Source of the DNA: Sulfitobacter sp. THAF37
Lineage (GTDB): Bacteria > Pseudomonadota > Alphaproteobacteria > Rhodobacterales > Rhodobacteraceae
Assembly (NCBI RefSeq): GCF_009363555.1
Contig: NZ_CP045373.1
Coordinates: 62,001-126,000, forward strand
Direction of reading: 5' to 3'
DNA: 64,000 nucleotides
Under the pieces are notes generated by a model. The model was not told where the DNA came from. It worked only from the letters and a program-made list of their open reading frames with translations, and ran no database searches. Position numbers and translations under genes: made by a program. Positions 1-64,000 of the stretch are shown here, piece after piece. Numbering within the stretch: the stretch's first letter is position 1; each line of letters begins with the position of its first letter.

Positions 1-1
1 C

Positions 2-436
2 GGACCGGAAACTTTCGAAGCCCATGACATGCGCGAAGTGGTCGGCTTTTCGATGGCCAAGCGCGCCGCCGATCAGGTTTACGAGGACGCGGGCATCGGG
101 CCCGAGGACGTGGATGTGGTCGAACTGCACGACTGTTTCGCCCACAACGAGCTTATCACCTATGAGGCGCTTGGCCTTTGCGGTCGCGGCGAAGCGGCGA
201 AATTCGTTGATGATGGCGACAACACCTACGGCGGAAAATACGTGACCAACCCGTCGGGCGGTCTTTTGTCCAAAGGCCATCCGCTTGGGGCGACCGGCCT
301 AGCGCAATGTACCGAGCTCGTTCAGCAGCTTCGCGGCCAGGCAGATGCGCGCCAGGTTGATGGCGCACGTCTGGCGCTTCAGCACAATCTGGGCCTCGGC
401 GGGGCCTGCGTCACCACGCTTTATGAAAAAGCCTGA
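2..436 (+). CDS. thiolase (SCP-X/lipid-transfer type), C-terminal part
   Basis: The frame is already open at base 2, so the gene starts upstream of the window and only the last 144 residues are present. The stretch [20 protein letters not shown] followed by [14 protein letters not shown] is the C-terminal catalytic region of SCP2/SCP-X type thiolases, with the His of the GHPLGATG loop. A Cys sits near the end in GGACVTT. Such enzymes cleave 3-oxoacyl-CoA, often with branched or sterol-like chains. The SDR that follows begins 24 bases downstream, so the two are probably co-transcribed. Substrate cannot be deduced from this fragment. Confidence 0.85.
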
Positions 437-460
437 TAGCGCCTTTCGGGAGGAATCAAT

Positions 461-1291
461 ATGACTGGAAAACTCGACGGGCGCGTGGCGCTGGTCTCGG
501 GCTCGGGCCGGGGCATTGGCCGCGAAATCGCTCTCAAACTGGCCTCGGAAGGGGCCCGGCTGGTGATCAACGATCTGGATGCGGATCCGGCCAATGAAAC
601 CGCCGAGGCGGTGCGCGCAATGGGAGCTGAGGCCGTGGTCTGTGCCGGCAGCGTCACCGAAGACGGTTTTGCCGAACGGTTCATCAAGACCGGCGTGGAC
701 AGCTTTGGCGGGTTAGACATCATCGTGAACAACGCAGGCTACACTTGGGATAGCGTCGTTCAGAAGATGTCCGACGAACAGTGGCAGGCGATCATCGACG
801 TCCACCTGACGGCACCTTTCAAGATCCTGCGCGCTGCCCAGCCGGTGATCAGCGCCAAGGCCAAGGAAGAGGCCGCCGCCGGGCAAGAGGTGTTCCGCAA
901 GGTGGTCAACATCTCGTCCATCGCAGGGACCGGCGGCAATGCTGGCCAGATCAACTATTCCGCCGCAAAGGCCGGTATCCTAGGGGTCACCCGGACGATG
1001 GCCAAGGAATGGGGCCGCTATAAGGTCAACGTCAACGCCGTCGCCTTCGGCCCGATTCGCACCCGCTTGACCGAAGGCAGCGCGGATGGCGACAGCACGA
1101 TCAAGGTCGAAGAAAAAGAGATCAAGGTCGGCGTGAATCCCGATCTCCTGTCCCAGATGGAGCGCATGATCCCGCTGGGCCGGGTCGGCACTCCGGAAGA
1201 AGCTGCCGGTGCCGTCTATCTGTTCTGTGCGCCGGAATCGAACTTCATTTCAGGCCAGCACGTCATCTGCGGTGGCGGTTTCGTGATCTAA
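461..1291 (+). CDS. SDR family oxidoreductase (FabG-like)
   Basis: This 276-residue classical short-chain dehydrogenase has the cofactor loop SGSGRGIG at about residues 13-20, NNAG at 90-93, and the catalytic triad Ser152/153, Tyr166 and Lys170 (YSAAK). It should oxidise or reduce a hydroxyacyl/oxoacyl-CoA or a related alcohol with NAD(P). A strong GGGAGGA ribosome site precedes the ATG. It sits between a thiolase and an acyl-CoA carboxylase operon, which suggests a 3-hydroxyacyl-CoA dehydrogenase step. The sequence does not fix the substrate. It is slightly longer than a typical 250-residue FabG because of an insert around residues 133-145. Confidence 0.85.
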   Translation: MTGKLDGRVALVSGSGRGIGREIALKLASEGARLVINDLDADPANETAEAVRAMGAEAVVCAGSVTEDGFAERFIKTGVDSFGGLDIIVNNAGYTWDSVVQKMSDEQWQAIIDVHLTAPFKILRAAQPVISAKAKEEAAAGQEVFRKVVNISSIAGTGGNAGQINYSAAKAGILGVTRTMAKEWGRYKVNVNAVAFGPIRTRLTEGSADGDSTIKVEEKEIKVGVNPDLLSQMERMIPLGRVGTPEEAAGAVYLFCAPESNFISGQHVICGGGFVI

Positions 1292-1296
1292 GGCAT

Positions 1297-1327
1297 TTGC
1301 CCGGACCCGATGACGGGGTCCGGGCAA
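1297..1327 (+). terminator. strong hairpin after the SDR gene
   Basis: A perfect 12-bp stem (1297-1308 pairing with 1316-1327, TTGCCCGGACCC and its complement) with a 7-base loop starts 5 bases after the SDR stop codon. There is no clear T-run after it, so it may be a terminator or an mRNA-stabilising 3' stem. It separates the thiolase-SDR unit from the TetR-led operon. Confidence 0.6.
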
Positions 1328-1430
1328 GCACATTAATGTCTGGGCGGCCTCTTGGCGGTCGCCAATGCGGAATTTTCCGCAAACTCTAGTCTGGCACGAT
1401 CACGACGATTTACTCATTTGCGTTATTAAC

Positions 1431-1444
1431 CTAACAGGCGTTAG
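1431..1444. promoter_or_regulatory. candidate TetR operator
   Basis: An inverted repeat CTAAC-AGGC-GTTAG lies 28 bases before the TetR start codon, flanked by further AACC/TTAGG symmetry. Its place in the only sizeable gap of the operon, directly upstream of a TetR gene, suits an autoregulatory operator. This is inference from symmetry and position. Confidence 0.4.
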
Positions 1445-1471
1445 TTAGGCGTTGGGGCGATACGAAAGTAT

Positions 1472-2101
1472 ATGGCACAAAACACGGCAATCAAAATCAA
1501 CGAGACATCGCGCAGCGCGGTTGGACGGGATGGGGTGCTGGACATTGCCGCGCGGCTTTTCCGCGAACAAGGCTACGGGTCCGTTTCGCTCCGAAAAATT
1601 GCCGAGGCCGCCGGGATCAAGGCGGGTAGCATATATTATCATTTCGGTTCCAAGGACGAGATCGTCGCGACCGTTCTTGATGCAGGGATTCGAGTCGTTC
1701 ACGAGAGCATGAGAGACGCCGTCACCGACCTGCGGGCCGATGCCGACGGCGAAACGGTACTGCGCGCCGCGATCCGGGCGCATCTGCGCGCGCTTATTGA
1801 TGTGAGCGATTATACATCGGCGAATGTGCGTATTTTCGGGCAGGTGCCGCAATCCGTCCGGGATGCCAACTTGCCCACGCGCAGGGCCTATGAGGCAGAG
1901 TGGGACAGTCTTCTGTCCCAGCTTAAGAAAGATGGCACGCTGAAGCAAGACGTCGATATCCGTCGCCTGCGCCTGATGCTGATCGGTACATTGAACGCCA
2001 CGCTCGATTGGTTCGACCCGGACCGCGGTAGCGCCGATGCGTTGTCACGCACCTATGCCGATGTGTTCCTCAACGGGATACTCCAAAGACAGGATACCTG
2101 A
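1472..2101 (+). CDS. TetR/AcrR family transcriptional regulator
   Basis: The protein has 209 residues. Residues about 18-65 form a TetR DNA-binding domain: helix ARLFREQGYGSVSLRKIAEA, then the typical GIKAGSIYYHFGSKDEIV, with the YYHF signature of the family. The C-terminal half is the variable ligand-binding domain. The carboxylase beta-subunit gene starts 4 bases after its stop, so the regulator leads the catabolic operon, as LiuR-type and AtuR-type regulators do elsewhere. An acyl-CoA intermediate is the likely inducer, by analogy only. An inverted repeat just upstream is a candidate operator. Confidence 0.85.
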   Translation: MAQNTAIKINETSRSAVGRDGVLDIAARLFREQGYGSVSLRKIAEAAGIKAGSIYYHFGSKDEIVATVLDAGIRVVHESMRDAVTDLRADADGETVLRAAIRAHLRALIDVSDYTSANVRIFGQVPQSVRDANLPTRRAYEAEWDSLLSQLKKDGTLKQDVDIRRLRLMLIGTLNATLDWFDPDRGSADALSRTYADVFLNGILQRQDT

Positions 2102-2105
2102 CTTC

Positions 2106-3704
2106 ATGGCACGTCTTGAAACAGCGGTGCTGACCGCATCAGAGACCTACACCCGCAACCACGCCGCACAAAGCGAGCGCGTCGAAACGCTGCGTGCGCG
2201 GATCGCCGAAGCAACGGCTGGCGGCCGCCCCGATATGGTCGCGCGGCATCGCAAGCGCGGCAAGCTGTTGGTCCGCGAACGGATCGACCTGCTGGTGGAT
2301 CCGGGCACTGCGTTTCTTGAGCTGTCGTCGCTTGCCGCCTACGGTCAATACGGGGGCGAGGTGCCCGGTGCGGGGATCGTGACCGGTATCGGGATCGTCC
2401 ACGGGCTGCCCTGCGTTGTGATCGCCAACGATGCGACAGTGAAGGGTGGGTCTTTCTATCACGAAACCGTGCAGAAACACATCCGCGCCCAGGAAATCGC
2501 AGCCGAGAACCGGCTGCCCTGCCTCTATCTGGTGGATTGCGGCGGTGCCTATCTGCCAGAGCAGGACCGGGTTTTCCCCGATGCCCGCCATTTCGGCAAT
2601 TCCTTTTATCGTCAAACCAACATGTCCGCGAGCGGCCTGCCGCAGATCTCGGCGGTCTTTGGAGGCTGCACGGCCGGTGGGGCCTATATCCCGGCCCTGT
2701 CGGACGAAGTCATCATGGTACGCGGCAACGCACGCATCCATCTGGGCGGCCCCTCGATCGTCAAGGTGGCGATCAACGAAGAGGTTGATGGAGAAACATT
2801 GGGGGGGGCCGAGATGCATTCGCGCGTCTCCGGTGTGTCTGACCATCTGGCCGAGGACGAGTATCATGCGCTTGCTCTGATGCGCGACATCGTATCCGAA
2901 CTGGGCCTGTCGCGCCCGATGGGTCCCGATGCAACCTGCGCGCCGCCGGCGCGCAACCCAGAGGAACTGCTTGGCGTCATCAGCGCCGATCGCAAACAGC
3001 CCTATGACATGCGCGAGGTTCTGCTGCGCATGATCGACGCCGGCGAATTCCGCGAATTCAAGCCCGGATGGGGTGAGACGCTGGTCTGCGGCACCGCGCG
3101 GATTCACGGCTATCGAGTGGGCATTCTCGCAAATAATGGGGCGCTTGTGTCCGACAGTTCGCTCAAGGGCGCGCAATTCGTGTCGATGTGCGATCAACGC
3201 AACATCCCGCTTTTGTTCCTCCACAACATCTCGGGCTTCATGGTCGGCACCGAAGCCGAGCGCGGCGGCATTGCCAAAGACAGCGCCAAGCTGGTCTATG
3301 CCATGTCGGTTGCCAAGGTGCCGCGCCTGTCGGTCCTCTTGGGCGGCTCATACGGGGCAGGCAACTACGGCATGTGCGGACGTGGTTTCGCCCCGAATTT
3401 TCTCTTTGCCTGGCCCACGGCGGAACTGGCCACCATGTCTGCCGACATCGCCACAAATGTGATGCTGGAACTGCGCCGCCAGAAAGGGGGCGACCCGGGC
3501 AAGATGGAGGCCGACATGAAGCTGATCGAGGAGCAGGTTCGGGCCCAGTACGGTGAACAGTCCGATCCCTATTATGCCACCTCGCGGCTTTGGGATGACG
3601 GGCTGATCGAACCCGCGCAAACCCGCGATATCCTTGGCCTGTGTCTGGCCATCGTGACATCGGTGCCCGAAGCCGGTCGCCATACGCCTGTATTCAGAAT
3701 GTGA
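2106..3704 (+). CDS. acyl-CoA carboxylase beta subunit (carboxyltransferase)
   Basis: The 532-residue protein belongs to the propionyl/methylcrotonyl/geranyl-CoA carboxylase beta family, which moves carboxylate from carboxybiotin to an acyl-CoA. It carries the two crotonase-like halves, with RHRKRGKLLVRERIDLLVD near the start, GGCTAGGAYIPALSDE in the N-terminal half and LLGGSYGAGNYGMCGRGF with the FMVGTEAERGGI loop in the C-terminal half. These match MccB/AtuC more than PccB. The ATG at 2106 is preferred to the longer in-frame start at 2037, which lies inside the regulator gene. It pairs with the alpha subunit at 4505. Methylcrotonyl-CoA and geranyl-CoA cannot be told apart by eye. Confidence 0.88.
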   Translation: MARLETAVLTASETYTRNHAAQSERVETLRARIAEATAGGRPDMVARHRKRGKLLVRERIDLLVDPGTAFLELSSLAAYGQYGGEVPGAGIVTGIGIVHGLPCVVIANDATVKGGSFYHETVQKHIRAQEIAAENRLPCLYLVDCGGAYLPEQDRVFPDARHFGNSFYRQTNMSASGLPQISAVFGGCTAGGAYIPALSDEVIMVRGNARIHLGGPSIVKVAINEEVDGETLGGAEMHSRVSGVSDHLAEDEYHALALMRDIVSELGLSRPMGPDATCAPPARNPEELLGVISADRKQPYDMREVLLRMIDAGEFREFKPGWGETLVCGTARIHGYRVGILANNGALVSDSSLKGAQFVSMCDQRNIPLLFLHNISGFMVGTEAERGGIAKDSAKLVYAMSVAKVPRLSVLLGGSYGAGNYGMCGRGFAPNFLFAWPTAELATMSADIATNVMLELRRQKGGDPGKMEADMKLIEEQVRAQYGEQSDPYYATSRLWDDGLIEPAQTRDILGLCLAIVTSVPEAGRHTPVFRM

Positions 3705-3713
3705 GGCTTCAAG

Positions 3714-4508
3714 TTGACCAATACCTACAACACGATCCTTATCGAAACCGATGCGCGTGGCGTCGCCACGCTGACGCTCAACCGCCCCGACAAACACAAT
3801 GCGCTGAATGGCGAATTGATCGCAGAGCTATACGATGCCGCCGAAAAGCTGGCTGCAGATGACGATGTGCGTATTGTGGTCCTGACCGGCGCGGGCAAGA
3901 GCTTCTGCGCGGGCGGCGATTTCAACTGGTTCGCCTCTAATGTCGAGAAAACCCGTAGTGAAAGGGTCGCACAAAGCGCCACGCTGGCGCGGCTGTTGCG
4001 CCGTCTTGACACGCTGCCCAAACCCTTGATCGGGAGGATCAACGGCCCGGCTTACGGTGGCGGTGTCGGCATGATCTCCGTCTGCGACTACACCATCGGC
4101 GCCGAAGGCGCGCGCTTCGGTCTGACCGAGGTAAAACTGGGCCTTCTGCCCGCGAATATATCGCCTTATGTGGTGGCCCGCATCGGCAAGGTGCATTCGC
4201 GTGAAACCATGCTGTCGGGGGCGTTGTTCGACACGGCCCGCGCCGAGCGGATCGGTCTGTTGACCGAGGTTGTCGCGCCGGGCGACCTGGACGCCACGGT
4301 GAACCGGGTGGTGCATGATCACCTTCAGGCCGCGCCGGGTGCCGTGGCCGATACCAAGGCGCTGATCGCCTATGTCGCGTCCCACGATCTGGAGACCAAC
4401 ATGATCTACACCGCCGACCGGCTGGCCGATGCGTGGGAGACTGAGGAAGGTATCGAAGGCATCAACAGTTTCATCAACAAGGGCGTTCCGTCATGGCGGG
4501 TGAAATGA
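3714..4508 (+). CDS. enoyl-CoA hydratase (LiuC/AtuE-like)
   Basis: This crotonase-fold protein of 264 residues starts at a TTG with GAGG seven bases upstream. It shows the oxyanion-hole loop GAGKSFCAGGDFNW and GPAYGGGVGM, then FGLTEVKLGLLPANISPYVV. That last stretch is characteristic of hydratases that act on methylglutaconyl-CoA or isohexenylglutaconyl-CoA after the carboxylase step. Its position between the carboxylase beta and alpha genes repeats the order of leu/isovalerate (liu) operons and supports that role. No ATG alternative keeps the conserved N-terminus. Confidence 0.87.
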   Translation: MTNTYNTILIETDARGVATLTLNRPDKHNALNGELIAELYDAAEKLAADDDVRIVVLTGAGKSFCAGGDFNWFASNVEKTRSERVAQSATLARLLRRLDTLPKPLIGRINGPAYGGGVGMISVCDYTIGAEGARFGLTEVKLGLLPANISPYVVARIGKVHSRETMLSGALFDTARAERIGLLTEVVAPGDLDATVNRVVHDHLQAAPGAVADTKALIAYVASHDLETNMIYTADRLADAWETEEGIEGINSFINKGVPSWRVK

Positions 4509-6508
4509 GCTTCACCCGCGTTCTGATCGCCAACCGGGGCGAGATTGCCCGGCGCATCCAGCGCGGGTGCCGCAAACTGGGGCTGGAAAACGTAGCGGTG
4601 TTTTCGGACGCGGACCGCGACGCGCCCTTCGTGGCCGAGGCCGATCATGCCGTCTGCATCGGTGGGGCCGCCCCGTCGGACAGTTATTTGAACGTCGAGG
4701 CCATCCTTGAGGCCGCGCGGGCGACGGGCGCGTGTGCGGTGCACCCGGGCTATGGTTTTCTGTCTGAGAATGCCGGTTTCGCGGCGGCGGTCGAGGCGGC
4801 GGGCCTTGTGTTCATCGGGCCGGAACCCGACGCTATCGCGCGGATGGGCTCCAAGATCGAGGCCAAGGCTGCCGCCGAAGCCGCAGGCGTGCCCGTCCTG
4901 CCCGGCTATCGAGGCGAGGATCAGTCCGACGCGCGCCTGCTGCAAGAGGCCGAGGCGCTAGGCACCCCCTTTCTGGTCAAGGCCAGCGCCGGCGGCGGCG
5001 GACGCGGGATGCGGCTGGTCTCCGATCCGGGCGACGCACCCGAAGCGATTGCATCTGCCCGGGCCGAAGCGCAGAGCGCCTTCGACGATCCGGCGGTGTT
5101 CCTCGAACGCTATGCACCCCGTGCCCGCCACGTCGAAGTGCAGGTTCTGGGCGACACTCACGGCACCGTGCTGCATCTGGGCGACCGCGATTGTTCGCTG
5201 CAACGCAACCACCAAAAGCTGATCGAAGAAGCCCCCGCCGCCGATCTTCCCGAGGCTGTGCGCGACCGCATGCGTGCGGCAGCGGTGCGGTTGGCGCAGG
5301 CGATCGGCTATCGCTCCGCCGGGACGGTGGAATACCTCTATGACCCCGGGCGCGGTGAATACTACTTTCTGGAAATGAATACCCGGTTGCAGGTGGAACA
5401 CCCCGTGACCGAGGCGATCACCGGCATCGATCTGGTCGAATGGCAGTTGCGCATCGCGCGGGGCGAGCCGCTGGCGCTGACGCAAGGCGATGTGCAGTTT
5501 GACGGGCACGCCATTGAAATCCGCATCGCCGCCGAAAACCCGGCCGAGAATTTCCGCCCCGAAACGGGCGAGATCAGCCTTTGGGCTCCGCCCGCCGGCG
5601 TGCGGCTCGATACCGGGGTCGAGGCAGGCTCGGTCGTCAGCCACCATTACGATTCGATGATTGCCAAGCTGATCGTCCACGCGCCGGATCGGGCCGGTGC
5701 GATCCGCCGGGCGGTTGTCGCAATGGATGCCTTTGCAGTCGGTGGCGTCGGTCTGAACCTGGCCTATCAGCGCGCGTTGCTGACACACCCGGATTTTGAG
5801 GCGTTCCGGCACCATACCTCAGGCCTGCCCGAGATGTTTCCAGGCGGCTGGACTGAACCGTCCGCTGATCCCCGGGACATGGCCCTTGCCGCGATGGCGC
5901 TGCATCTGCATCTCGCCCCGGCGGGCGCGTCGCCCTGGGAAAGCCTGGGGTCATGGCGGCTCACGGCCCCTGCGGGGTGGCCCGGTGCAGCATCCTATTG
6001 GGAGACGACCAAAGACGACCCGATCCGCGTAAACGACTCCGGGTCGGTGTTGACAGCCGTACAACTGGACGGCCAGACCATCGCGGTCGAGAGTGCCGCC
6101 TTAACAGGATGCCGTCTGAGCGGACGCATCGACGGGGTTCCGTTTTCGCGCACCGCCTATGTCTCGCGCGCGCCGGGTCACTGGCGGGTGCACCTGCAAA
6201 CCCCTGCCGGAATGACCGCGACAGACCTGCGCACGCTGGAAGACCAGCATCTGCAACGTGCCACCGGCGGGTCTGGCGTCGCTGACCTGTTGTCCGCACC
6301 CATGCCCGGCGCCGTTGCCGAGGTGCGTGTCGCACGCGGCGACCGCGTTAAAGCCGGTGACACGCTTGTGGTGCTTGAGGCCATGAAGCTGTTGCAAAGC
6401 CTGCCCGCGCCGGTCGCGGGCGTAGTGACGGAAATCTATTGTGCACCGGGCGACACGGTTGCCGGGCACGCCCCACTTATCAAACTCGATCCAGAGGAAA
6501 ACACATGA
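4505..6508 (+). CDS. acyl-CoA carboxylase alpha subunit (biotin carboxylase plus BCCP)
   Basis: The 667-residue protein begins MSFTRVLIANRGEIARRI, a biotin carboxylase N-terminus. It has the ATP-grasp glycine loop KASAGGGGRGMR, the EMNTRLQVEHPVTE catalytic stretch, and a C-terminal biotinyl domain with EAMKL, whose Lys (about residue 628) is the biotin site. It carboxylates biotin with ATP and bicarbonate for the beta subunit. The ATG at 4505 makes an ATGA overlap with the hydratase stop; an in-frame ATG at 4493 would add four residues. A region of about 130 residues between the two domains fits the MccA/AtuF interaction domain. Confidence 0.9.
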   Translation: MSFTRVLIANRGEIARRIQRGCRKLGLENVAVFSDADRDAPFVAEADHAVCIGGAAPSDSYLNVEAILEAARATGACAVHPGYGFLSENAGFAAAVEAAGLVFIGPEPDAIARMGSKIEAKAAAEAAGVPVLPGYRGEDQSDARLLQEAEALGTPFLVKASAGGGGRGMRLVSDPGDAPEAIASARAEAQSAFDDPAVFLERYAPRARHVEVQVLGDTHGTVLHLGDRDCSLQRNHQKLIEEAPAADLPEAVRDRMRAAAVRLAQAIGYRSAGTVEYLYDPGRGEYYFLEMNTRLQVEHPVTEAITGIDLVEWQLRIARGEPLALTQGDVQFDGHAIEIRIAAENPAENFRPETGEISLWAPPAGVRLDTGVEAGSVVSHHYDSMIAKLIVHAPDRAGAIRRAVVAMDAFAVGGVGLNLAYQRALLTHPDFEAFRHHTSGLPEMFPGGWTEPSADPRDMALAAMALHLHLAPAGASPWESLGSWRLTAPAGWPGAASYWETTKDDPIRVNDSGSVLTAVQLDGQTIAVESAALTGCRLSGRIDGVPFSRTAYVSRAPGHWRVHLQTPAGMTATDLRTLEDQHLQRATGGSGVADLLSAPMPGAVAEVRVARGDRVKAGDTLVVLEAMKLLQSLPAPVAGVVTEIYCAPGDTVAGHAPLIKLDPEENT

Positions 6509-7671
6509 CCAGACAAGACAACATCACCGCGGCCTCCGGCCCGTTCAACGAAGACCTCAACTTGATCCGCGACCAGCTGCGCCGGTTCATCGAAACCGAG
6601 GTGACCGCCAAGGCCGAGCCCTGGGAGGAGGAGGGCATGGTGCCCCGCGACGTGCTGCGCCGGATGGGTGATCTCGGCGTTCTGGGGATGCGCTATGACG
6701 AACAGTATGGCGGCGCGGGGCTGGACGTGATGTCCAGCGTGGTTTTGGCCGAAGAGGTCGGGCGATCCACCTTCGGCGGATTCTCGGCCACGGTTCTGGT
6801 CCACACCGACATGGCCTCGCCGCATCTGGAAAACGCCGGCACGCCCGAACAGAAGGCGCGGTGGATGCCGTCGATCACCTCTGGCGAAATGATCACCGCC
6901 GTCGCCGTGACCGAGCCGGGCGCGGGCTCGGACGTGGCCGGCATGCGCACCCGCGCGGTGCGGGACGGGTCGGATTGGGTGCTGAACGGCACCAAGATGT
7001 TCATCACCAACGGCGTGCATGGCGATCTCTACTTTGTCGGCGCCAAGACCGATCCCGATGCCAAGGGGTCGCGCGGGATCACCATGTTTGCGGTCGAAAA
7101 AGGCACGCCGGGCTTTTCGGTCGGACGGGCGTTGAACAAGACCGGCTGGCTGTGCTCGGACACTGCCGAACTGATCTTCGAAGATGTCCGCATCCCGGCC
7201 GAAAACGTTCTGGGCGAGGTCAACCGCGGCTTCTATTCGGTGATGAAGAACTTCCAGAACGAACGCATCGTCCTGGGTGCGATGGCCTGTGCCGAAGCGC
7301 AAACCGCGCTGGACATGACCGTGGATTACGTCAAGCAGCGCAGGGCCTTTGGCGGCGTTCTGTGGGACAAGCAGGCCGTGCGCCAACGGCTGGCCGACTG
7401 TCAGACGCGGATCGCGGCAGGACGTCAGCTGGTCTATCACGCCGCCGGTCTGGATGCCGCGGGCGGTGACTGCGTGAAAGAGGTCTCAATGGTCAAAGCC
7501 TATTGCGGCGAACTGGTGAACAGCGTGCTTTATGACTGCGTCCAGTTTCACGGCGGCATGGGTTATATGCGCGAAACACCGGTGGAACGCATGTCACGCG
7601 ATGCCCGTGTGCAGGCCATCGGCGGCGGGGCGAGCGAAGTCATGTTGGAAGAAGTCGCCAAGCGCATGTGA
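6505..7671 (+). CDS. acyl-CoA dehydrogenase
   Basis: A 388-residue flavoprotein dehydrogenase. TEPGAGSD (136-143) and the FITNG stretch form the FAD/substrate site. The C-terminal GGMGYMRE and RDARVQAIGGGASEVM are family hallmarks. Glu253 in FQNERIVLG sits where isovaleryl-CoA and long-chain dehydrogenases keep the catalytic base, while the usual later Glu position is not used. That suits a branched substrate such as isovaleryl- or citronellyl-CoA. The ATG at 6505 overlaps the alpha-subunit stop by four bases and follows GAGGAA, so the longer open frame from 6439 is rejected. Confidence 0.9.
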   Translation: MTRQDNITAASGPFNEDLNLIRDQLRRFIETEVTAKAEPWEEEGMVPRDVLRRMGDLGVLGMRYDEQYGGAGLDVMSSVVLAEEVGRSTFGGFSATVLVHTDMASPHLENAGTPEQKARWMPSITSGEMITAVAVTEPGAGSDVAGMRTRAVRDGSDWVLNGTKMFITNGVHGDLYFVGAKTDPDAKGSRGITMFAVEKGTPGFSVGRALNKTGWLCSDTAELIFEDVRIPAENVLGEVNRGFYSVMKNFQNERIVLGAMACAEAQTALDMTVDYVKQRRAFGGVLWDKQAVRQRLADCQTRIAAGRQLVYHAAGLDAAGGDCVKEVSMVKAYCGELVNSVLYDCVQFHGGMGYMRETPVERMSRDARVQAIGGGASEVMLEEVAKRM

Positions 7672-7718
7672 GCTTACTATCCAAAAAATAACAATCTTCA
7701 GAAACAAGGACGAAAAAG

Positions 7719-8285
7719 ATGAATCTGGAAACCACTCAAAGCCAATCAGTCGCAAGACTGACCCGAGAAATCTCGATAATACTCGTCGGCACAATTCTTT
7801 TGGCACTATCCGCCAAAATCGTGGTGCCGTTCTACCCCGTACCTATGTCTACACAGACCCTGGTTGTCTTGGGTCTGGGCCTTTTCCTGGGGCCGGTGCG
7901 CAGTAGTCTTGTTGTTGTGACATACCTTTTTGAAGGTCTGCTTGGCCTGCCGGTCTTCGCAGGCACGCCTCCGGCTCCGGCCGGACTGGCGTATATTGCG
8001 GGTCCCACAGGCGGATACCTGATAGGCTTCGCACTTGCAGCGGCGGCTGCCGGTTGGGTTGTTCAAGCACTGCAAGGACTTTGGCCTTCATTCAGAGCAT
8101 CTGTCGCGGTCTTTTTGGGCTCGATACTCATGTATTGCGCAGGGCTGTTCTGGTTGGGTGGCTTTGTCGGCTATGGCGAAAAGTTGCTGAACGCCGGTCT
8201 TTACCCGTTCCTTCTCGGGGATCTGACGAAGGCGACAATTGCTGTAGTTCTGTATACTGCTTACCATAATCGCCGCGCTGTGTGA
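7719..8285 (+). CDS. bioY: BioY biotin transporter (S component)
   Basis: This 188-residue, very hydrophobic protein has about six membrane segments and the BioY hallmark GPTGGYLIGF, preceded by PVPMSTQTLVV near residue 40. BioY binds biotin in the inner membrane and imports it alone or with the ECF module BioMN. It starts 47 bases after the acyl-CoA dehydrogenase, with AAGGACG upstream of the ATG, so it may be the last gene of the carboxylase operon. That would tie biotin supply to demand from the biotinylated alpha subunit. No bioM or bioN is visible. The longer frame at 7532 is a different, overlapping reading and is spurious. Confidence 0.9.
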   Translation: MNLETTQSQSVARLTREISIILVGTILLALSAKIVVPFYPVPMSTQTLVVLGLGLFLGPVRSSLVVVTYLFEGLLGLPVFAGTPPAPAGLAYIAGPTGGYLIGFALAAAAAGWVVQALQGLWPSFRASVAVFLGSILMYCAGLFWLGGFVGYGEKLLNAGLYPFLLGDLTKATIAVVLYTAYHNRRAV

Positions 8286-8293
8286 CTGCCAGC

Positions 8294-8334
8294 CCAAGAC
8301 TGTATCAGACTGTTTCAGTCTCATACGGTCTTGG
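8294..8334 (+). terminator. long hairpin after bioY
   Basis: A 19-bp stem with two imperfect pairs (8294-8312 against 8316-8334) around a TTT loop begins 8 bases after the bioY stop. It is a good candidate for the end of the carboxylase-bioY transcript. Confidence 0.65.
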
Positions 8335-8471
8335 TCCAATATAAGTTGAAATGGTCCGATGCCGGATTTGACAGGCACCGGACGCCAGCCTGAGGTTTCC
8401 GGCGCCATGCGAGAGCAATGCGCAAAACTGTGCGAACCAAATTGTTCGCAATCAATACCTGGTCGCACACA

Positions 8472-9305
8472 ATGAAAAGAAGCAGCATGTTTTTCTCAGA
8501 GCCGGAGCCTTGCCGCGCGAAGGGAGTCGAATTGGCCCCTGGAATTCTGAGGATCGTCGCGAACAATCCCGGAAAGATGACCTACCACGGGACAAATAGC
8601 TACATCATTGATACGCCTGATGGTCGGTTCATAATCGACCCCGGCCCAGCAGAAGACAGTACACATTTCGAGGCAATCATCAAAAATTTGGGGGCCAAAC
8701 CATCCGGGATTCTGCTCACACACCACCATTCTGATCATTTTGGAGTCGTCCCAGCCCTGCGAGCACGGACAGACGCACCTGTTTATGCCTCACGGGCATT
8801 CCCTGACGATGCATTTCGACCTGACCGGTTTCTGGAGGACGGACAGGTCATTGCCGGTCTTACCGTCCTGCACACACCTGGTCACGCGAGCGACCACCTT
8901 TGTTTCGCGAGACCTGACGGAGTGCTCTTCACGGGCGACCACGTTATGAGTTGGAACAGTTCGATCGTCAGCCCCCCTGACGGAAACATGCACGACTACT
9001 GCGCGCAGCTACAGCGGCTGATTGAGCGCGACGATAGGATCTACTTTCCGGGGCACGGACCTATACTCCGGGATCCGCAACCTTACGTCAAACGGTTGCT
9101 TTCCAACCGCATGCGTCGCGAGGCGGAGATCCTCGCCCACCTCTCAAACACCCCGGATTCGGTCCAGAATATCGCCGCTTCCGTCTACCAGAAAACCGAC
9201 CCACATATCGCAATGGCCGCAGAACGAAACGTTGCGGCGCATCTGGAGAAGCTGTTGTCTGAGTCGCGGGTGGTACAAGATGGCGAGGCCTGGAAATTAA
9301 CATAA
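8472..9305 (+). CDS. MBL-fold metallo-hydrolase
   Basis: The protein shows the metallo-beta-lactamase zinc motif HHHSDH, then HTPGHASDHLCF, GDHVMSW and a final FPGHGP loop, in the order expected for glyoxalase-II/RNase Z-like hydrolases. A C-terminal winged-helix-like domain with a regular tail (about residues 200-277) resembles the LACTB2/YmaE group. The ATG at 8472 is chosen because the sequence becomes family-like there; an in-frame ATG at 8418 would add 18 residues that look non-coding. It is separated from bioY by a terminator and probably has its own promoter. Substrate unknown. Confidence 0.8.
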   Translation: MKRSSMFFSEPEPCRAKGVELAPGILRIVANNPGKMTYHGTNSYIIDTPDGRFIIDPGPAEDSTHFEAIIKNLGAKPSGILLTHHHSDHFGVVPALRARTDAPVYASRAFPDDAFRPDRFLEDGQVIAGLTVLHTPGHASDHLCFARPDGVLFTGDHVMSWNSSIVSPPDGNMHDYCAQLQRLIERDDRIYFPGHGPILRDPQPYVKRLLSNRMRREAEILAHLSNTPDSVQNIAASVYQKTDPHIAMAAERNVAAHLEKLLSESRVVQDGEAWKLT

Positions 9306-9371
9306 ACTTCATTATGCGAAAAAGAACAAAGAACGAACACGGGTCCTCTTACCCTCACCGTGAGCTGAACA

Positions 9372-10724
9372 CTAAGCAACCGCCCCCCAAAATGAGGTCT
9401 TCTTTCCATGAGACTGTTTCAAGCCATCAAGATAAGCCTCATGCGTATCAAATTGTGCGAAGTCGTCAACTCTCGCGGCTAGGTTCTTGCACTCACGCAA
9501 GTGACGCGCAGCATGGCGATACCGTTTGACCCGTGAATTTTGCAACGCAAAATCGATCAAGCCGCGTTTCAAAAGTGTGGCGGCCAGTGGATGGCGATCC
9601 TCAAGGGCGTCGGACACCGGTCCCAAAAGCTCATAGTGATTTCCATCAATCTCTGCGGCACGGTTTGTGATAAGAACTGCAGCCTGCTCAATCGCGGGCC
9701 AAGTCATCAGAAAATGGAGAGCTGTCGTGAAACTCTCAAACCCAAGCGCGTGTTCAAGGGCTCGGCTCTCTGCTTCGACGTCTTCAAAATCAGGTAGTCC
9801 GCTGAGCCATGCGCGTAGATGGTCTGCATTTAGGCTGCGTGCAAAACACGTCCACATAAAGTCCCGCGCCACCTCGGGCTGCCCCATCGCGCGCATCACG
9901 CTGATCCGGGTCACTTCCCAGTCATAGGGAATCCATCCGCGATCTTTCTCATCGGGCGCATTGATGGCCTCCCATGCTTCCTCAACCCGCCCCGCTTCAA
10001 GAAGACGACGCGCGATTTCAGCAGCAACCTGTGGTGCCTTTCGTGCCAGATCACTTTGTTGGTCAATGTAGGCGTCTACATCACCTTCGACATCCGCAAT
10101 CTGCTCGAGCGCCATGCGCAGCGCGTAGTTGTTCGACAGATCAATTCCCGAAGTGGTGATCCCAGCTTTAAGGTGCTGCAATCCTTCTGAACCCAAGACT
10201 GAAGCAAGACCTGATATCAAAGTTGGATAATGCCCATAATCATCATCGGCCAAGGCCTCCAGCAACTGGTCTGCCAGGACAAGCGGGTCCGGCGCGGCAA
10301 CCTCGGCCATATCGATCAAGCCTTCACAGGCTTCGTAAAAAATCGACTGCACCTTGCCCGTACTGTCATCGCAACGTTCATAGACCCCATTCGCAAGAGC
10401 CACGAACCGCCAAATCAGATCAAACGCCCCTGCTGGATCGACCGGCCCAACTTGAGAAACGATGGCGCGTCTCTGCATGTCTAAGTCAGCCGCGAAAGCA
10501 TTGCGGCCCTGCCAGTCAATAAACGATCGTGATCTTGCAATGCTACTGAGCCGCTTGCGGATCTCCCGAGCGACATCTCCGGAACCGGCTTCGCTTGCCA
10601 GCTCCAGCCTCAGCTGCCGCTTTGCGTCAGCATTACCTTTGGTGATATCAAGAAGAAGGTCGGCCAACCGCTCAGCGCCGAGCGCCGCAAGGTTCTTTGT
10701 ATTCAATGTAGTCTTCGAAGCCAT
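9372..10724 (-). CDS. DUF6880 family protein
   Basis: A 450-residue soluble protein beginning MASKTTLNTKNLAALGAERL, which matches the conserved N-terminus I associate with DUF6880. It is rich in Ala and Leu, almost entirely helical by composition, and has repeated helix-turn-helix blocks (for example LLEAGRVEEAWEAI and MGQPEVARDFMWTCF) like a TPR/SEL-type solenoid. No catalytic motif or signal peptide is visible. It is monocistronic between convergent and divergent neighbours. Function unknown; a protein-interaction role is a guess. Confidence 0.7.
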   Translation of the reverse strand: MASKTTLNTKNLAALGAERLADLLLDITKGNADAKRQLRLELASEAGSGDVAREIRKRLSSIARSRSFIDWQGRNAFAADLDMQRRAIVSQVGPVDPAGAFDLIWRFVALANGVYERCDDSTGKVQSIFYEACEGLIDMAEVAAPDPLVLADQLLEALADDDYGHYPTLISGLASVLGSEGLQHLKAGITTSGIDLSNNYALRMALEQIADVEGDVDAYIDQQSDLARKAPQVAAEIARRLLEAGRVEEAWEAINAPDEKDRGWIPYDWEVTRISVMRAMGQPEVARDFMWTCFARSLNADHLRAWLSGLPDFEDVEAESRALEHALGFESFTTALHFLMTWPAIEQAAVLITNRAAEIDGNHYELLGPVSDALEDRHPLAATLLKRGLIDFALQNSRVKRYRHAARHLRECKNLAARVDDFAQFDTHEAYLDGLKQSHGKKTSFWGAVA

Positions 10725-10893
10725 GCAGGAAATTTAGGTCAATATGCAGCTCGAATGCCAGCCCCCTCCTCAAGTTTATGACCATCGCAGATTTGGGAAG
10801 ACCTGCCCTTCGCTGCATAGCGCATGAACTGACACAGTGCGGACGAAGCTGCCGTTCGAATCGCCGACGCCAACGGCAGCTATAGGTTTTAGG

Positions 10894-11694
10894 CTACACT
10901 TTCAGAACGAGCGGGCAGTGATCTGAAACCTCAGGATCATGGATCACGTCAAAACTGTTCACCGCATCTTCACAGTCTATGAGCATATAGTCGGCAAAGC
11001 GTCCTGGCTTCTTGTATTGCGTGTTGCGTGTGCTGCCGAAGCCGCGCCCCGTCACCAGTTCGGTCAGTCCGGCACTACTGAGGATCGAAAGCGTTTCGCT
11101 GTCCGGCTCGACGTTGAAATCGCCACAGATCACCGTGAGATCGTCTGGTTCTGCAAGATTGCGCGACAAGTCGAGCAGCTTCCGAGCTTGTTTCTCACGC
11201 TCTGGCGTATCCATTTTCCCATTCAAGTCGCGCAGACCATGCATATGGGTAATGCTGACGGCTCGGTTGGCGTCATAGTCCCATACCCGCACACCATGCG
11301 CGCTTCGGGAGCGCGGGTGATCGCCAAAACCCACAGGAGAAAAATCCTTGTGAACGAAGCCCTGCACTTGTCCAATGATCGGGAAGGACCGGTGTACGAA
11401 GGTCGCGAGGCCCCATTGCGATGGGATTGAGTCATCACCGTCCCAAAGCACCCCTTGCGCAGCCGGACAAAAGATCGCGACATGCTCCGGCAAAGCAGCG
11501 TTGACGTCGCGAAACAAGTTGGCGCGTTGCGGTAGGATGTGATCGCCGTCACGATACGTCAGCCAGTCTTTTTGAGACGCGGGGCTATAGATGACCTCCT
11601 GCAAGCACAGAATATCGGGAGCCTTACTGGCGAGGTATGGGAGTAGGGCCTGATGGAGCTTTCCACCCCAGCCATTGAGACACATGATTTCCAT
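10894..11694 (-). CDS. endonuclease/exonuclease/phosphatase family protein
   Basis: The 266-residue protein starts MEIMCLNGWGGKLHQ. It contains the EEP fold marks: an early Asn, the metal Glu in ILCLQEV, CGDFNVEPDS in the middle and SDHCPLVLKV at the end, where the Asp-His pair is catalytic. These Mg-dependent enzymes cut DNA/RNA phosphodiesters or phosphomonoesters. There is no signal peptide, so it is cytoplasmic. The start at 11694 is supported by AAAAGGGAG just upstream; an open frame extends to 11829 but the extra residues look non-coding. Biological substrate unknown. Confidence 0.82.
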   Translation of the reverse strand: MEIMCLNGWGGKLHQALLPYLASKAPDILCLQEVIYSPASQKDWLTYRDGDHILPQRANLFRDVNAALPEHVAIFCPAAQGVLWDGDDSIPSQWGLATFVHRSFPIIGQVQGFVHKDFSPVGFGDHPRSRSAHGVRVWDYDANRAVSITHMHGLRDLNGKMDTPEREKQARKLLDLSRNLAEPDDLTVICGDFNVEPDSETLSILSSAGLTELVTGRGFGSTRNTQYKKPGRFADYMLIDCEDAVNSFDVIHDPEVSDHCPLVLKV

Positions 11695-12049
11695 TGCGAG
11701 CTCCCTTTTCTTGGAGCGGACATTCGCTGCAACGAAGAAATGATGCAACTCGGGCTCACACCCGCCGTTCGCCGCGCGTATCATCAACGGCAGCTCAGGC
11801 CAAAACCTCACCCCCACCGAACGCCCCATTAATTAATTTTCCGTGACCAAAACCCCGTTTCAGCCAGTGCACGCTTTGTGCACGGGTTGTGCACGCTTTT
11901 CACCCCCCTGTTTCTGGCGATTTGGCCAAAGTTTAACGGGCGGTTTCGCAGCCTTAAGCACTCTGAAAACAAAAAATGCCGTTCCCCGTCAGCGCTTCGC
12001 CGTTGCCCAAGGGTGCGCAGCCGCTGCGCACCCTCTTCTCGCACAGGGC

Positions 12050-12445
12050 CTAGGCCGCCGCTGTCGCCTCGATCTCAAAGAGCAAACCCGGAAGAGCCAA
12101 ACGCGTCACCCCCAGAAGCGTCATCGGCGGTGCGCAGTTTAGCGGCCCGAAACGCATGCCCAGCAGGTCGAAGTTCTTCAACGCCTCGTCCACATCCGTG
12201 GCATAGACCCCAAGCCGGATAACATCTCCAAGCGACATATCCGCTCCGGCCAGCACGGCCTCAAGGTTGTCCAGCGCCAAAGCAATCTGCGCGCGCATGT
12301 CGTTCGGATGCTGGGGCTTGCCCTGCCCGTCTACAGCCGTCTGGCCAGCACAAATAAGCTGCCGCCGCGGCCCTTCAATGACTTCTGCCTGATTGTATCC
12401 CAGCTTCAAGGACCAGTCCCACGGATTTACGGCTCTGCGTTGCAT
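12050..12445 (-). CDS. RidA family protein
   Basis: This is a 131-residue YjgF/YER057c/UK114 fold protein with ICAGQTAVDGQGKP near residue 32, the long helix QIALALDNLEAVLAGADMS, and the C-terminal GPLNCAPPMTLLGVTRLALP. True RidA has an Arg in the corresponding VARLP-like loop that contacts the 2-aminoacrylate carboxylate; here an Arg is present in VTRLALP. It probably deaminates reactive enamine/imine intermediates, though many paralogues have other roles. A divergent WYL regulator starts 88 bases away and may control it. Confidence 0.85.
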   Translation of the reverse strand: MQRRAVNPWDWSLKLGYNQAEVIEGPRRQLICAGQTAVDGQGKPQHPNDMRAQIALALDNLEAVLAGADMSLGDVIRLGVYATDVDEALKNFDLLGMRFGPLNCAPPMTLLGVTRLALPGLLFEIEATAAA

Positions 12446-12532
12446 CTTTGATTTTCCTTTGTTGATTTCGATAAGAAAGCCCTATTGCCAATAAGTGCCA
12501 AATTTTGTCACCATATGTGCTAGAGTGGCAAA

Positions 12533-13252
12533 ATGAATATCAGACAGAGACATGACGCCATCGTGCGCAGCCTTCGGCGCAACGGCACATCAACCGTCGC
12601 GGAGCTCGCCGAAGAGGTCGGCACCTCCAGACGCACGCTCCTGCGCGACATCGCCGCCTTGCGTGACGAAGGCTTTGTCATCCATTCCGAAAGCGGGCGC
12701 GGCGGTGGCGTGCAGCTTGACCCCCAGTCCATGCAAACAACCGCCCGCCTCTCTGTGGCCGAAGTCTTCGCGCTGCTGATCAGCGTGGCCGCCGTGCGCG
12801 CCGCCCAGAACCTGCCCTTCTCCGATCTCGCAGATGCAGGCCTCGCCAAGATCGAGCGCGCCCTGCCGTCTGACAAAGTGCGCGATCTGCGCCGCTTCCT
12901 CGCCTGCCTGCACATCGGCCAACTCTCGCCCAAACAGGACCTGTCTGACCTGGGCACAATCGACCCCGCCCTGCTGCCCGCTTTTGAAAAAGCCTTTCTG
13001 GCGCGCCAGCACCTCCGCTTTGAGTATCGGGATGCCAAAGGCGCGCGCAGCCTGCGCAATGTCGAGCCGCAGGCCATGCTCATCTTGCAACCGCTCTGGT
13101 ATCTTGTCGCATGGGATCCGGCGCGCGAAGATTTCCGGCACTTCCGCATGGATCGCATCACAGGCCCTGAGCTTGTCAGCGGCCCGCCCTTCCGGCGCAG
13201 GCATGTGCCCTTTGAAAAAGATGTTTGTCCCTACAACGACCTGCCGCGCTGA
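12533..13252 (+). CDS. YafY-type HTH/WYL-domain transcriptional regulator
   Basis: In this 239-residue protein, residues 1-60 are an HTH_11 winged helix (RHDAIVRSLRRNGTSTVAEL, RRTLLRDIAAL). Residues about 150-225 form a WYL domain with the variant core MLILQPLWYLVAWDPAREDF and FRMDRI. WYL proteins sense small ligands or nucleic acids. It is divergent from the ridA-like gene and is the obvious candidate to regulate it from the shared 87-base gap. A gap of about 240 bases after it holds no supported gene. Confidence 0.85.
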   Translation: MNIRQRHDAIVRSLRRNGTSTVAELAEEVGTSRRTLLRDIAALRDEGFVIHSESGRGGGVQLDPQSMQTTARLSVAEVFALLISVAAVRAAQNLPFSDLADAGLAKIERALPSDKVRDLRRFLACLHIGQLSPKQDLSDLGTIDPALLPAFEKAFLARQHLRFEYRDAKGARSLRNVEPQAMLILQPLWYLVAWDPAREDFRHFRMDRITGPELVSGPPFRRRHVPFEKDVCPYNDLPR

Positions 13253-13495
13253 CCCCCAAAACCGCGCCACCCTCAGGCGCGCACACATCACGCTCAACAT
13301 CAGAGGCTTTCGCAATGAAGGAGCGGCCGCCCCACAAGCATGCCCGGCACTCAAGACTGCGTTCCGCGCAAAGGGCAAACCGCAGAAACCACGAATTCGC
13401 TGCGTCCGCACCAAAGGCCCGCGGTGCGGTACTTTGTGAGCTTTCGCTGCGTTTGTGCCAATGGTTGCTTTAGCAGGCGTCGTCGACTCAGGGAC

Positions 13496-14065
13496 CTACG
13501 CTGAGCGGCTTATGTCCAGTGCGTCCAGAATAGCCCTGCCAAGCTCTTCGACTGACACGTCTTCCGGCAAGACCGTATCTTCTTGGCCGCGAATACCCTC
13601 CCAATGGCCATGTCCGCGATAGCGCGTTGGCTTGATTGCGATCTTGCCGTCCCGCAATGTTAACGAAACATGGCCCGCACCGTTAAACAGCGCTTTCAAA
13701 GTCTTGACACCAGCGCGCGCCTTGTCTGCTTCCTCCCACGCCTTGAATTCTTCCTTTGTCGGAATCCGGATGACGTCGTCCCACTCTGGATGTTTTGGCG
13801 TGATGAACCGGCTGGCCAAAAGGGCGGCCCGCGCGTGGCCAGCGATTTCGAGCGCAGTTAGGTCTGGCGGTAGATACTCATGATATCCCTTGGGGTCCAA
13901 ATGCGCGCTACCATACACCGCTTGTGAGGCGATTTCCGTGAATTTGCGATAGCTCGTAACAAAGGCACTTTTGCGTTCTTTGGGAGGCTTGGAGCGCTTT
14001 TTTCGCTCCGCCGCTTCAGCACGCCGTTTCGCAATCCATTCTTCTGTGGTCAGGACTTTTTTCAT
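13496..14065 (-). CDS. contact-dependent growth inhibition immunity protein (CdiI-like)
   Basis: The protein has 189 residues and a very basic, charged N-terminal tail (KRRAEAAERKKRSKPPKERK). A globular part follows, with FVTSYRKFTEIASQAVYGSA and LPEDVSVEELGRAILDALD. I recognise this as the immunity family paired with CdiA nuclease toxins carrying the CdiA_C domain. It overlaps the toxin fragment by four bases, the usual toxin-then-immunity order. No signal peptide, as expected for a cytoplasmic neutraliser. It is intact while the toxin frame is interrupted, so it may be a retained orphan immunity gene. Confidence 0.65.
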   Translation of the reverse strand: MKKVLTTEEWIAKRRAEAAERKKRSKPPKERKSAFVTSYRKFTEIASQAVYGSAHLDPKGYHEYLPPDLTALEIAGHARAALLASRFITPKHPEWDDVIRIPTKEEFKAWEEADKARAGVKTLKALFNGAGHVSLTLRDGKIAIKPTRYRGHGHWEGIRGQEDTVLPEDVSVEELGRAILDALDISRSA

Positions 14066-14553
14066 CGGATACGGCTCACTTCTACGTCGATCCCCAAACT
14101 CTCAGCGTAGTCTATCGCACGTTGAATTTGAGTAAACTGTTCCGGGGTGGTTCCGTCGGGCACGGCAAGTTCCAGGCGTTTGATGTCGATTTCGTCCGCG
14201 CTGATTTCAATGCCCTTCTTGTTGTCGTACTCGAAGTGGTCAATTTGGTCGATGTAACGCTTCAAAGCACCAAAAATACGACTGGGCCGGTCCACATATC
14301 CCGGCGCGCGGGTTTCGAGCGTCTTTGCGCTTGTGGCAAGGCCTCGATCTTCGTCGAAGAAATCGAACGTCTTGAAGTTGTCGGGCGTGCGCTCTCCCAA
14401 ACCGCCCAATCGTTCCAGGTGATCCTACCACGGTCCACCCTGCTCCCTGATCGGCCCGCCCCAGGTGAGGCCGGAGTTTTCGATGACGTCCCAGTCAGGA
14501 TCAGAGGGCAAGCGGCGCGCCTCTGCCGCCTCATGCAGAAGCGCGTCGCGCAT
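14062..14553 (-). pseudogene. CdiA C-terminal nuclease toxin fragment, interrupted
   Basis: The open part (14062-14409, 115 residues from a TTG) reads NFKTFDFFDEDRGLATSAKT, then SRIFGALKRYIDQIDHFEYD and ELAVPDGTTPEQFTQIQRAI, which matches the polymorphic CdiA_C nuclease domain. Upstream in the same frame lies DPDWDVIENSGLTWGGPIRE, typical of the entry to this domain, but a TAG at 14425-14427 separates the two. A further in-frame TGA lies just beyond 14600. No large CdiA body, signal or CdiB partner is present. This looks like a displaced toxin tail that can no longer be delivered. Confidence 0.6.
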
Positions 14554-14811
14554 GTCGTCCGCGTCCTGCGCGTCACAGCTCGGCCCGCGCCGCCGCAACG
14601 CACCAAAGCAACGAAGAGGCCGTCAACAAGAACGGAGTCTCGCCGGTCTGAAAGCCGCTCAGCAAAGGTTCACCCGAAGAAGCTCTTGGTTGAACGAGAT
14701 TTGTAAAGATCAGCTCGCGTGACAGGCGCCACCCGGAAAATGTGTAGACAGGCCGACCCAAGTTTTTCCCGGATGGGAAAGGGTAAGAGTTCTGGCTTGT
14801 CGTTCCCCTGA

Positions 14812-16221
14812 CTAGGCGGCCCCGTTTATGTCTGCGGCCAGTTCCTCCAGACTCTTTTTTGTGATCTGGATGATTTCTCGCACGTCATTCGCGCCCACTA
14901 TCAATGGCGGACAAAATGCCATCGCGTCTGTCATATTACGTGAGATGAGGCCGTTGCGCAGCATGATTGCGTTCATTTGGGCGCCGAGTTTTCCAGGGGC
15001 AAAATCGCCTGATTTACCCTCTGGGGCGATCAATTCAAGTGCGCCTATGAGGCCAATGCCACGTGCCTCTCCAACGAGAGGGTGGGACGTCAGGTCGGTC
15101 AATCCAGCTTGCAATTCTGCACCGCGTTCGGCGGCATTGGCCACAAGATCGCGCTCTTCGATAATCTTGATGTTTTCCAGCGCTACGGCTGCGCCGACGG
15201 GGTGGCCACCGCCCGTATAGCCATGCCCCAGAACACCGATGCGCCCGCTTTCGTCGGCGATTGGCTGATAGACCCGATCGTTGATCATGAAAGCCGAAAA
15301 GGGGAAATAGCTGGAGGTGATCTGCTTGGACATGGTGAGAATGTCGGGCTTTATGTCAAAGGTTGTAGAGCCAAACATGTTGCCCGTGCGGCCAAAACCG
15401 CAAATCACTTCATCTGCGATAAGAAGGATATCGTATTTCGCCAGAACCGCTTGGATTTTCTCCCAGTAGGTCGCCGGAGGAACAACAACACCGCCCGCGC
15501 CCATGACAGGCTCGGCGATGAATGCGGCTACAGTTTCGGGGCCCTCTGATTGGATCATATCATCAAGATCTTGGGCACAGCGTGACGCAAAAGCTTCTTC
15601 GCTTTCGCCGTCCTGACCTTCGCGCCAGTAGTGCGGGCAAGTGGTGTGCAAGATGCCCTCCATCGGCAGATCGAAGGACTTGTGGTTATAGGGCAGACCC
15701 GTCATCGACGCGGCTGCGACTGTCACGCCGTGATAGCCGCGCAGGCGCGAGATGATCTTCTTTTTCTCGGGCTTGCCGAGCGCGTTCGAGCGATACCAGA
15801 CCATCTTGACGATCGTATCGTTCGCCTCGGAGCCCGAGTTGGTATAGAAAACCTTGCTCATTGGCACGGGGGCTATTTCGATCAGCTTTTCAGCAAGATC
15901 AATCGCCGGACCATGCGAGCGGTGCGAGAAGTTGTGGTAGTAAGGCAGCTTTTGCATTTGCCGGCTGGCGACATCCACAAGGCGTTGTTCGTTGAACCCG
16001 ACTGCCACGCTCCAAAGGCCGGACATGCCCTCGATATAGCGGTTGCCGTTTGAGTCGGTGACGTGGATTCCCTCGCCTGATTCAATGATCAGCGGACCAA
16101 TTTTTTCATGCGCTTCGGCATTGGTATAGCTGTGAAAATGATAAGCGATATCACGGGCTTCGTCTGAATTTGGTCGCACATCCATGGCAGGCATCACTTC
16201 TTGTAAGTTGGCGTTTTTCAC
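14812..16221 (-). CDS. class III pyridoxal-phosphate aminotransferase
   Basis: A 469-residue omega-amino-acid:pyruvate-type transaminase. GMSGLWSVAVGF, FYTNSGSEANDT, the cofactor stretch LLIADEVICGFGRTG and the Schiff-base Lys in ILTMSKQITSSYFP occur in the family order, and the C-terminus has HGYTGGGHPVG. Such enzymes transfer an amino group from beta-alanine, taurine, putrescine or similar omega-amines to pyruvate. It is divergent from an AraC-hyu-ABC operon, and the two may share a substrate pathway and regulator. Which amine is used cannot be read from sequence. Confidence 0.88.
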   Translation of the reverse strand: MKNANLQEVMPAMDVRPNSDEARDIAYHFHSYTNAEAHEKIGPLIIESGEGIHVTDSNGNRYIEGMSGLWSVAVGFNEQRLVDVASRQMQKLPYYHNFSHRSHGPAIDLAEKLIEIAPVPMSKVFYTNSGSEANDTIVKMVWYRSNALGKPEKKKIISRLRGYHGVTVAAASMTGLPYNHKSFDLPMEGILHTTCPHYWREGQDGESEEAFASRCAQDLDDMIQSEGPETVAAFIAEPVMGAGGVVVPPATYWEKIQAVLAKYDILLIADEVICGFGRTGNMFGSTTFDIKPDILTMSKQITSSYFPFSAFMINDRVYQPIADESGRIGVLGHGYTGGGHPVGAAVALENIKIIEERDLVANAAERGAELQAGLTDLTSHPLVGEARGIGLIGALELIAPEGKSGDFAPGKLGAQMNAIMLRNGLISRNMTDAMAFCPPLIVGANDVREIIQITKKSLEELAADINGAA

Positions 16222-16736
16222 GCGGCAGGGGGCCGCGATTTGCCCTCAGTGCTATCGCCGCTTTCTTGCTTTTAGCAAGCAGTTTTGTTCCGAGCATCCT
16301 GTCTGCGGGCCAGCGAGGCCGCCCATTTGAAGCAGAAACGCCCGCCGGGATTTCGGTCGTGGTTTGAGGACACTTCCATCCTGTGATTCTGTTTGGATGC
16401 TTCGTTTTTTTGAAGCGCAGCGGCCGTGAATCTTGGGGAAAATGCGGCCCAATCCCGCTCAGGTTGTTGCCTTCGCAGCTTTCCGTTTCACAAAACCAAG
16501 ACCCGATTTGGCGGTGTTCTCGCGCTGCAAATGGTTGGTAAAAATATGTTTTAGTTAGATATTTAGGATTTTCCAGGGCCTTTCTGGGCCCGATGAAAGA
16601 ATCGCAAGTGCGCGAATTGACACGTGACACAAGAGTTTGTGCGTTTTTTGCCAAAGTGGTTGGCCGGAACGGTGCTACGATAATTTTAACACATGAGACA
16701 GTTGTGTTTTCGCCATTTGTGTTTTGGGGACGTTAG
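16222..16736. other. 515-base divergent intergenic region
   Basis: No credible gene: the only sizeable frame (minus strand, 16151-16654) runs through the aminotransferase start and has no family features. The region lies between the divergent aminotransferase and AraC genes and must hold both promoters. The AT-rich stretch about 16540-16720, just before the AraC gene, is the likeliest promoter area. No clear inverted repeat long enough to name as an operator was found. Confidence 0.5.
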
Positions 16737-17699
16737 ATGAATCAGAAGGACAAAACTGCAAACAAGCTCATGACTGCCACCCAGTGGCAGGCGGCTGTCT
16801 CAGATACGTTCTTTCCCCTAGAGACCACGATGGCGGATGACCAGTCCTTTTCAGGTGATCTCAATACTTGGAACCTCGGTATCGTCGATCTGTCGCAGAT
16901 GCGTTGCGATGGCATTCTCTACAAAAGGCACAAGCGGCACTTTCTGGACGAAGTTGAAAGCAGTCTGCTGATTACCATTCCAAGATTGGGGACGGTCGGC
17001 TTTGACCAGAATGCCCGCCAGGCGAAATGTTCACCGGGCGAGTTTCTGGTAGAACGGGGCGATTTGCCCTACGAGTTCTGGCATGAACAGACGAACGAGC
17101 TGTTGGTGCTGAAGGTGTCTTCCGAAAGCGTGCGGGCCCGCATCGGCCCAACAGACCGTTTGGGCGCGCTGAGTTTTGATGGCACAGCCGGCGTGGCCAG
17201 TTATTTTCTGGATACCGTCAAGACAACGGCGCTGCACGTCGATTTGCTTGATGAGCAGGCGCGCGCGGCCGCTGGCAAGCACATCCTTGATCTGCTGTGC
17301 CTCTCAATCCGCAAAGATGACCGTGTGCTGGACAGCGAAACCTCGACAATCCGCGCAGCACATCTGCACCGCGCAGAACAGTTTATCCGCAACAACCTCT
17401 TCAATGAGAATCTCTCCTCAAGTCTTGTGGCAGAGGCCTGCAATGTGTCGCAGCGCTATCTGCAACAACTGTTCTCGGAGTCGGGCAGGTCGGTTTCCGG
17501 GTTCATCCGCGAAAAGCGTCTGGTGCGCGCGCGCGAGGACCTGAGCGTCGTAGGGCCCATCACAATTGCCGAGATAGCCCATCGGTGGGGGTTTTCGGAT
17601 CAATCCCAGTTTAACAAAGCCTATCGTGCGCAGTTCGGCTGCACACCGACCGAAACGCGCAAAGCCGCGCAGCAAGGCCAGAAGACGGCCCCTCCGTAA
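16737..17699 (+). CDS. AraC family transcriptional regulator
   Basis: The protein is 320 residues long. The N-terminal two thirds is an AraC-like ligand-binding domain of the kind with GEFLVERGDLPYEF (about residues 100-113). The C-terminal 100 residues form the double HTH: NENLSSSLVAEACNVSQRYL, then ITIAEIAHRWGFSDQSQFNK and the ending FGCTPTETR. It precedes hyuA by 87 bases and is divergent from the aminotransferase, so it likely activates both sides in response to the pathway substrate. Inducer unknown. Confidence 0.87.
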   Translation: MNQKDKTANKLMTATQWQAAVSDTFFPLETTMADDQSFSGDLNTWNLGIVDLSQMRCDGILYKRHKRHFLDEVESSLLITIPRLGTVGFDQNARQAKCSPGEFLVERGDLPYEFWHEQTNELLVLKVSSESVRARIGPTDRLGALSFDGTAGVASYFLDTVKTTALHVDLLDEQARAAAGKHILDLLCLSIRKDDRVLDSETSTIRAAHLHRAEQFIRNNLFNENLSSSLVAEACNVSQRYLQQLFSESGRSVSGFIREKRLVRAREDLSVVGPITIAEIAHRWGFSDQSQFNKAYRAQFGCTPTETRKAAQQGQKTAPP

Positions 17700-17786
17700 C
17701 CCTTAGCTAAAACCGAAAACCCCCAAGTAGGGTCGGCTTTCGCCGGCGCCTTCCTGATGCCCTGTTGTCTTTTGAAGGATGTAGAC

Positions 17787-19814
17787 ATGAAGAACACAAG
17801 AGTTGCCGTAGATGTGGGTGGGACGTTTACCGACGTCGTCATTATGGACGAAACAACGGGTGCGATCCGCATCGAAAAGACGTCATCGACACCGGATGAC
17901 CCGATGGTTGCCATTCTCAACGGGATTGATCAGGGCGGCATCGACCTCAGCGAGGTGTCGATGTTTTCGCACGGGACAACCGTGGCAACAAACGCGCTGA
18001 TCACACGTAATTTGGCGCGCTCTGCGATGATCTGCACCGAAGGGTTCCGCGACGTGGTCGAAATCCGCCGGGCCAACAAGGAGGATCTGTGGGACACCTA
18101 CAAAGATGTGGCCAAGCCCTACATCCCGCGTCGGGACCGTCTGACCGTCCGTGAATGCGTCGACGCGAACGGCACGGTTCTGGAAAAGCTGGACGAAAAA
18201 GAAGCGCTGCGCATCGCGCATGTTTTGAAGAAGCGCAAAGTCGCCTCTGTTGCTGTCTGCTTTATGAACTCTTACACCAATGGGGCCAATGAAGAGCGGA
18301 TGCGAGACATTCTGCTGAGTGTGATGCCGGATGTGCCGGTGACGATCTCTTCACAGGTCCTGCCGGAGATTTTTGAGCACGAGCGTTTCTCGACAACGAT
18401 GGCAAACGCGGTCGTGTCGCCTTCGGTCGTTGATTATGTAGCGCGCCTTGAGGGTAAGCTGGCTGACGGCGGCTACGAACGCGATCTGCTGTTGCTGCAC
18501 ACGGGCGGCGGCGTGATGACCCCGGCCAGCGTTAAAGACTTTGCCGCGCGTCTGGCAGGGTCGGGCATTGCCGCGGGCGCGATTGCCAGCCGCTTTATTG
18601 GCAACCTTTGCGGGTTTGACAATTCTATCGGTTTTGACATGGGCGGGACCAGCACGGACGTATCCTTGGTGTATGAAGGCAAGTCGCGTGTCACCAAAGA
18701 CTGGTATATCGAATATGGCTATCCGATCCGGTTCCCGTCGATCGAAGTGCTGACCATTGGTGCGGGCGGCGGATCTCTGGCGTGGAAAGACGAAGGCGGG
18801 TCACTGCGCAACGGACCGCAATCTGCGGGCGCCTTCCCTGGGCCTGCCTGCTACAAGAACGGCAATGAAGTGGCCACAAACACGGACGCCAATGTTGTGC
18901 TGGGCCGCCTTGGCACATCGCTCGCGGGGGGCAAGATTACCCTTGATCCCGCCCTGGCCGAAGCGTCGGTCAGAGAGACTGTGGCCGAGCCTTTCGGAAT
19001 GGAGCTGCACGAAGCCGCCGAAGCCGTGGTTGCGGTTGCAAACGCAAATATGGCCAATGCGGTGCGTTTGCTGTCGATTAGCCGAGGTTATGACCCACGG
19101 GACTTCGCGCTTGTGGCGTTTGGCGGAGCCGGGGCGTTGCATGGTGCGGCAATTGCCAAGGAGTTGTCGATCCCGACTGTCATTATCCCGCCCAATCCGG
19201 GTGTGACATCGGCTCTGGGTTGCCTGCTGGTCGATATCCAGCACGACTTCTCAGACAGCTTCATGGCTGCTGCGGCTGATACCAAGCCGGAGGATTTGGA
19301 GGCCGCCTTCGAGCGGCTGGAGGCCATGGCCGCTGATCGTTTGAAGCACGAAGGCGTAGCGCCCAAGGACATTGTCATGCAGCGCACGGTCGAGATGATG
19401 TATCAGGGCCAATGGCGTGCCTTGGCAGTATCTGCGCCGTCCAAGGTCACCGATATTGAGGCCTTGATCGACGGGTTCCACAGCGAACACCAGCGCGAAT
19501 TCAACTTCCGCCGGGATGACGCACCGGTGTCGATCTTCCGTGTGGGGCTGACGGCGACGGGTATGGTTCCCAAGGCCGAGCTGCAAAAGCACGAGGTGAG
19601 GAAGAACAAGCCCAAGACCGACAAGACACGCGATGTCTGGTTTGACGGCAAGGCCCACACGGCGATGATTTTCGAGCGTGAAAACCTGACCGCCGGTGCG
19701 ACCTTTGATGGCCCCGCCATTGTCGAGCAGTTCGATTCAACCACCGTAATTCCGCCGAACACGACTGCTGAAGTCGATCAATACATGAACATTCTCATCC
19801 GAGTGCAGGAGTAA
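17787..19814 (+). CDS. hyuA: hydantoinase/oxoprolinase subunit A
   Basis: A 675-residue HyuA-type ATP-dependent amidohydrolase subunit. The N-terminus has VDVGGTFTDVV (residues 8-18) and the centre has IGFDMGGTSTDVSLVYEG, the two actin-like nucleotide loops of the family. The C-terminal part (after about residue 500) is the usual Hyu C-domain. It works with HyuB to open cyclic amides such as N-methylhydantoin or 5-oxoproline. The ATG at 17787, after AAGGAT, gives the canonical start; an upstream in-frame ATG adds ten unlikely residues. hyuB follows after four bases. Confidence 0.88.
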   Translation: MKNTRVAVDVGGTFTDVVIMDETTGAIRIEKTSSTPDDPMVAILNGIDQGGIDLSEVSMFSHGTTVATNALITRNLARSAMICTEGFRDVVEIRRANKEDLWDTYKDVAKPYIPRRDRLTVRECVDANGTVLEKLDEKEALRIAHVLKKRKVASVAVCFMNSYTNGANEERMRDILLSVMPDVPVTISSQVLPEIFEHERFSTTMANAVVSPSVVDYVARLEGKLADGGYERDLLLLHTGGGVMTPASVKDFAARLAGSGIAAGAIASRFIGNLCGFDNSIGFDMGGTSTDVSLVYEGKSRVTKDWYIEYGYPIRFPSIEVLTIGAGGGSLAWKDEGGSLRNGPQSAGAFPGPACYKNGNEVATNTDANVVLGRLGTSLAGGKITLDPALAEASVRETVAEPFGMELHEAAEAVVAVANANMANAVRLLSISRGYDPRDFALVAFGGAGALHGAAIAKELSIPTVIIPPNPGVTSALGCLLVDIQHDFSDSFMAAAADTKPEDLEAAFERLEAMAADRLKHEGVAPKDIVMQRTVEMMYQGQWRALAVSAPSKVTDIEALIDGFHSEHQREFNFRRDDAPVSIFRVGLTATGMVPKAELQKHEVRKNKPKTDKTRDVWFDGKAHTAMIFERENLTAGATFDGPAIVEQFDSTTVIPPNTTAEVDQYMNILIRVQE

Positions 19815-19818
19815 TACT

Positions 19819-21774
19819 ATGAGTGATTCAAAAGCCCTAGATCCCGTCACGTTTGAAGTTCTCAAGAACTCCTTCATCACATCCGTTGACCAGATGGCCG
19901 AGCAGATGCTGCGCACCTGTTACTCCTTTGTGATCTACAACCGCGACTTTTCAAACGCGCTGCATGATGCCGAAGGCAATTCGGTTGCGCAGGGCAACGA
20001 TGACATCGCGGTGCACGTCGGCACGCTGCACTTTACCTGCAAAGACGTTATTCGCGTCTTCAAGGGCGACATGATGCCCGGCGATGTCTACGCAATCAAC
20101 GATCCTTACGCAGGCGGCACGCACTTCAGCGATGTCCGTCTGGTGCGGCCGATCTTTGATGAAGACGAGCTGATCGGGTTTTCGCAGTCAAACGGGCACT
20201 GGTCTGATCTGGGTGGCTCTGTGCCCGGTTCTTTTGATGTGACGGCGAAAGACATGTTCCGCGAGGCGGTTCGGATCACACCTGTCCGGCTATTCCGTGC
20301 CGGCGAATTTTGTTCCGACGTTGCCAACCTGATCGCAAACAACACACGCGACCCCGCGTCGATTATCGGTGACATCCACAGCCAGGCACAGGCCACGCAG
20401 GTGGCCGAACGTGAAATCCTGCGGCTGGTGCGCAAATACGGGCGCGAGCAGGTCAAGCAGGGCATGAACGAGGTGCAGGACTACGTTGAACGCGCCGTGC
20501 GCCAGCGTATTGCGGCGCTGCCCGACGGCACATGGAAATCCGTCGACTACATCGACCGGGACCCGTCAGGTGGCGAGGGGATGATCCCGATCCACATCAA
20601 GATGACAATCAAGGGTGATCAGATTCACTACGATTTCGAAGGCAGCCACCCGACGATTGGTTCGATGTACAATTCCGCGCCGGGAGCCACATTCTCGGCT
20701 GTCGTCGCGGGGATGAAGACCTTCTTTCCTGACCTGCCGTTGAACTCCGGCTTCTATCGGATGCTTTCTGTCGCTGCGCCGGAAAATTCGGTGGTCAGTG
20801 CCCAGTGGCCCACGGCGGTCACCGGCTTCCTGATGCCGTTTGAAAAGATCATGAACTCGGTTTTCGAGATGTGGTCGGAGATCATGCCGGAGCGCGCCAT
20901 CGCCTGTGCATTCAATCTTGAATACCTGTTGGCGGGGGGCACGGACAAGCGGCGCGAGGAGGACTCTACATTCATGTTCTACGAATGGCTCCCCGGCGGT
21001 TGGGGCGGACGGCGCGGTAAGGATGGCAGCGACGTCACCACAGCCTGCTTCGGAACCGGGCTCATGTCTCAGCCCAACGAAGGCAACGAGCGGGTCAACC
21101 CGACCCGGACGCTTGAATTTCAGATCAAAAAAGACAGCGCAGGCCCGGGCAAATGGCGCGGTGGGACAGGGGTGCAGAAAACCTCCCTGCTTCTGGAAAG
21201 TGAAAAATCCGTCATGTCCTATGTATGCGACCGCGAACGCGCCGTTGTCTGGGGTGTTGATGGTGGTTTGCCCTCCATGCCGCATGGTCTGACCATCAAA
21301 CGCGCCGGCTCGGACACGCACGAATGGCTTGGGTCGGTCTTCTCCGGCTTCCCGATGTATTCGGGAGATGAGTTTGCGCGCCCGACCGCGGGGGGCGGCG
21401 GCTTTGGCGACCCACTTGAACGCAAGACAGAGGCTGTTCTGACGGATGTGGTGGATGACTATGTCTCTATCAAACGAGCCGCGTTGGACTACGGCGTGGT
21501 GATCAAAGAGATTGATGCGGACTTGTGTGAATATGAGGTCGATGAGGCCGAGACCGAGAAACTGCGGGCGCATATTCGTGAAAACCGCGTGGCTTGGGCG
21601 CGCATTGATCCTGAAAAGGTTGCCGAGATGTATCGCAACGGCGAGATCGACGCGATGGACGCCGTGCGACGCTATGCGGTGATCCTGGATTGGGAAACCG
21701 GCGAGCCGCTGCCCAAGACGATCGAACAGTTCCGCGAGAGTTTCGAGCGGCGCAGCGTGGCACACTGGACCTAG
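19819..21774 (+). CDS. hyuB: hydantoinase/oxoprolinase subunit B
   Basis: A 651-residue HyuB partner. Family marks include LDPVTFEVLKNSFITSVDQM at the start, the region HVGTLHFTCKDV and NDPYAGGTHFSDV, and the late GGGGFGDPLERK. With HyuA it hydrolyses a cyclic imide/amide using ATP. The ABC ATPase gene follows directly, so hydrolysis and import are probably co-expressed. About 100 residues past the GGGGFGDP motif form a helical tail that is longer than in minimal HyuB proteins. Substrate is unproven. Confidence 0.88.
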   Translation: MSDSKALDPVTFEVLKNSFITSVDQMAEQMLRTCYSFVIYNRDFSNALHDAEGNSVAQGNDDIAVHVGTLHFTCKDVIRVFKGDMMPGDVYAINDPYAGGTHFSDVRLVRPIFDEDELIGFSQSNGHWSDLGGSVPGSFDVTAKDMFREAVRITPVRLFRAGEFCSDVANLIANNTRDPASIIGDIHSQAQATQVAEREILRLVRKYGREQVKQGMNEVQDYVERAVRQRIAALPDGTWKSVDYIDRDPSGGEGMIPIHIKMTIKGDQIHYDFEGSHPTIGSMYNSAPGATFSAVVAGMKTFFPDLPLNSGFYRMLSVAAPENSVVSAQWPTAVTGFLMPFEKIMNSVFEMWSEIMPERAIACAFNLEYLLAGGTDKRREEDSTFMFYEWLPGGWGGRRGKDGSDVTTACFGTGLMSQPNEGNERVNPTRTLEFQIKKDSAGPGKWRGGTGVQKTSLLLESEKSVMSYVCDRERAVVWGVDGGLPSMPHGLTIKRAGSDTHEWLGSVFSGFPMYSGDEFARPTAGGGGFGDPLERKTEAVLTDVVDDYVSIKRAALDYGVVIKEIDADLCEYEVDEAETEKLRAHIRENRVAWARIDPEKVAEMYRNGEIDAMDAVRRYAVILDWETGEPLPKTIEQFRESFERRSVAHWT

Positions 21775-21857
21775 TGAGCATCACCAGGACCCACAGCCGC
21801 CATCGGTTGGCGGCTGTGGAGCACAACGGTCGGAACAGGAACGCGAAGGATAAGATT

Positions 21858-22598
21858 TTGTCATTGGAACTGGAATCAATCAGCGTTGCGTTTGGTGGCT
21901 TCAAGGCTCTGGATGACGTGACGATTTCGCTAAAGAAGGCGGAAATTGTCGGGTTGATCGGCCCCAACGGAGCAGGCAAAACCACCTGCGTCAACATCAT
22001 CACAGGCTTTCAGGACCCCACGTCAGGCACGGTCATGCTGGATGGGCAGGACATCAACGCCAAAGCGCCCTATGACATTCGCCGCCGGGGTCTTGCGCGC
22101 ACGTTCCAGGCCGGGCGCTTGTTTTCCGGGCTGGATGTACTGGACAATCTTGCAGTGACCGGGGTGGGCCTTGGCCATTCGCGGCGCGCCTCCGAAGACG
22201 AAGCGCTGCGCGTGTTGTCCTGGATGGGGGCCGGGCATCTTGCCGAACTGCCCGCAGCCGGGCTGCCCTATACGGACGAGCGCAGGGTCGGCATTGCGCG
22301 TGCGCTGATGTTTGCCCCCGATTACCTGCTGCTGGACGAACCCGCCGCAGGCATGTCCGAAACCGAAGCGGATGATCTGGCACAAATCATCAGGCGGATC
22401 GCGGATGAGCTGAACTGCGGTGTCCTGTTGATCGAGCATAACGTCGGGCTTGTCCTGTCATTGTCAAACCACGTCTATGTTCTGGACGCGGGCAAGATCA
22501 TCGAAGAGGGCGACAAGACCGAGATCCTGGCCAGCCAGGCGGTACGCGAAGCCTATCTGGGCGCAGAGCATGCGCCAGAAAACATGGAGCACGCGTGA
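21858..22598 (+). CDS. branched-chain-type ABC importer ATPase (LivG-like)
   Basis: The ATPase has Walker A GPNGAGKTT, Walker B YLLLDEPAAGM and a final HNVGLVLSLSNHVYVLD, as in LivG. The signature region reads LPYTDERRVGIARAL where LSYG is usual, so both the Ser and the Gly of the ABC signature are replaced. The TTG at 21858 follows GAAGGA at a good distance and begins a normal LivG N-terminus (SLELESISVAFGGF). A GTG overlapping the hyuB stop at 21774 is possible but adds residues that look non-coding. Energises uptake with the permeases downstream. Confidence 0.85.
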   Translation: MSLELESISVAFGGFKALDDVTISLKKAEIVGLIGPNGAGKTTCVNIITGFQDPTSGTVMLDGQDINAKAPYDIRRRGLARTFQAGRLFSGLDVLDNLAVTGVGLGHSRRASEDEALRVLSWMGAGHLAELPAAGLPYTDERRVGIARALMFAPDYLLLDEPAAGMSETEADDLAQIIRRIADELNCGVLLIEHNVGLVLSLSNHVYVLDAGKIIEEGDKTEILASQAVREAYLGAEHAPENMEHA

Positions 22599-23332
22599 TG
22601 TCAAAGCTGGGTGTTTTCGATGTCGCGGTTCGGTATGGCAAAGTGCCTGCACTGTCGGATGTTTCCTTTACTGTTCAAGAGGGTGAGAGGCTGTTCATCT
22701 CCGGGCCGAATGGGGCGGGCAAGTCCTCTCTGCTCAAGGCGATTTGCGGAGCCGTTGCCACGACCCATGGCCGCATTGAGGTGGACGGCGATGTGCTGAA
22801 TGGCCGCTCGCCCGAAGCGATAGCGCGTTTGGGTCTGACTATGGTTCCGGAAGGCCGCGAGGTTTTCGGAACGCTGACAGTCGAGGAAAACCTGCGTGTG
22901 GGCACGGGCATCCGGAAGGACAAGGCGGCGATTGAAACGGATATCGACGGGATCTACCAGAGCTTTCCTATCCTGGGTGAGCGGCGGCATGCCAATGCCG
23001 GAGCACTGTCCGGCGGACAGCAACAGATGTTGGCGATCGGGCGCGGTTTGATGACCAATCCCAAACTGATGATGGTGGATGAACCTTCGCTTGGGTTGGC
23101 TCCGAATATTGTCGATCAGGTCTATGAAACGCTCGTCAATCTGCAGGCCGAACGCGGCTTGACCCTGATCATCGTTGAACAGAGCTCGGCCCGCGCGGCC
23201 CGGGTTGGCGGGCGCATGGTGTTGCTGCGCGGGGGTCATGTTGCCGGCGATGGCGATGCGGCAGGCTTTGCGGAAAGCGATCTGCTTAAGGAAGCCTACT
23301 TTGGGCAAAACCAGTCGGAGGATGCGACATGA
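22598..23332 (+). CDS. branched-chain-type ABC importer ATPase (LivF-like)
   Basis: The 244-residue second ATPase of the importer has Walker A GPNGAGKSS, the normal signature LSGGQQQMLAIGR and Walker B LMMVDEPSLGLAP. It begins on an ATG that shares one base with the LivG stop; a GTG three bases earlier is also in frame. The adjoining permease start overlaps its stop by four bases. Heterodimer pairing with the preceding ATPase is expected from family architecture, and would give one normal and one altered signature site. Confidence 0.88.
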   Translation: MSKLGVFDVAVRYGKVPALSDVSFTVQEGERLFISGPNGAGKSSLLKAICGAVATTHGRIEVDGDVLNGRSPEAIARLGLTMVPEGREVFGTLTVEENLRVGTGIRKDKAAIETDIDGIYQSFPILGERRHANAGALSGGQQQMLAIGRGLMTNPKLMMVDEPSLGLAPNIVDQVYETLVNLQAERGLTLIIVEQSSARAARVGGRMVLLRGGHVAGDGDAAGFAESDLLKEAYFGQNQSEDAT

Positions 23333-24243
23333 ACGCCGTTCCACAGCTGCTCTTTGATGCGCTGAGCCTTGGGGGCATCTATGCCATGGCCGCACTTGGG
23401 ATTGCTCTGATCTTCGGGGTGATGAAACTGGTGAATTTCGCCCACGGCGAATACATCGCCTTTTGCGTTTTTGCATTGATTGTGCCCTCGACGGACGCAG
23501 TTGCCGTCATGTTCTTGGGCAAAGCGCCGGCGATTTTGCTGATCCCGCTGCTGCTGCTGATCGGCGCTGCAATCGCCGTCGCCTCCGAGTTCTTTGTCTT
23601 CAGGCACATGCGCAATGCCACGCCTGTGGCGATGATGATTTCATCTTTTGCCTTGGGGTTCGTGATCCAGAATACACTGCTGTTGGTCTACAGCAGCCGT
23701 CCCAAGGCAGTAAGCCTCTGGCCAGAGTTGAACCAGCCCGTCAGCATCGCAGGGGCCTCGATCCCTTTGCTACAGATCATCGTCATTTGCACCACTTTGC
23801 TCGTTGTTGTGACGCTTGCCTTGCTTTTGAAACGCACGCGGATCGGGCTGGAAATGCGCGCGGCGGCTGAGAATTTCACCATGGCGCGGCTTTTGGGTGT
23901 GCGGGCCAATGTGGTTATCACCGGCGCCTTTGCCCTGTCTGGCGCGCTGGCTGCCGCTGTGGCGCTGATCATGGTCACACAAACCGGTGTGGCAGACATT
24001 CGCATGGGCGGGCAGATCATGTTGGTTGCCTTCATTGCCACAGTGATCGGCGGTTTGGGCAGTTTGCCCGGTGCTGTAGCGGCGGGATTTTTGATTGGCG
24101 CTGCTTCGGTCATTTTGCAGGGGTTCCTCCCGCTCGAAGCACGGCCTTTCCGTGATGCGTTTCTTTATACGCTGGTCATTGTCAGCTTGCTGCTGCGCCC
24201 CGACGGATTGTTCGCTCCGAGATCTACGAAGCCGAGGGTTTAG
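23329..24243 (+). CDS. branched-chain-type ABC importer permease (LivH-like)
   Basis: A 304-residue integral membrane protein with about eight hydrophobic helices. GIYAMAALGIALIFGVMKLV near residue 17 and the cytoplasmic loop AAAENFTMARLLGVR (the ATPase-coupling region) are typical of LivH. The C-terminal LRPDGLFAPR is also characteristic. It is translationally coupled to the preceding ATPase through ATGA. It forms the membrane channel with the LivM-like protein downstream. Confidence 0.88.
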   Translation: MNAVPQLLFDALSLGGIYAMAALGIALIFGVMKLVNFAHGEYIAFCVFALIVPSTDAVAVMFLGKAPAILLIPLLLLIGAAIAVASEFFVFRHMRNATPVAMMISSFALGFVIQNTLLLVYSSRPKAVSLWPELNQPVSIAGASIPLLQIIVICTTLLVVVTLALLLKRTRIGLEMRAAAENFTMARLLGVRANVVITGAFALSGALAAAVALIMVTQTGVADIRMGGQIMLVAFIATVIGGLGSLPGAVAAGFLIGAASVILQGFLPLEARPFRDAFLYTLVIVSLLLRPDGLFAPRSTKPRV

Positions 24244-24246
24244 CAC

Positions 24247-25275
24247 ATGGCACAAACACATAAACAAAAGCGCCTGAGTGCTTGGTCCACGCCAATCTTG
24301 CTGATCGCCATTCTGGTGGTGTTCACATTGCTGGTCACGCTTCTGGGTGACAAATCATTGGCGCGTATGGCGGCGCAAACCCTGATCCGCGTGACCTTTG
24401 TTGTCGGGCTTTGGATATTCGTTGGCAACTCCGGCCTCGTCAGTTTCGGACATGCCGGTTACATGGCGATCGGGGCCTATTGCTCTGCATGGCTGACCCT
24501 GAGGCCCCAGATGAAGGGGATGTTCCTACCTGATCTCTGGCCGTATCTGGCGACTGCTGAATGGCATGGTTTTCCGGCTGCTGTTGCTTCGGGCCTTCTG
24601 GCGGCTGTCATTGCACTGATTTCAGGTGCTGCGATCTTGCGGCTCTCCGGCATCGCCGCCTCTATCGCGACATTCGCATTTCTGGCAATTGTCTACACCG
24701 TTTATTCCAGCTGGGAAGGCGTCACGGGGGCCACGTCTTCTGTTGTCGGCCTGACACGATATGCCGATCAATGGGTTACTCTGGGGTGGGCCTCTGTCAC
24801 AGTTCTGGCCGCTGCGTGGTATGCCAACTCCGCATCCGGACTGGCCTTGCGTGCCAGCCGCGAAGACGAAGTGGCCGCAGACGCCAGCGGTATCAACATG
24901 TATGGCCATCGGCTCATTTCTCTTGTGGTCTCTGCCTTCTTTGCGGGTGTCGCGGGTGCGCTCTTTGGCCATTCGCTTGGTGTTCTGAACCCCAACAGCT
25001 TCTACCTCGGCATTACCTTCATTACCCTTGCAATGCTTGTCGTGGGCGGCATTGGCAGCCTGACCGGCGCTGTCATGGGGGTCCTTGTTCTGTCCATCAT
25101 CATCGAGGGGCTCGTGCGGATGGAGCGGGGCATGGAGATTGGCGAGACGACATTGGCTCTGCCAACGGGTGCTCAGGAAATCATCATCGGGATCATCATG
25201 ATCCTGGTTCTCATTCTACGCCCTGCCGGTCTGACTGGCGGGCGTGAACTCCGGCTGCGGATCGGTGGCCGCTAA
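24247..25275 (+). CDS. branched-chain-type ABC importer permease (LivM-like)
   Basis: A 342-residue membrane protein with about ten hydrophobic segments. GNSGLVSFGHAGYMAIGAYC is the LivM hallmark. The coupling loop LALRASREDEVAADASGINM follows, and the end ILRPAGLTGGRELRLR is typical. It starts three bases after the LivH-like stop. Together they make the translocation pore of the importer. Confidence 0.9.
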   Translation: MAQTHKQKRLSAWSTPILLIAILVVFTLLVTLLGDKSLARMAAQTLIRVTFVVGLWIFVGNSGLVSFGHAGYMAIGAYCSAWLTLRPQMKGMFLPDLWPYLATAEWHGFPAAVASGLLAAVIALISGAAILRLSGIAASIATFAFLAIVYTVYSSWEGVTGATSSVVGLTRYADQWVTLGWASVTVLAAAWYANSASGLALRASREDEVAADASGINMYGHRLISLVVSAFFAGVAGALFGHSLGVLNPNSFYLGITFITLAMLVVGGIGSLTGAVMGVLVLSIIIEGLVRMERGMEIGETTLALPTGAQEIIIGIIMILVLILRPAGLTGGRELRLRIGGR

Positions 25276-25316
25276 CCGGAAAATCAAACACATCGAAACC
25301 TAAAGGGAGACGACTA

Positions 25317-26486
25317 ATGAAACACTTCTTCACTGCAACAGCCCTCACGTTAGCGCTTGGCGCGCCCGCCATGGCCGATGACATAACAATCGGTTTTGCC
25401 ATTGCAAAATCCGGTTGGCTCGAAGCCTATGACGCCCCTGCCGTCGCCGCGGCGCGCATCCGGATTGATGAGATCAATGCGGCCGGCGGTCTGCTTGGCA
25501 AGCAGATCAAATGGATCGAAGCCGATACCAAGAGCGATCAGGCACAGTCCGCAAGTGCCGGTCTGCAACTGGTCGATGAAGGCGCGGAAATGCTGATCGT
25601 GACCTGTGACTACGACTTTGGCGCACCTGCAGCCTTGGCGGCTGAGGCGGCGGGCCTGAACTCCTTCTTCCTCTGCGCAGAAGACATCAAGGCAGGTATC
25701 CAAGGGGTTGGCCCGAACAGTTTCTCCGCCTCTGTTCTGGCGGCTGTTCAAGGGGCGACGATGGCGGAATGGTCCGTTAAGGAGCGTTCAGCAAAAACCG
25801 GCTATGTGCTGCTTGATACGACAATCGAATACAACAAAGGTATCTGCACCGGATTCGACTGGATGTTCCCCAAAGCGGGTGGCGAGATTGTCGGTCGTGA
25901 TACCTTCCTCAATGGCGATGCCTCCATCGCCAGCCAGATCACCCGGATCAAAGGCCTTGAGAGCGAACCAGACGTGATCATGCTGTGCTCCTACATTCCG
26001 GGGGCTGCGTCTGCTGTGCGCCAAATTCGGGCAGCGGGCATCAACTCGACCATCCTGAACGGCTCTGCGGTTGATGGCTCCTACTGGCTGGACGCCGCAC
26101 CTGATTTGTCCAACTTCATTGTGCCGGTTCAAGGGTCTATCTACGGCGATGATACGCGTCCTGCCGTAAACGAACTCCGTGATGCGTTTGAGGCGGCTAC
26201 AGGCGCTGGTCCGTCCAGCACATACGCGTATCCGGGTTATCTGCTGATTGATCTATGGGCCAAAGCGGTCGAACGGGCCGGAACTGTCGAAGCATCAGCC
26301 GTAACAGCCGAACTTGAGAAGATGGATGGCGAACCAACAGTCTTTGGTCCGCGCAGCTTCTCTGATCAGATCCACCACCAGAACTCTGCTGAAATGCAGA
26401 TTGTCGAGATTACAGATGGCAAACCAGGTGTCATCGGCAGCTTTACAATCAGCGAACCTGTGCCGCTGGACGTGCTGCTGAAGTAA
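25317..26486 (+). CDS. periplasmic substrate-binding protein of the Liv-type importer
   Basis: The 389-residue protein starts with a signal peptide (MKHFFTATALTLALGAPAMA, cleavage probably before DD). The mature part resembles periplasmic-binding fold I proteins: DDITIGFAIAKSGWLEAYD, then NAAGGLLGKQIKWIEADTKS and a central hinge. It would capture the substrate for LivHMGF. The gene follows the permeases after 41 bases with an AAAGGGAG site and is followed by a terminator, so it closes the operon. Its gene context suggests a hydantoin-like or amino-acid derivative ligand, not proven. Confidence 0.88.
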   Translation: MKHFFTATALTLALGAPAMADDITIGFAIAKSGWLEAYDAPAVAAARIRIDEINAAGGLLGKQIKWIEADTKSDQAQSASAGLQLVDEGAEMLIVTCDYDFGAPAALAAEAAGLNSFFLCAEDIKAGIQGVGPNSFSASVLAAVQGATMAEWSVKERSAKTGYVLLDTTIEYNKGICTGFDWMFPKAGGEIVGRDTFLNGDASIASQITRIKGLESEPDVIMLCSYIPGAASAVRQIRAAGINSTILNGSAVDGSYWLDAAPDLSNFIVPVQGSIYGDDTRPAVNELRDAFEAATGAGPSSTYAYPGYLLIDLWAKAVERAGTVEASAVTAELEKMDGEPTVFGPRSFSDQIHHQNSAEMQIVEITDGKPGVIGSFTISEPVPLDVLLK

Positions 26487-26511
26487 GCCGGCTCTGGATG
26501 CAAAACAATGC

Positions 26512-26540
26512 GGGTGTTCCATGTTTGGAGCACCCTTTTT
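26512..26540 (+). terminator. rho-independent terminator of the hyu-ABC operon
   Basis: GGGTGTTCC (26512-26520), a 6-base loop and GGAGCACCC (26527-26535) form a 9-bp stem with one G-T pair, followed by TTTTT. It lies 26 bases after the binding-protein stop. Confidence 0.8.
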
Positions 26541-27004
26541 CATATGCTTCTGGTGGCCAGAATGATTTGCACCCTAGGCTCGACATCGCAAATCAACGAA
26601 GAGAGACAACAGAGACGAGACAGTTATGCAGTGGAGGTGCTGCACCAAGGTGTCGCAACGTTCTCCCAATGCCAGATTTGGGCTGCCGTTTTTGAGGCAA
26701 TTCCGCCTTCCCCAGACTGCAGACTTTAGCTCTACTGAAGAAAACCGTGCGCTCTGGGCTCTTGTTCCTGTTTCGCTGCATTGTGCACGAAGGTCCGGTT
26801 TCAGTTTTGGGTGAGTTAATTACGCCCTTGCTGACTACCGCGCGAGGCTAGGCCAGCCTGTTTGCCCTAAAGGCCGAATGCAGATGGCCCTTTAACCGCT
26901 TGCTCGGTTCGCAGAAGATAACTACGATTCAACACAGCCGGAGGATTGGTCCACTGGCTTTTGGTTTCAAGTCCAGTTTCAACAACAAATGGAGGATTAT
27001 CGCT
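26541..27004. other. 464-base intergenic region with a spacer-type repeat
   Basis: No protein-like frame was found. It contains GCAGACTTTAGCT (26719-26731) and, about 60 bases on, GAAGGTCCGGTTT. The same 13-mer, followed by AAGTCCGGT at a similar distance, occurs at 43186. The last part, before 27005, should carry the promoter of the HTH gene; AACAAATGGAGG just ahead of its ATG is the ribosome site. Confidence 0.5.
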
Positions 27005-28279
27005 ATGGATAATCGGTTCGCTTACATGCGCAAATACCTTGGGTTTTCCCAAAAGGATGCATCCAACATTTTTTCCACTCGGCTCGATACGATCAAGAAA
27101 TGGGACAGCGGCAAACTGCTAGTGCCGGGTCCGGTTTTGGAAGAACTTTATGATTATATACGGTTCACAAATGATATGGTTGTCGAGTTTTGCGACGAGC
27201 GCCAAGCGGAAGATGAAGACGAGGGGATCGACGAAATCTACCTGCGCACCTTCACAGTTGAAGGTCTTGCCGAGCAAGGCTTGCCGCCCTCCCTTGGTTG
27301 GCAAGATCAAGTCATTGGTGCAATTATCGGTCGTCTTGCTTCCATCCACGTCTACGGCGCGGATACGCTGCCAGAGCATCATGACCCCGACTATCATTGG
27401 TATGAGTATTGGGGCCTTGAGCCAGTAAAGAAGCCAACAGAATTTTTCACCATCCAGGACGAAGCATTGTTCGCGAATGAACTTGCAAAAGCTGTTGAAG
27501 GTAACTTTTGGCAAGTGGATTTTGACCCAGACGAAAACTACTATTTGATTGGATTCCGAACAAAGTCAGTGTCCAAAGTTACACGCCATATTTGGATCAG
27601 AGCTGTTCGCGCTGGTCGAGGTTCGGAACTTGTAGAACGTTTCGCTGGTGAACCACTACGATATTGCGATTCATTTGGCGAAGGTGCCCCATACATCGAA
27701 GGACCAAACAAGGCCAAAATCCCTGTCGGTTTTGCGTCCGGCCATGACGATGACACCGTTGATCCGCATACATTAGCGGAGACACTTTTTGCGGCCCTCG
27801 CAACATCCTACCCAACCAAAGGCGCTATGCGTGAAGCGTGCCGCGACCGATATGCGGCATTGGTCGGTGCTGACGAGGGCTACACAGCCGATTTTATGAA
27901 CGATTGGGACGTGAAAGACACTCGCTTTGTTTCTCACAACTTTATCGCAGCCCTGTTTTTTGAAACCCAAAAACAGACCGGCTTGACGTTGCACCCCGAA
28001 GCTATGGTTGAACTATGCTCGATACTCGCCAAGTCGGAACCGTCGATACGCAGCATGGATCACGAAGTTGTTGTGATCGACATGGGCGAAATGGTGTTCA
28101 CCATCACGCTTGATCTACGCGACGTTCTTTCCCAATCGGGTGATGGCAGAGACTTTCACACCGAAGCAAGCAAAGCCCTTGATGTTATCCAAGCGTCAAT
28201 CGGAAACGATGGTCTGACCCGTATAGAGCCGTTCAGCACAATCGAAATCGAATTTACTTCGGACGACGCAGAAGGATAG
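27005..28279 (+). CDS. HTH-domain protein with large C-terminal region of unknown function
   Basis: A 424-residue protein. The first 65 residues (FAYMRKYLGFSQKDASNIFS, then TIKKWDSGKLLVPGPVLEEL) look like a XRE-type HTH similar to small YdiL/Aca2-like regulators. The following 350 residues are acidic and show no domain I recognise. TRHIWIRAVRAGRG and VVVIDMGEMVFTITLDLRDV suggest mixed alpha/beta folding. The ATG at 27005 is preceded by GGAGG; the open frame from 26900 adds non-coding-looking sequence. Base composition is visibly less GC-rich than the operons to its left, which fits transfer. Function unknown. Confidence 0.6.
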   Translation: MDNRFAYMRKYLGFSQKDASNIFSTRLDTIKKWDSGKLLVPGPVLEELYDYIRFTNDMVVEFCDERQAEDEDEGIDEIYLRTFTVEGLAEQGLPPSLGWQDQVIGAIIGRLASIHVYGADTLPEHHDPDYHWYEYWGLEPVKKPTEFFTIQDEALFANELAKAVEGNFWQVDFDPDENYYLIGFRTKSVSKVTRHIWIRAVRAGRGSELVERFAGEPLRYCDSFGEGAPYIEGPNKAKIPVGFASGHDDDTVDPHTLAETLFAALATSYPTKGAMREACRDRYAALVGADEGYTADFMNDWDVKDTRFVSHNFIAALFFETQKQTGLTLHPEAMVELCSILAKSEPSIRSMDHEVVVIDMGEMVFTITLDLRDVLSQSGDGRDFHTEASKALDVIQASIGNDGLTRIEPFSTIEIEFTSDDAEG

Positions 28280-28294
28280 GACACCTACCTTTAT

Positions 28295-28320
28295 CTTCCC
28301 CGAAATAATCCTCGGGGGAG
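28295..28320 (+). terminator. hairpin after the HTH gene
   Basis: CTTCCCCGA (28295-28303) pairs with TCGGGGGAG (28312-28320) with one G-T pair, 15 bases after the stop. No T-run follows, so it is a weak terminator candidate. Confidence 0.45.
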
Positions 28321-28420
28321 CGCCACTGGCGCGGGGGCAGATAGCCCCCTTCGTAGCTTGTCTTAGGGACCGGTGTTGGTACAATAAAGCATTATTGACC
28401 GATTGAGAGTGGATTGAATC

Positions 28421-28753
28421 TTGCCGTTGAACCCACCAGAAACACCCAATGTATTAACAGAGGTCGCATTGAAACAGCGCCTTGAGACGGGTTCGAAACT
28501 CATCATTACATGCAACGTATCGCCAACGCGCAAAGCATCATCATGGTTTGGAGTTTGGACGATGCACGCAGAACATGCCGATGGGACTACGCAAATGTTG
28601 GTCACGGCGCGCTCTAGGATGGCAGGTGAAATTTCCATTCGTGAGTTCAAAACCGTGACGGGAATCGTGTCTTTTCTGACCGACTGCGGTTTCACCAAAA
28701 TTTCCTTCCCCGTGATTGAGGGCGACACCGTGAGACTACCGCTGGATACTTAA
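28421..28753 (+). CDS. hypothetical protein
   Basis: A 110-residue frame starting at TTG. It has protein-like composition (WFGVWTMHAEHADGTTQMLV, FKTVTGIVSFLTDCGFTKIS) and an upstream GAGAGTGG. No domain or motif is recognised. It might be a small plasmid-borne conserved protein. An antisense frame of 121 residues covers nearly the same bases; the plus-strand reading is preferred because its residue use is more natural. Moderate to low certainty that it is expressed. Confidence 0.4.
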   Translation: MPLNPPETPNVLTEVALKQRLETGSKLIITCNVSPTRKASSWFGVWTMHAEHADGTTQMLVTARSRMAGEISIREFKTVTGIVSFLTDCGFTKISFPVIEGDTVRLPLDT

Positions 28754-28791
28754 ATCTAAGCATACCCAGCAGTAAGTTTGGTTGCCAATGC

Positions 28792-28809
28792 CCCGCCCTG
28801 TTGGGCGGG
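28792..28809. terminator. hairpin between convergent genes
   Basis: CCCGCCC-TGTT-GGGCGGG forms a perfect 7-bp stem in the gap between the plus-strand hypothetical gene and the minus-strand hicB. It could serve both directions; no T-run on either strand. Confidence 0.4.
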
Positions 28810-28856
28810 CAGCGCGTTACCCACAATCCCGACGCTTCGATGTTCAGTGTCTTCGT

Positions 28857-29189
28857 TTACTCCGCCGCGCGACCAAGAACTTCTTCGGCCCATTGGTTCA
28901 GGCTTTTGCCAGACAGCTCCGCCGCGAGTGCCGCCTTGCGGTGTACCTCGGGATCGACGCGAAACATGACTTGACCCGAGAATGCTTTTTGCGGCTCCTT
29001 GCCGACCTTTGCGCAAGTCTCAACGTAGTCTTCAACCGCTTCATGAAAGGCATCCCGCAACGCTTCAACCGTGTCAGCATGAAATCCGACACCATCGCTG
29101 ATACCGGCAAGGCGGCCAGTGAAAATGCCATCTTCATCATCATACTCGATGCGGGCTGAGTAGCCTTTGTAGGTCATGGTATTGGTCAT
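28857..29189 (-). CDS. hicB: HicB family antitoxin
   Basis: The 110-residue protein has an N-terminal HicB fold (YKGYSARIEYDDEDGIFTGR, GISDGVGFHADTVEALRDAF) and a C-terminal ribbon-helix-helix tail with VMFRVDPEVHRKAALAAELS and KSLNQWAEEVLGRA. It neutralises HicA and represses its own promoter through the DNA-binding tail. Its ATG overlaps the hicA stop by four bases. Confidence 0.87.
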   Translation of the reverse strand: MTNTMTYKGYSARIEYDDEDGIFTGRLAGISDGVGFHADTVEALRDAFHEAVEDYVETCAKVGKEPQKAFSGQVMFRVDPEVHRKAALAAELSGKSLNQWAEEVLGRAAE

Positions 29190-29440
29190 GGCGTTACTCC
29201 GATCCGTTCCAAGAATGCGCGGGCGGCGCGCACCTGATAGCGTTTGGCTTCCTTGGCGGGATGCGGACGATGAAACGTCTCGACCTCGCCGTCCTTTTCG
29301 AACCGCACTCGTGAACCGCGTCCTTCGATGACCTGCGCACCAGCTGCGACAAGTAATCTCTCAACAGCGGACCATTCGACTGTTCCCGACACTGGGTCGG
29401 CAAAGACAACGGCCAGAGTCTTGCGGTGTTTGCTATTCAT
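29186..29440 (-). CDS. hicA: HicA family toxin
   Basis: An 84-residue dsRBD-like mRNA interferase. VEWSAVERLLVAAGAQVIEG and FHRPHPAKEAKRYQVRAARA are typical. The usual catalytic His of the GSH segment is replaced: here the segment reads GRGSRVRF. This variant is common in one HicA branch, where the following HRPHP motif may supply the His. hicA precedes hicB, the usual order for this branch. A perfect inverted repeat lies 18 bases upstream of the start. Confidence 0.85.
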   Translation of the reverse strand: MNSKHRKTLAVVFADPVSGTVEWSAVERLLVAAGAQVIEGRGSRVRFEKDGEVETFHRPHPAKEAKRYQVRAARAFLERIGVTP

Positions 29441-29457
29441 GGGTCTATATAGGTCAT

Positions 29458-29476
29458 GCTTGCATATATTGCAAGC
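29458..29476. promoter_or_regulatory. candidate HicB operator/promoter
   Basis: GCTTGCA-TATAT-TGCAAGC is a perfect inverted repeat (7-bp arms, 5-base centre) just upstream of hicA. Its position and symmetry suit binding by the ribbon-helix-helix tail of HicB. The central TATAT may be part of the -10 region. Confidence 0.55.
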
Positions 29477-29594
29477 AAGTTGCTCACTAGGGTGTGTGCC
29501 GGTTTCTCATGATGCGCCGCACCAAACGTCAAAACAACAGAATCTGTAGTATACTCCGTCGCACTATCAGCCAAAATCAAGCCATTGATCTCGC

Positions 29595-30047
29595 ATGGAT
29601 TTACGAGATCGCGTTGGTGCAAATTTAAGAAAACTAAGGCGGCTTCAATCCCTTAGCCAAGAAGCCCTGTCACTTAAGGCAGGACTTGAACGAGGCTATG
29701 TTGGCCGACTGGAACGTTCACAATATTATACCTCAATGGCGACCGTGCAAAAGCTTGCTTTTGCTCTCGAAGTTGACCCCATCGAGTTAATCGAGCCAGT
29801 TCTGATAACCCGCGGTAAAAAGTCAGGAACCGCCGATCATGAAACCTCAGATGATCAAAAGGTGTCTGGAGGCTCACAGCTGCTTGCTGTGCCGTTTCAA
29901 GAGGGATTTGAGAAGCGGCAAGACGATCTTACCCTCGTATTGATCGACTATAGATGGAACGACGGATCAACTGTTCGCCGCTGGCTTGTCGATCCGAAGA
30001 AGGTCAAACAATCGGCCATTGTCGTGAAACCTTGCATACTGCTTTGA
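29595..30047 (+). CDS. XRE family transcriptional regulator
   Basis: In this 150-residue protein, residues about 5-62 are a Cro/CI-type HTH: VGANLRKLRRLQSLSQEALS, then ERGYVGRLERSQYYTSMATV and the ending FALEVDPIELIEPVL. The C-terminal 85 residues are unassigned and include WNDGSTVRRWLVDPKKVKQ. It is convergent with the gene for an exported protein at 30065 and close to the VirB operon, which it may regulate. No partner toxin is visible next to it. Confidence 0.8.
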   Translation: MDLRDRVGANLRKLRRLQSLSQEALSLKAGLERGYVGRLERSQYYTSMATVQKLAFALEVDPIELIEPVLITRGKKSGTADHETSDDQKVSGGSQLLAVPFQEGFEKRQDDLTLVLIDYRWNDGSTVRRWLVDPKKVKQSAIVVKPCILL

Positions 30048-30064
30048 CAAAGGCAGATACCTGC

Positions 30065-30643
30065 TCAGTAGGAAAACCAGTCTGAATGACCCATATTGCC
30101 TCCGTAGTCGCCATATTCGACCATGATATCGCGCGAGTAGAAGTTTCCAAAACCACGCCCAACGGGCAACAAAATAGTTTGCCCGCTTTCGGAGACAAAT
30201 GAGCTCGGCCAACGCGTGTGCGAGCCGTAGACACGTGCGATATATCGGCAGGTTCGGTTTTCACGGTCACAAGACCGAATACTCCAGTCCCACTGCCTTG
30301 GATCGTCACGCGGCGTGTAAGAGCGGCCTGTGAACCAGATCACATGTGTGCGGTTGAGCCATTCGTATTCTGGAAGGTCCGTATCAACCTCGCCCTCACC
30401 GCCGGGGCCACCCAATTCAATCGGTACTGCGGCGAAGGTGCAAATCCCGAACGGAGGCCTACTCGGCCACGGCGTGATGCGGCGGATCATTGTGCGATAG
30501 GCCCGCGCGCAGACCGCGCTCGGAGGAAATCCACCCGCCATACAGAGCATAATCGCGCAATCTATATCGTAGGCCTGCGCCTTTTTAGGTGCGCCAAATG
30601 TCATCAAAACACCAAAGATTGCTGACAAAATAAGCCGTTTCAT
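30065..30643 (-). CDS. exported Cys-containing protein linked to VirB loci
   Basis: The 192-residue protein has a signal peptide (MKRLILSAIFGVLMTFGAPK, cleavage near AQA-YD). The mature part begins with a Cys-containing segment (DIDCAIMLCMAGGFPPSAVC) I recall from proteins encoded near roseobacter conjugation genes. It has further Cys in SCDRENRTCRY, so disulphides are likely. AAAGGAG precedes the ATG. It faces away from the VirB operon, sharing a 132-base promoter gap. Periplasmic or envelope role in conjugation is inferred from location. Confidence 0.65.
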   Translation of the reverse strand: MKRLILSAIFGVLMTFGAPKKAQAYDIDCAIMLCMAGGFPPSAVCARAYRTMIRRITPWPSRPPFGICTFAAVPIELGGPGGEGEVDTDLPEYEWLNRTHVIWFTGRSYTPRDDPRQWDWSIRSCDRENRTCRYIARVYGSHTRWPSSFVSESGQTILLPVGRGFGNFYSRDIMVEYGDYGGNMGHSDWFSY

Positions 30644-30697
30644 CGGAGACTCCTTTGTTTGGTTTCGTCCTATGGTTTAGCATTTTGTTAAATTCTG

Positions 30698-30712
30698 CAA
30701 TATATCATATTG
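30698..30712. promoter_or_regulatory. palindrome in the divergent VirB promoter region
   Basis: CAATAT-ATC-ATATTG is a perfect 6-bp-arm palindrome in the AT-rich gap between the minus-strand exported protein and the first plus-strand gene of the VirB operon. Candidate operator for a regulator such as the XRE protein at 29595. Inference only. Confidence 0.35.
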
Positions 30713-30775
30713 ACTCAATGTGTCTTTCCGCTTGTACTAGGTCGGACTAGAAGGGCTCTCAGGGGGAGAGTCCAA

Positions 30776-31090
30776 ATGCCGATAGCGCGCAATCAAATCT
30801 TGATCACACTCGATGGGGTCAAAGACCTTCAAAAGAGGGAAGTTGCGTTCCGCTGCCGGTATGAACTCGTGGGGTTCACGGACGATGGCAAGCCGCGCTA
30901 CCAGTGCATCTACCTGCGTGAGGGCGAACCCGAAGCCATTCTTGTGTCCACGCGGATCACGCCTCTCGGGCCAGAAGCGCGATACTTCAATATCTGGCCG
31001 GGGCTTTTCAAACACCATCTCGAGTTTGGCGACGGGCGCGATTTGCGCTTTGGTGCTGACTACAACATTACCCTCGAGGGCAACGGCTGA
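30776..31090 (+). CDS. hypothetical protein, first gene of the VirB operon
   Basis: A 104-residue soluble protein starting MPIARNQILITLDGVKDLQK after GGGGGAGAG. The rest (FRCRYELVGFTDDGKPRYQC, STRITPLGPEARYFNIWPGL) suggests a beta-rich fold. No known domain recognised. Its 3' end overlaps the signal-peptide-coding start of the transglycosylase gene in another frame, so it is probably the operon's leading gene. Function unknown. Confidence 0.55.
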   Translation: MPIARNQILITLDGVKDLQKREVAFRCRYELVGFTDDGKPRYQCIYLREGEPEAILVSTRITPLGPEARYFNIWPGLFKHHLEFGDGRDLRFGADYNITLEGNG

Positions 31091-31727
31091 CGTTCTAGCC
31101 TTTCGCGCTGACGGAACGGCTACGGCGTCTGGGTGGACGTTTCACAGAACACGCCCGAGCTGGGCCACGTCCGACGATGCTGTGGAAGCGCAACCTGTTG
31201 CCGTTGCACCAATTGCGCCTGCGGCGGGAGCCTCTGCCCAAGTTCTCTCACTCATTCGTCAGACGGCCAGCCGGCACCAAAACAACAGGGCCATCGCGCA
31301 AGCAGGCCTTTCGACGCGAGACTGGCACGTTCTGTTTCAAGCGATGATTGAAGCGGAGAGCAGTTACAATCCGACTGCCATCAGCCCCAAGGGTGCCTAT
31401 GGCTTAGGGCAATTGATGCCTGCTACGGCACGCGAGCTTGGTGTGGATCCCCGCGATATCTCTCAGAACCTCGACGGCGCAGCACGCTACCTGCTAACCC
31501 AACTGGCAGAATTCCGAAGCGTCGAACTTGCCTTAGCCGCCTATAACGCTGGGCCCCATCGCGTTGAGCAATACTCAGGCGTACCGCCGTTTTCTGAAAC
31601 ACGCGCCTACATTGCACGCATCCACGACATTCGTGAACGGCTGTCCGGTGGAACGTCGCAGCCAGCACCAATCCGCGTCGCCAATACAGCACCCACACGC
31701 GCTCCCGTCATTATTGAACTGAACTGA
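31026..31727 (+). CDS. lytic transglycosylase (VirB1-like)
   Basis: The SLT domain occupies the second half: FQAMIEAESSYNPTAISPKG contains the catalytic Glu, followed by GAYGLGQLMPATARELGV and ALAAYNAGPHRVEQY. It cuts peptidoglycan to let the secretion channel pass. The start is uncertain. A TTG at 31026 would begin a signal-peptide-like segment (ATGAICALVLTTTLPSRATA) and overlaps the previous gene by 65 bases; the frame stays open back to 30813 without protein-like sequence. A second transglycosylase lies at 34882. Confidence 0.75.
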   Translation: MATGAICALVLTTTLPSRATADVLAFRADGTATASGWTFHRTRPSWATSDDAVEAQPVAVAPIAPAAGASAQVLSLIRQTASRHQNNRAIAQAGLSTRDWHVLFQAMIEAESSYNPTAISPKGAYGLGQLMPATARELGVDPRDISQNLDGAARYLLTQLAEFRSVELALAAYNAGPHRVEQYSGVPPFSETRAYIARIHDIRERLSGGTSQPAPIRVANTAPTRAPVIIELN

Positions 31728-31741
31728 TCAAGGACATTTTC

Positions 31742-32023
31742 ATGCCAAGACACCACTCACGATACTTGCCACTCATGGTCGCAACCTTAGCGCTCCTTGC
31801 CTCCCCTGCCTTCGCGCAAGACTTGTCGCCCATTCAAACAATGTTGGAGACGGTCGAAGCCGCACTCACAGGACCAATTGGCATTGCCGTGGCTACTCTA
31901 GCGGTCATTGGCACAGGCTTCATGTGCATGATGGGGCGGCTGAACTGGGGATGGTTCGCCTCCGTGATCATCGGGATCGTGTTGATTTTCTCGGCGGGCA
32001 CCATCGTCGACGGCTTCACCTAA
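31742..32023 (+). CDS. virB2: VirB2 pilin-like protein (TrbC/VirB2)
   Basis: A 93-residue protein with a cleavable signal (LMVATLALLASPAFA before QD) and two hydrophobic helices (IGIAVATLAVIGTGFMCMM, WFASVIIGIVLIFSAGTIV) separated by the short loop GRLNWG. This is the size and layout of the T4SS pilus subunit. AAGGAC precedes the ATG. It sits directly upstream of virB3. Confidence 0.85.
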   Translation: MPRHHSRYLPLMVATLALLASPAFAQDLSPIQTMLETVEAALTGPIGIAVATLAVIGTGFMCMMGRLNWGWFASVIIGIVLIFSAGTIVDGFT

Positions 32024-32038
32024 GAGCAGGCAGAGCAG

Positions 32039-32317
32039 ATGGCAGAACGTTCCCCACTTTTCCTCGGCCTCGCACGCCCACCCAAGTATCTGGGTCTCCC
32101 TGTCGGATATCTGGTGGTCTTGGCCATGGGGGTCGTTCTGCCATTTATCTGGACGAAATCTCTGATCTTTTTCCTGATCGGGATCATTGCCTATCCAGTC
32201 CTTTGGTTCGTTGCGGACAAAGAGCCTCATTTCTTTGAAGTGCTGCGCATCTCCTTTGGCACCGTGCGCCCGACCAAAAACCGCGCACATCATGGGGGTG
32301 ACAGCTTTGGCGCTTGA
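32039..32317 (+). CDS. virB3: VirB3 family protein
   Basis: The 92-residue protein has a short N-terminal segment PLFLGLARPPKYLGLPVGYL and hydrophobic helices through about residue 65, as VirB3 has. It is an inner-membrane partner of VirB4. Its last 26 bases overlap the start of virB4 in another frame. Confidence 0.82.
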   Translation: MAERSPLFLGLARPPKYLGLPVGYLVVLAMGVVLPFIWTKSLIFFLIGIIAYPVLWFVADKEPHFFEVLRISFGTVRPTKNRAHHGGDSFGA

Positions 32318-34682
32318 TGGTGGAACTTTGAGCGGCATCGGCCCTGCGGTGCGTGAAGCTGGGGGAACAGGATTTGCCCGTGAAAGCTACCTTGCGGAGC
32401 ACCTGCCCTATTTTGCTTTGGCAACGGACGATGTGATGGTGCTGCGCGAAGGCGATCTTCTGGCAACCCTACGCCTTGATGGTCTGAACCCGATGACTAC
32501 CGAGGACGATCGCCTTGATGCGCTCAAGCGCGCGGTTGCCGCAATCGTGGCCCAAACCGGGAATACGTTCGGTTTTTACATCCACCGCGTCTCTGTTCCA
32601 CAAAACTTAGACCTTAAGCCCGTCGAGGGTGATACCTTCGCGTCCCAAGTCGATGCCCGTTGGGCAGCTCACATCAAAGGCCTGCGACCTTCCAAGCGGC
32701 AGATGTATCTCAGCGTCATTCGCCGCCCCAATCTCGCAGCCCGCATCCCATTTTTGCGCGCACTCGCCCGCAAAGCTTGGGTCAAAGACCGCGCAGCGCG
32801 TGTTCAAGAGCTCAACGAGGTTATGGGCTTCTTTGCGGTGGCCCTCTCTTCGGCAAACCCTGTTCGCTTAACAAAGACGGGCGGTGAATGGCTCGGGTAT
32901 CTGAACACGCTCAACGCAGGCAGCTTTTCACCCATCGCATTTGGTCAAAGCCCCCTGCCCCTGTCTCATACCATCAGTGATTGCCGCGCGACGTTCGATG
33001 GAGATGTGGCGACGATTACATGTGCCACAACAGGTGCCGTCAAATATGGCGCGCTCTTTAGCATCAAATCCTATCCCGCACTGACAGACGTGACGCTTCT
33101 CGATGCGTTAGATCTGCCTCTCGATATCGTACTGACCAATTCATTCAGTCCAATCCCGAACAACATCATGGCCGAGCGCATCCAGCGCATCATCAGACAG
33201 ATGCATGCGTCAGATGATGCCGCCGTGTCATTGCGCGACCAATTGGCCTTGGCTGCAGACGATCAAGAGGCGGGACGCATCGCCTTTGGCGACCATCACC
33301 TTTCCATCGCCGTCTATGCGCCTGACCGCGACACACTTGAACGCGCCGCCGCACAGATCAAACGGGTCGGCCAAGAAATCATGGCTGTGATCGTGCGCGA
33401 AAACATGGCGCTGAAAGCCACCTATTTTGCACAGAGCCCGGGCAACTTTGGCTATCGCGCCCGAAAGACACCAATCTCATCGACCAATTTTTCTGATTTT
33501 GCAGCCCTTCACGGCAGTGTTGAAGGGCGTAGCAATGACGAGAGCCCGTGGGGTCAGAGCATTGCGGTTCTGCCAACAGTGGGTACATCAGGCTACCGTT
33601 TCAACTTCCACGAAGCGGGTTCTGCAAGCAAAGAACCTACTGTGGGCCACACACTGGTTTTAGGGCGCACGGGAACTGGCAAAACATTGACGACTGCCTT
33701 CCTCACCGCGCAAGCGCAACGGATCGGCGCACGCCTGTTCTTCTTTGACAAAGATCGCGGCTTGGAAATGGCAGTCCGAGCTTTGGGTGGCCGTTACAAT
33801 GAAATCCGCGCAGGCGTGCCCACAGGCCTCAACCCGCTCGCCTCTGAAATCGATGAACGCGGACGCGCTTGGTTATCCGATTGGTTGGCCACCTTGCTGA
33901 CGCGCAGCGGTGCCTTATCCGGAGAACAATCGCGCCACATCCAGGGTGCGGTAACACAGAATGCAGATGCTGGCGCAGCCTTACAGCGCTTTGCCAGCTT
34001 TGAAACCTTGTTCCAGTCCTTGGATGATGATGGCGAGCTGCAGTCCCGCGTCGCAGAATGGGCCCCCGGCGGTCGGTTTGGCTGGGTATTTGATGAACCC
34101 GACCGTGGGCAGCGCCTCGATCTCTCTGGCGACATCGTCGGGTTTGATATGACTGAGATCCTCGACATGACAACGGAGCGCATGGCTGTGCTTTCATACA
34201 TTTTCCGCCAGATTGAACGCGTAGTTGAAGACCGTCGACCCACCATCATCGTCTTGGACGAGGCGTGGAAACTACTGGATGATCCTTATTTCGGCGCACG
34301 GTTGGAAAACTGGCTCGTGACCCTGCGCAAGATGAACTGCGTCGTGATCATGATGACGCAGTACCCCAGCCAGTTGCGCGACAGCCGCGTTGGCAAAACC
34401 ATTGTTGAAACCGTCCCGACGCAGATCCTGTTTCCCAACGACCGCGCCACGGTGGCCGATTACGATTTTCTGCGCGTGAACTCCAAGGAAGCTGCTTTGC
34501 TCGTCCAACCCACCATTGGCCAACGCATCGCGCTGGTGCGCTCCGCGGGTGACAGCGTCTTTGTCGATGCTGACCTCTCTGCCCTTGGCGACTTGCTGCC
34601 AATCTTGGGCGGCGGTGCCACAGGTGAGGCCCGCGTGCCAGCCGACTGGCGTTCAAACCCAGATTTTTGGAGACCACAATGA
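32292..34682 (+). CDS. virB4: VirB4 family T4SS ATPase
   Basis: This 796-residue ATPase energises the secretion channel. Walker A is GRTGTGKTLTT (about residue 458), Walker B is PTIIVLDEAWKLLDDPYFG, and the downstream MMTQYPSQLRDS and DRATVADYDFLRVN blocks are VirB4/CagE features. The ATG at 32292 opens the family-like N-terminus after virB3 overlap; the frame from 32187 would add 35 residues read through virB3. Its stop overlaps the lipoprotein start by four bases. Confidence 0.9.
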   Translation: MGVTALALDGGTLSGIGPAVREAGGTGFARESYLAEHLPYFALATDDVMVLREGDLLATLRLDGLNPMTTEDDRLDALKRAVAAIVAQTGNTFGFYIHRVSVPQNLDLKPVEGDTFASQVDARWAAHIKGLRPSKRQMYLSVIRRPNLAARIPFLRALARKAWVKDRAARVQELNEVMGFFAVALSSANPVRLTKTGGEWLGYLNTLNAGSFSPIAFGQSPLPLSHTISDCRATFDGDVATITCATTGAVKYGALFSIKSYPALTDVTLLDALDLPLDIVLTNSFSPIPNNIMAERIQRIIRQMHASDDAAVSLRDQLALAADDQEAGRIAFGDHHLSIAVYAPDRDTLERAAAQIKRVGQEIMAVIVRENMALKATYFAQSPGNFGYRARKTPISSTNFSDFAALHGSVEGRSNDESPWGQSIAVLPTVGTSGYRFNFHEAGSASKEPTVGHTLVLGRTGTGKTLTTAFLTAQAQRIGARLFFFDKDRGLEMAVRALGGRYNEIRAGVPTGLNPLASEIDERGRAWLSDWLATLLTRSGALSGEQSRHIQGAVTQNADAGAALQRFASFETLFQSLDDDGELQSRVAEWAPGGRFGWVFDEPDRGQRLDLSGDIVGFDMTEILDMTTERMAVLSYIFRQIERVVEDRRPTIIVLDEAWKLLDDPYFGARLENWLVTLRKMNCVVIMMTQYPSQLRDSRVGKTIVETVPTQILFPNDRATVADYDFLRVNSKEAALLVQPTIGQRIALVRSAGDSVFVDADLSALGDLLPILGGGATGEARVPADWRSNPDFWRPQ

Positions 34683-34885
34683 GATATTCCCAAACCATTC
34701 TTGTGCTTTCGGCTGCGCTGTTGCTATCGGCCTGCGCGCAATACACCGAGAAAACGTCCCCATGCTTTAACCGAAGCGGTGACCCGGTGGTGACACGCGC
34801 AACGCTATCCTTCGCGGCCACGGCACCAGTTTCAGCTGCGAGCGGCAAAGATTGTACTTTCGAAGCCCTGCCGCGCCCAGAATGA
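34679..34885 (+). CDS. small lipoprotein (VirB7-like)
   Basis: A 68-residue protein with a lipobox LLLSAC after a short hydrophobic helix, giving an acylated Cys near residue 20. Two further Cys occur in the mature part. Size, lipobox and place in a VirB operon suggest the VirB7 role of anchoring the core complex to the outer membrane through VirB9. Sequence alone does not prove it. Coupled to virB4 and to the next gene by ATGA overlaps. Confidence 0.65.
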   Translation: MRYSQTILVLSAALLLSACAQYTEKTSPCFNRSGDPVVTRATLSFAATAPVSAASGKDCTFEALPRPE

Positions 34886-35994
34886 TCCGCCCCGTCATCA
34901 TATCTGCTGGGCTTTGGCTTTGCCTGCATGCAACCTCGGGCTTCGCCCAAGGTGTACCAACGCAAGACAACGCCGCAATCGGGCAAACCATTGCGCGTGT
35001 GACCGCATTGGTTCAGGATTTGGGAACCCAAGGTGACAAAGAAGCCGAGCGTTCTTCCATCGCCGAGGTGCAGGCAGATCAGCTGCGCACGCTCGAGGCA
35101 ATTTCTGCCGCTATGACGGGTCCGGGCTTTGATATCAGCGCCCTTGAAGGCAACGCTGATTTTGGGGTCGCTTCCGTCTATCCCAACACCGATACAAGTC
35201 CGATGAACAGCCGCCTCTTTGGCGAGGGCCGCGAAACCGTCGAAATGATGATTGTGCGCGTTGCAGGCGAATATGCTGGCGCACCAGGCGTCGCACGGGC
35301 TGGTCTTTCCGCCACGCAATGGCGCTGCTTGTTTCAGGCACTGATCAAACAGGAAAGCCGCTTCAATATCACCGCCGAAAGCCATGTTGGCGCTTACGGA
35401 CTGACACAGCTCATGCCCGGCACCGCATCGGACATGGGCGTCAATCGCTACGATCCTATGGACAACCTGCGTGGTGGCGCGCGCTACATCACGACCCAGC
35501 TGAACCGCTTTGGCAACATCCCCCATGCGCTCGCAGCCTATAACGCAGGCCCCGGACGCGTGATCGAGTATGGCGGCGTGCCGCCTTTTACCGAGACCCA
35601 AGGCTATGTGCGCAATATCTCCAAATTCTACAACGAATACCTTGCCGTTGTCGGTGGTGCGGAGGCGCTTGGCACATTGTCATCCTCAGATTTCGCCCTC
35701 GCTGAATACGCCAACATCTCGGATGCAGGCGTCTATTATGCGGCAAGCAGCCACGCCACGACGATGCAGGTCATCAACCGCCTGCGCGCGATCATTCTGC
35801 AAATCGACGCCCAACCAAATGCGAAAGCCGCGTGGGAACTCAACACCTACGCCAAAGCTGAAATCGCCCGCATCCTAAATCTGCGCGTCAGGCTGATGGC
35901 AGCCAATCAACAACGCGAAGCGACCCATGCCCAACATCTGGTCGCGGACCGCCTATCCGAGCGTGAATTCATGCAAATGGGAGTGCCAAATTGA
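34882..35994 (+). CDS. lytic transglycosylase, second VirB1-like protein
   Basis: A 370-residue exported protein (signal RPVIISAGLWLCLHATSGFA). An SLT domain occupies about residues 145-255: FQALIKQESRFNITAESHVG, GAYGLTQLMPGTASDMGV, ALAAYNAGPGRVIEY. Before it lies a helical region of 110 residues and after it a C-terminal helical tail of about 110 residues (ATTMQVINRLRAIILQIDAQ) reminiscent of VirB5-like coiled coils. Much larger than a bare VirB1. The start at 34882 overlaps the lipoprotein stop. Confidence 0.82.
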   Translation: MIRPVIISAGLWLCLHATSGFAQGVPTQDNAAIGQTIARVTALVQDLGTQGDKEAERSSIAEVQADQLRTLEAISAAMTGPGFDISALEGNADFGVASVYPNTDTSPMNSRLFGEGRETVEMMIVRVAGEYAGAPGVARAGLSATQWRCLFQALIKQESRFNITAESHVGAYGLTQLMPGTASDMGVNRYDPMDNLRGGARYITTQLNRFGNIPHALAAYNAGPGRVIEYGGVPPFTETQGYVRNISKFYNEYLAVVGGAEALGTLSSSDFALAEYANISDAGVYYAASSHATTMQVINRLRAIILQIDAQPNAKAAWELNTYAKAEIARILNLRVRLMAANQQREATHAQHLVADRLSEREFMQMGVPN

Positions 35995-36758
35995 AACAGC
36001 TTCTTCTTTCGGTCGCGGCGATAACCGCCCTTGGCCTTTCGACGCCAGCGCGCGCACAAGGCGTGCCAACGTTTGACGGCTCACAGCTTGGCCAGTTGGT
36101 CGCGCAGCTTGAGCACATGGCCGAAGACCTGAATGTTCAGCTGCAACAGCTGGCCACCATGCGGTTGGAGCTCGAGACCCAGCTTTCCCAGCTTCTTAAC
36201 TTGGACGCCCAGTTGGCATCTCTTATCGAAGGCAGCGGGCTGAGCGGTCTCTTTGCATCGGTTGAAGAATTCCGCGCCTTGCGGGGCAAACTTGTTGGCC
36301 CGTTAAATACAGCGCGCTCACTGGCGAGCGGAGATTTCCTGAGTGGCTTTAATCCAGGCGCGGAACTGGAAGCATCAGTAGAGCGTGTGCTCTCCGGCAG
36401 TGGGTTCACGCCTGAGACGCTCAGCACTCTTTCGTCATCGCCACAACCTGCTGACAACCGCATTGCGACGTCCGCAGGCGCCAGCGCTATGTTGTCGGTA
36501 GCCGCGCAAGAAAGCCATGCAGAAGCAGGCCAAAGTCTGGAACGCCTTGAAACAATGGTTGGCTTGATCGACGATCAAGACGGCTTGAAAGCGGCCGTTG
36601 ATTTGAACACGCGGGTCACTATCGAACTCGGGATTATCCTGACGCAAATCTGGCGCTTGGAAGCGGCACAAGGTGTTAGCGCAGGACAGCTCGGTGTGGT
36701 TGATGCGGCGACACTGGCCGATGAGCGCCGGTTCAGATCAATGGCGGTGGATCCGTGA
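35991..36758 (+). CDS. VirB5/TrbJ-like T4SS protein
   Basis: A 255-residue exported protein: signal LLLSVAAITALGLSTPARA, then mostly helical sequence with a coiled-coil stretch LVAQLEHMAEDLNVQLQQLA at about 40-60. The second half has IATSAGASAMLSVAAQESHA and ELGIILTQIWRLEAAQGVSA. Composition and place between the transglycosylase and VirB6 fit the minor-pilin family VirB5/TrbJ. The ATG overlaps the preceding stop by four bases. Confidence 0.72.
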   Translation: MKQLLLSVAAITALGLSTPARAQGVPTFDGSQLGQLVAQLEHMAEDLNVQLQQLATMRLELETQLSQLLNLDAQLASLIEGSGLSGLFASVEEFRALRGKLVGPLNTARSLASGDFLSGFNPGAELEASVERVLSGSGFTPETLSTLSSSPQPADNRIATSAGASAMLSVAAQESHAEAGQSLERLETMVGLIDDQDGLKAAVDLNTRVTIELGIILTQIWRLEAAQGVSAGQLGVVDAATLADERRFRSMAVDP

Positions 36759-37177
36759 TGATGCGCCTCCCGCGTTCAATTCGGTCTACAGTTGCAGCGC
36801 TGCTTATCGCGCTGCCTGTCTCCGCTTTTGCTGAAACACCTGATTCAACATCCGGTGGGCCAAAGCCATTCAGTTCGATGGCTATTACCCCTGATGCTGG
36901 GGAGGCCTGCCGCATTCCGCGTCCTCCGGTAGATCTTGCGGAGACGGCTTATCTACGCAACGGATACCGCGCAATATTGCGTATTCTCGTTGCCGAACGG
37001 CAGTTGGAAACCGAAACCTGTGATTGCCTCTTGGGAGAATTCACATGGGACATTGCTCTCGCAGAGCTGCCGCGCTTTCGAACGTCCGACAATCCGCGCC
37101 TGCCGTTCAAAGTCCTCGACCTCTATGCCATGGCCGATGCGCTCGAGGCTGAGCACGCCGAGGGTTGTGCCGAATAG
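36755..37177 (+). CDS. exported hypothetical protein in the VirB operon
   Basis: A 140-residue protein with a signal peptide (STVAALLIALPVSAFA before ET). The mature part has several Cys (EACRIPRPP, TCDCLLGEF, and a near-C-terminal Cys). The segment VAERQLETETCDCLLGEF is the most distinctive. No family recognised. It starts by ATGA overlap with the VirB5-like gene, and virB6 starts at the base after its stop, so it is part of the secretion operon. Periplasmic accessory role is inferred. Confidence 0.6.
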   Translation: MMMRLPRSIRSTVAALLIALPVSAFAETPDSTSGGPKPFSSMAITPDAGEACRIPRPPVDLAETAYLRNGYRAILRILVAERQLETETCDCLLGEFTWDIALAELPRFRTSDNPRLPFKVLDLYAMADALEAEHAEGCAE

Positions 37178-38191
37178 ATGGGGATTATCAGCGATATCCT
37201 CGACCAGGTCGATGCAGCTGTAGACAGCGTCGCACAAGATGGCTTCATCTCGTCGGCTGCAGCAGTGGGCAATGTCATCACAGCAGGTGCTGTCCTGTTG
37301 TTGATACTGCTGGGCATCAATGTTGTGATGCAACTCAAGCCCATGACCTTTGGCAGCGCATTTGCATTTGGGATCAAAATCTCGCTGGTCGCCATTTTCG
37401 CCCAGAGTTGGGATAATTTTAGCGTTATCTACGGCATTGTAACGCAAGTACCGGACTCAGTCGGCGCATCCATTCTCGCTCTCACGGGATCTGGCGATGA
37501 GGCCGGCGTATACGAAAGTCTCGACAACATGGTGGCCCGGATCACGGCCTACGGCGACACGATCGGCGATCAAGCCGGCTGGGTCTTTGGGGCTGTGCTT
37601 GGCGCAATTTTCTTCGTTCTTTCCGCACTCTTCGCAGCCGTTACTGCTGGGATCATTGCATTCGCCAAAATCGTCTTTGCGCTGATGATCGTGATTGCCC
37701 CATTCATGATCATCACATCGCTGTTCAAGCCAACCCAGTCTCTCTTTGAGGCCTGGAGCCGTGCAACTATCGGCTACGCCTTGATGCCCGTCGCCGCTGC
37801 AGGTGCTGCTGGCATTATCGTTGCGATCGCAGAAGCCATTGGCGATGCGTCCGCCGATCCCGTCGATGTCGAAACCGTCAGTCTCATCTTGCCATTCTTG
37901 GTCATTCTGCTCCTCAGCGCCGGGATTATGGCATCCGTCCCTTACATCGCCTCCAACCTAACCGGCGTGATGGGCATCGCCTCCAACGCTGTCGGCCTGA
38001 CGGGGCTGGCACGTCGCGGCATCGTCAACACGAGCGATTATGGCACGGGCAGTGCCACGCGCCTCGCAACAGGCAAATCACCGCAAGAGCTCCAGCAAGC
38101 GGTGAACAGCGGCGTTGTCAAAACCGGCGAAGCGATCCGCAGAACACCAGCCTCAGCCCTGAACACCGTCAAATCCTTCCGCGCCTCATGA
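37178..38191 (+). CDS. virB6: VirB6/TrbL family membrane protein
   Basis: A 337-residue polytopic protein with at least six hydrophobic segments (for example VITAGAVLLLILLGINVVMQ, AVLGAIFFVLSALFAAVTAG, PFLVILLLSAGIMASVPYIA) and a polar C-terminal tail. Such size and layout after VirB5 are typical of VirB6, the inner-membrane channel part. It begins immediately after the preceding stop codon. Confidence 0.85.
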   Translation: MGIISDILDQVDAAVDSVAQDGFISSAAAVGNVITAGAVLLLILLGINVVMQLKPMTFGSAFAFGIKISLVAIFAQSWDNFSVIYGIVTQVPDSVGASILALTGSGDEAGVYESLDNMVARITAYGDTIGDQAGWVFGAVLGAIFFVLSALFAAVTAGIIAFAKIVFALMIVIAPFMIITSLFKPTQSLFEAWSRATIGYALMPVAAAGAAGIIVAIAEAIGDASADPVDVETVSLILPFLVILLLSAGIMASVPYIASNLTGVMGIASNAVGLTGLARRGIVNTSDYGTGSATRLATGKSPQELQQAVNSGVVKTGEAIRRTPASALNTVKSFRAS

Positions 38192-38210
38192 TGAAAGACC
38201 AACACCAAAA

Positions 38211-38882
38211 ATGAAAAGCCAAACAAGCCAAGATCAAAGTGACGCTTTTGCAGTGGATTTTATTTACGGCCCGCGAAGACGCGAACGCTTTGCCTATTTT
38301 GTGGCCGCCGCTGGCGTTCTGGTCGGGCTGGCAGGAATTGTCGCTGGAGCGAGTGTGTTTCCACTCAAGTCGATCGAGACATTCGTTGTCGTCGTGGACA
38401 AGGAAACCGGCCAAATGGACCGAGTGGCTGCAGTCCAAGCACTGTCCCTGTCCGAGAGCGATGCCATTATTCAGGCCAACCTTGTGGCTTATGTGGATGA
38501 CCGAGAAACCTATGACCTGACCGACGGCGAACAACGGATCAATTCCGTTCTTGAACGATCCGACGGAGATGCCGCACGCACCCTGCGCGACCTTTGGACC
38601 TCGTCCAACGAAGATTACCCAATCGCTGTTTATGGCCGCGATGCCGTCATCGAAGTTGTGATCAAGTCCGTGAACCAGATCGAACCTGGCGTCGCACAGA
38701 TCCGCTTTACCCGCACCCTGCGCCGCACGCGCGATACCCGCACCGTGACGCGCAGCTATGTGGCCACTGCTGGCTACGCCTTTGAACCAGAAACTCGCCA
38801 GCGCCTTCAGGATGTCTGGGCCAACCCCTTGGGCTTCGTGGTCACCTCATACCGCGTCGACGCCGAGACTTTGGAGAACTGA
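38211..38882 (+). CDS. virB8: VirB8 family protein
   Basis: The 223-residue protein has a short cytoplasmic N-terminus, one transmembrane helix (FAYFVAAAGVLVGLAGIVAG) and a periplasmic NTF2-like domain. The domain ends with TAGYAFEPETRQRLQDVWAN and PLGFVVTSYRVD, the VirB8 hallmark. It scaffolds the inner-membrane complex and contacts VirB9 and VirB10, which follow. Confidence 0.88.
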   Translation: MKSQTSQDQSDAFAVDFIYGPRRRERFAYFVAAAGVLVGLAGIVAGASVFPLKSIETFVVVVDKETGQMDRVAAVQALSLSESDAIIQANLVAYVDDRETYDLTDGEQRINSVLERSDGDAARTLRDLWTSSNEDYPIAVYGRDAVIEVVIKSVNQIEPGVAQIRFTRTLRRTRDTRTVTRSYVATAGYAFEPETRQRLQDVWANPLGFVVTSYRVDAETLEN

Positions 38883-38886
38883 TCCC

Positions 38887-39618
38887 TTGAATATCGCTGC
38901 CCGTTTGATCTGCGCTGCCGCATTGCTTTCGGCGTCCCCTGCCCTGTCAGAGTCCGTGCCGCGCAGCGGCGCGCTCGACGATCGTGTGCGCATCGCCACT
39001 TACTTCGAAAACCAAGTCTTCGTCATCGAGACTGATCTGCGCCACTCAACAACTATCCACTTCGGGCCAGGCGAACGGTTTGATGCGGTCATTGTTGGCG
39101 ACACCGAGAGTTTCCAAGTCGATCCGATCCCCGAGCTCGGAAACGTGCTGACCATCAAGCCGCATGTGCAAGGTGCCTCGACCAACATGACAGTGATCAC
39201 CAACCGCAGGACCTATTCCTTCCATCTGCGCGAAGGGGCCATTCCGGGTCGCTCGGGCATGTTTTTTGAGGTGCGGTTTCTCTATCCAGAGGATGAGCGT
39301 CGCGCGGCAGCTGCTAGTACCCAACCCAAAGGCTTTGAGGCCCCGCGCAACTACAGCTACCGCGTCGCGGGCGAAGGGGATTTCCGTCCAACCCATATCT
39401 ACGATGACGGGCGGTACACATACTTCACCTTCCCCGAAAACGGACGCCAACCCGCAGTCTTTAAGGCCGACGATCAAGGCCGGGAGCGCACCGTGAACTG
39501 GACTCAACAAGGCAACATCGTGCGCGTGCTTGGCGTGAACCAATTCTGGACCTTGCGGATTGGCGACGAGGCCATCTGCGCCTTGCGCGATGACAGCGCA
39601 ATTTATGTGAGCAACTGA
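38887..39618 (+). CDS. virB9: VirB9/TrbG family protein
   Basis: A 243-residue exported protein. The TTG at 38887, with GGAG upstream, opens a signal peptide (MNIAARLICAAALLSASPALS). The mature part shows ALDDRVRIATYFENQVFVIE and, near the end, YDDGRYTYFTFPENGRQPAV and RVLGVNQFWTLRIG, the VirB9 C-terminal lobe. Forms the outer-membrane core with VirB10 and the lipoprotein. The open frame back to 38758 runs through virB8 and is not used. Confidence 0.87.
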   Translation: MNIAARLICAAALLSASPALSESVPRSGALDDRVRIATYFENQVFVIETDLRHSTTIHFGPGERFDAVIVGDTESFQVDPIPELGNVLTIKPHVQGASTNMTVITNRRTYSFHLREGAIPGRSGMFFEVRFLYPEDERRAAAASTQPKGFEAPRNYSYRVAGEGDFRPTHIYDDGRYTYFTFPENGRQPAVFKADDQGRERTVNWTQQGNIVRVLGVNQFWTLRIGDEAICALRDDSAIYVSN

Positions 39619-39620
39619 TC

Positions 39621-41054
39621 ATGGCTGATGAGAACACACCCGACCTTCAGGACCGCCTGAGCACGTTCAGCCAGAAGAACAAGACCAAACGCCGTGGCGG
39701 TAATATAGGTGTCGGGGCATTGGCGATCGCGCTTGCGCTTGGCGGCGGTGGTGCTGCCTACTTTCTGGCAACAAATCTGCAAGAAAGAGCCAAAGGCTTA
39801 GAAACGTCTGACGTTGAGACCTTTCAGGATCAACGCACCGGAAATGGTGGGCGGTTGGAATTTCCGCCGGATGAAGCGGAACAACGGGTCAACGATGCAC
39901 TTATAGCAGTTGAAGAGGCGCTCGATGTGCCGGCCCCTGCGCCGGCACCCGCAGAACCCAGTGCAGCGGTGCTGGAGGAAATCGCGAAACTGAGGGAAGC
40001 GCTTGCTGCGAGCCAATCTGCCCGCAACGCCGAAATTCAGGAAGCCGTCTCTGATCTGCGAGAGGCGTTCCAAGTCCAAACCGATGCGCTTGAAGCCTCC
40101 ATTGCCGCCAAAGACACCGAAATAGAAAACGCGCAGCGGCAGAACGAAGCACGTTTGGCCGGCCTGCAGGCCATGCTGGACGCTGAACGTGCGCAGCGCG
40201 AAGGTCTTGAGGCAGAAATGGCGCGCGATGGTCTGATTGCAGATCAACGGTTGCTTGAAGAACGCCAGCGGCAGGAGGAAGAGCAGCGTCAGCGTGAAGC
40301 CGAACGTGTTGCGCAAGAATTGCTGACCGCCCAGATCGTTTCTCCTTCGGTCGTTTATGCAGATGGCCCACGGACCGCATCCGCTGACGGAACAAGTCCA
40401 AATGCTGCTGTGGCAGGAACAGATGGACCCACCCTGACCGAAAACGAACAGTATCTCCGGCAAGGCGCAAGGCCACTGGAAATTCAAGAAGCGTCCCAGA
40501 TGGCCTTTCCAGAGAGAACGCTCTCCCAAGGCTCTGTCATTCAAGCTGCCTTGCAAACAGCTATCAACAGCGACTTGCCGGGCTCTGTTGTGGCGGTTGT
40601 GTCTGAACCGGTGCCTGCCTTTTCTGGCGATCAAATCCTAATCCCGCGCGGCTCGCGTCTTTTTGGCCAATATCGGTCTGGAATTGAGTTGAACCAGAAA
40701 CGTATCCTGATCCTATGGACCCGCGTTCTAACCCCAGATGGGACGTCGATTGAAATTGCCTCTGTTGGCGGCGACCAGCTTGGGCGCTCTGGGTTAACTG
40801 GGATCGTCGACACAAAGTTTGCTGAACGTTTTGGTGGGGCCGCGCTGATCTCCCTCATTGGCGCAGCACCAGCAGTTGCCGCAAACAGTACTGACAATGA
40901 AACAGCCAGCGAAGTGCTTGAGGGGGTTTCCGGAGATCTGGAAGACGCTGTGGGGTCTGTGATCGCCGAGCAGGTTTCGATCTCACCCACTATTTATATT
41001 GATCAAGGTGCATCCGTGACAGTTCTCGTCGACCGCGATGTGGTGATCTATTGA
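39621..41054 (+). CDS. virB10: VirB10/TrbI family protein
   Basis: A 477-residue protein with a cytoplasmic tail, one transmembrane helix (GVGALAIALALGGGGAAYFL, about 31-50), a long charged coiled-coil region (residues about 95-240, for example EERQRQEEEQRQREAERVAQ) and the C-terminal VirB10 beta-barrel: GSVIQAALQTAINSDLPGSV, LIPRGSRLFGQYRSGI and the final GASVTVLVDRDVVIY. It spans inner and outer membranes and transmits ATPase energy. The long Glu/Arg/Gln coil replaces the usual Pro-rich spacer. Confidence 0.9.
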   Translation: MADENTPDLQDRLSTFSQKNKTKRRGGNIGVGALAIALALGGGGAAYFLATNLQERAKGLETSDVETFQDQRTGNGGRLEFPPDEAEQRVNDALIAVEEALDVPAPAPAPAEPSAAVLEEIAKLREALAASQSARNAEIQEAVSDLREAFQVQTDALEASIAAKDTEIENAQRQNEARLAGLQAMLDAERAQREGLEAEMARDGLIADQRLLEERQRQEEEQRQREAERVAQELLTAQIVSPSVVYADGPRTASADGTSPNAAVAGTDGPTLTENEQYLRQGARPLEIQEASQMAFPERTLSQGSVIQAALQTAINSDLPGSVVAVVSEPVPAFSGDQILIPRGSRLFGQYRSGIELNQKRILILWTRVLTPDGTSIEIASVGGDQLGRSGLTGIVDTKFAERFGGAALISLIGAAPAVAANSTDNETASEVLEGVSGDLEDAVGSVIAEQVSISPTIYIDQGASVTVLVDRDVVIY

Positions 41055-42031
41055 GCCAACCCCCGCTGCCTGCGTCCTACTTAGAGCGATATCTTGAGCC
41101 GTTTCGCGATTTGCTGCTGCGCGACGATGTCGTCGAAATCGCAATCAACCCTGATGGAAAAGTCTGGGTCGAAGCCGCAGGTGACGCGGCAATGCGTCAT
41201 GAAGGTCAGACAGTTGACCGTAGCACGGCATTCAATATGGCGCAGACAATCGTCGGTGATGCCAATGCCCGCGTATCAGAGAAAAACCCGCTGGTGTCTG
41301 GCAAAGTTGAATATGCAGGCCGACCTCTGAGAGTTCAGGTCGCGGTTCCACCTGCCATTGAACAGGGTGCCTCGATCACTATCCGTCTGTTCGCTACAGC
41401 GGGCGTGCAGGGGTACAAACCATCCTATCTTTTTGGCAAAGCTGTCTCGCTCGACCAACTGAGAGCTGAAAAGATGAAAGACATTGCCAGCCAAGCTGAA
41501 GAAAACCTCGAAGCCGCGTTAGAGGCCTTGGTACATCAAAGGCTCAATATATTGATCAGTGGTGGCACATCGACTGGCAAGACCACCTTTGCCCGACATC
41601 TTCTTACTCATGTCGATGATGGCGAACGGCTGATCACGATTGAAGATGCGTTTGAACTGTTCCCTAGCCAACCCAACACCGTAGCCCTGCTGGCAAGTCG
41701 CAGCACTGGATCACAGAGAAGCGCTCACGCGCTTCTGCAGGCGTCTTTGCGGATGCGCCCGGACCGTATCATCGTTGGGGAACTGCGCGGGGACGAAGCC
41801 TTAACTTACCTCGAAGCGATCAACACCGGACATGGTGGGTCAGTCTCAACCATCCATGCGGAAACAGCTGAGCTGGCAATCGATCGGTTAGCCATAATGG
41901 TCTTACAAGCGGGCACGCCGCTCACCTTCGCTGAGGTGCGGAAGTACATTCAGAAGTCGATCGATGTTATCGTCCAATTGGGTCGAATGGACGGGAAACG
42001 TGGAATCGCTGAGTTCTATTTGCCCAACTAG
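41051..42031 (+). CDS. virB11: VirB11 family T4SS ATPase
   Basis: A 326-residue hexameric traffic ATPase. Walker A is ISGGTSTGKTTFARH, the Asp/Glu box is ITIEDAFELF, the central block RMRPDRIIVGELRGDEALTY is diagnostic, and the His box is NTGHGGSVSTIHAE. It starts on a TTG overlapping the virB10 stop. No virD4 coupling ATPase or relaxase gene follows, and the next gene runs the other way, so the operon ends here. Confidence 0.9.
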   Translation: MSQPPLPASYLERYLEPFRDLLLRDDVVEIAINPDGKVWVEAAGDAAMRHEGQTVDRSTAFNMAQTIVGDANARVSEKNPLVSGKVEYAGRPLRVQVAVPPAIEQGASITIRLFATAGVQGYKPSYLFGKAVSLDQLRAEKMKDIASQAEENLEAALEALVHQRLNILISGGTSTGKTTFARHLLTHVDDGERLITIEDAFELFPSQPNTVALLASRSTGSQRSAHALLQASLRMRPDRIIVGELRGDEALTYLEAINTGHGGSVSTIHAETAELAIDRLAIMVLQAGTPLTFAEVRKYIQKSIDVIVQLGRMDGKRGIAEFYLPN

Positions 42032-42170
42032 GCTCAATAAAGCGCGACGATTGCGGCCATTCGCTGCGCACCGTATCAACTTACACTACGCGGGACATTT
42101 CAGACCTTCGCTGCACGTGCGCGAATGTCCTGTCCAGCGAACCGTTCAACAAACGGTCCTTTTTGGAAGG

Positions 42171-42989
42171 CTATGTTCGTCTAGCTAAAAACCAAAGAAC
42201 CAAACAACAGAGTGCCGGCGCTATGTACCATATTTCTGGGCCGTCCAAAAGTTCTAAAAAACGTGTCGGAAAGTCTTTGTCCGGCTGCAAGGCGGGGTCA
42301 AAAAATACGGTCCCAAAATTCCGATCCATACTTATGAATCCCAGAAAATAGCTTAGCCGTGAGATGAGCATCCAGGTCATCCAGATCATCAAAGTGGCGA
42401 AACCTATTCGCACGACCTTTGAAAAGGTGGAGCGCAGTCGATTAAATCCGGCAATTGTAAAACCGAACAGGCTTAGGGCTAAGAGTATCGCAACTACCAC
42501 CTTGTTCATTTGTAGCGAATTAAGGATCGCATCAATTTGATAAGACGAGGAGGATGACGACAAAGGTGGATAAAGCGTCCAGCCATCTGGCGCGACAGGA
42601 CCCGATAACGATGAGGGGAAATTTATACTGGTGATTGGAACGGCGAGGTAACATGCAAGAGCTAGCCACATCGCCGCAACGACCCATGCCTTGAAATGAA
42701 GTGGCATGGTTTTTTGTAGGCGCATCACAAGCACTGCGAGGAATGCGGGAATCAGAGCCAAGTAAACTAGGAATGCCAAAGGGGCGCGCGAAATCGCGCT
42801 GGCTTGATCAACATTTGCAAAGCAAAATGTTAACTGGCCCTCAGCGCAAATATACTGAAGCCCAGGGGCCATCAACTCCATCCGTAGGATCATCTGCAAC
42901 GCTAAAAGTGCAAGCCCGACAAAAAGGGCAACTACCGTAAATATTGCTGCAGGGATCTTCGCATTCCTGCGGACATCGGCGCTCATCAT
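42171..42989 (-). CDS. polytopic membrane protein of unknown function
   Basis: The 272-residue protein has about six hydrophobic helices (AIFTVVALFVGLALLALQMI near the N-terminus, FLVYLALIPAFLAVLVMRL, WVVAAMWLALACYLAVPI, VAILLALSLFGFTIAGF, then two more near the C-terminus) and a loop with a run of Ser. AAGGA precedes tandem ATGs at 42989 and 42986. No family recognised. It faces the VirB operon and is cut off from the transposon at 43293 by an intergenic spacer. Confidence 0.6.
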   Translation of the reverse strand: MMSADVRRNAKIPAAIFTVVALFVGLALLALQMILRMELMAPGLQYICAEGQLTFCFANVDQASAISRAPLAFLVYLALIPAFLAVLVMRLQKTMPLHFKAWVVAAMWLALACYLAVPITSINFPSSLSGPVAPDGWTLYPPLSSSSSSYQIDAILNSLQMNKVVVAILLALSLFGFTIAGFNRLRSTFSKVVRIGFATLMIWMTWMLISRLSYFLGFISMDRNFGTVFFDPALQPDKDFPTRFLELLDGPEIWYIAPALCCLVLWFLARRT

Positions 42990-43292
42990 TCCTTAAACTT
43001 CCATGTCGTTGACGTGCTCTGATCACTGATGGTCGATGCACTGTTTCTCTTCAAGTAGATTTAAATTCTGCCTTGTTCCAAAAACCCTCCTTTTTGGCAC
43101 AACCACGAAACTCCTCGTTCGATGCTGCCTTAAACCCCGTTCAAAACCCAAGTGGTTGTTGAACGTTTTTGCCTCCACCGGGATAGCAGACTTTAGCTGC
43201 ATCGCAGAAATTCGGCAAAGAGGGCTCAATCAGAACCACCGCTGCGCCGCGTACGCAAGTCCGGTCTGGATTGGCGAACGGCACATGCCGTC
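42990..43292. other. intergenic region left of the first tni element
   Basis: No gene supported. It carries the 13-mer GCAGACTTTAGCT (43186-43198) also seen at 26719, followed by AAGTCCGGT (about 43256-43264). The right border is the abrupt start of the transposon terminal repeat at 43293. Confidence 0.5.
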
Positions 43293-43317
43293 TGTCACTG
43301 TACCCTAATTAATCAGA
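43293..43317 (+). repeat. left terminal inverted repeat, tni element 1
   Basis: Begins TGTCACTGTACCCTAATTAA and pairs with 46931-46955 in inverted orientation, with a single mismatch at position 15. Confidence 0.9.
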
Positions 43318-43349
43318 TTCTGCGGATTGGAAGCGTTTTCGGCAGATTC

Positions 43350-43369
43350 TGTACCCTTAATTGCAATAT
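43350..43369 (+). repeat. internal left-end repeat, tni element 1
   Basis: TGTACCCTTAATTGCAATAT shares its TGTACCCTTAATT core with the repeats at the right end. It is probably a second transposase-binding site. Confidence 0.7.
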
Positions 43370-43386
43370 ATCCACAGGGCGCTGCG

Positions 43387-44325
43387 TCAGTGGCTGACAC
43401 AGCTTTGGCGCTTCCAGATTGCATCGGCTCGTGCCAGAAGCGCTTGACGATCTGCATCGGCACCGAGCTCGGAGATGGCCTGACGGGCAGCGTCTAGGGC
43501 CTGCGCAGACGTCTTTTTGGGCGACGTCGCCCTGGCAGATCGGTCAACGGGACTGCTTTCCTGCCGACGTCTTCGCGGAAGTCGCATATCGAGGTTCATC
43601 GACAGCTTGCGCACCTTCTCAATCAAACGTCTGCGCTGAGGAAAGGCGCGTCGGAGATCCCAGAATGCTTGTTCATTTCCGCGCAGCAAGATGGCCACTC
43701 CCAATAATGGACGGGCTGAGCAGACATCGACAGCTGCGAGTGCTATTGACCGCTCCAGTTGACACCGCGACGTGAGTGGCACGCTGTATACCAACTCAAG
43801 TACTTGTAAGAGGCACAGCGTATGGCTGATCCGCTGCATGTGCCTCAGATCGGCGGCGGCAACCGCCGTCTTCAGCAATGCCGCGCCCCGAGCGGCGCGG
43901 ACACGTAGCCTGTTTGATAGACCATCGGCCGGATGCCTCGCCACAAGAGGTCGACCACAGTTTTCGCAAGTCAGCGACCAGGCGAAGCGCCAGTGGCGCA
44001 GGACCAGTCCCGAGGTTTGTTTCGAGCAGTTTGCGCAACTTTGGAAGTCATCGCTAGATACGCATTGAGCGGGATGATGCGTCGTGTCCGGGAGGGTCAT
44101 GGCCGCGATCTCATCCCGGGTCTGCTGAACCGCCGGACATAGCCGAGCCCAGTTCACATGCCCAAGGTCACCCGCATGCTCCGGCACCCTGCCCTGCCCC
44201 AAACCGAGATAGCCGCAAAGCTCTTCGACGGAACAATGATTGGCCCGGGCCAACCGCCCGATCCAGCTCGAGAGAAGCTCGTCGGATACCGGTGGCGGTC
44301 GACGCGGCAATGGGTTCACGGTCAC
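43387..44325 (-). CDS. tniQ: TniQ family transposition protein
   Basis: A 312-residue protein. The N-terminus PVSDELLSSWIGRLARANHC is the TniQ entry motif, and a Cys-X2-Cys pair of pairs (SCANCSKQ...TCENCGRP) makes the zinc finger. The rest is helical with a basic end. TniQ/TnsD-type proteins take part in target choice. The GTG at 44325 overlaps the tniB stop as GTGA, the same arrangement as in element 2, and is preferred to 44376. Confidence 0.85.
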   Translation of the reverse strand: MTVNPLPRRPPPVSDELLSSWIGRLARANHCSVEELCGYLGLGQGRVPEHAGDLGHVNWARLCPAVQQTRDEIAAMTLPDTTHHPAQCVSSDDFQSCANCSKQTSGLVLRHWRFAWSLTCENCGRPLVARHPADGLSNRLRVRAARGAALLKTAVAAADLRHMQRISHTLCLLQVLELVYSVPLTSRCQLERSIALAAVDVCSARPLLGVAILLRGNEQAFWDLRRAFPQRRRLIEKVRKLSMNLDMRLPRRRRQESSPVDRSARATSPKKTSAQALDAARQAISELGADADRQALLARADAIWKRQSCVSH

Positions 44326-45179
44326 CCGAACTCCGCGATGGGTTGGCGCGGAATGCTCCAAGCATGCTTCGCCCATACCGGCTGCCAGGCCTGAACGGCC
44401 TCATCGGTGATCCGCTCCTCACCCGTCTCGATCGCATCGATGGCCAAGGACTTGATCATGATGAACACGCGCGAGGTCACACCGCCCGTCACTTTCAGGA
44501 TTGTCCGAAGCGACGCAACCGTGAGGCCCGACCGCTGCTCAAGTGCCATCGCGGCAATCAGCGTTTGGATGAGCCGAGAGAACTCCACGTCGTCCTCCCA
44601 GAGCGGCAGGTAGTGTTCGTCCAGGCGACGGGCCAGTTGGTCGTCACCGCGGACGGCCTCGAGCGCTTCGTTGACACCGAAAACGACAAGCGAGGCACAG
44701 AGATCGTTGGCCAAGAACCGCAGCATGTTCAGGAACCGGCGTTGCTCCCGGTAACTACCGGCAAGCAGATTGTGCACCTCGTCGATCATCAGCATCTTCA
44801 GGTCCATATCCCGAAGATGACTGAGCGCGCGGACCTCAAGTTCGGACACGGTATGCCGCCCCCACATCGGCGCCCCGATCGTCGAAAGGATGTGCTGGTA
44901 GAAGCGTCGCTCGTCCGGCGCTGGCGGCGCCTGAACCAGCAGGATGGGGGTCTTCGTGATGCCCAGTTCTGCGTTGTACTGCGTCGGATACTTGCTGGCC
45001 ATGCGCTTGGCGATCATCGTCTTGCCAATACCGGAACTGCCATAGACCATCAGGCCAGGCATCCGGCTCTGCTGCGGCATTTCCATCAGGGACGTCAATC
45101 GGTTGAGAACAATCGTGGCACGGTCGAATGCGATCCAATGATCGCTGCGGATGCGGTCAATTCTTTCTTCTGGGGTCAT
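44322..45179 (-). CDS. tniB: TniB AAA+ ATPase
   Basis: The 285-residue protein has Walker A YGSSGIGKTMIA (about residues 45-56) and Walker B KMLMIDEVHNLLAGSYREQR, followed by sensor-like ANDLCASLVVFGVNEA. TniB/TnsC-type ATPases deliver target DNA to TniA. The ATG at 45179 overlaps the tniA end by 23 bases; a TTG at 45191 is also in frame. About half of its residues match the TniB of element 2. Confidence 0.88.
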   Translation of the reverse strand: MTPEERIDRIRSDHWIAFDRATIVLNRLTSLMEMPQQSRMPGLMVYGSSGIGKTMIAKRMASKYPTQYNAELGITKTPILLVQAPPAPDERRFYQHILSTIGAPMWGRHTVSELEVRALSHLRDMDLKMLMIDEVHNLLAGSYREQRRFLNMLRFLANDLCASLVVFGVNEALEAVRGDDQLARRLDEHYLPLWEDDVEFSRLIQTLIAAMALEQRSGLTVASLRTILKVTGGVTSRVFIMIKSLAIDAIETGEERITDEAVQAWQPVWAKHAWSIPRQPIAEFG

Positions 45180-46785
45180 CAAACTCTTCAATCGGATAAG
45201 TGGGGAGGTCTGGGTTACCAGTGTCGATGGCGAACATTTCTCGGGACGGATCGCGGCGCGGCTGGTGCTTGGGAAGCCGCGTCTCGCGTTCGCTCTCCAG
45301 ACGGGCGGTCCTTGTCTTCTGACGCGCCGCCTCGGCCAGTCGTCTCTGCGCGTCGATCACCTGGAACAAGGCCTTCTCGTTGATCCGACCGCCATGCCTG
45401 TCTTGCCATTCCTTCCGCGCCCGACGACTTTCCCAAAGCGATATCCGAGGGTGGCTCAGATCCCGATACCGAGCCGGGATCATGCGGCCATCATTGACGA
45501 GAACCCAGACCTGCGACAGGTCCCGCGGGTCGTACTTCACCTGCACCTTGCCGCTGCCCCGTCCGACCAACGACGCGAAGGCATCACTCCAGTAGTGCAC
45601 CCCAAAGAGAGTGATCCCAGTGCGCCCGAGCTGGCGCAACTCAAAAGGCAGGAAGCTTGTCCGGAAGGCTTCGACATCGACAACCTGCCGCCCCGCAGTG
45701 TCTCCGCCCAAGTCAGCCCAAGCGGCCAGCGGCGTTCGCCCGAGGGCTTCGTGGCGGGTATTGTGGTAGCGGCAAATCTCCAGATGAAGCCAGTCCTCGA
45801 ACTCGGCCAGGGTCAGAGCCGCATGTTTCTCGCTGTCATAATCGCCCTTCTCGGCAGCGGAGGATTGCGTGGTCCCGGGCAAAACATGAACAGCCCCCAT
45901 GGCCGTTCCGATCAAACGTTCGATATGACCTCCGAAGTGCGTTGCACCAGGCGGGCGGTACTCGACGGCAATGCCCCAATCTTCGCAGGCCGATGAGAAG
46001 GCGTCGCTGTGGAACTCCTGCGCGTTATCGACATGGATCGCCTTCGGGATGCCGGATGTCGGCCAGACCAATTCTTCCAGCTTCCCTGGGACGTGGATCG
46101 ATTTCCGACGCACACAATGATCGAGGCAGAGCGCGATCGAAAGAACTGATGGTGCATCAAAGCTGACGAAGACCCCGAGAACGATCCGGGTTGCAACATC
46201 GATGGCTACCGTCAAATATGGGCGCGCAAGCGGTCGCCGATCCACGTGATCGACCAAAATGATGTCGGCCAAGGTGTGATCGATCTGAACAATTTCCAGT
46301 GGCGTTCCAACCGCAAGCCGGCCCGGACGTGCCGCAAAAGTCTTGTTCGCCTCCTTGGCACCACGGCGCTTTCTAACAATCTCTTTCTCGTCCATTGCAT
46401 CGAGCCGAGCTTTCAGCGTTTTTCGTGCCGGTGGCTGGAAGCCCTTTGCCTCGCATTCCGAACGGATCTCACGCCAAATTCGCAGAAAGCTGGAGCGTTC
46501 GCGGACCAGATAATAGCGCCGTAGGCGTTCATCGATGAGGTCTTCGACTTCTCGCGCGATCCGTTTCGACCCCGGTTTCGGCCCCCGGCGACTGAGTTCC
46601 AGTGCTGCGGCCCGCCCATCGTTCTCGCGCAAACGGCGGTAAAGCGACCAGGTGTGGCTCTTCGCCAAACCTAGTTCCCAAGCAGCATCTCCGATTGCCG
46701 CACTGATCGGCTCACCCTTCTTCTCAAGTTCCAGGATCGGACGGAGGACTGCTGCTCGATGTTTTGCAAGACGCTCGCTGACCAC
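45157..46785 (-). CDS. tniA: TniA DDE transposase
   Basis: A 542-residue Mu/TnsB-type transposase starting at GTG. An N-terminal HTH region (LRPILELEKKGEPISAAIGD) is followed by the integrase core: first Asp in EIVQIDHTLADIILVD, second Asp in AIHVDNAQEFHSD and Glu in FGGHIERLIGTAMG. The mu-type C-terminal beta barrel and basic tail follow. All three catalytic acids are present, so the enzyme may be functional. Confidence 0.9.
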   Translation of the reverse strand: MVSERLAKHRAAVLRPILELEKKGEPISAAIGDAAWELGLAKSHTWSLYRRLRENDGRAAALELSRRGPKPGSKRIAREVEDLIDERLRRYYLVRERSSFLRIWREIRSECEAKGFQPPARKTLKARLDAMDEKEIVRKRRGAKEANKTFAARPGRLAVGTPLEIVQIDHTLADIILVDHVDRRPLARPYLTVAIDVATRIVLGVFVSFDAPSVLSIALCLDHCVRRKSIHVPGKLEELVWPTSGIPKAIHVDNAQEFHSDAFSSACEDWGIAVEYRPPGATHFGGHIERLIGTAMGAVHVLPGTTQSSAAEKGDYDSEKHAALTLAEFEDWLHLEICRYHNTRHEALGRTPLAAWADLGGDTAGRQVVDVEAFRTSFLPFELRQLGRTGITLFGVHYWSDAFASLVGRGSGKVQVKYDPRDLSQVWVLVNDGRMIPARYRDLSHPRISLWESRRARKEWQDRHGGRINEKALFQVIDAQRRLAEAARQKTRTARLESERETRLPKHQPRRDPSREMFAIDTGNPDLPTYPIEEFDDPRRKN

Positions 46786-46834
46786 GCCAATCCCTGCCCT
46801 ATTCCTGTCAGCACTTATCCACAGAACTGACCGT

Positions 46835-46893
46835 ATGCTAATAAAGGGTACAGTATGGCAATTAACGGTACAATATGAAAATTAAGGGTACAT
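46835..46893 (+). repeat. transposase-site array at right end of tni element 1
   Basis: Three 19-bp units at 46835, 46855 and 46875 share an ATG-N3-AATNAA-GGTACA pattern at exact 20-bp spacing. A fourth copy is the terminal repeat itself. This matches the multiple TnsB/TniA sites of Tn7-type ends. Confidence 0.8.
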
Positions 46894-46930
46894 CGTGCCG
46901 CTGAAAACAAACGATAATTTTAAAGGCAAT

Positions 46931-46955
46931 TCTGATTAATGAGGGTACAGTGACA
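46931..46955 (-). repeat. right terminal inverted repeat, tni element 1
   Basis: Read on the minus strand it begins TGTCACTGTACCCTCATTAA, matching the left end at 24 of 25 bases. The next base begins truncated oxidoreductase coding sequence. Confidence 0.9.
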
Positions 46956-47808
46956 ACTTGGCCGGCAGGTGGTCGACCTGCTGGTTCAGGCAGGTGCCGG
47001 GCCGGTCATCGCGATCTCGCGCACTCCCGACAAGCTTGCCGATCTGGCGGGAAAAAGAGTCGAGGCGCGCGAGGGCGATTTCAACGACCCGGCTTCTCTT
47101 GAAGCAGCCTTCGCGGGCGGCAAGCGTCTCCTCATCATCTCCACCGACGATCTGGAGCCGGGCAAGCGGCTCGCAGCTCATTCCAATGCGATTGCTGCGG
47201 CCAAGACGGTAGGTATCGACCACATCGTCTATACCTCCTTCGCAGGCCCAGTCGCGGAAAGTCCAATCGGATTCGCTCAAGACCACGAAGGGACCGAGAA
47301 GCTGATCACGGAAAGTGGGGCGGATCATACGATCCTGCGCAACAATATGTACACCGACTTTCTGTTGATGGGCGGCCAGCAGAGCGTCGCCATGGGCACG
47401 CATTTCTCCGCCGCAGCAGATGGCAAGACCGGATATGTGACACGCGCGGATTGCGCCCGTGCCGCAGCCGCGGCGCTAATGAAAGCTACGGGAAGGGAGA
47501 CCCTCGATATCACCGGGCCGGAGACGGTCAGCCAGGCCGAGGTCGCGGCGATCTTGTCCGAAATTGCGGGTAAGGAAATCCCCTATGTCGCCCTGCCCGC
47601 CGAGGATCTGGTGCAGGCGATGATCGCAAATGGACTGCCGGAGTTCATGGCGAGGGTCTTTGCCTCCTTCGACGAAGCAATCGCGCAGGGCTATCTCGAT
47701 GTGGCCAGCGGCGATCTCGAATCGCTCACCGGCAAGCCCGGACAGTCGGTGGCCGATTTCCTGGCCGCTAACCGCGCGGCGCTTCTTCAGGCGCCGCAGG
47801 AACAATAA
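46956..47808 (+). pseudogene. NAD(P)-binding oxidoreductase (NmrA/QorB-like), 5'-truncated by the transposon
   Basis: The frame reads LGRQVVDLLVQAGAGPVIAI directly from the transposon end, so the gene has lost its start and the Rossmann GxxGxxG strand (about ten residues). The remainder is intact: DFNDPASLEAAFAGGKRLLI, then VYTSFAGPVAESPIGF and TYVT-type substrate segments to a normal C-terminus. A GTG at 46969 would give 279 residues but without the cofactor loop. It belongs with QorB-like quinone reductases or azoreductase-like NmrA proteins. It is followed directly by a GST gene. Confidence 0.75.
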
Positions 47809-48455
47809 TGCTGGAAAATGTCATGAGGCTTTACAACGCGAACTTCTCACCGAATGCGCTGCGTGTACGGGCGGTGGCGCACGAACTGGGCGTGGAACTC
47901 GAAATCGTCGAGGTCGACATCCGTGCCGGGGACAACCGCGCGGCGGAATTTCTTGCCCGCAATTCAAATGCAAAGGTGCCTGTTTTGGAGGACGGGAATT
48001 TCGTGCTCTGGGAGTCCCGGGCGATCTGTGCCTATCTGGCCGGGATCCGGCCCGAGGCAGGGCTCTATCCTGATGGCCTCAAGACGCGGGCCCTCGTCGA
48101 TCAGTGGGCCTGGTGGCAAGCCATCCACCTAGGCCCGGCGATGCAGAAGTTGTCCTTTGAGCTGTTCCTCAAAGAGAAATTCGGCATGGGCGATCCTGAT
48201 CCTACTGTGGTCGAAGCGGAACGGAAAGCCACCGATCAGTTCCTTGCCGTTCTGGAAACCGGACTCGACGATAAGGATTGGATTGCAGGCGCACTCAGCC
48301 TTGCCGACTTCTATCTGGCGACCACATTCATGTATCGCGACCAAGCGGGGATTTCGCTGGACGAATTCCCCAGAATCGCGGGCTGGATCGGCCGGCTTGA
48401 AGCGCGTGACAGCTGGCAGAAGGCCGTAGCACCGCTTCTTGCGCTCTTCGCCTGA
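47808..48455 (+). CDS. glutathione S-transferase family protein
   Basis: In this 215-residue protein, the N-terminal thioredoxin-like domain reads MRLYNANFSPNALRVRAVAH and KVPVLEDGNFVLWESRAICA, the latter holding the glutathione-binding ES pair. A helical C-terminal domain contains WIAGALSLADFYLATTFMY. The ATG at 47808 overlaps the preceding stop; an ATG at 47823 is an equally good start. It may act with the neighbouring oxidoreductase on an electrophile. It ends just before transposon relic sequence. Confidence 0.87.
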   Translation: MLENVMRLYNANFSPNALRVRAVAHELGVELEIVEVDIRAGDNRAAEFLARNSNAKVPVLEDGNFVLWESRAICAYLAGIRPEAGLYPDGLKTRALVDQWAWWQAIHLGPAMQKLSFELFLKEKFGMGDPDPTVVEAERKATDQFLAVLETGLDDKDWIAGALSLADFYLATTFMYRDQAGISLDEFPRIAGWIGRLEARDSWQKAVAPLLALFA

Positions 48456-48479
48456 CATCGCGCTCGCCGCGATGATTGA

Positions 48480-48800
48480 ACGATCTGCATCACGTCCGGC
48501 GATCGGCGCGCTATCAGATTTAGACATGAGCAGGAAGCGTCGCATGACAGAAATTAGCCGCAGACAGCCGCGACAACCAACCTGACAAGAGTTCCTCCGG
48601 AAGCAATGCGGCGGTTTTGGGATGTAGATGCTGTGTCTCATCCCGATCTTTAGAGTTTTCGCGCGGAGTGTATTCATCAGGTCCGATAACTCAGCATCCG
48701 TCGCGCCAATTGAGCACGTGCCGTTCGTCCAAGACAAAGACTGATCTCACGGCCTCCGCGAGCGGGATGCCGAGCACAGTGTAACCGTGCAGGACAGCTA
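48480..48800 (-). pseudogene. decayed tniB-tniQ remnant of a third tni element
   Basis: On the minus strand, 48550-48640 reads KTAALLPEELLSGWLSRLSA, close to the TniQ N-terminus of element 2 (LPDELLSGWLSRLAAANY). About 48655-48760 reads AEAVRSVFVLDERHVLNWRD, then in another frame DAELSDLMNTL, matching the TniB region with RRLDEHHLPNWRDDAEFSDM. Stops follow TniQ residue 30, and the segment between the two pieces is shortened. The order tniB then tniQ is kept. Not expressed as a protein. Confidence 0.7.
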
Positions 48801-48806
48801 TGCGGG

Positions 48807-48831
48807 TGTCACTGTTCCCTTAATTCTTGGA
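48807..48831 (+). repeat. solitary tni-type terminal repeat
   Basis: TGTCACTGTTCCCTTAATTC resembles the element 1 terminal repeat (TGTCACTGT-CCCT core). It points rightwards, away from the relic to its left. No matching inverted partner was found in the window. Confidence 0.6.
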
Positions 48832-48987
48832 CGCTGATGTATGTGACCGTTCAGAACCGCGGGGTCATGCTGCCCTGAGCAAGGGTGGTGTAGGACTTAT
48901 GAAGCTCGCAATGTTGCCCGCAATAGGCTGCTTCGGGGCTTCATATTTCGTTCGTTCACTCAAACCGCTGTCGTTCCCAGGAACAAG

Positions 48988-49015
48988 AAAAAACCAGACC
49001 GCCGGAGCGGTCTGG
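48988..49015 (-). terminator. rho-independent terminator for the DUF736 gene
   Basis: On the minus strand CCAGACCGC (49015-49007), a 4-base loop and GCGGTCTGG (49002-48994) form a perfect 9-bp stem followed by six T (48993-48988). It lies 8 bases after the DUF736 stop. Confidence 0.88.
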
Positions 49016-49023
49016 CCGTTGGC

Positions 49024-49362
49024 TTAGGCGGCGTCTTTGGGGCCCCAAGGGATGACAGCCTGCAGGGACAGATCGTCCTGGTTTGCGGCCTTGCCGAGGT
49101 TGGCGTTGAAGCCGTGGTCGCGGATGGTCAGCGTGTAGTAGTCGGCGCCGGTCTCCTTGTTCTGCTTCTTCCAGATGCCGCCGCACTCGACCAGCTTGCC
49201 GCGCGGGGAGCGGCCGAGGACGCGGTGCGTGGGGGCCATCGGGTTCGTGCTCGCGACGGGTTCGACCGTGATGTCGAGGTCGAAGGTCAGGGTCGAGATG
49301 GAGCCGACGCCCTTGGCGGTTTCGATGTCGGTGCTGGTGAATTTAATGCAGTTCGTGGTCAT
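49024..49362 (-). CDS. DUF736 family protein
   Basis: A 112-residue plasmid/ICE-associated protein: VEPVASTNPMAPTHRVLGRS, ECGGIWKKQNKETGADYYTL and the ending DDLSLQAVIPWGPKD are typical. The ATG at 49362 follows AAGGAGAA; the longer frame to 49413 is not needed. DUF736 genes usually sit near conjugation and antirestriction genes in alphaproteobacteria, but none of those flank it here. Confidence 0.82.
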   Translation of the reverse strand: MTTNCIKFTSTDIETAKGVGSISTLTFDLDITVEPVASTNPMAPTHRVLGRSPRGKLVECGGIWKKQNKETGADYYTLTIRDHGFNANLGKAANQDDLSLQAVIPWGPKDAA

Positions 49363-50350
49363 TGCTCTTCTCCTTGTTTGCATTGCAATGATGGTCACCT
49401 TGCAGCTGGCCAAGGCCCGGCCACACCGAAGGCGAAGCGTAGCGGAGAGGGGCAGGCGCCGGTCTTTTTGGCGCGCGAGGAATGACCCGTAGGGTCAGGG
49501 GAAAAAGATCGGCGACAACCTTTGTGGACGGGACGACAGCTGCGACCAGCATGTCATGCAGAGCAACACATCGGGAGAAGTGCGGTGGCCGCGAAGGACA
49601 CCCAGGTGAACAGCCGATGAAACTGCCGGGGGCGGTGTCCTTTCTGCCCTCTCACCCCGAGCCGCAGCCGGACGGGTTCGCGCTTTGCCGAGCCTTGCCT
49701 AACGTGGCGCGACCGCTTGCCCGTGGTAAGTTGGTCGAGTGAGGTGCCATCTGGCTGAGCGATTTCAAGCAGACCGCCGTGGCATCTGCACCGGGCGCGG
49801 GTCATCCCGATTTCGGACCAACCCTCTTCGGCATCCCAATAGTTTGCGATTTTTTACATCGCGTCCAACACCGACCCTCTGCCAGCTTTGGCCAGAGCGA
49901 TCCGGCGGTTGTCGAAACTCCTTTGCGGTCAATGATGGCAGAACAGCATGTCCGGCAAAGCGAGGACTAACACCGGCTGACACGGGAAAAACGAGACTAT
50001 TGAAGCGACCCGCCCCGCCCCAGCGACCGTTACCGAATGGCCGAGATGAAGCGTTGCCACGACCATGCGACGGCTGGTCGGGCTGGCTCCGGAGGAGACG
50101 GCACGGCCAGCGGTACGTCGCAGGGAGAGGCAGCGTTTCAGCTCGGGGAGGGCGGCTGCATGCAGCCGACCGAGTAGGGCGCGGTCCTGACCAAAGGGCA
50201 GGATGATTTATGGACAACAAGCACCCACGAATTCCGTTCGCCGATTTGATGAAACTAACCCCGACTCGGAATGTAACAGATACGACCTTTGGCCTTCTTC
50301 AGCCATCCGAGTTGTCGTGCGCGTAGCTGCCATATCGCGTAGGACGCCCG

Positions 50351-50440
50351 TAATGCGGGCCAATGAGCCGAAAGGTCTCGATTGGCGACTCGTGATCGAT
50401 GGTGTTCTCTGGAAGAGGCTATTCCGCACAGGCATCGGGA
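50351..50440 (+). pseudogene. possible IS5-type transposase N-terminal remnant
   Basis: Reads RANEPKGLDWRLVIDGVLWK, which has the pattern of the conserved N-terminal segment of IS5-family transposases (Arg-Val-Ile-x-Gly-Ile-Leu/Phe-Trp). Nothing recognisable precedes or follows it. Weak evidence. Confidence 0.25.
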
Positions 50441-50548
50441 AGGATTCCTGCAACCGAGAGCAGTAGGAAGCTGCCATGAACCCGCTCATATTGCCACTGA
50501 CCTACTCTCACCACGTTAATTAAACCCGCTTATCTTAGCCTACCCACT

Positions 50549-50576
50549 ATTTAAGCGAAGCCCGTATTGCTTAAAT
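50549..50576. promoter_or_regulatory. inverted repeat upstream of fic
   Basis: ATTTAAGC (50549-50556) and GCTTAAAT (50569-50576) are perfect 8-bp arms 12 bases apart, ending 24 bases before the fic start. A candidate operator overlapping the promoter. Confidence 0.45.
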
Positions 50577-50600
50577 AAAAGAGGGGCATCATAGTGAGCT

Positions 50601-51782
50601 ATGACCGATTCAGACCCCAACCAACGCCTTGGCCGCTTTGTCGAAACCCCCGTTGCAGGAGAGACGGTCCGCGCCTTCGTACCACCTCCCCTGCCTCCAG
50701 TCCCAACAATCGACGTACTGGGGCTTCTCGACCGACTCAGCCTCGCGGAGCGCGCCTTAGGGCGGCTGGATGGCATCACGATGCTTCTGCCGCGCCAGGA
50801 ACTGTTCCTCTATATGTATGTCCGCAAGGAGGCCGTACTTTCCTCACAGATCGAAGGAACGCAATCGACGCTGACAGACCTGCTGCGTTTCGAGACCGAA
50901 GCACAGGCGGGCCAGCCAATCGATGACATCCGCGAGGTCTCGAACTACGTCGATGCCATGATGTACGGGTTGGAGCGCCTCGAAGACTTGCCACTGTCCC
51001 TGAGGCTAATCCGCGAGATGCATGCGCGTTTGCTGCAAAGCGGACGTGGCGGCACCAAGGACCCCGGGGAGTTTAGGCGCTCCCAGAACTGGATCGGAGG
51101 GACACGTCCCGGTAATGCGCTGTACGTTCCACCCCCCGTCACGGAACTGGACAATTGCCTCGGCGCGTTTGAACGCTTCATGCACGACGACCAGTCCCGC
51201 CTTCCTGCTCTCATCAAGGCAGGACTGCTGCACGTCCAGTTTGAAACCATCCACCCTTTTCTCGACGGCAATGGCCGCATCGGCAGGTTGCTGGTAACAT
51301 TGTACCTCTGCGTCAATGGGGTGCTGCAAAAGCCTCTCCTCTATCTGAGCTTGTTTCTTAAGACGCATCGCGCTGATTACTATCGCCTGCTCCAGGAGGT
51401 TCGTGAGCATGGTCAGTGGGAGGCTTGGCTTGACTTCTTCCTCGCTGGCGTGGCGGATACGGCAAACCAGGCATTTGATGCCGCCACGCGGATTGTTGAC
51501 CTGTTTAAGGAGGATCGCGAGCGCATTTCAGCGCAAAGCGATCGCGCCGGTTCGTCACTGCGTATCCATGAACTGTTCCAGCAGCACCCCTTCCTGACCG
51601 CGAACCAACTGGTCGAGTACACCGGTCTGTCGGCTCCGACGGTGAACGCGGCCCTCGCCGACCTCCAACGCTTCGGAATTCTTGAGGAGATTACTGGGAG
51701 GAAGCGGGGGCGTGTTTTCAGCTATCGCGCCTATCTGACCATCCTCAGCGAGGGTACCGATCCGCTACCCACCACTGCCTAG
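50601..51782 (+). CDS. Fic family protein (AMP transferase type)
   Basis: A 393-residue protein with the complete Fic motif HPFLDGNGRIGR (residues 218-229) and, near residue 81, SSQIEG, the N-terminal inhibitory (S/T)xxxE(G/N) helix found in class II Fic proteins. These proteins transfer AMP to target hydroxyls, restrained by the Glu. The C-terminus has a winged-helix-like part (LTANQLVEYTGLSAPTVNAA), so it may bind DNA and regulate itself. No separate antitoxin gene is needed for this class, and none is seen. Confidence 0.88.
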   Translation: MTDSDPNQRLGRFVETPVAGETVRAFVPPPLPPVPTIDVLGLLDRLSLAERALGRLDGITMLLPRQELFLYMYVRKEAVLSSQIEGTQSTLTDLLRFETEAQAGQPIDDIREVSNYVDAMMYGLERLEDLPLSLRLIREMHARLLQSGRGGTKDPGEFRRSQNWIGGTRPGNALYVPPPVTELDNCLGAFERFMHDDQSRLPALIKAGLLHVQFETIHPFLDGNGRIGRLLVTLYLCVNGVLQKPLLYLSLFLKTHRADYYRLLQEVREHGQWEAWLDFFLAGVADTANQAFDAATRIVDLFKEDRERISAQSDRAGSSLRIHELFQQHPFLTANQLVEYTGLSAPTVNAALADLQRFGILEEITGRKRGRVFSYRAYLTILSEGTDPLPTTA

Positions 51783-51874
51783 AGAAAGGTGCGATGACAA
51801 TTGCCATTCGACCATGAATGTCAATCGTGGCTGGGTTGCTCCCCTACAAGTTCGGGCAATGGCTCGGCGTGCCC

Positions 51875-52203
51875 ATGACTCTCAAACTCGTTCCAATAGA
51901 TCATGGCGAACTCTGCCACGGCTGGGCGTGGTCCATCGATGATGAGGACGCACTCGCCGAACAGGTTGCACGTATAGTTCTCGGCCAATATCGCCACGTC
52001 GCCAAGATCCTGAGCGGTGCGGGGGTGCCGGGACCTGCTGCCAATGCCGAGCAGGCGACTGCAGCGATCAAACAACTGACGTTGGCGGAGGGTGACGATC
52101 CTTGGCACCGTGATGGCTGGCTGTTCCAGGCGATATCGTGGATCGCCGCGCACCAGCAGCCTGCCGCTTCGCTCACCCGGATGCCTCATATTCGCAAGGC
52201 CGA
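51875..52203 (+). pseudogene. unknown gene, 3'-truncated by tni element 2
   Basis: From the ATG at 51875 the frame reads MTLKLVPIDHGELCHGWAWS, then LAEQVARIVLGQYRHVAKIL and GDDPWHRDGWLFQAISWIAA, clearly protein-like. It ends HIRKAD at the transposon border; the 19 residues read after 52203 come from the element's terminal repeat. The gene has lost its 3' part. No function recognised. An earlier in-frame ATG at 51818 is possible. Confidence 0.6.
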
Positions 52204-52230
52204 TGTCGCGTTTCCCTTAAATCTGAGACG
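52204..52230 (+). repeat. left terminal inverted repeat, tni element 2
   Basis: Begins TGTCGCGTTTCCCTTAAATC; inverted partner at 55682-55708. A further unit TTTGCCTTTAATTGCGAGAT follows at about 52251. Confidence 0.8.
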
Positions 52231-52257
52231 AGACGCTTTCGGCATTGAGTTTTGCCT

Positions 52258-53048
52258 TTAATTGCGAGATTCGGCTGTCATGGGGCCTTTGCTTCTCGCG
52301 TGCCTTTGCGCGATGTGATCGACCGCGGCTAGCAATCGATGCTCCTTCTCGAAGGCGCGCAAGAGAGCAACCTTGGCAAAGTCGTCTATGGCGGAGCTGA
52401 CGATGGCTGCCTTAGCCAAGGATGAGATCGCGCGGCGGCGATTGCGGCAAGGCACAACAGCCTCACTTCCGGTCTGTGGCTCTGAAGAGCGAACAAGGGC
52501 TCCCCGTGGAAGGTTTTGAGTGACATGGCAAAGGTGACTGCGCGCATTGCGCGCCGAAGTTGCCTGGGGCCTTGCGATCGCGCGGCGCATTCAAGCATCC
52601 CTGCCCCGCGGCGCGCTCGGTATATCAGTTTGTCGGATATTGGTTCGTCACCGGCTTTGCCGAGGGTCTGCACAAGTCTCGTCCCGCAAACCCGACAGTC
52701 GAATGCCCAGGCCCGCCTCCAATGCCTGAGCGAAAGGCCCTCTCGGGAGCATTGCAGACAATGCTGGAATGGCATCTGGGCCGTCAGCGATGCTTCTCGT
52801 GGCGTCATTGCCGGAAAGGTCAAAGATCGCACGACATCTGGGGCGACCCGTGCGGCATTGGCAATCTTCTCTGCCGCAGCCGCGTCGATGCTGAAGTCCA
52901 AGGCGGTGCCATGCGTGGTATCGATTTCGATATGAGCCAGCAGTTCCGCGTCATTACAGTAGTTGGCCGCAGCCAACCGAGACAACCAACCTGACAACAA
53001 CTCGTCTGGAAGCGGTGCGACAGTCTTTGGCAGCGGTCGCAGCGTCAC
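52258..53048 (-). pseudogene. tniQ: tniQ of element 2, frameshifted near the C-terminus
   Basis: From a GTG at 53048 (GTGA overlap with tniB) the frame gives LPDELLSGWLSRLAAANYCN and the zinc-finger Cys pairs HCLQCSRE and DCRVCGTR, then ends early at 52386 with non-family sequence. From about 52425 a second frame continues AISSLAKAAIVSSAIDDFAK and ALLRAFEKEHRLLAAVDHIA to 52258, which lines up with the C-terminal part of the element 1 TniQ. A one-base indel in the GCC/GCG-rich stretch near 52425 explains it. Confidence 0.7.
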
Positions 53049-53926
53049 ACGCCGGTCTTCTCGAGCCGCCGATGGGCGTTCGCATGGCGCGACCAAACCG
53101 GCGTCCATTTTGCGATTGCGTCATCGGTGATGCATTCCTCACCGGTGACAATGGCCTCGATGGAAAGATCCTTGACTAGGGCGAAAATGCGCGAGGTCAC
53201 CCCACCGGTCAGTGCAAGTATCTGCTTGAGCGACTTGACCTTCAGATTGGATTTTTTGTTGAGGGGCATTGCCGCGATGAGTGTCTGGATCATATCCGAG
53301 AACTCGGCATCATCGCGCCAGTTTGGCAGGTGATGTTCGTCCAGCCGCCTGGCAAGTTGGATATCACCACGGATGGCATCGACAGCCTCGCTGACCCCGA
53401 GGCAGACCAGCGACACTTCGAGTTCATTGCTGAGATACCGCAGAACATTGAGAAAGCGTCGCTGTTCGCGGTGGGTCCCGGCCAAAAGGTTGTGAACCTC
53501 GTCGATCATGATCATCCGCAGGCCAAGGTCACGCAGTAGCGCGATGACACGGACTTCGAGGGAAGCCACATTTTGAGCGCGGGCGCTCAGTGCCGTCGCC
53601 GGGGCGCCAACGGCGGCCAGGATATGCAGGTAAAACCGCCGTTCATCAGGTGCGGGCGGCGCTTGCAACAGCAGAAGCGGTGTGCGGGTGATGCCTGATG
53701 CCGGATCGTATTCTGGTGCGTACTTGCGCGACAGGTTTCGGGCAATCATCGTCTTTCCAATCCCGGAGGCGCCATGCACAAGAAGCCCAGGCATACGGGT
53801 TTGTCGTGGCGCTTCGATCATGCCCTGCAAGCGGTCCAACACCTGTTCCGCCCGTGGAAAGCCGATCCAGATATCCGATTGAATGAGGGCGATCCGGCCG
53901 TCTTCTTCAGTTGTCCCTGCCCTCAA
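53045..53926 (-). CDS. tniB: TniB AAA+ ATPase (element 2)
   Basis: A 293-residue protein with Walker A HGASGIGKTMIARN and Walker B RMIMIDEVHNLLAGTHREQR. It starts at a TTG one base after the tniA stop; the open frame back to 54043 runs through tniA and is not credible. It resembles the element 1 TniB throughout, with insertions around ATALSARAQNVASLE. Confidence 0.86.
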   Translation of the reverse strand: MRAGTTEEDGRIALIQSDIWIGFPRAEQVLDRLQGMIEAPRQTRMPGLLVHGASGIGKTMIARNLSRKYAPEYDPASGITRTPLLLLQAPPAPDERRFYLHILAAVGAPATALSARAQNVASLEVRVIALLRDLGLRMIMIDEVHNLLAGTHREQRRFLNVLRYLSNELEVSLVCLGVSEAVDAIRGDIQLARRLDEHHLPNWRDDAEFSDMIQTLIAAMPLNKKSNLKVKSLKQILALTGGVTSRIFALVKDLSIEAIVTGEECITDDAIAKWTPVWSRHANAHRRLEKTGV

Positions 53927-53927
53927 T

Positions 53928-55562
53928 TCACCATCTCTCCACCTTGAACAATGGGCGCGATGTATCACCCGTATCGATCGCGCGCAGCCCTTCGGTTGAC
54001 GAGACGGCCGAGTTGGCGCTCTCCAATGTCCCTTTTCTTTCACGGGATCGGCGTTCGGCCTTCGTCAGGCCCCGGCTTTCAGTCTCGATCTGGCGTTGCT
54101 GGCGGATCAGCTCAGCCAGAACCAGCTCATTGGACCCGGACTTGCCAAGGGCCCGAGCCCTCCTCATGGCTTCGCGATATTCCCAGAGTGGCACGGGCGG
54201 AATTTCCAGATTTCTGTACCGCGCCTCAACAAATCGGCCATCGTCCAGTTCGACCCAGATCATTGAGATATCACGAGGATCGTAGCGAACGACCACCTTT
54301 CCATCCCCGCGCCCGATGTGGCCTGCAAGGGCATCGGACCAGTACCGTATCTGGAACAGATGGATGCCGTCACGCCTGATCTTGCGCAGTTCGCTCGGCA
54401 GGAAACTCACCTGAAAGGCTTCGATATCAAATGGGATATCGCCCGTCATTTGTTCTGAGAGCGCCTCCCATTTGGCAACGGGCGTGCAGCCAAGACTTGA
54501 ATGAATGCTGTTGTTGTAACGGCAGATTTCCAAAGCAAACCAACGATCGAATTCGCTCAACGTCATCGTGGCCATGCCTTCGGCATCATAGTCGCCCTTG
54601 GTCGTGACCGAGGATTGCGTTGTGCCCGGCAGGAGGTGAACCGCCCCCATCATCGTCCCGATCAAACGTTCGATGTGACCTCCGAAGTGAGGACTTCCCG
54701 GCGGTCGATAGACCAGATCGATCCCCCATTCCGCACAGGCCGACCGAAAGGCCCGCGACCGGAAATCGCGGCCATTGTCGACATGGACACTCTGCGGTTT
54801 GCCTTGTGCGGGCCAAGGAATATTGCACGCCAATTCCGTCAGAAGTTGCGCCTTGGGGGCAACCGCCTGTGTCAGGCAAAGCGCCACAGACAGACGCGAA
54901 GGAGCCTCAAGAGAAGTGTAGTATCCGGTTACCATCCGCGTTGCGATGTCGATCGACAGCGTGACCCAAGGCCGGCCAATTGCTTGGCGCTCAAAACTGT
55001 CGACAAGAATAATGTCTGCGGGCGTATGGTCGATTTGCACGATTTCCAGAGGATGATTTGCCTTGTTTTCACCCGTGACCGGCGCAAACTTCTGGCGGGC
55101 CGCCTTTGCGCCCTCTCGTGCCTTCGCAACTTTGCGGGCATTCATTGCATCCAGACGACGCTGAACCGTCCGCCGCGTCGGTGGCTGCAGGCCCTGTTGC
55201 CAGCACGCGCTGCGGATTTCTGTCACGACGCGCGACAGGCTCGAACGCTCCCGGCGCAAAAAATAACGGCGAAGGTGCTCTTCGATCACCGCTTCGACTT
55301 TGCTGGATATCAAGATCGTCCCGGTCGGGCGGCCCCGTTTCCGCGGCGTCAGAGCGCTGGTGCGCCCACCCTCTTCCGCCAACCGCTTTACCCAACGCCA
55401 GACCGTCGCCCTGCTGACACCAAGCTCCCAAACGGCGTCATTGATGCCACTTTCCAGACTGCCAGTCCCTTTGAGAAAGGCCTGAACAAGGGGACGCAGC
55501 ACCGCGGCCCTGCGCGCTTCTTCAGCACCAACGGCAACGTAGTCTTCGCCATCATCATCCAT
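53928..55562 (-). CDS. tniA: TniA DDE transposase (element 2)
   Basis: A 544-residue Mu-type transposase with a full catalytic set: EIVQIDHTPADIILVD, SVHVDNGRDFRSRAF and FGGHIERLIGTMMG. The N-terminal HTH includes GVSRATVWRWVKRLAEEGGR. The ATG at 55562 is chosen; a TTG at 55577 is also in frame. It is diverged from the element 1 TniA, so the two elements are distinct lineages and not recent duplicates. Confidence 0.9.
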   Translation of the reverse strand: MDDDGEDYVAVGAEEARRAAVLRPLVQAFLKGTGSLESGINDAVWELGVSRATVWRWVKRLAEEGGRTSALTPRKRGRPTGTILISSKVEAVIEEHLRRYFLRRERSSLSRVVTEIRSACWQQGLQPPTRRTVQRRLDAMNARKVAKAREGAKAARQKFAPVTGENKANHPLEIVQIDHTPADIILVDSFERQAIGRPWVTLSIDIATRMVTGYYTSLEAPSRLSVALCLTQAVAPKAQLLTELACNIPWPAQGKPQSVHVDNGRDFRSRAFRSACAEWGIDLVYRPPGSPHFGGHIERLIGTMMGAVHLLPGTTQSSVTTKGDYDAEGMATMTLSEFDRWFALEICRYNNSIHSSLGCTPVAKWEALSEQMTGDIPFDIEAFQVSFLPSELRKIRRDGIHLFQIRYWSDALAGHIGRGDGKVVVRYDPRDISMIWVELDDGRFVEARYRNLEIPPVPLWEYREAMRRARALGKSGSNELVLAELIRQQRQIETESRGLTKAERRSRERKGTLESANSAVSSTEGLRAIDTGDTSRPLFKVERW

Positions 55563-55600
55563 CGATATTTGCCGCAAATGTCTGTGAACCCTGTCTCAGG

Positions 55601-55653
55601 TTTAAGAGCAAAAATATCGGAATTAAAGGCAAAATCTCATATTTAAGGGCAAA
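55601..55653 (+). repeat. transposase-site array at right end of tni element 2
   Basis: Units TTTAAGAGCAAA, AATTAAAGGCAAA and ATTTAAGGGCAAA recur every 20 bases (55601, 55621, 55641). Their GGGCAAA core differs from the GGGTACA core of element 1, matching the difference between the two transposases. Confidence 0.75.
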
Positions 55654-55681
55654 GCACAGCTGTTGATTTCGTTGGATTTCT

Positions 55682-55708
55682 CATCTCACAATTAAGGGCT
55701 ACGCGACA
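55682..55708 (-). repeat. right terminal inverted repeat, tni element 2
   Basis: On the minus strand it begins TGTCGCGTAGCCCTTAATTG, partner of 52204-52230. Confidence 0.8.
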
Positions 55709-56380
55709 GTGGCCGAAGCGCAGGCGGCGGTCGCGGCTTCCGTCACCCTGCCCCCCGGCTATTCTTTGGGCTGGAGCGGGCAGTTCGAGTACCTTGAACG
55801 TGCGAAACAGCGGCTGGCCACAGTTGTGCCGTTAACGCTGGCGCTGATCTTTCTGCTGCTTTACCTGAACTTCCGCCGTCTGACGGAAACGCTGATCGTG
55901 ATGCTGTCGCTGCCCTTCGCGCTGGTGGGCGGCATTTGGCTCATGTGGTTCATGGGCTTCAACATGTCGGTTGCGGTGGCCGTCGGGTTTATCGCGTTGG
56001 CCGGGGTAGCGGCGGAAACCGGTGTGATCATGCTCATCTATCTCGATCAGGCGTTGAATGAAGCGCGTGACCGCGCAGACGGCCGGGATCTGACCCGCGA
56101 CGAGCTCTACGCTGCGATCATGGTGGGCGCAGTAGACCGCGTTCGTCCCAAGATGATGACAGTTGTCGCAATCATGGCCGGCCTGATGCCGATCCTTTGG
56201 GCGCACGGCACCGGATCCGAGATCATGCAGCGCATCGCCGTTCCAATGATCGGCGGGATGGTGTCGTCAACTTTGCTGACCCTGATCGTCATTCCGGCGG
56301 TTTATGCCATCATCAAAGGCTGGAGCCTCAAGAAGGCCGGTACAGCGCCTGATTTAGCCCTCGGGCAGGCCGCAGAATAA
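55709..56380 (+). pseudogene. CusA/CzcA-type RND metal efflux pump, C-terminal fragment
   Basis: The coding sequence starts exactly at the transposon border with [20 protein letters not shown] and [16 protein letters not shown], a stretch deep inside heavy-metal RND pumps. It continues with three to four membrane helices and the motif [18 protein letters not shown], to a normal end. Only about 220 of the usual 1,000-plus residues remain. The GTG at 55709 is really an internal Val codon. The missing N-terminal part is not in the window, so the pump is non-functional here. Confidence 0.85.
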
Positions 56381-56429
56381 GGGCAACAGCATTAAGGAGG
56401 CATTGGGAATCGAGATGAATGCTTGAAAC

Positions 56430-57671
56430 CTATGGCGTCAGAGCGACTTCAACGACGCGAATGGTGGTACTGCCGTCCGCGCCGCTGATTGGTTGCGTCC
56501 AGGCCACAAACGCCCCGGTTCCGCCAAGCGCCATCCTCGGAAAACCGACCGATCCGCCGCCTCGATTGATGTGGAGCGCCTGAGGCGCGACACATCCGGC
56601 ATCTGACGTTACGTGGCACATGACGATCGCTTCACCGCCTCCCACATATTCGATCCAGAGCGCCAATGCGCTGCCATCTGCAAATTGCAGGACGTCCACC
56701 CGACCCGCGGCTGCGCCGAGGTCAATGCGGAGCGGTTCGTCGAACTGCGCACCGCCATCGTCCGAGAAGGCAATATGAACCTTCGGCTCGTTCTCGGCTG
56801 CAGTGAACCAGACAACGGAAACCTTGTCGTCCATCGTATCAATGGCCGGGCCATTGACGGGACATCCGGCGATCTCCCATCCGTCGTTATGAATCGTGGC
56901 GGGCTGCGTCCATTCCCCGTTGGTTTGGCGCACAACCGATATGTCGCGGATTTCGTCGGCGGTTCTGTCACGATAGACCGCCACGATTTCGCCTGATGCA
57001 GTCCGCGCTGCAGAAGTCTGGCAACAGGTACAGGTGCGCACATCCAACAGGCTTTCTGGCTGCATCGTTCCGTCAAAGTTGATCTGCCGCGCGCGCAACT
57101 GCATCGCATTTTCGAAGCTGTCGCCTTCTGTCTGACTGTCATACTCCCGGCCATCCAGCCACAGCGCCGTCAATCCACCAAATTGGTCGGGTACCAACGA
57201 AACAAAACCATGCTCACGTTGAGACCTGTCATCGTGAGGGACAACCGGGTCCGTCCAGCTTCTGCCTTCATCTTTGGAAAAAGCGATTTTGACGTCGTAT
57301 TGGTAATCGCCCGGTCCATTCAACTCTAGCCATTGTGCCGCCAAACCGCCACCAGCAAGCGCCACTACCGAAGGGAAGTCGGCCCAGTTGATGTAAGTCT
57401 TTGACGATACATTAATTGTGCGGACGTCCGACCACTCACTGCCGTTGAGGATGGCCATGCGAACTTCCGCTTCGGTTCCGCTTTCTTCGGTCCAGCTCAG
57501 TAAAACCCTGCCATCCGACAAGGGTGCGAGTGATGGTTCGCGCGCATTGATGCCAACAGGTGATCCGCGGTCGGTCAATCTGAATAAACCGGTTTCCTCC
57601 GCGTATGATGCGGTGGACGAAGCGAACAATGCACCAAGGATCAGAGTCGACGCAGCAGAACATTTAATCAT
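56430..57671 (-). CDS. exported BNR/sialidase-like beta-propeller protein
   Basis: The 413-residue protein has a signal peptide (SAASTLILGALFASSTASYA before EE). The mature part carries several Asp-box repeats of the type SKDEGRSWTDP and FSDDGGAQFDEP, the marks of sialidase-like six-bladed propellers. A CTCCQTS cluster near residue 220 may be redox-active or bind metal. Position in a copper gene cluster suggests a role in copper handling and not glycan cleavage; the Arg triad of true sialidases was not seen. Function unproven. Confidence 0.7.
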   Translation of the reverse strand: MIKCSAASTLILGALFASSTASYAEETGLFRLTDRGSPVGINAREPSLAPLSDGRVLLSWTEESGTEAEVRMAILNGSEWSDVRTINVSSKTYINWADFPSVVALAGGGLAAQWLELNGPGDYQYDVKIAFSKDEGRSWTDPVVPHDDRSQREHGFVSLVPDQFGGLTALWLDGREYDSQTEGDSFENAMQLRARQINFDGTMQPESLLDVRTCTCCQTSAARTASGEIVAVYRDRTADEIRDISVVRQTNGEWTQPATIHNDGWEIAGCPVNGPAIDTMDDKVSVVWFTAAENEPKVHIAFSDDGGAQFDEPLRIDLGAAAGRVDVLQFADGSALALWIEYVGGGEAIVMCHVTSDAGCVAPQALHINRGGGSVGFPRMALGGTGAFVAWTQPISGADGSTTIRVVEVALTP

Positions 57672-57766
57672 GAACAGAATTTTCCCACCGGTTGTTGCTT
57701 TTCTGTGGCAAACCGAATGCTAATTGACCGTGAGGCAACTCCCATTCTTTCGTCCGACGAATGTGC

Positions 57767-58207
57767 TTAGTTGATTCCGTTGGCCCGCTGCAAAGCTCGA
57801 ATGTATGCTACGATAGCAAGGATATCTGATCGCGTCACGCCTTCAACAGCTGGCATGTTGCCAAATTTCCAGTGGTGCGCCCGAACTCCATTCTGCGCTG
57901 CGAGGACAAACGCCATGTCGCCGTGGTGGCTGGGTTCATAGATCTTGTGAACAAGCGGAGGAGCGACGCCATCTTGGCCCTGCGCGTTTCGGCCATGGCA
58001 AGCGGAACAGACCGCATCATAAGCGCTTGCGCCGATTTGCTCCTGCTCTGTGAAACTGTTTGGTAGCTTGACAGTAGCGAGAGCACCCGCGGGAAGCGCG
58101 ATGCTGTCCTGCCTCTGGGCGCCCGTCCGAGTGTGGCTCGGTTGCACAATGAACCATACTGCTGCAGCGACGGCGACCAGAGCAAAAAATATCGCTGCCC
58201 ATTTCAT
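57767..58207 (-). CDS. class I cytochrome c
   Basis: A membrane-anchored or exported c-type cytochrome: hydrophobic N-terminus MKWAAIFFALVAVAAAVWFI, heme motif CSACH (preceded by YDAV), the axial Met in FGNMPAVEGVTRSDI and a C-terminal helix IVAYIRALQRAN. It would carry electrons in the periplasm, for example to or from the multicopper oxidase. The ATG at 58207 follows AAAGAG; an ATG at 58225 would add six residues. It overlaps only the tail of the upstream ABC gene. Confidence 0.82.
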   Translation of the reverse strand: MKWAAIFFALVAVAAAVWFIVQPSHTRTGAQRQDSIALPAGALATVKLPNSFTEQEQIGASAYDAVCSACHGRNAQGQDGVAPPLVHKIYEPSHHGDMAFVLAAQNGVRAHHWKFGNMPAVEGVTRSDILAIVAYIRALQRANGIN

Positions 58208-58221
58208 ACTATCAAACTCTT

Positions 58222-59526
58222 TCATGATGTTGCGATGGCCCCCTGCCTTTTTAAAGACGAAGCCGGGCATCTCAGTGGGGCTTGCTCGAATTGACTGACC
58301 TCCTGCGGCATGGTGTTGTCTGCTTGAACAATTGCGGATTGCTGGATCGATTTGTTGAAAAAGGTCGTGATTTCGTGGTACCGGATCCGCGTGTCTTCCA
58401 GCGTCTGATAGTAATTGAAGAGTTCTTTAAGCGGTGCCGAGAAGTCTTTGTGTGCGGCTAGGACGGCCACCAGGGCACCGAGTGTAATACGCCCTTCGAT
58501 GACGAAATATCCTCCCAATGAGTAGAACAGGAATGGGGTCAGCGCGGTTAGAAAATTGTTGAGGGCCTTGATGAAGAACTTCAGGTGGAAAATTTTCCTG
58601 CGGACGTGCTCAAGCTCTCTAAAACTCGCTCCGGCCGGTAGCAGTCCGGTCGAATTGACCTGCCGTTCATGCAACTGTTCGCTGAGCTGTCTGCCGAGCT
58701 GTCGGACTTCCTTGATCCTTGTACGTGAAAGGGCGTTTACACGCCGCTGTAGCTTGGGCAGCAGCACGAGCTGAACTGGCAGCACGGTCAGTGCGGCGGC
58801 ACCCAACACAGGGTCCTGAACGAACATGAAAAACAGAATCGTCAACAGTGTACCGCCTTGTAGGATTGGCAGCGTGAGGACATCTGCCGCGAAGCCACCT
58901 ATGGGCTCAACCTCCTGTGCGAGAATAGGGACGATTTCGCTCTGGTTTCGGGAGTCGGGATCGCTGCGCCATTGCCGATAGACCAGCAAGCGGAAGCGCC
59001 GCAGAAAACGCTCAGCTACATACCCCTTGAACACGTTGAGGCCGTATTTATTTAGCCCATTCAAGATGATCGCCAGAAGGTAGAGACCAGAGAGAAGCAT
59101 TAGGAAAACGACCTGATCGACGTCTCGTCCCAAAATGGCAACGGGGAAACGATCAGAATCCAAAGCGTTGTTTACGATCTGCTTTGGCAGTTCGAGGGTC
59201 AGATATAGAATAGGCATCGCGATGAGGCTGACCACAATCATCAATGCCTGCTGCCTTCTGGAGTAGCGCAGGACCGTGCTGAAAAGACTGCCTTCAAGCC
59301 CCCGAATGGGTTCGGGGTGGAACGTAGGGGCCTGACGGCGCTTCCAAAGCTTGAGAATGCCGCCTATAGCAAGATATGAGCCGACAGTGATCAGCAGCGC
59401 GGGTGCCAAGACCAGTATCAGATGAATGAACGGGTGAACCCAGTCTGGCGTCGCATCGCTGTAGTCGTACCCAAACGCGGCAGATACGTTGTGTACAAGC
59501 ACGTGATACCTGTCCAGGAGTGACAT
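58222..59526 (-). CDS. ABC transporter transmembrane-domain protein without ATPase domain
   Basis: The 434-residue protein has about six helices and the ABC exporter TMD body (YLTLELPKQIVNNALDSDRF, FAADVLTLPILQGGTLLTIL, LNNFLTALTPFLFYSLGGYF, ITLGALVAVLAAHKDFSAPL). It ends near residue 430, just after the TMD, in sequence that no longer looks like the linker; the nucleotide-binding domain is absent, and the next gene starts at once. Either a genuine TMD-only protein needing a separate ATPase, or a truncated exporter. The ATG at 59526 is used, not 59619. Confidence 0.65.
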   Translation of the reverse strand: MSLLDRYHVLVHNVSAAFGYDYSDATPDWVHPFIHLILVLAPALLITVGSYLAIGGILKLWKRRQAPTFHPEPIRGLEGSLFSTVLRYSRRQQALMIVVSLIAMPILYLTLELPKQIVNNALDSDRFPVAILGRDVDQVVFLMLLSGLYLLAIILNGLNKYGLNVFKGYVAERFLRRFRLLVYRQWRSDPDSRNQSEIVPILAQEVEPIGGFAADVLTLPILQGGTLLTILFFMFVQDPVLGAAALTVLPVQLVLLPKLQRRVNALSRTRIKEVRQLGRQLSEQLHERQVNSTGLLPAGASFRELEHVRRKIFHLKFFIKALNNFLTALTPFLFYSLGGYFVIEGRITLGALVAVLAAHKDFSAPLKELFNYYQTLEDTRIRYHEITTFFNKSIQQSAIVQADNTMPQEVSQFEQAPLRCPASSLKRQGAIATS

Positions 59527-59534
59527 CAAAAACT

Positions 59535-60065
59535 CTAACCCTTGGATTTCGGCGCAAGGTGATCGTGCACGATGATGACGCCCCACATGCCCGCTTCCCG
59601 GTGGCCGGGTATCAAGCATACGAACTCCAGGTTCGTCATATCGGAGAACTCCCAGATCAGCTCGGCATTTTGTCCACTTGGGATCAAAACCGAGTTGGCG
59701 CGATCATGTTGCATATCGGGGTGTTCGCGCATCCACTGCTGATGTTTCGCAATTTCGTCAAAGGAGCCGAGAAAGAACTCATGATCCAGAGCGCCTGTAT
59801 TTCCGATCAAGAACCGAACGACCGATCCCTTTTCAATCTGGATCGCGTCCGGCTCGAAAAGCATGTAGCCGCTTTCTGTCTCCCTGATGGATATTTCGAT
59901 CGTCCGGTCGAATGAGGAACCGACACCGGGCTTCCCGATCGCATCATGGCCAGGCACTTCGAAGGCCCGCGCATGAGGTTGCTGGCCTTTGCCACTGGAA
60001 GCGTTCACTGAGAAAGCCGGAAAGACGAGCACAAGGGCGGTGGTGCAGATTATCAGGAAATTCAT
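59535..60065 (-). CDS. exported cupredoxin-domain protein
   Basis: A 176-residue protein with a signal peptide (IICTTALVLVFPAFSVNA). The cupredoxin part shows the copper ligands: His in GALDHEFFLGSFDEI, then Cys and His in VCLIPGHREAGMWG, with Met in the same loop. The central Met/His-rich HPDMQHDRAN may bind additional copper. Similar in outline to the next gene's N-terminal half, suggesting duplication. A type-1 copper electron carrier or copper scavenger. Confidence 0.82.
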   Translation of the reverse strand: MNFLIICTTALVLVFPAFSVNASSGKGQQPHARAFEVPGHDAIGKPGVGSSFDRTIEISIRETESGYMLFEPDAIQIEKGSVVRFLIGNTGALDHEFFLGSFDEIAKHQQWMREHPDMQHDRANSVLIPSGQNAELIWEFSDMTNLEFVCLIPGHREAGMWGVIIVHDHLAPKSKG

Positions 60066-60151
60066 ACTGCTCGGCTACCTCCTTAACGCTTGATTTTATT
60101 GCCTCAAAGCGTTGGGGCCGGGCGTGTTCGCCTCGGCCCCATTGTCTATCT

Positions 60152-60841
60152 TCACTTCATCTGCGTGACAGTAAGCTTGCCCTTGACCCGGTCGGCAACG
60201 AACTCGATGTCCTGACCTTCCGCCATCTTGGCCATCATCGCTTCGTCCGCGCGGAACACCATCGTCATCGCGGGCATATCGAGGTTGACCAGAGGGCCGT
60301 GGATGATTGTGACCTTGCCGGCTTTGGCGTCGATCTTCTTGATGGTCCCGCTCGTATATTCCACGTCAGCCTGAGCCATCTGGTCCCCCACTGAGACCGC
60401 ACGGTGCATTCCGGATTCGTAGTGACCCGGGATCAGGCACGCGGCTTCGAACGTACCAGCATTCGCGAACGTCCAGACGACCTCGCCCGTGGCACCCGGA
60501 TCAAGACGGATACGGTTCGGGTCGTCGTGTTCCATGTCCATCTTGGCCATTTCGATCTTGTGCTCGGCGTTATTTTCCAGCGTGTCGAGAACAAACTCGT
60601 GTTCCAGCTCACCCTTGTTCGTGATGTTGAAGCGGATGGTTTCACCCTGCTTGATGGTCATCTCCTCACTCTCGATCAGCATTTCGCCTTCGTCGTTTTC
60701 AAGCAGGGTTACATCAATCGACCGGTCGACTTTTGCCGTATGGCCGGGCATACCGACGGCCATTTTGGCATGACCAACGTCAGCGAAAGCCCCAGTTGAA
60801 GCGAAAAGGACGAGAGAGGTGCTCAGAAGAAGTTTTTTCAT
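60152..60841 (-). CDS. cupredoxin-CusF fusion copper-binding protein
   Basis: A 229-residue exported protein (signal MKKLLLSTSLVLFASTGAFA). Residues about 40-150 are a cupredoxin domain with GELEHEFVLDTLENNAEHKI, MEHDDPNRI and ACLIPGHYESGMHRAV (Cys, His, Met). Residues about 158-229 are a CusF-type metallochaperone domain: GTIKKIDAKAGKVTIIHGPL, DMPAMTMVFR and ADRVKGKLTVTQMK. Joining a blue-copper site to a CusF chaperone suggests hand-over of Cu(I) between electron transfer and efflux. The ATG at 60841 is chosen over an upstream frame. Confidence 0.85.
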   Translation of the reverse strand: MKKLLLSTSLVLFASTGAFADVGHAKMAVGMPGHTAKVDRSIDVTLLENDEGEMLIESEEMTIKQGETIRFNITNKGELEHEFVLDTLENNAEHKIEMAKMDMEHDDPNRIRLDPGATGEVVWTFANAGTFEAACLIPGHYESGMHRAVSVGDQMAQADVEYTSGTIKKIDAKAGKVTIIHGPLVNLDMPAMTMVFRADEAMMAKMAEGQDIEFVADRVKGKLTVTQMK

Positions 60842-60888
60842 TTGGTTTTCCTGTAGGTTTGGTTTGGTTGGAGTCGACGAAGGGCCGT

Positions 60889-62247
60889 TCAGCCCTCCGA
60901 GTTTGGTTTTGGTGTGAGAATGGTCTTGGGACTGTTGTTCGAGGCGAACTCGGGCAATTCGCCAGTCCATTCGTAGGCCATCTCGCCCGGAGGATTTTCG
61001 TACCAGCCGGGATCGGAGTAATCGTCCGCGTCGATGCCGTCCCGCACCTTTACGACCGAAAACATGCCGCCCATCTCGATGGGGCCGTAGGGCCCCCAAC
61101 CCGTCATCATCGGGATCGTGTTGTCAGGCAGCGGCATTTCCATTTTCGCCATGTCCCCCATGCCGGACATGCCCATGGGCATGTATTCCGGCTGGAACTG
61201 ACGGATCTTTTGGGTCAGCGGCTTCTTGTTGACCCCGATGAACGTCGGCACATCGTGACCCATGGCATTCATCGTGTGGTGCGACTTGTGGCAGTGAATC
61301 GCCCAATCGCCCAGGTGATCGGCGACGAACTCATAGGCGCGCATCGCGCCCACGGGGATGTCGATCGAAACCTCCGGCCATTGCGCGGCCTCCGGCACCC
61401 AGCCACCATCCGTGCAGGTGACCTTGAAGTCATAGCCGTGCATGTGGATCGGGTGGTTTGTCATCGTCAGGTTGCCGACGCGCACGCGCACCTTGTCGCC
61501 CTTGTTCACGACCAGCGGATCGATGTCGGGGAAGATCCGACTGTTCCACGTCCACAGGTTGAAGTCCGTCATCGTCATGATGCGGGGCACGTATGTGCCG
61601 GGATCGATGTCAAAGGCATTCAGCATGATCAGAAAATCGCGATCCACCGGCATGAAGGTGGGATCCTTGGGATGGACCACGAACATGCCCATCATCCCCA
61701 TCGCCATCTGCGCCATTTCGTCGCCATGGGGGTGATACATGAACGTGCCGGACTTCACCAAGTCGAATTCGTAGACAAACGTTTTCCCTGGCGGGATGCT
61801 GGGATGACTCAACCCGGAGACCCCATCCATGCCCGAGGGCAGGATGAGCCCGTGCCAATGCACCGTGGTGCCTTCCGGCAGCTTGTTGGTGACGTAGATG
61901 CGGACCCGGTCACCTTCGACCGCTTCGATCGTTGGACCGGTGGACTGGCCGTTGTAACCCCACAAATGCGCAATCATGCCGTCTGCAAGTTCGCGCTCTA
62001 CCGGTTCGGCGACGAGGTGAAATTCCTTGACCCCGTTGTTCATCCGGTGCGGCAGGGTCCACCCGTTCAGCGTGACCACAGGTGTGTAGTCCGGCCCTGA
62101 CGACGGACGCGCCGTAATCGCCGTTGCCGCACTGTCCATCTGCGCGGCTTCGGGGAGGCCCATGTTCAGGGTTTGACCCCAGGCTTTTGAAGAGACCAGC
62201 GTTGCACCTGCGGCGCCGGCTCCGAGTAATTGACGTCTGTTCAACAT
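60889..62247 (-). CDS. multicopper oxidase (Tat-exported)
   Basis: A 452-residue oxidase beginning with a Tat-like leader MLNRRQLLGAGAAGATLVSS. The four copper-binding stretches are in order: TTVHWHGLIL, GTFMYHPHGDEM, NHPIHMHGYDFKV and AIHCHKSHHTMNAMGHD. Such enzymes oxidise Cu(I) to the less toxic Cu(II) with oxygen. A short Met-rich tract GMSGMGDMAKMEM near the C-terminal third resembles Cu(I)-capturing Met segments of CueO. It lies between the TolC-like gene and the cupredoxins. Confidence 0.9.
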   Translation of the reverse strand: MLNRRQLLGAGAAGATLVSSKAWGQTLNMGLPEAAQMDSAATAITARPSSGPDYTPVVTLNGWTLPHRMNNGVKEFHLVAEPVERELADGMIAHLWGYNGQSTGPTIEAVEGDRVRIYVTNKLPEGTTVHWHGLILPSGMDGVSGLSHPSIPPGKTFVYEFDLVKSGTFMYHPHGDEMAQMAMGMMGMFVVHPKDPTFMPVDRDFLIMLNAFDIDPGTYVPRIMTMTDFNLWTWNSRIFPDIDPLVVNKGDKVRVRVGNLTMTNHPIHMHGYDFKVTCTDGGWVPEAAQWPEVSIDIPVGAMRAYEFVADHLGDWAIHCHKSHHTMNAMGHDVPTFIGVNKKPLTQKIRQFQPEYMPMGMSGMGDMAKMEMPLPDNTIPMMTGWGPYGPIEMGGMFSVVKVRDGIDADDYSDPGWYENPPGEMAYEWTGELPEFASNNSPKTILTPKPNSEG

Positions 62248-62258
62248 GTCAGTTCCTT

Positions 62259-63722
62259 TCAGTGTCCTGCGCCGCCACCGGCGGCAAGCGTTGCGCCTTC
62301 TCCACCAGCACCACCGCCGCCTTCGCCGCCGCCATAGATCGCGGCGGTCAGATCGGCCTGTGCCATATAGAATTCGCGTTTTGCATTTGCCGCTTCCAGG
62401 GATGCGCCAAGTTTCTCGCGCACGTCCGTCAGCAGCTCGAACGTGTTGGTGATCATGCCGTTGTAGGACAGCAAACCCTCTTCTTCGACGGTCGTGCGTA
62501 GCGGCACCAGAACGTCGCGGTAGTGGCGCGCGATTTTGTATGCGGCATGATAGGAGGCTTCAGCACCCCGCGCTTCGGACCGGACGTTCACGGCCTTCTC
62601 TGCGAGCACGTTGGCCGCTTGTAAGTAAGACAACTCCGCCTTGCGCATCCGGGCTTTGCCGGTGTCGTAGATCGGGATCGCGAACTCCACTTCCACCTGA
62701 GGGGTGGTCACGGTTTCCGTTTCTCCGTCCTCAATTTCCCGCTCCGCCTCGAATCCGGCAATGAACTCAAGATCGCTGACAATGCGGGTCTGATCGGTCA
62801 GGCCAAACGCCTTGGCCTGCGCTTCCAGGCCAAGTTTGGCAACACGCAGATCCACCCGGTTTCGGAGCGCCTTGGCCTCGATGTCGGTCACACGGCCGAC
62901 AGAACGCGGCAGTGCAGGAAGGGCATCTGGCACATAGTAATCGACTTCGGTGCCCCAGAGACCCATCAACCTGGTCAAAGCCTCCTTGGACCGAGTGGCG
63001 TTCAATCGTGCCTGTGCAAGTTGCCCCGCCAGTTCGGCATTGAATGCCTGTTCGCGGGCCTGCCCAGCTTTGTTGAGTGCGCCGGTCTCGCCCAACCTCA
63101 TCGCCAGTTCAGAGCCGGCGTCAGAGGTCGCTTTCGCGCGCCGCAGATAACTCACTGCCTCGAAGGCGGCGACTGCATCGACCCATGCCTTTCGCGTCTG
63201 ATTTGCCAGTGCGAGTGTGTCGTTCACGGCATTGAGCTGAGCCTGCCGGAAGCTTGCATCAGCAATGGCCATACGCTGTTTACGCGTGGTGGCATCGAGG
63301 ACGTTCGACCGGATCAGCCCTTCGATCGCCCTGTAGGCACCGAGTTCAGGCGCACCGATTCCCAAGACACCAATTGAGACGATCGGGTTTTCCGGCGTCG
63401 ATTGCTGCCAAGCCTCAGCGGCCGAGAGGCCAACATTGGCGTAAGACGCTTGCAGACCCTTATTGTTCAGCAGCGCAACCTGAACCGCCGTATCGGCCGA
63501 GATCGTCTTCCGATGCACCATGCTGTGCACCTGTTTCTTGAGAGCTTCGTTTTCGGCCTGGGTTTCGGCGAAGGCCGTCCGTTTGCCGATGGCCGGTGTG
63601 ACCTGGCTGGAAATGTTGGCGAAGCCGGCTTTCGGTTCCGTGTAGATACCCGGTACTGCGGTAGCGCAGGCACCCAAAATTAGGGGAAAGCCAAGAACCA
63701 GCGGAATCTTAGATACCCGCAT
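62259..63722 (-). CDS. TolC-family outer membrane efflux lipoprotein
   Basis: A 487-residue protein with a lipobox LILGACAT (acylated Cys near 20) and long helical hairpins of the OEP fold: VALLNNKGLQASYANVGLSA, the repeat-like QLAQARLNATRSKEALTRLM, and SYHAAYKIARHYRDVLVPLR. It is the outer-membrane exit of a tripartite pump, probably for the RND gene family seen as a fragment at 55709. It ends in an unusual Gly-rich tail (GGGEGGGGAGGEG then AAGGGAGH). GGAGGG precedes the ATG at 63722. Confidence 0.85.
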   Translation of the reverse strand: MRVSKIPLVLGFPLILGACATAVPGIYTEPKAGFANISSQVTPAIGKRTAFAETQAENEALKKQVHSMVHRKTISADTAVQVALLNNKGLQASYANVGLSAAEAWQQSTPENPIVSIGVLGIGAPELGAYRAIEGLIRSNVLDATTRKQRMAIADASFRQAQLNAVNDTLALANQTRKAWVDAVAAFEAVSYLRRAKATSDAGSELAMRLGETGALNKAGQAREQAFNAELAGQLAQARLNATRSKEALTRLMGLWGTEVDYYVPDALPALPRSVGRVTDIEAKALRNRVDLRVAKLGLEAQAKAFGLTDQTRIVSDLEFIAGFEAEREIEDGETETVTTPQVEVEFAIPIYDTGKARMRKAELSYLQAANVLAEKAVNVRSEARGAEASYHAAYKIARHYRDVLVPLRTTVEEEGLLSYNGMITNTFELLTDVREKLGASLEAANAKREFYMAQADLTAAIYGGGEGGGGAGGEGATLAAGGGAGH

Positions 63723-63943
63723 CAGTTGCCCTCCGTCTGCTCTTGATTGACGGAACGCCAATCACGGGGGCCTGTCGGACCACGATAGGTGTAGCCAGCC
63801 AATGGATCTTGATAGCTGATCGGAGACGAAACGGTCGCGTTGACGACAGCCTGTTGTGTCGCAACGGAGGGCAAAGGGGTAGGCTCATAGGCGCATGCGC
63901 CGAGCCCGAGGGCCGAAGCCCCCATAAGTAGATGAATTTTCAT
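63722..63943 (-). CDS. small lipoprotein upstream of the TolC-like gene
   Basis: A 73-residue protein (MKIHLLMGASALGLGACAYE) with a lipobox LGAC and a short Pro/Ser/Thr-rich mature part ending in YTYRGPTGPRDWRSV. The stop shares one base with the TolC-like start, so the two are translationally coupled. AGGATA precedes the ATG. No family assigned; it probably accompanies the efflux outer-membrane protein. Confidence 0.65.
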   Translation of the reverse strand: MKIHLLMGASALGLGACAYEPTPLPSVATQQAVVNATVSSPISYQDPLAGYTYRGPTGPRDWRSVNQEQTEGN

Positions 63944-64000
63944 GAAGGTATCCTGATTGATGAACGATGTCTCACGCAGAGTCTGCGCAAGGCTCACACC

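What the first reader, a model, noticed from the sequence alone, without database searches (positions are those of the whole stretch)
43293..55708. Two diverged tni transposons plus a decayed third in 12 kb
Two complete TniA-TniB-TniQ modules with different terminal repeats (TGTCACTGTACCC and TGTCGCGT) and different internal sites (GGGTACA and GGGCAAA) sit 5 kb apart. A dead tniB-tniQ relic and a solitary end lie between them. This looks like a landing zone for repeated transposition by different lineages of one family.
Basis: partly seen in the sequence, partly recalled or inferred. Interest (0 to 1): 0.75.

Follow-up and report, generated by a model that had tools for sequence, protein, structure and literature searches.

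The report
Plasmid-splitting jumping genes without resolvase
Two compact marine-bacterial jumping genes seem to copy themselves without cleaning up afterwards, and one of them marks the exact places where a relative's single plasmid has been broken between two plasmids of this bacterium.

Summary
Two tniA-tniB-tniQ elements are real: E1 (43293-46955, three identical copies in the genome) and E2 (52204-55708, two). Both lack cargo and resolvase. They are distant relatives (TniA 48%, TniB 61%, TniQ 32%). E2's tniQ is frameshifted, so only E1 is complete.

Neither has a target-site duplication here; only 2 of 43 fetched copies do, against 9 of 12 IS66 elements. Yet the junctions, taken singly, share a 5-bp mark, NCNGN (43 of 84 flanks; 5 of 84 one step further out).

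E1's marks match across replicons. Four stretches of one Sulfitobacter plasmid, pDSM14862_e, align at 99.7-99.9% to contigs C2 and C7 and stop exactly at E1 ends, overlapping by the shared 5 bp. On C7 its sequence runs into E1 and resumes 31,273 bp further on; C2 carries the missing DNA. Two replicative transpositions, one fusion and one fission, explain all six E1 flanks.

So this is less a landing zone than a set of rearrangement scars; E2 lies in an exact 8.76-kb inverted duplication. Kind: resolvase-less, cargo-less relatives of Tn5053/Tn402, with miniature derivatives. Main rival: RecA exchange between copies.

The parts
43293..46955 (-). E1, compact Tni element (copy A): tniA-tniB-tniQ only, no cargo, no resolvase; 25-bp imperfect inverted repeats
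   Evidence: identical copies at C2:146809-150471 and C7:30023-33685
45157..46785 (-). E1 tniA, DDE transposase of the Mu/TnsB type
   Evidence: Pfam Mu-transpos_C 1e-15, rve 2.3e-7
44322..45191 (-). E1 tniB, AAA+ ATPase
   Evidence: Pfam TniB 1e-60
43387..44376 (-). E1 tniQ
   Evidence: Pfam TniQ 2.7e-11
46834..46892 (-). Three 20-bp-spaced subterminal repeats at the E1 right end (likely TniA sites); one more near the left end at 43350
   Evidence: (D5, I13); binding inferred
43288..43292 (+). ccgtc, E1 left 5-bp mark; its twin is at the E1 right end on C7
46956..46960 (+). acttg, E1 right 5-bp mark; cuts the start of an NmrA/SDR gene that is whole in copy B
12634..43292 (-). Plasmid arm, 99.9% identical to pDSM14862_e 24596-55254 (holds a virB operon), ending exactly at E1
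   Evidence: (C2:74634-105292), annotation of the relative
46956..64000 (+). Start of the 37,853-bp segment S (C2:108956-146808) lying between two E1 copies in direct orientation; runs past the window end
46952..55708 (+). 8,757-bp block present a second time, inverted and 100% identical, at C2:192230-200986; one edge is exactly the E2 right end
48506..48732 (-). Decayed tniQ/tniB relic
48807..48833 (+). Solitary end-like sequence, weak
52204..55708 (-). E2, compact Tni element of a second lineage
53928..55577 (-). E2 tniA
   Evidence: Pfam Mu-transpos_C 5.7e-21
53045..54043 (-). E2 tniB
   Evidence: Pfam TniB 8e-59
52386..53108 (-). E2 tniQ, N-terminal part; frameshifted relative to the two relatives compared
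52199..52203 (+). gccga, E2 left 5-bp mark (same in both E2 copies and in genome G153)
55709..55713 (+). gtggc, E2 right 5-bp mark in this copy (ccacc in the other); next to a C-terminal CzcA/CusA fragment at 55709-56380

Best explanation
E1 and E2 are compact transposons near the Tn5053/Tn402 branch of Tn7-like elements, reduced to tniA, tniB and tniQ. TniA joins the element's ends to a 5-bp staggered target with consensus NCNGN. With no TnsA to free the element and no resolvase to undo the intermediate, a jump ends as the raw replicative product: a fusion of two replicons, or within one replicon an inversion or a split. That leaves one extra element copy and moves each 5-bp mark to different copies. 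In this genome two such jumps explain all three E1 copies. (1) E1 flanked by gccgg and acttg, on a DNA circle S, jumped into gcgat on a plasmid and fused the two. (2) The copy then flanked by gcgat and acttg jumped into ccgtc on the same molecule and split it into C7 (gcgat-E1-ccgtc) and the C2 lineage (ccgtc-E1-acttg...S...gccgg-E1-gcgat). Shown: gene content, all flanks, the 5-bp overlaps, empty sites in related plasmids, arm geometry. Inferred: replicative chemistry, order of the two jumps, that S was a circle, that each daughter plasmid still works.
For: Only three genes in 3.66 and 3.51 kb. 2 of 43 copies with both ends and distinct flanks have matching 5-bp flanks, against exact 8-bp duplications in 9 of 12 IS66 elements with both ends located, Fisher p 1.7e-6. 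The flanks taken singly carry a palindromic mark: NCNGN in 43 of 84, against 5 of 84 when shifted by 5 bp; positions 6 to 11 carry 0.06-0.16 bits. E1 left mark of copy A = right mark of the C7 copy; left mark of the C7 copy = right mark of C2b. pDSM14862_e 24596-55254, 11807-24600, 55874-75754 and 55241-55878 align at 99.7-99.9% to C2 and C7 and stop exactly at E1 edges, overlapping by the two 5-bp marks; pTHAF33_c shows the same cut at 26485-26489. The ccgtc site is empty in three plasmids. The gene at gcgat, searched as two separate pieces, lies in one stretch in all 12 records listed in both searches (12 of 109 and 12 of 73 matching records listed). Cross matches of marks between copies: 3 of 36 left-right pairs within genomes against 10 of 1992 between genomes, p 0.0013; all pair types 4 of 66 against 27 of 4003, p 0.0014. 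The fourth is a 239/239 identical miniature pair 49 kb apart in opposite orientation that shares ACGGC crosswise, the pattern of a replicative inversion. None of nine miniature copies (239-347 bp), presumably too short for frequent exchange, has matching flanks. Three of four fetched relatives with 40-44% TniA identity keep an integrase/tyrosine recombinase gene beside tniA.
Against: Recombination between two E1 copies that each had their own duplication gives the same crosswise marks, so sequence alone does not prove replicative transposition. Two copies (L140, L143) do have matching 5-bp flanks, so clean insertions occur. Most within-genome left-right pairs do not match (33 of 36), which needs lost partners. 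A null that draws flanks from the observed pool gives 0.0048 for 'at least 2 cross matches among 3 copies'; the case rests on the 99.7-99.9% alignments. Segment S shows no RepC or RPA replication gene, so its being an independent circle is unproven. pDSM14862_e is not the exact parent: at 55241-55254 it lacks DNA that C2 has. The fourth fetched relative, an E. coli plasmid, has no recombinase annotated beside tniA in the stretch seen. The rearrangements around E2 and the doubled block are not reconstructed.
Confidence: 0.8

Rival explanations
1. RecA-dependent recombination between E1 copies. E1 was inserted cleanly, with duplications, at gcgat and ccgtc and elsewhere; later crossovers between copies shuffled the arms. 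E1 is only a portable stretch of homology.
For: Gives the same crosswise marks. Three 100% identical 3.66-kb copies are good substrates. Two clean insertions exist among the 43 copies.
Against: Needs several clean insertions plus two crossovers where two transpositions suffice. Clean insertions, its raw material, are 2 of 43 while IS66 elements keep theirs in 9 of 12. Miniature copies of 239-347 bp show the same loss, 0 of 9.
Confidence: 0.15
2. One reading: a hot region that attracted several tni lineages by independent simple insertions.
For: Two lineages and a relic lie within 12 kb.
Against: No matched flanks at either element; E2's region is an exact duplicate elsewhere; E1's edges coincide with plasmid-scale breakpoints. 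Whether such elements cluster more than by chance was not tested.
Confidence: 0.03
3. Assembly artefact: collapsed or mis-joined repeats produced the odd flanks.
For: E1 and E2 are exact long repeats, which assemblers confuse.
Against: The pattern is seen in 41 of 43 copies from many separate genomes and plasmid records; the 5-bp overlaps with empty sites are exact; the IS66 control behaves normally.
Confidence: 0.02

Closest known systems
Tn5053/Tn402 family (TniA, TniB, TniQ, TniR; definition recalled)
   Same: Gene set tniA-tniB-tniQ, ends beginning TGTC, subterminal repeats, 5-bp target; TniA about 40% identical to that of many enterobacterial plasmids (that those are Tn402/Tn5053 types is recalled).
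   Different: No tniR, no res, no cargo in E1 or E2; flanks of one copy seldom match (2 of 43).
Clade 3 of Tn7-like transposons (Benler et al. 2021, PMC8649781; passages seen)
   Same: TnsA absent; the paper infers replicative transposition for TnsA-less members and notes that those without a resolvase may rely on RecA or a resolvase in trans.
   Different: By the start of its abstract (cut) 96% of the elements found carry cargo; here cargo and resolvase are both absent and a footprint of unresolved products is seen.
IS26 / IS6 family (works like; properties recalled, papers seen as search listing only)
   Same: Cointegrates, direct copies around a captured segment, no duplication around single copies, plasmid reshuffling.
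   Different: Unrelated machinery: IS26 has one small transposase and 8-bp duplications (recalled), not TniABQ and 5 bp.
Phage Mu target preference (recalled)
   Same: 5-bp target with a symmetric pyrimidine/purine rule; TniA carries Mu-type domains.
   Different: Transposon, not phage; here C at position 2 and G at position 4 dominate (71% each, both strands counted).

Membership tests
Tn5053/Tn402 family | TniA (DDE/Mu-type), TniB (AAA+) and TniQ in one element | tested here: met
   E2's tniQ is frameshifted
Tn5053/Tn402 family | tniR resolvase and res site | tested here: not met
   Only three genes and short ends between the terminal repeats in E1 and E2; a res site as such was not searched for
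Tn5053/Tn402 family | About 25-bp terminal inverted repeats beginning TGTC | tested here: met
   E1 25 bp at 96%; E2 21 of 25; ends recur in relatives
Tn5053/Tn402 family | 5-bp target-site duplication | tested here: met
   5-bp overlap at empty sites; matched around one and the same copy in only 2 of 43
Tn5053/Tn402 family | Insertion near res sites of resolvase systems | not tested
   The ccgtc site lies within 20 bp of the end of a tyrosine recombinase gene; no systematic test
Tn7-like clade 3 (no TnsA) | TnsA absent, TnsB/TnsC/TniQ-type core | tested here: met
   TniA matches TnsB chains in PDB (best 4e-40)
Tn7-like clade 3 (no TnsA) | Position in the TnsB/TniA tree | not tested
   No tree was built; identities only
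IS6/IS26 (works like) | Single IS6-type transposase | tested here: not met
   Three genes of the Tni type
MITEs of this family | Both ends kept, transposase gone, more than one place | tested here: met
   347-bp form 347/347 identical in four copies of three genera; 239-bp form 239/239 in two

The most novel reading that the evidence does not exclude
A whole lineage of transposons lives without resolution: each jump obligately fuses, splits, inverts or deletes replicons. In marine Rhodobacterales these TniABQ elements and their miniature derivatives are a main engine that merges and re-divides large conjugative plasmids, and the 5-bp marks let the order of events be read back as a chain.
Probability: 0.5. 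Interest if true: 0.75.

Novelty: new variant of a known kind. Interest (0 to 1): 0.62.

Why it matters
It gives a natural test of what replicative transposition does when nothing resolves it, at base-pair resolution: two jumps that leave six junctions, all accounted for, and two contigs whose shared parent layout survives in relatives. It would explain part of the mosaicism of marine plasmids, offers a simple rule (match 5-bp marks across copies) for reading plasmid history, and supplies compact TnsB/TnsC/TniQ-type systems related to those used for guided insertion. Not found described in print within these limits: paper searches, of which I saw 20 of 23, 8 of 8, 12 of 32 and 2 of 2 rows (titles and starts of abstracts). 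Term look-ups found no 'TniQ' in the main text of the 2026 Sulfitobacter mobile-element paper PMC13386836 and no 'tni', 'Tn402' or 'Tn5053' in that of the Paracoccus mobilome paper PMC3281130; of both I saw passages only.

Tried and rejected
Simple insertion of either element was rejected by the flanks. A larger cargo transposon using E2's right end with a distant left end was considered for the 8,757-bp duplication; the left edge of the match is just where E1 cut the SDR gene (whole in copy B). I did not search further out for a second end. Genome G153 holds the same E2 flanks as copy B, so B looks older and A derived, but how the block was doubled is not settled. 'No duplication because the element makes none' was rejected by the 5-bp overlaps at empty sites and the NCNGN mark. 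That E2 moved by itself to its second place was rejected. Target preference for resolvase sites was not pursued. R751 stretches fetched for a Tn402 yardstick listed no tni genes and were not used. The TniQ of E2 matched no PDB chain at E 1.

Rows and passes: for three copies paired an internal end by mistake (3,456-bp rows), so the table is used; both give 2 of 43. Three Tni copies were skipped because a contig edge left too little flank. A 44th copy, the second E1 of Phaeobacter G2, also has unmatched flanks. A first pass with ends at most 2,800 bp apart found 10 pairs, 6 with exact duplications; the second pass up to 2,900 bp found 12 pairs, 9 exact, one with 1 mismatch, two without, and is the one used. 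L174, L175 and L204 gave no usable pair. In the cross-match test one search also printed 4 of 37 with p 8e-5, made by moving one miniature pair into the left-right class after seeing it; I use 3 of 36 and 4 of 66 instead. In some searches the second query began one base inside the flank, so the 4-base overlaps printed there stand for 5.
Full report
WHAT IS THERE. The window is C2:62001-126000 of an eight-contig genome. Between 43293 and 55708 lie two elements. E1 (43293-46955) and E2 (52204-55708) each hold tniA, tniB and tniQ on the minus strand and no other recognised gene. Their proteins are related but far apart: TniA 48%, TniB 61%, TniQ 32% identity. E2's tniQ is frameshifted and shorter than in the two relatives compared; G153 has the same short frame. 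A small tniQ/tniB relic lies at 48506-48732; the solitary end at 48807 is weak.

COPIES IN THE GENOME. E1 occurs three times, all 100% identical over 3,663 bp: C2:105293 (copy A, in the window), C2:146809 (C2b) and C7:30023. E2 occurs twice, but the second E2 is part of an exact 8,757-bp inverted duplication, C2:108952-117708 and C2:200986-192230, whose one edge is exactly E2's right end. The other edge is where E1 has cut the start of an NmrA/SDR gene that is whole in the other copy.

FLANKS. None of the five copies has matching 5-bp flanks. E1 copy A has ccgtc left and acttg right; C2b gccgg and gcgat; C7 gcgat and ccgtc (element orientation). So two of the marks occur twice, each time on different copies.

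RELATIVES. E1-like DNA is in 13 plasmid records, 8 covering at least 80%, three at 99% or more (Sulfitobacter alexandrii twice, Phaeobacter sp. G2). The block holding E2 matches 122 records; of the 40 listed, 39 show the E2 part only. Of 394 family genomes, 49 and 50 have some match to E1 and E2, many of them partial. Among the loci that I fetched, 43 copies with distinct flanks (the five of this genome included) have both ends with enough flank; 2 have a matching 5-bp pair (L140 and L143), and 3 more copies were skipped at contig edges. Nine of the 43 are miniature forms of 239, 307, 320 or 347 bp; none has matching flanks. The 347-bp form is 347/347 identical in four copies from three genera, and the 239-bp form 239/239 in two. 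This is what I fetched from lists, not a census.

IS THE LOSS OF DUPLICATIONS REAL? Two controls. First, IS66 elements: of 15 loci examined, 12 have both ends located; 9 of the 12 have an exact 8-bp duplication, one has a single mismatch, two have none. Fisher p against 2 of 43 is 1.7e-6. A narrower first pass gave 6 exact of 10 pairs. At least two of these IS66 copies lie on a chromosome-sized contig, so the comparison is not fully matched. Second, the flanks taken singly: over 84 distinct flanks, C stands at position 2 and G at position 4 in 71% each (both strands counted), on left and right ends alike, and positions 6 to 11 carry 0.06-0.16 bits. The full pattern NCNGN is met by 43 of 84, but by 5 of 84 one step further out. 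The junctions thus look like genuine 5-bp strand-transfer sites, while the two ends of one copy mostly belong to different sites.

MARKS MATCH ACROSS COPIES. Within genomes, 3 of 36 left-right pairs of different copies share the mark, against 10 of 1992 between genomes (p 0.0013). These are two E1 pairs of this genome and one pair on two plasmids of Limimaricola variabilis OXR-209. A fourth pair, counted as right-right because both ends of that miniature resemble E2's right end, is the 239-bp pair on contig G239:C7, 49 kb apart and in opposite orientation, sharing ACGGC. Over all pair types it is 4 of 66 within against 27 of 4003 between genomes, p 0.0014. Thirty-three of the 36 left-right pairs do not match.

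THE SPLIT PLASMID. pDSM14862_e of Sulfitobacter indolifex (123,234 bp) aligns to C7 as 11807-24600 (99.87%, ending at C7:30022) and 55874-75754 (99.93%, starting at C7:33686): the two sides of the C7 E1. It aligns to C2 as 24596-55254 (99.90%, 30,659 bp, ending at C2:105292, the left edge of copy A) and 55241-55878 (99.69%, ending at C2:150472, the right edge of C2b). The overlaps 24596-24600 and 55874-55878 are the marks ccgtc and gcgat. So on C7 this sequence runs into E1 and resumes beyond a gap of 31,273 bp (24601-55873), and C2 holds that DNA in two pieces against E1. Other parts of C7 and C2 do not match this plasmid. Ruegeria plasmid pTHAF33_c tells the same at its 26485-26489: 24 kb to one side are on C2 (98.2%), 25 kb to the other side on C7 (93.5%). 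Empty ccgtc sites occur in three plasmids. The gene at gcgat (annotated DUF2235; Pfam Tle1-like), searched as two separate pieces, lies in one stretch in all 12 records listed in both searches (12 of 109 and 12 of 73 listed), at 100% for both pieces in three. In S. indolifex and in S. pontiacus NZ_CP139702 both sites lie on one molecule, in the same order. By the annotation of these relatives, C7 and C2 have each inherited relaxase, VirD4 and VirB genes (with 76, 87), and RepC genes are found on both. Whether either plasmid works was not tested.

TWO JUMPS ACCOUNT FOR ALL SIX FLANKS. Start with one E1 flanked by gccgg and acttg on a molecule S. Jump 1 into gcgat fuses S to the plasmid and gives gcgat-E1-acttg and gccgg-E1-gcgat. 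Jump 2 of the first of these into ccgtc splits the molecule and gives gcgat-E1-ccgtc (C7) and ccgtc-E1-acttg (copy A). The result is C7, and a C2 lineage with copy A, the 37,853-bp S and C2b in direct order, as observed. Nothing is left over. The order of the jumps could be swapped. S shows no RepC or RPA gene; other replication genes were not sought.

WHY REPLICATIVE. No TnsA or resolvase is found in either element. Benler et al. (PMC8649781; passages seen) infer replicative transposition for TnsA-less elements of the clade that holds Tn5053 and suggest RecA or a resolvase in trans where a resolvase is missing. Of four fetched relatives with 40-44% TniA identity, three (Chelativorans, Sulfitobacter SK012, Novosphingobium) have an integrase/tyrosine recombinase gene beside tniA; the fourth, an E. 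coli plasmid, has none annotated there. Recombination between copies gives the same marks and is the main rival; it needs clean insertions first, which are rare here, and it fits the very short miniature copies poorly.

WHAT IT IS AND IS NOT. By gene set, ends and 5-bp target it belongs near Tn5053/Tn402; it fails the resolvase feature, so it is filed as a variant, not as a member in the strict sense. No tree was built. In effect it works like IS26 (recalled), with unrelated machinery. S. alexandrii plasmids unnamed4 and unnamed5 share the annotated segment right of E1 but not the left flank, perhaps another one-sided scar.

LIMITS. No experiment. The origin of the doubled 8,757-bp block is open. 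pDSM14862_e is not the exact parent, since C2 carries extra DNA at its position 55241-55254.

Noticed in passing
L121/L122 (G239:C7:107902-108140 and 58419-58657): Two identical 239-bp miniature elements in opposite orientation 49 kb apart share the 5-bp mark ACGGC crosswise: a likely 49-kb replicative inversion.
   Followed up: partly
L114, L116, L117, L118: A 347-bp miniature form of E2, identical in four copies in three genera; two of them share the left flank and differ on the right.
   Followed up: partly
L087 and L112 (G149:C3): Two E2 relatives on one contig share GCCGCG crosswise (6 bp, left of one and right of the other, seen by eye); not counted because the 5-bp windows are offset by one.
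   Followed up: no
L138:1861-2004: A 143-bp stub of an E2 left end directly before a full E2 in Sulfitobacter pontiacus, as if the element had jumped into or next to itself and deleted the rest.
   Followed up: no
L131:18487-24901: An E2 relative in Roseovarius indicus with an ISKra4 element annotated near each end.
   Followed up: no
C2:110963-111634, 156720-157390, 177187-177808, 198304-198975 and C7:15414-16170: A DUF736-gene stretch of about 0.6-0.76 kb repeated on both contigs at 90-96% identity, a ready substrate for recombination.
   Followed up: no
C1:1776037-1777062: A chromosomal distant TniA-like match (29% identity) within a 797-codon open frame.
   Followed up: no
L120:984: An E1-type miniature whose one end reads TATC instead of TGTC.
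   Followed up: no
window 50601-51782: A Fic-domain (SoFic-like) gene inside the duplicated block, so it is present in two exact copies.
   Followed up: no
L169, L078 (Phaeobacter sp. G2 CP104106): Two E1 copies in direct orientation around about 2.7 kb; all four flanks differ (tcagc/gctat, acgtc/cctgg).
   Followed up: partly
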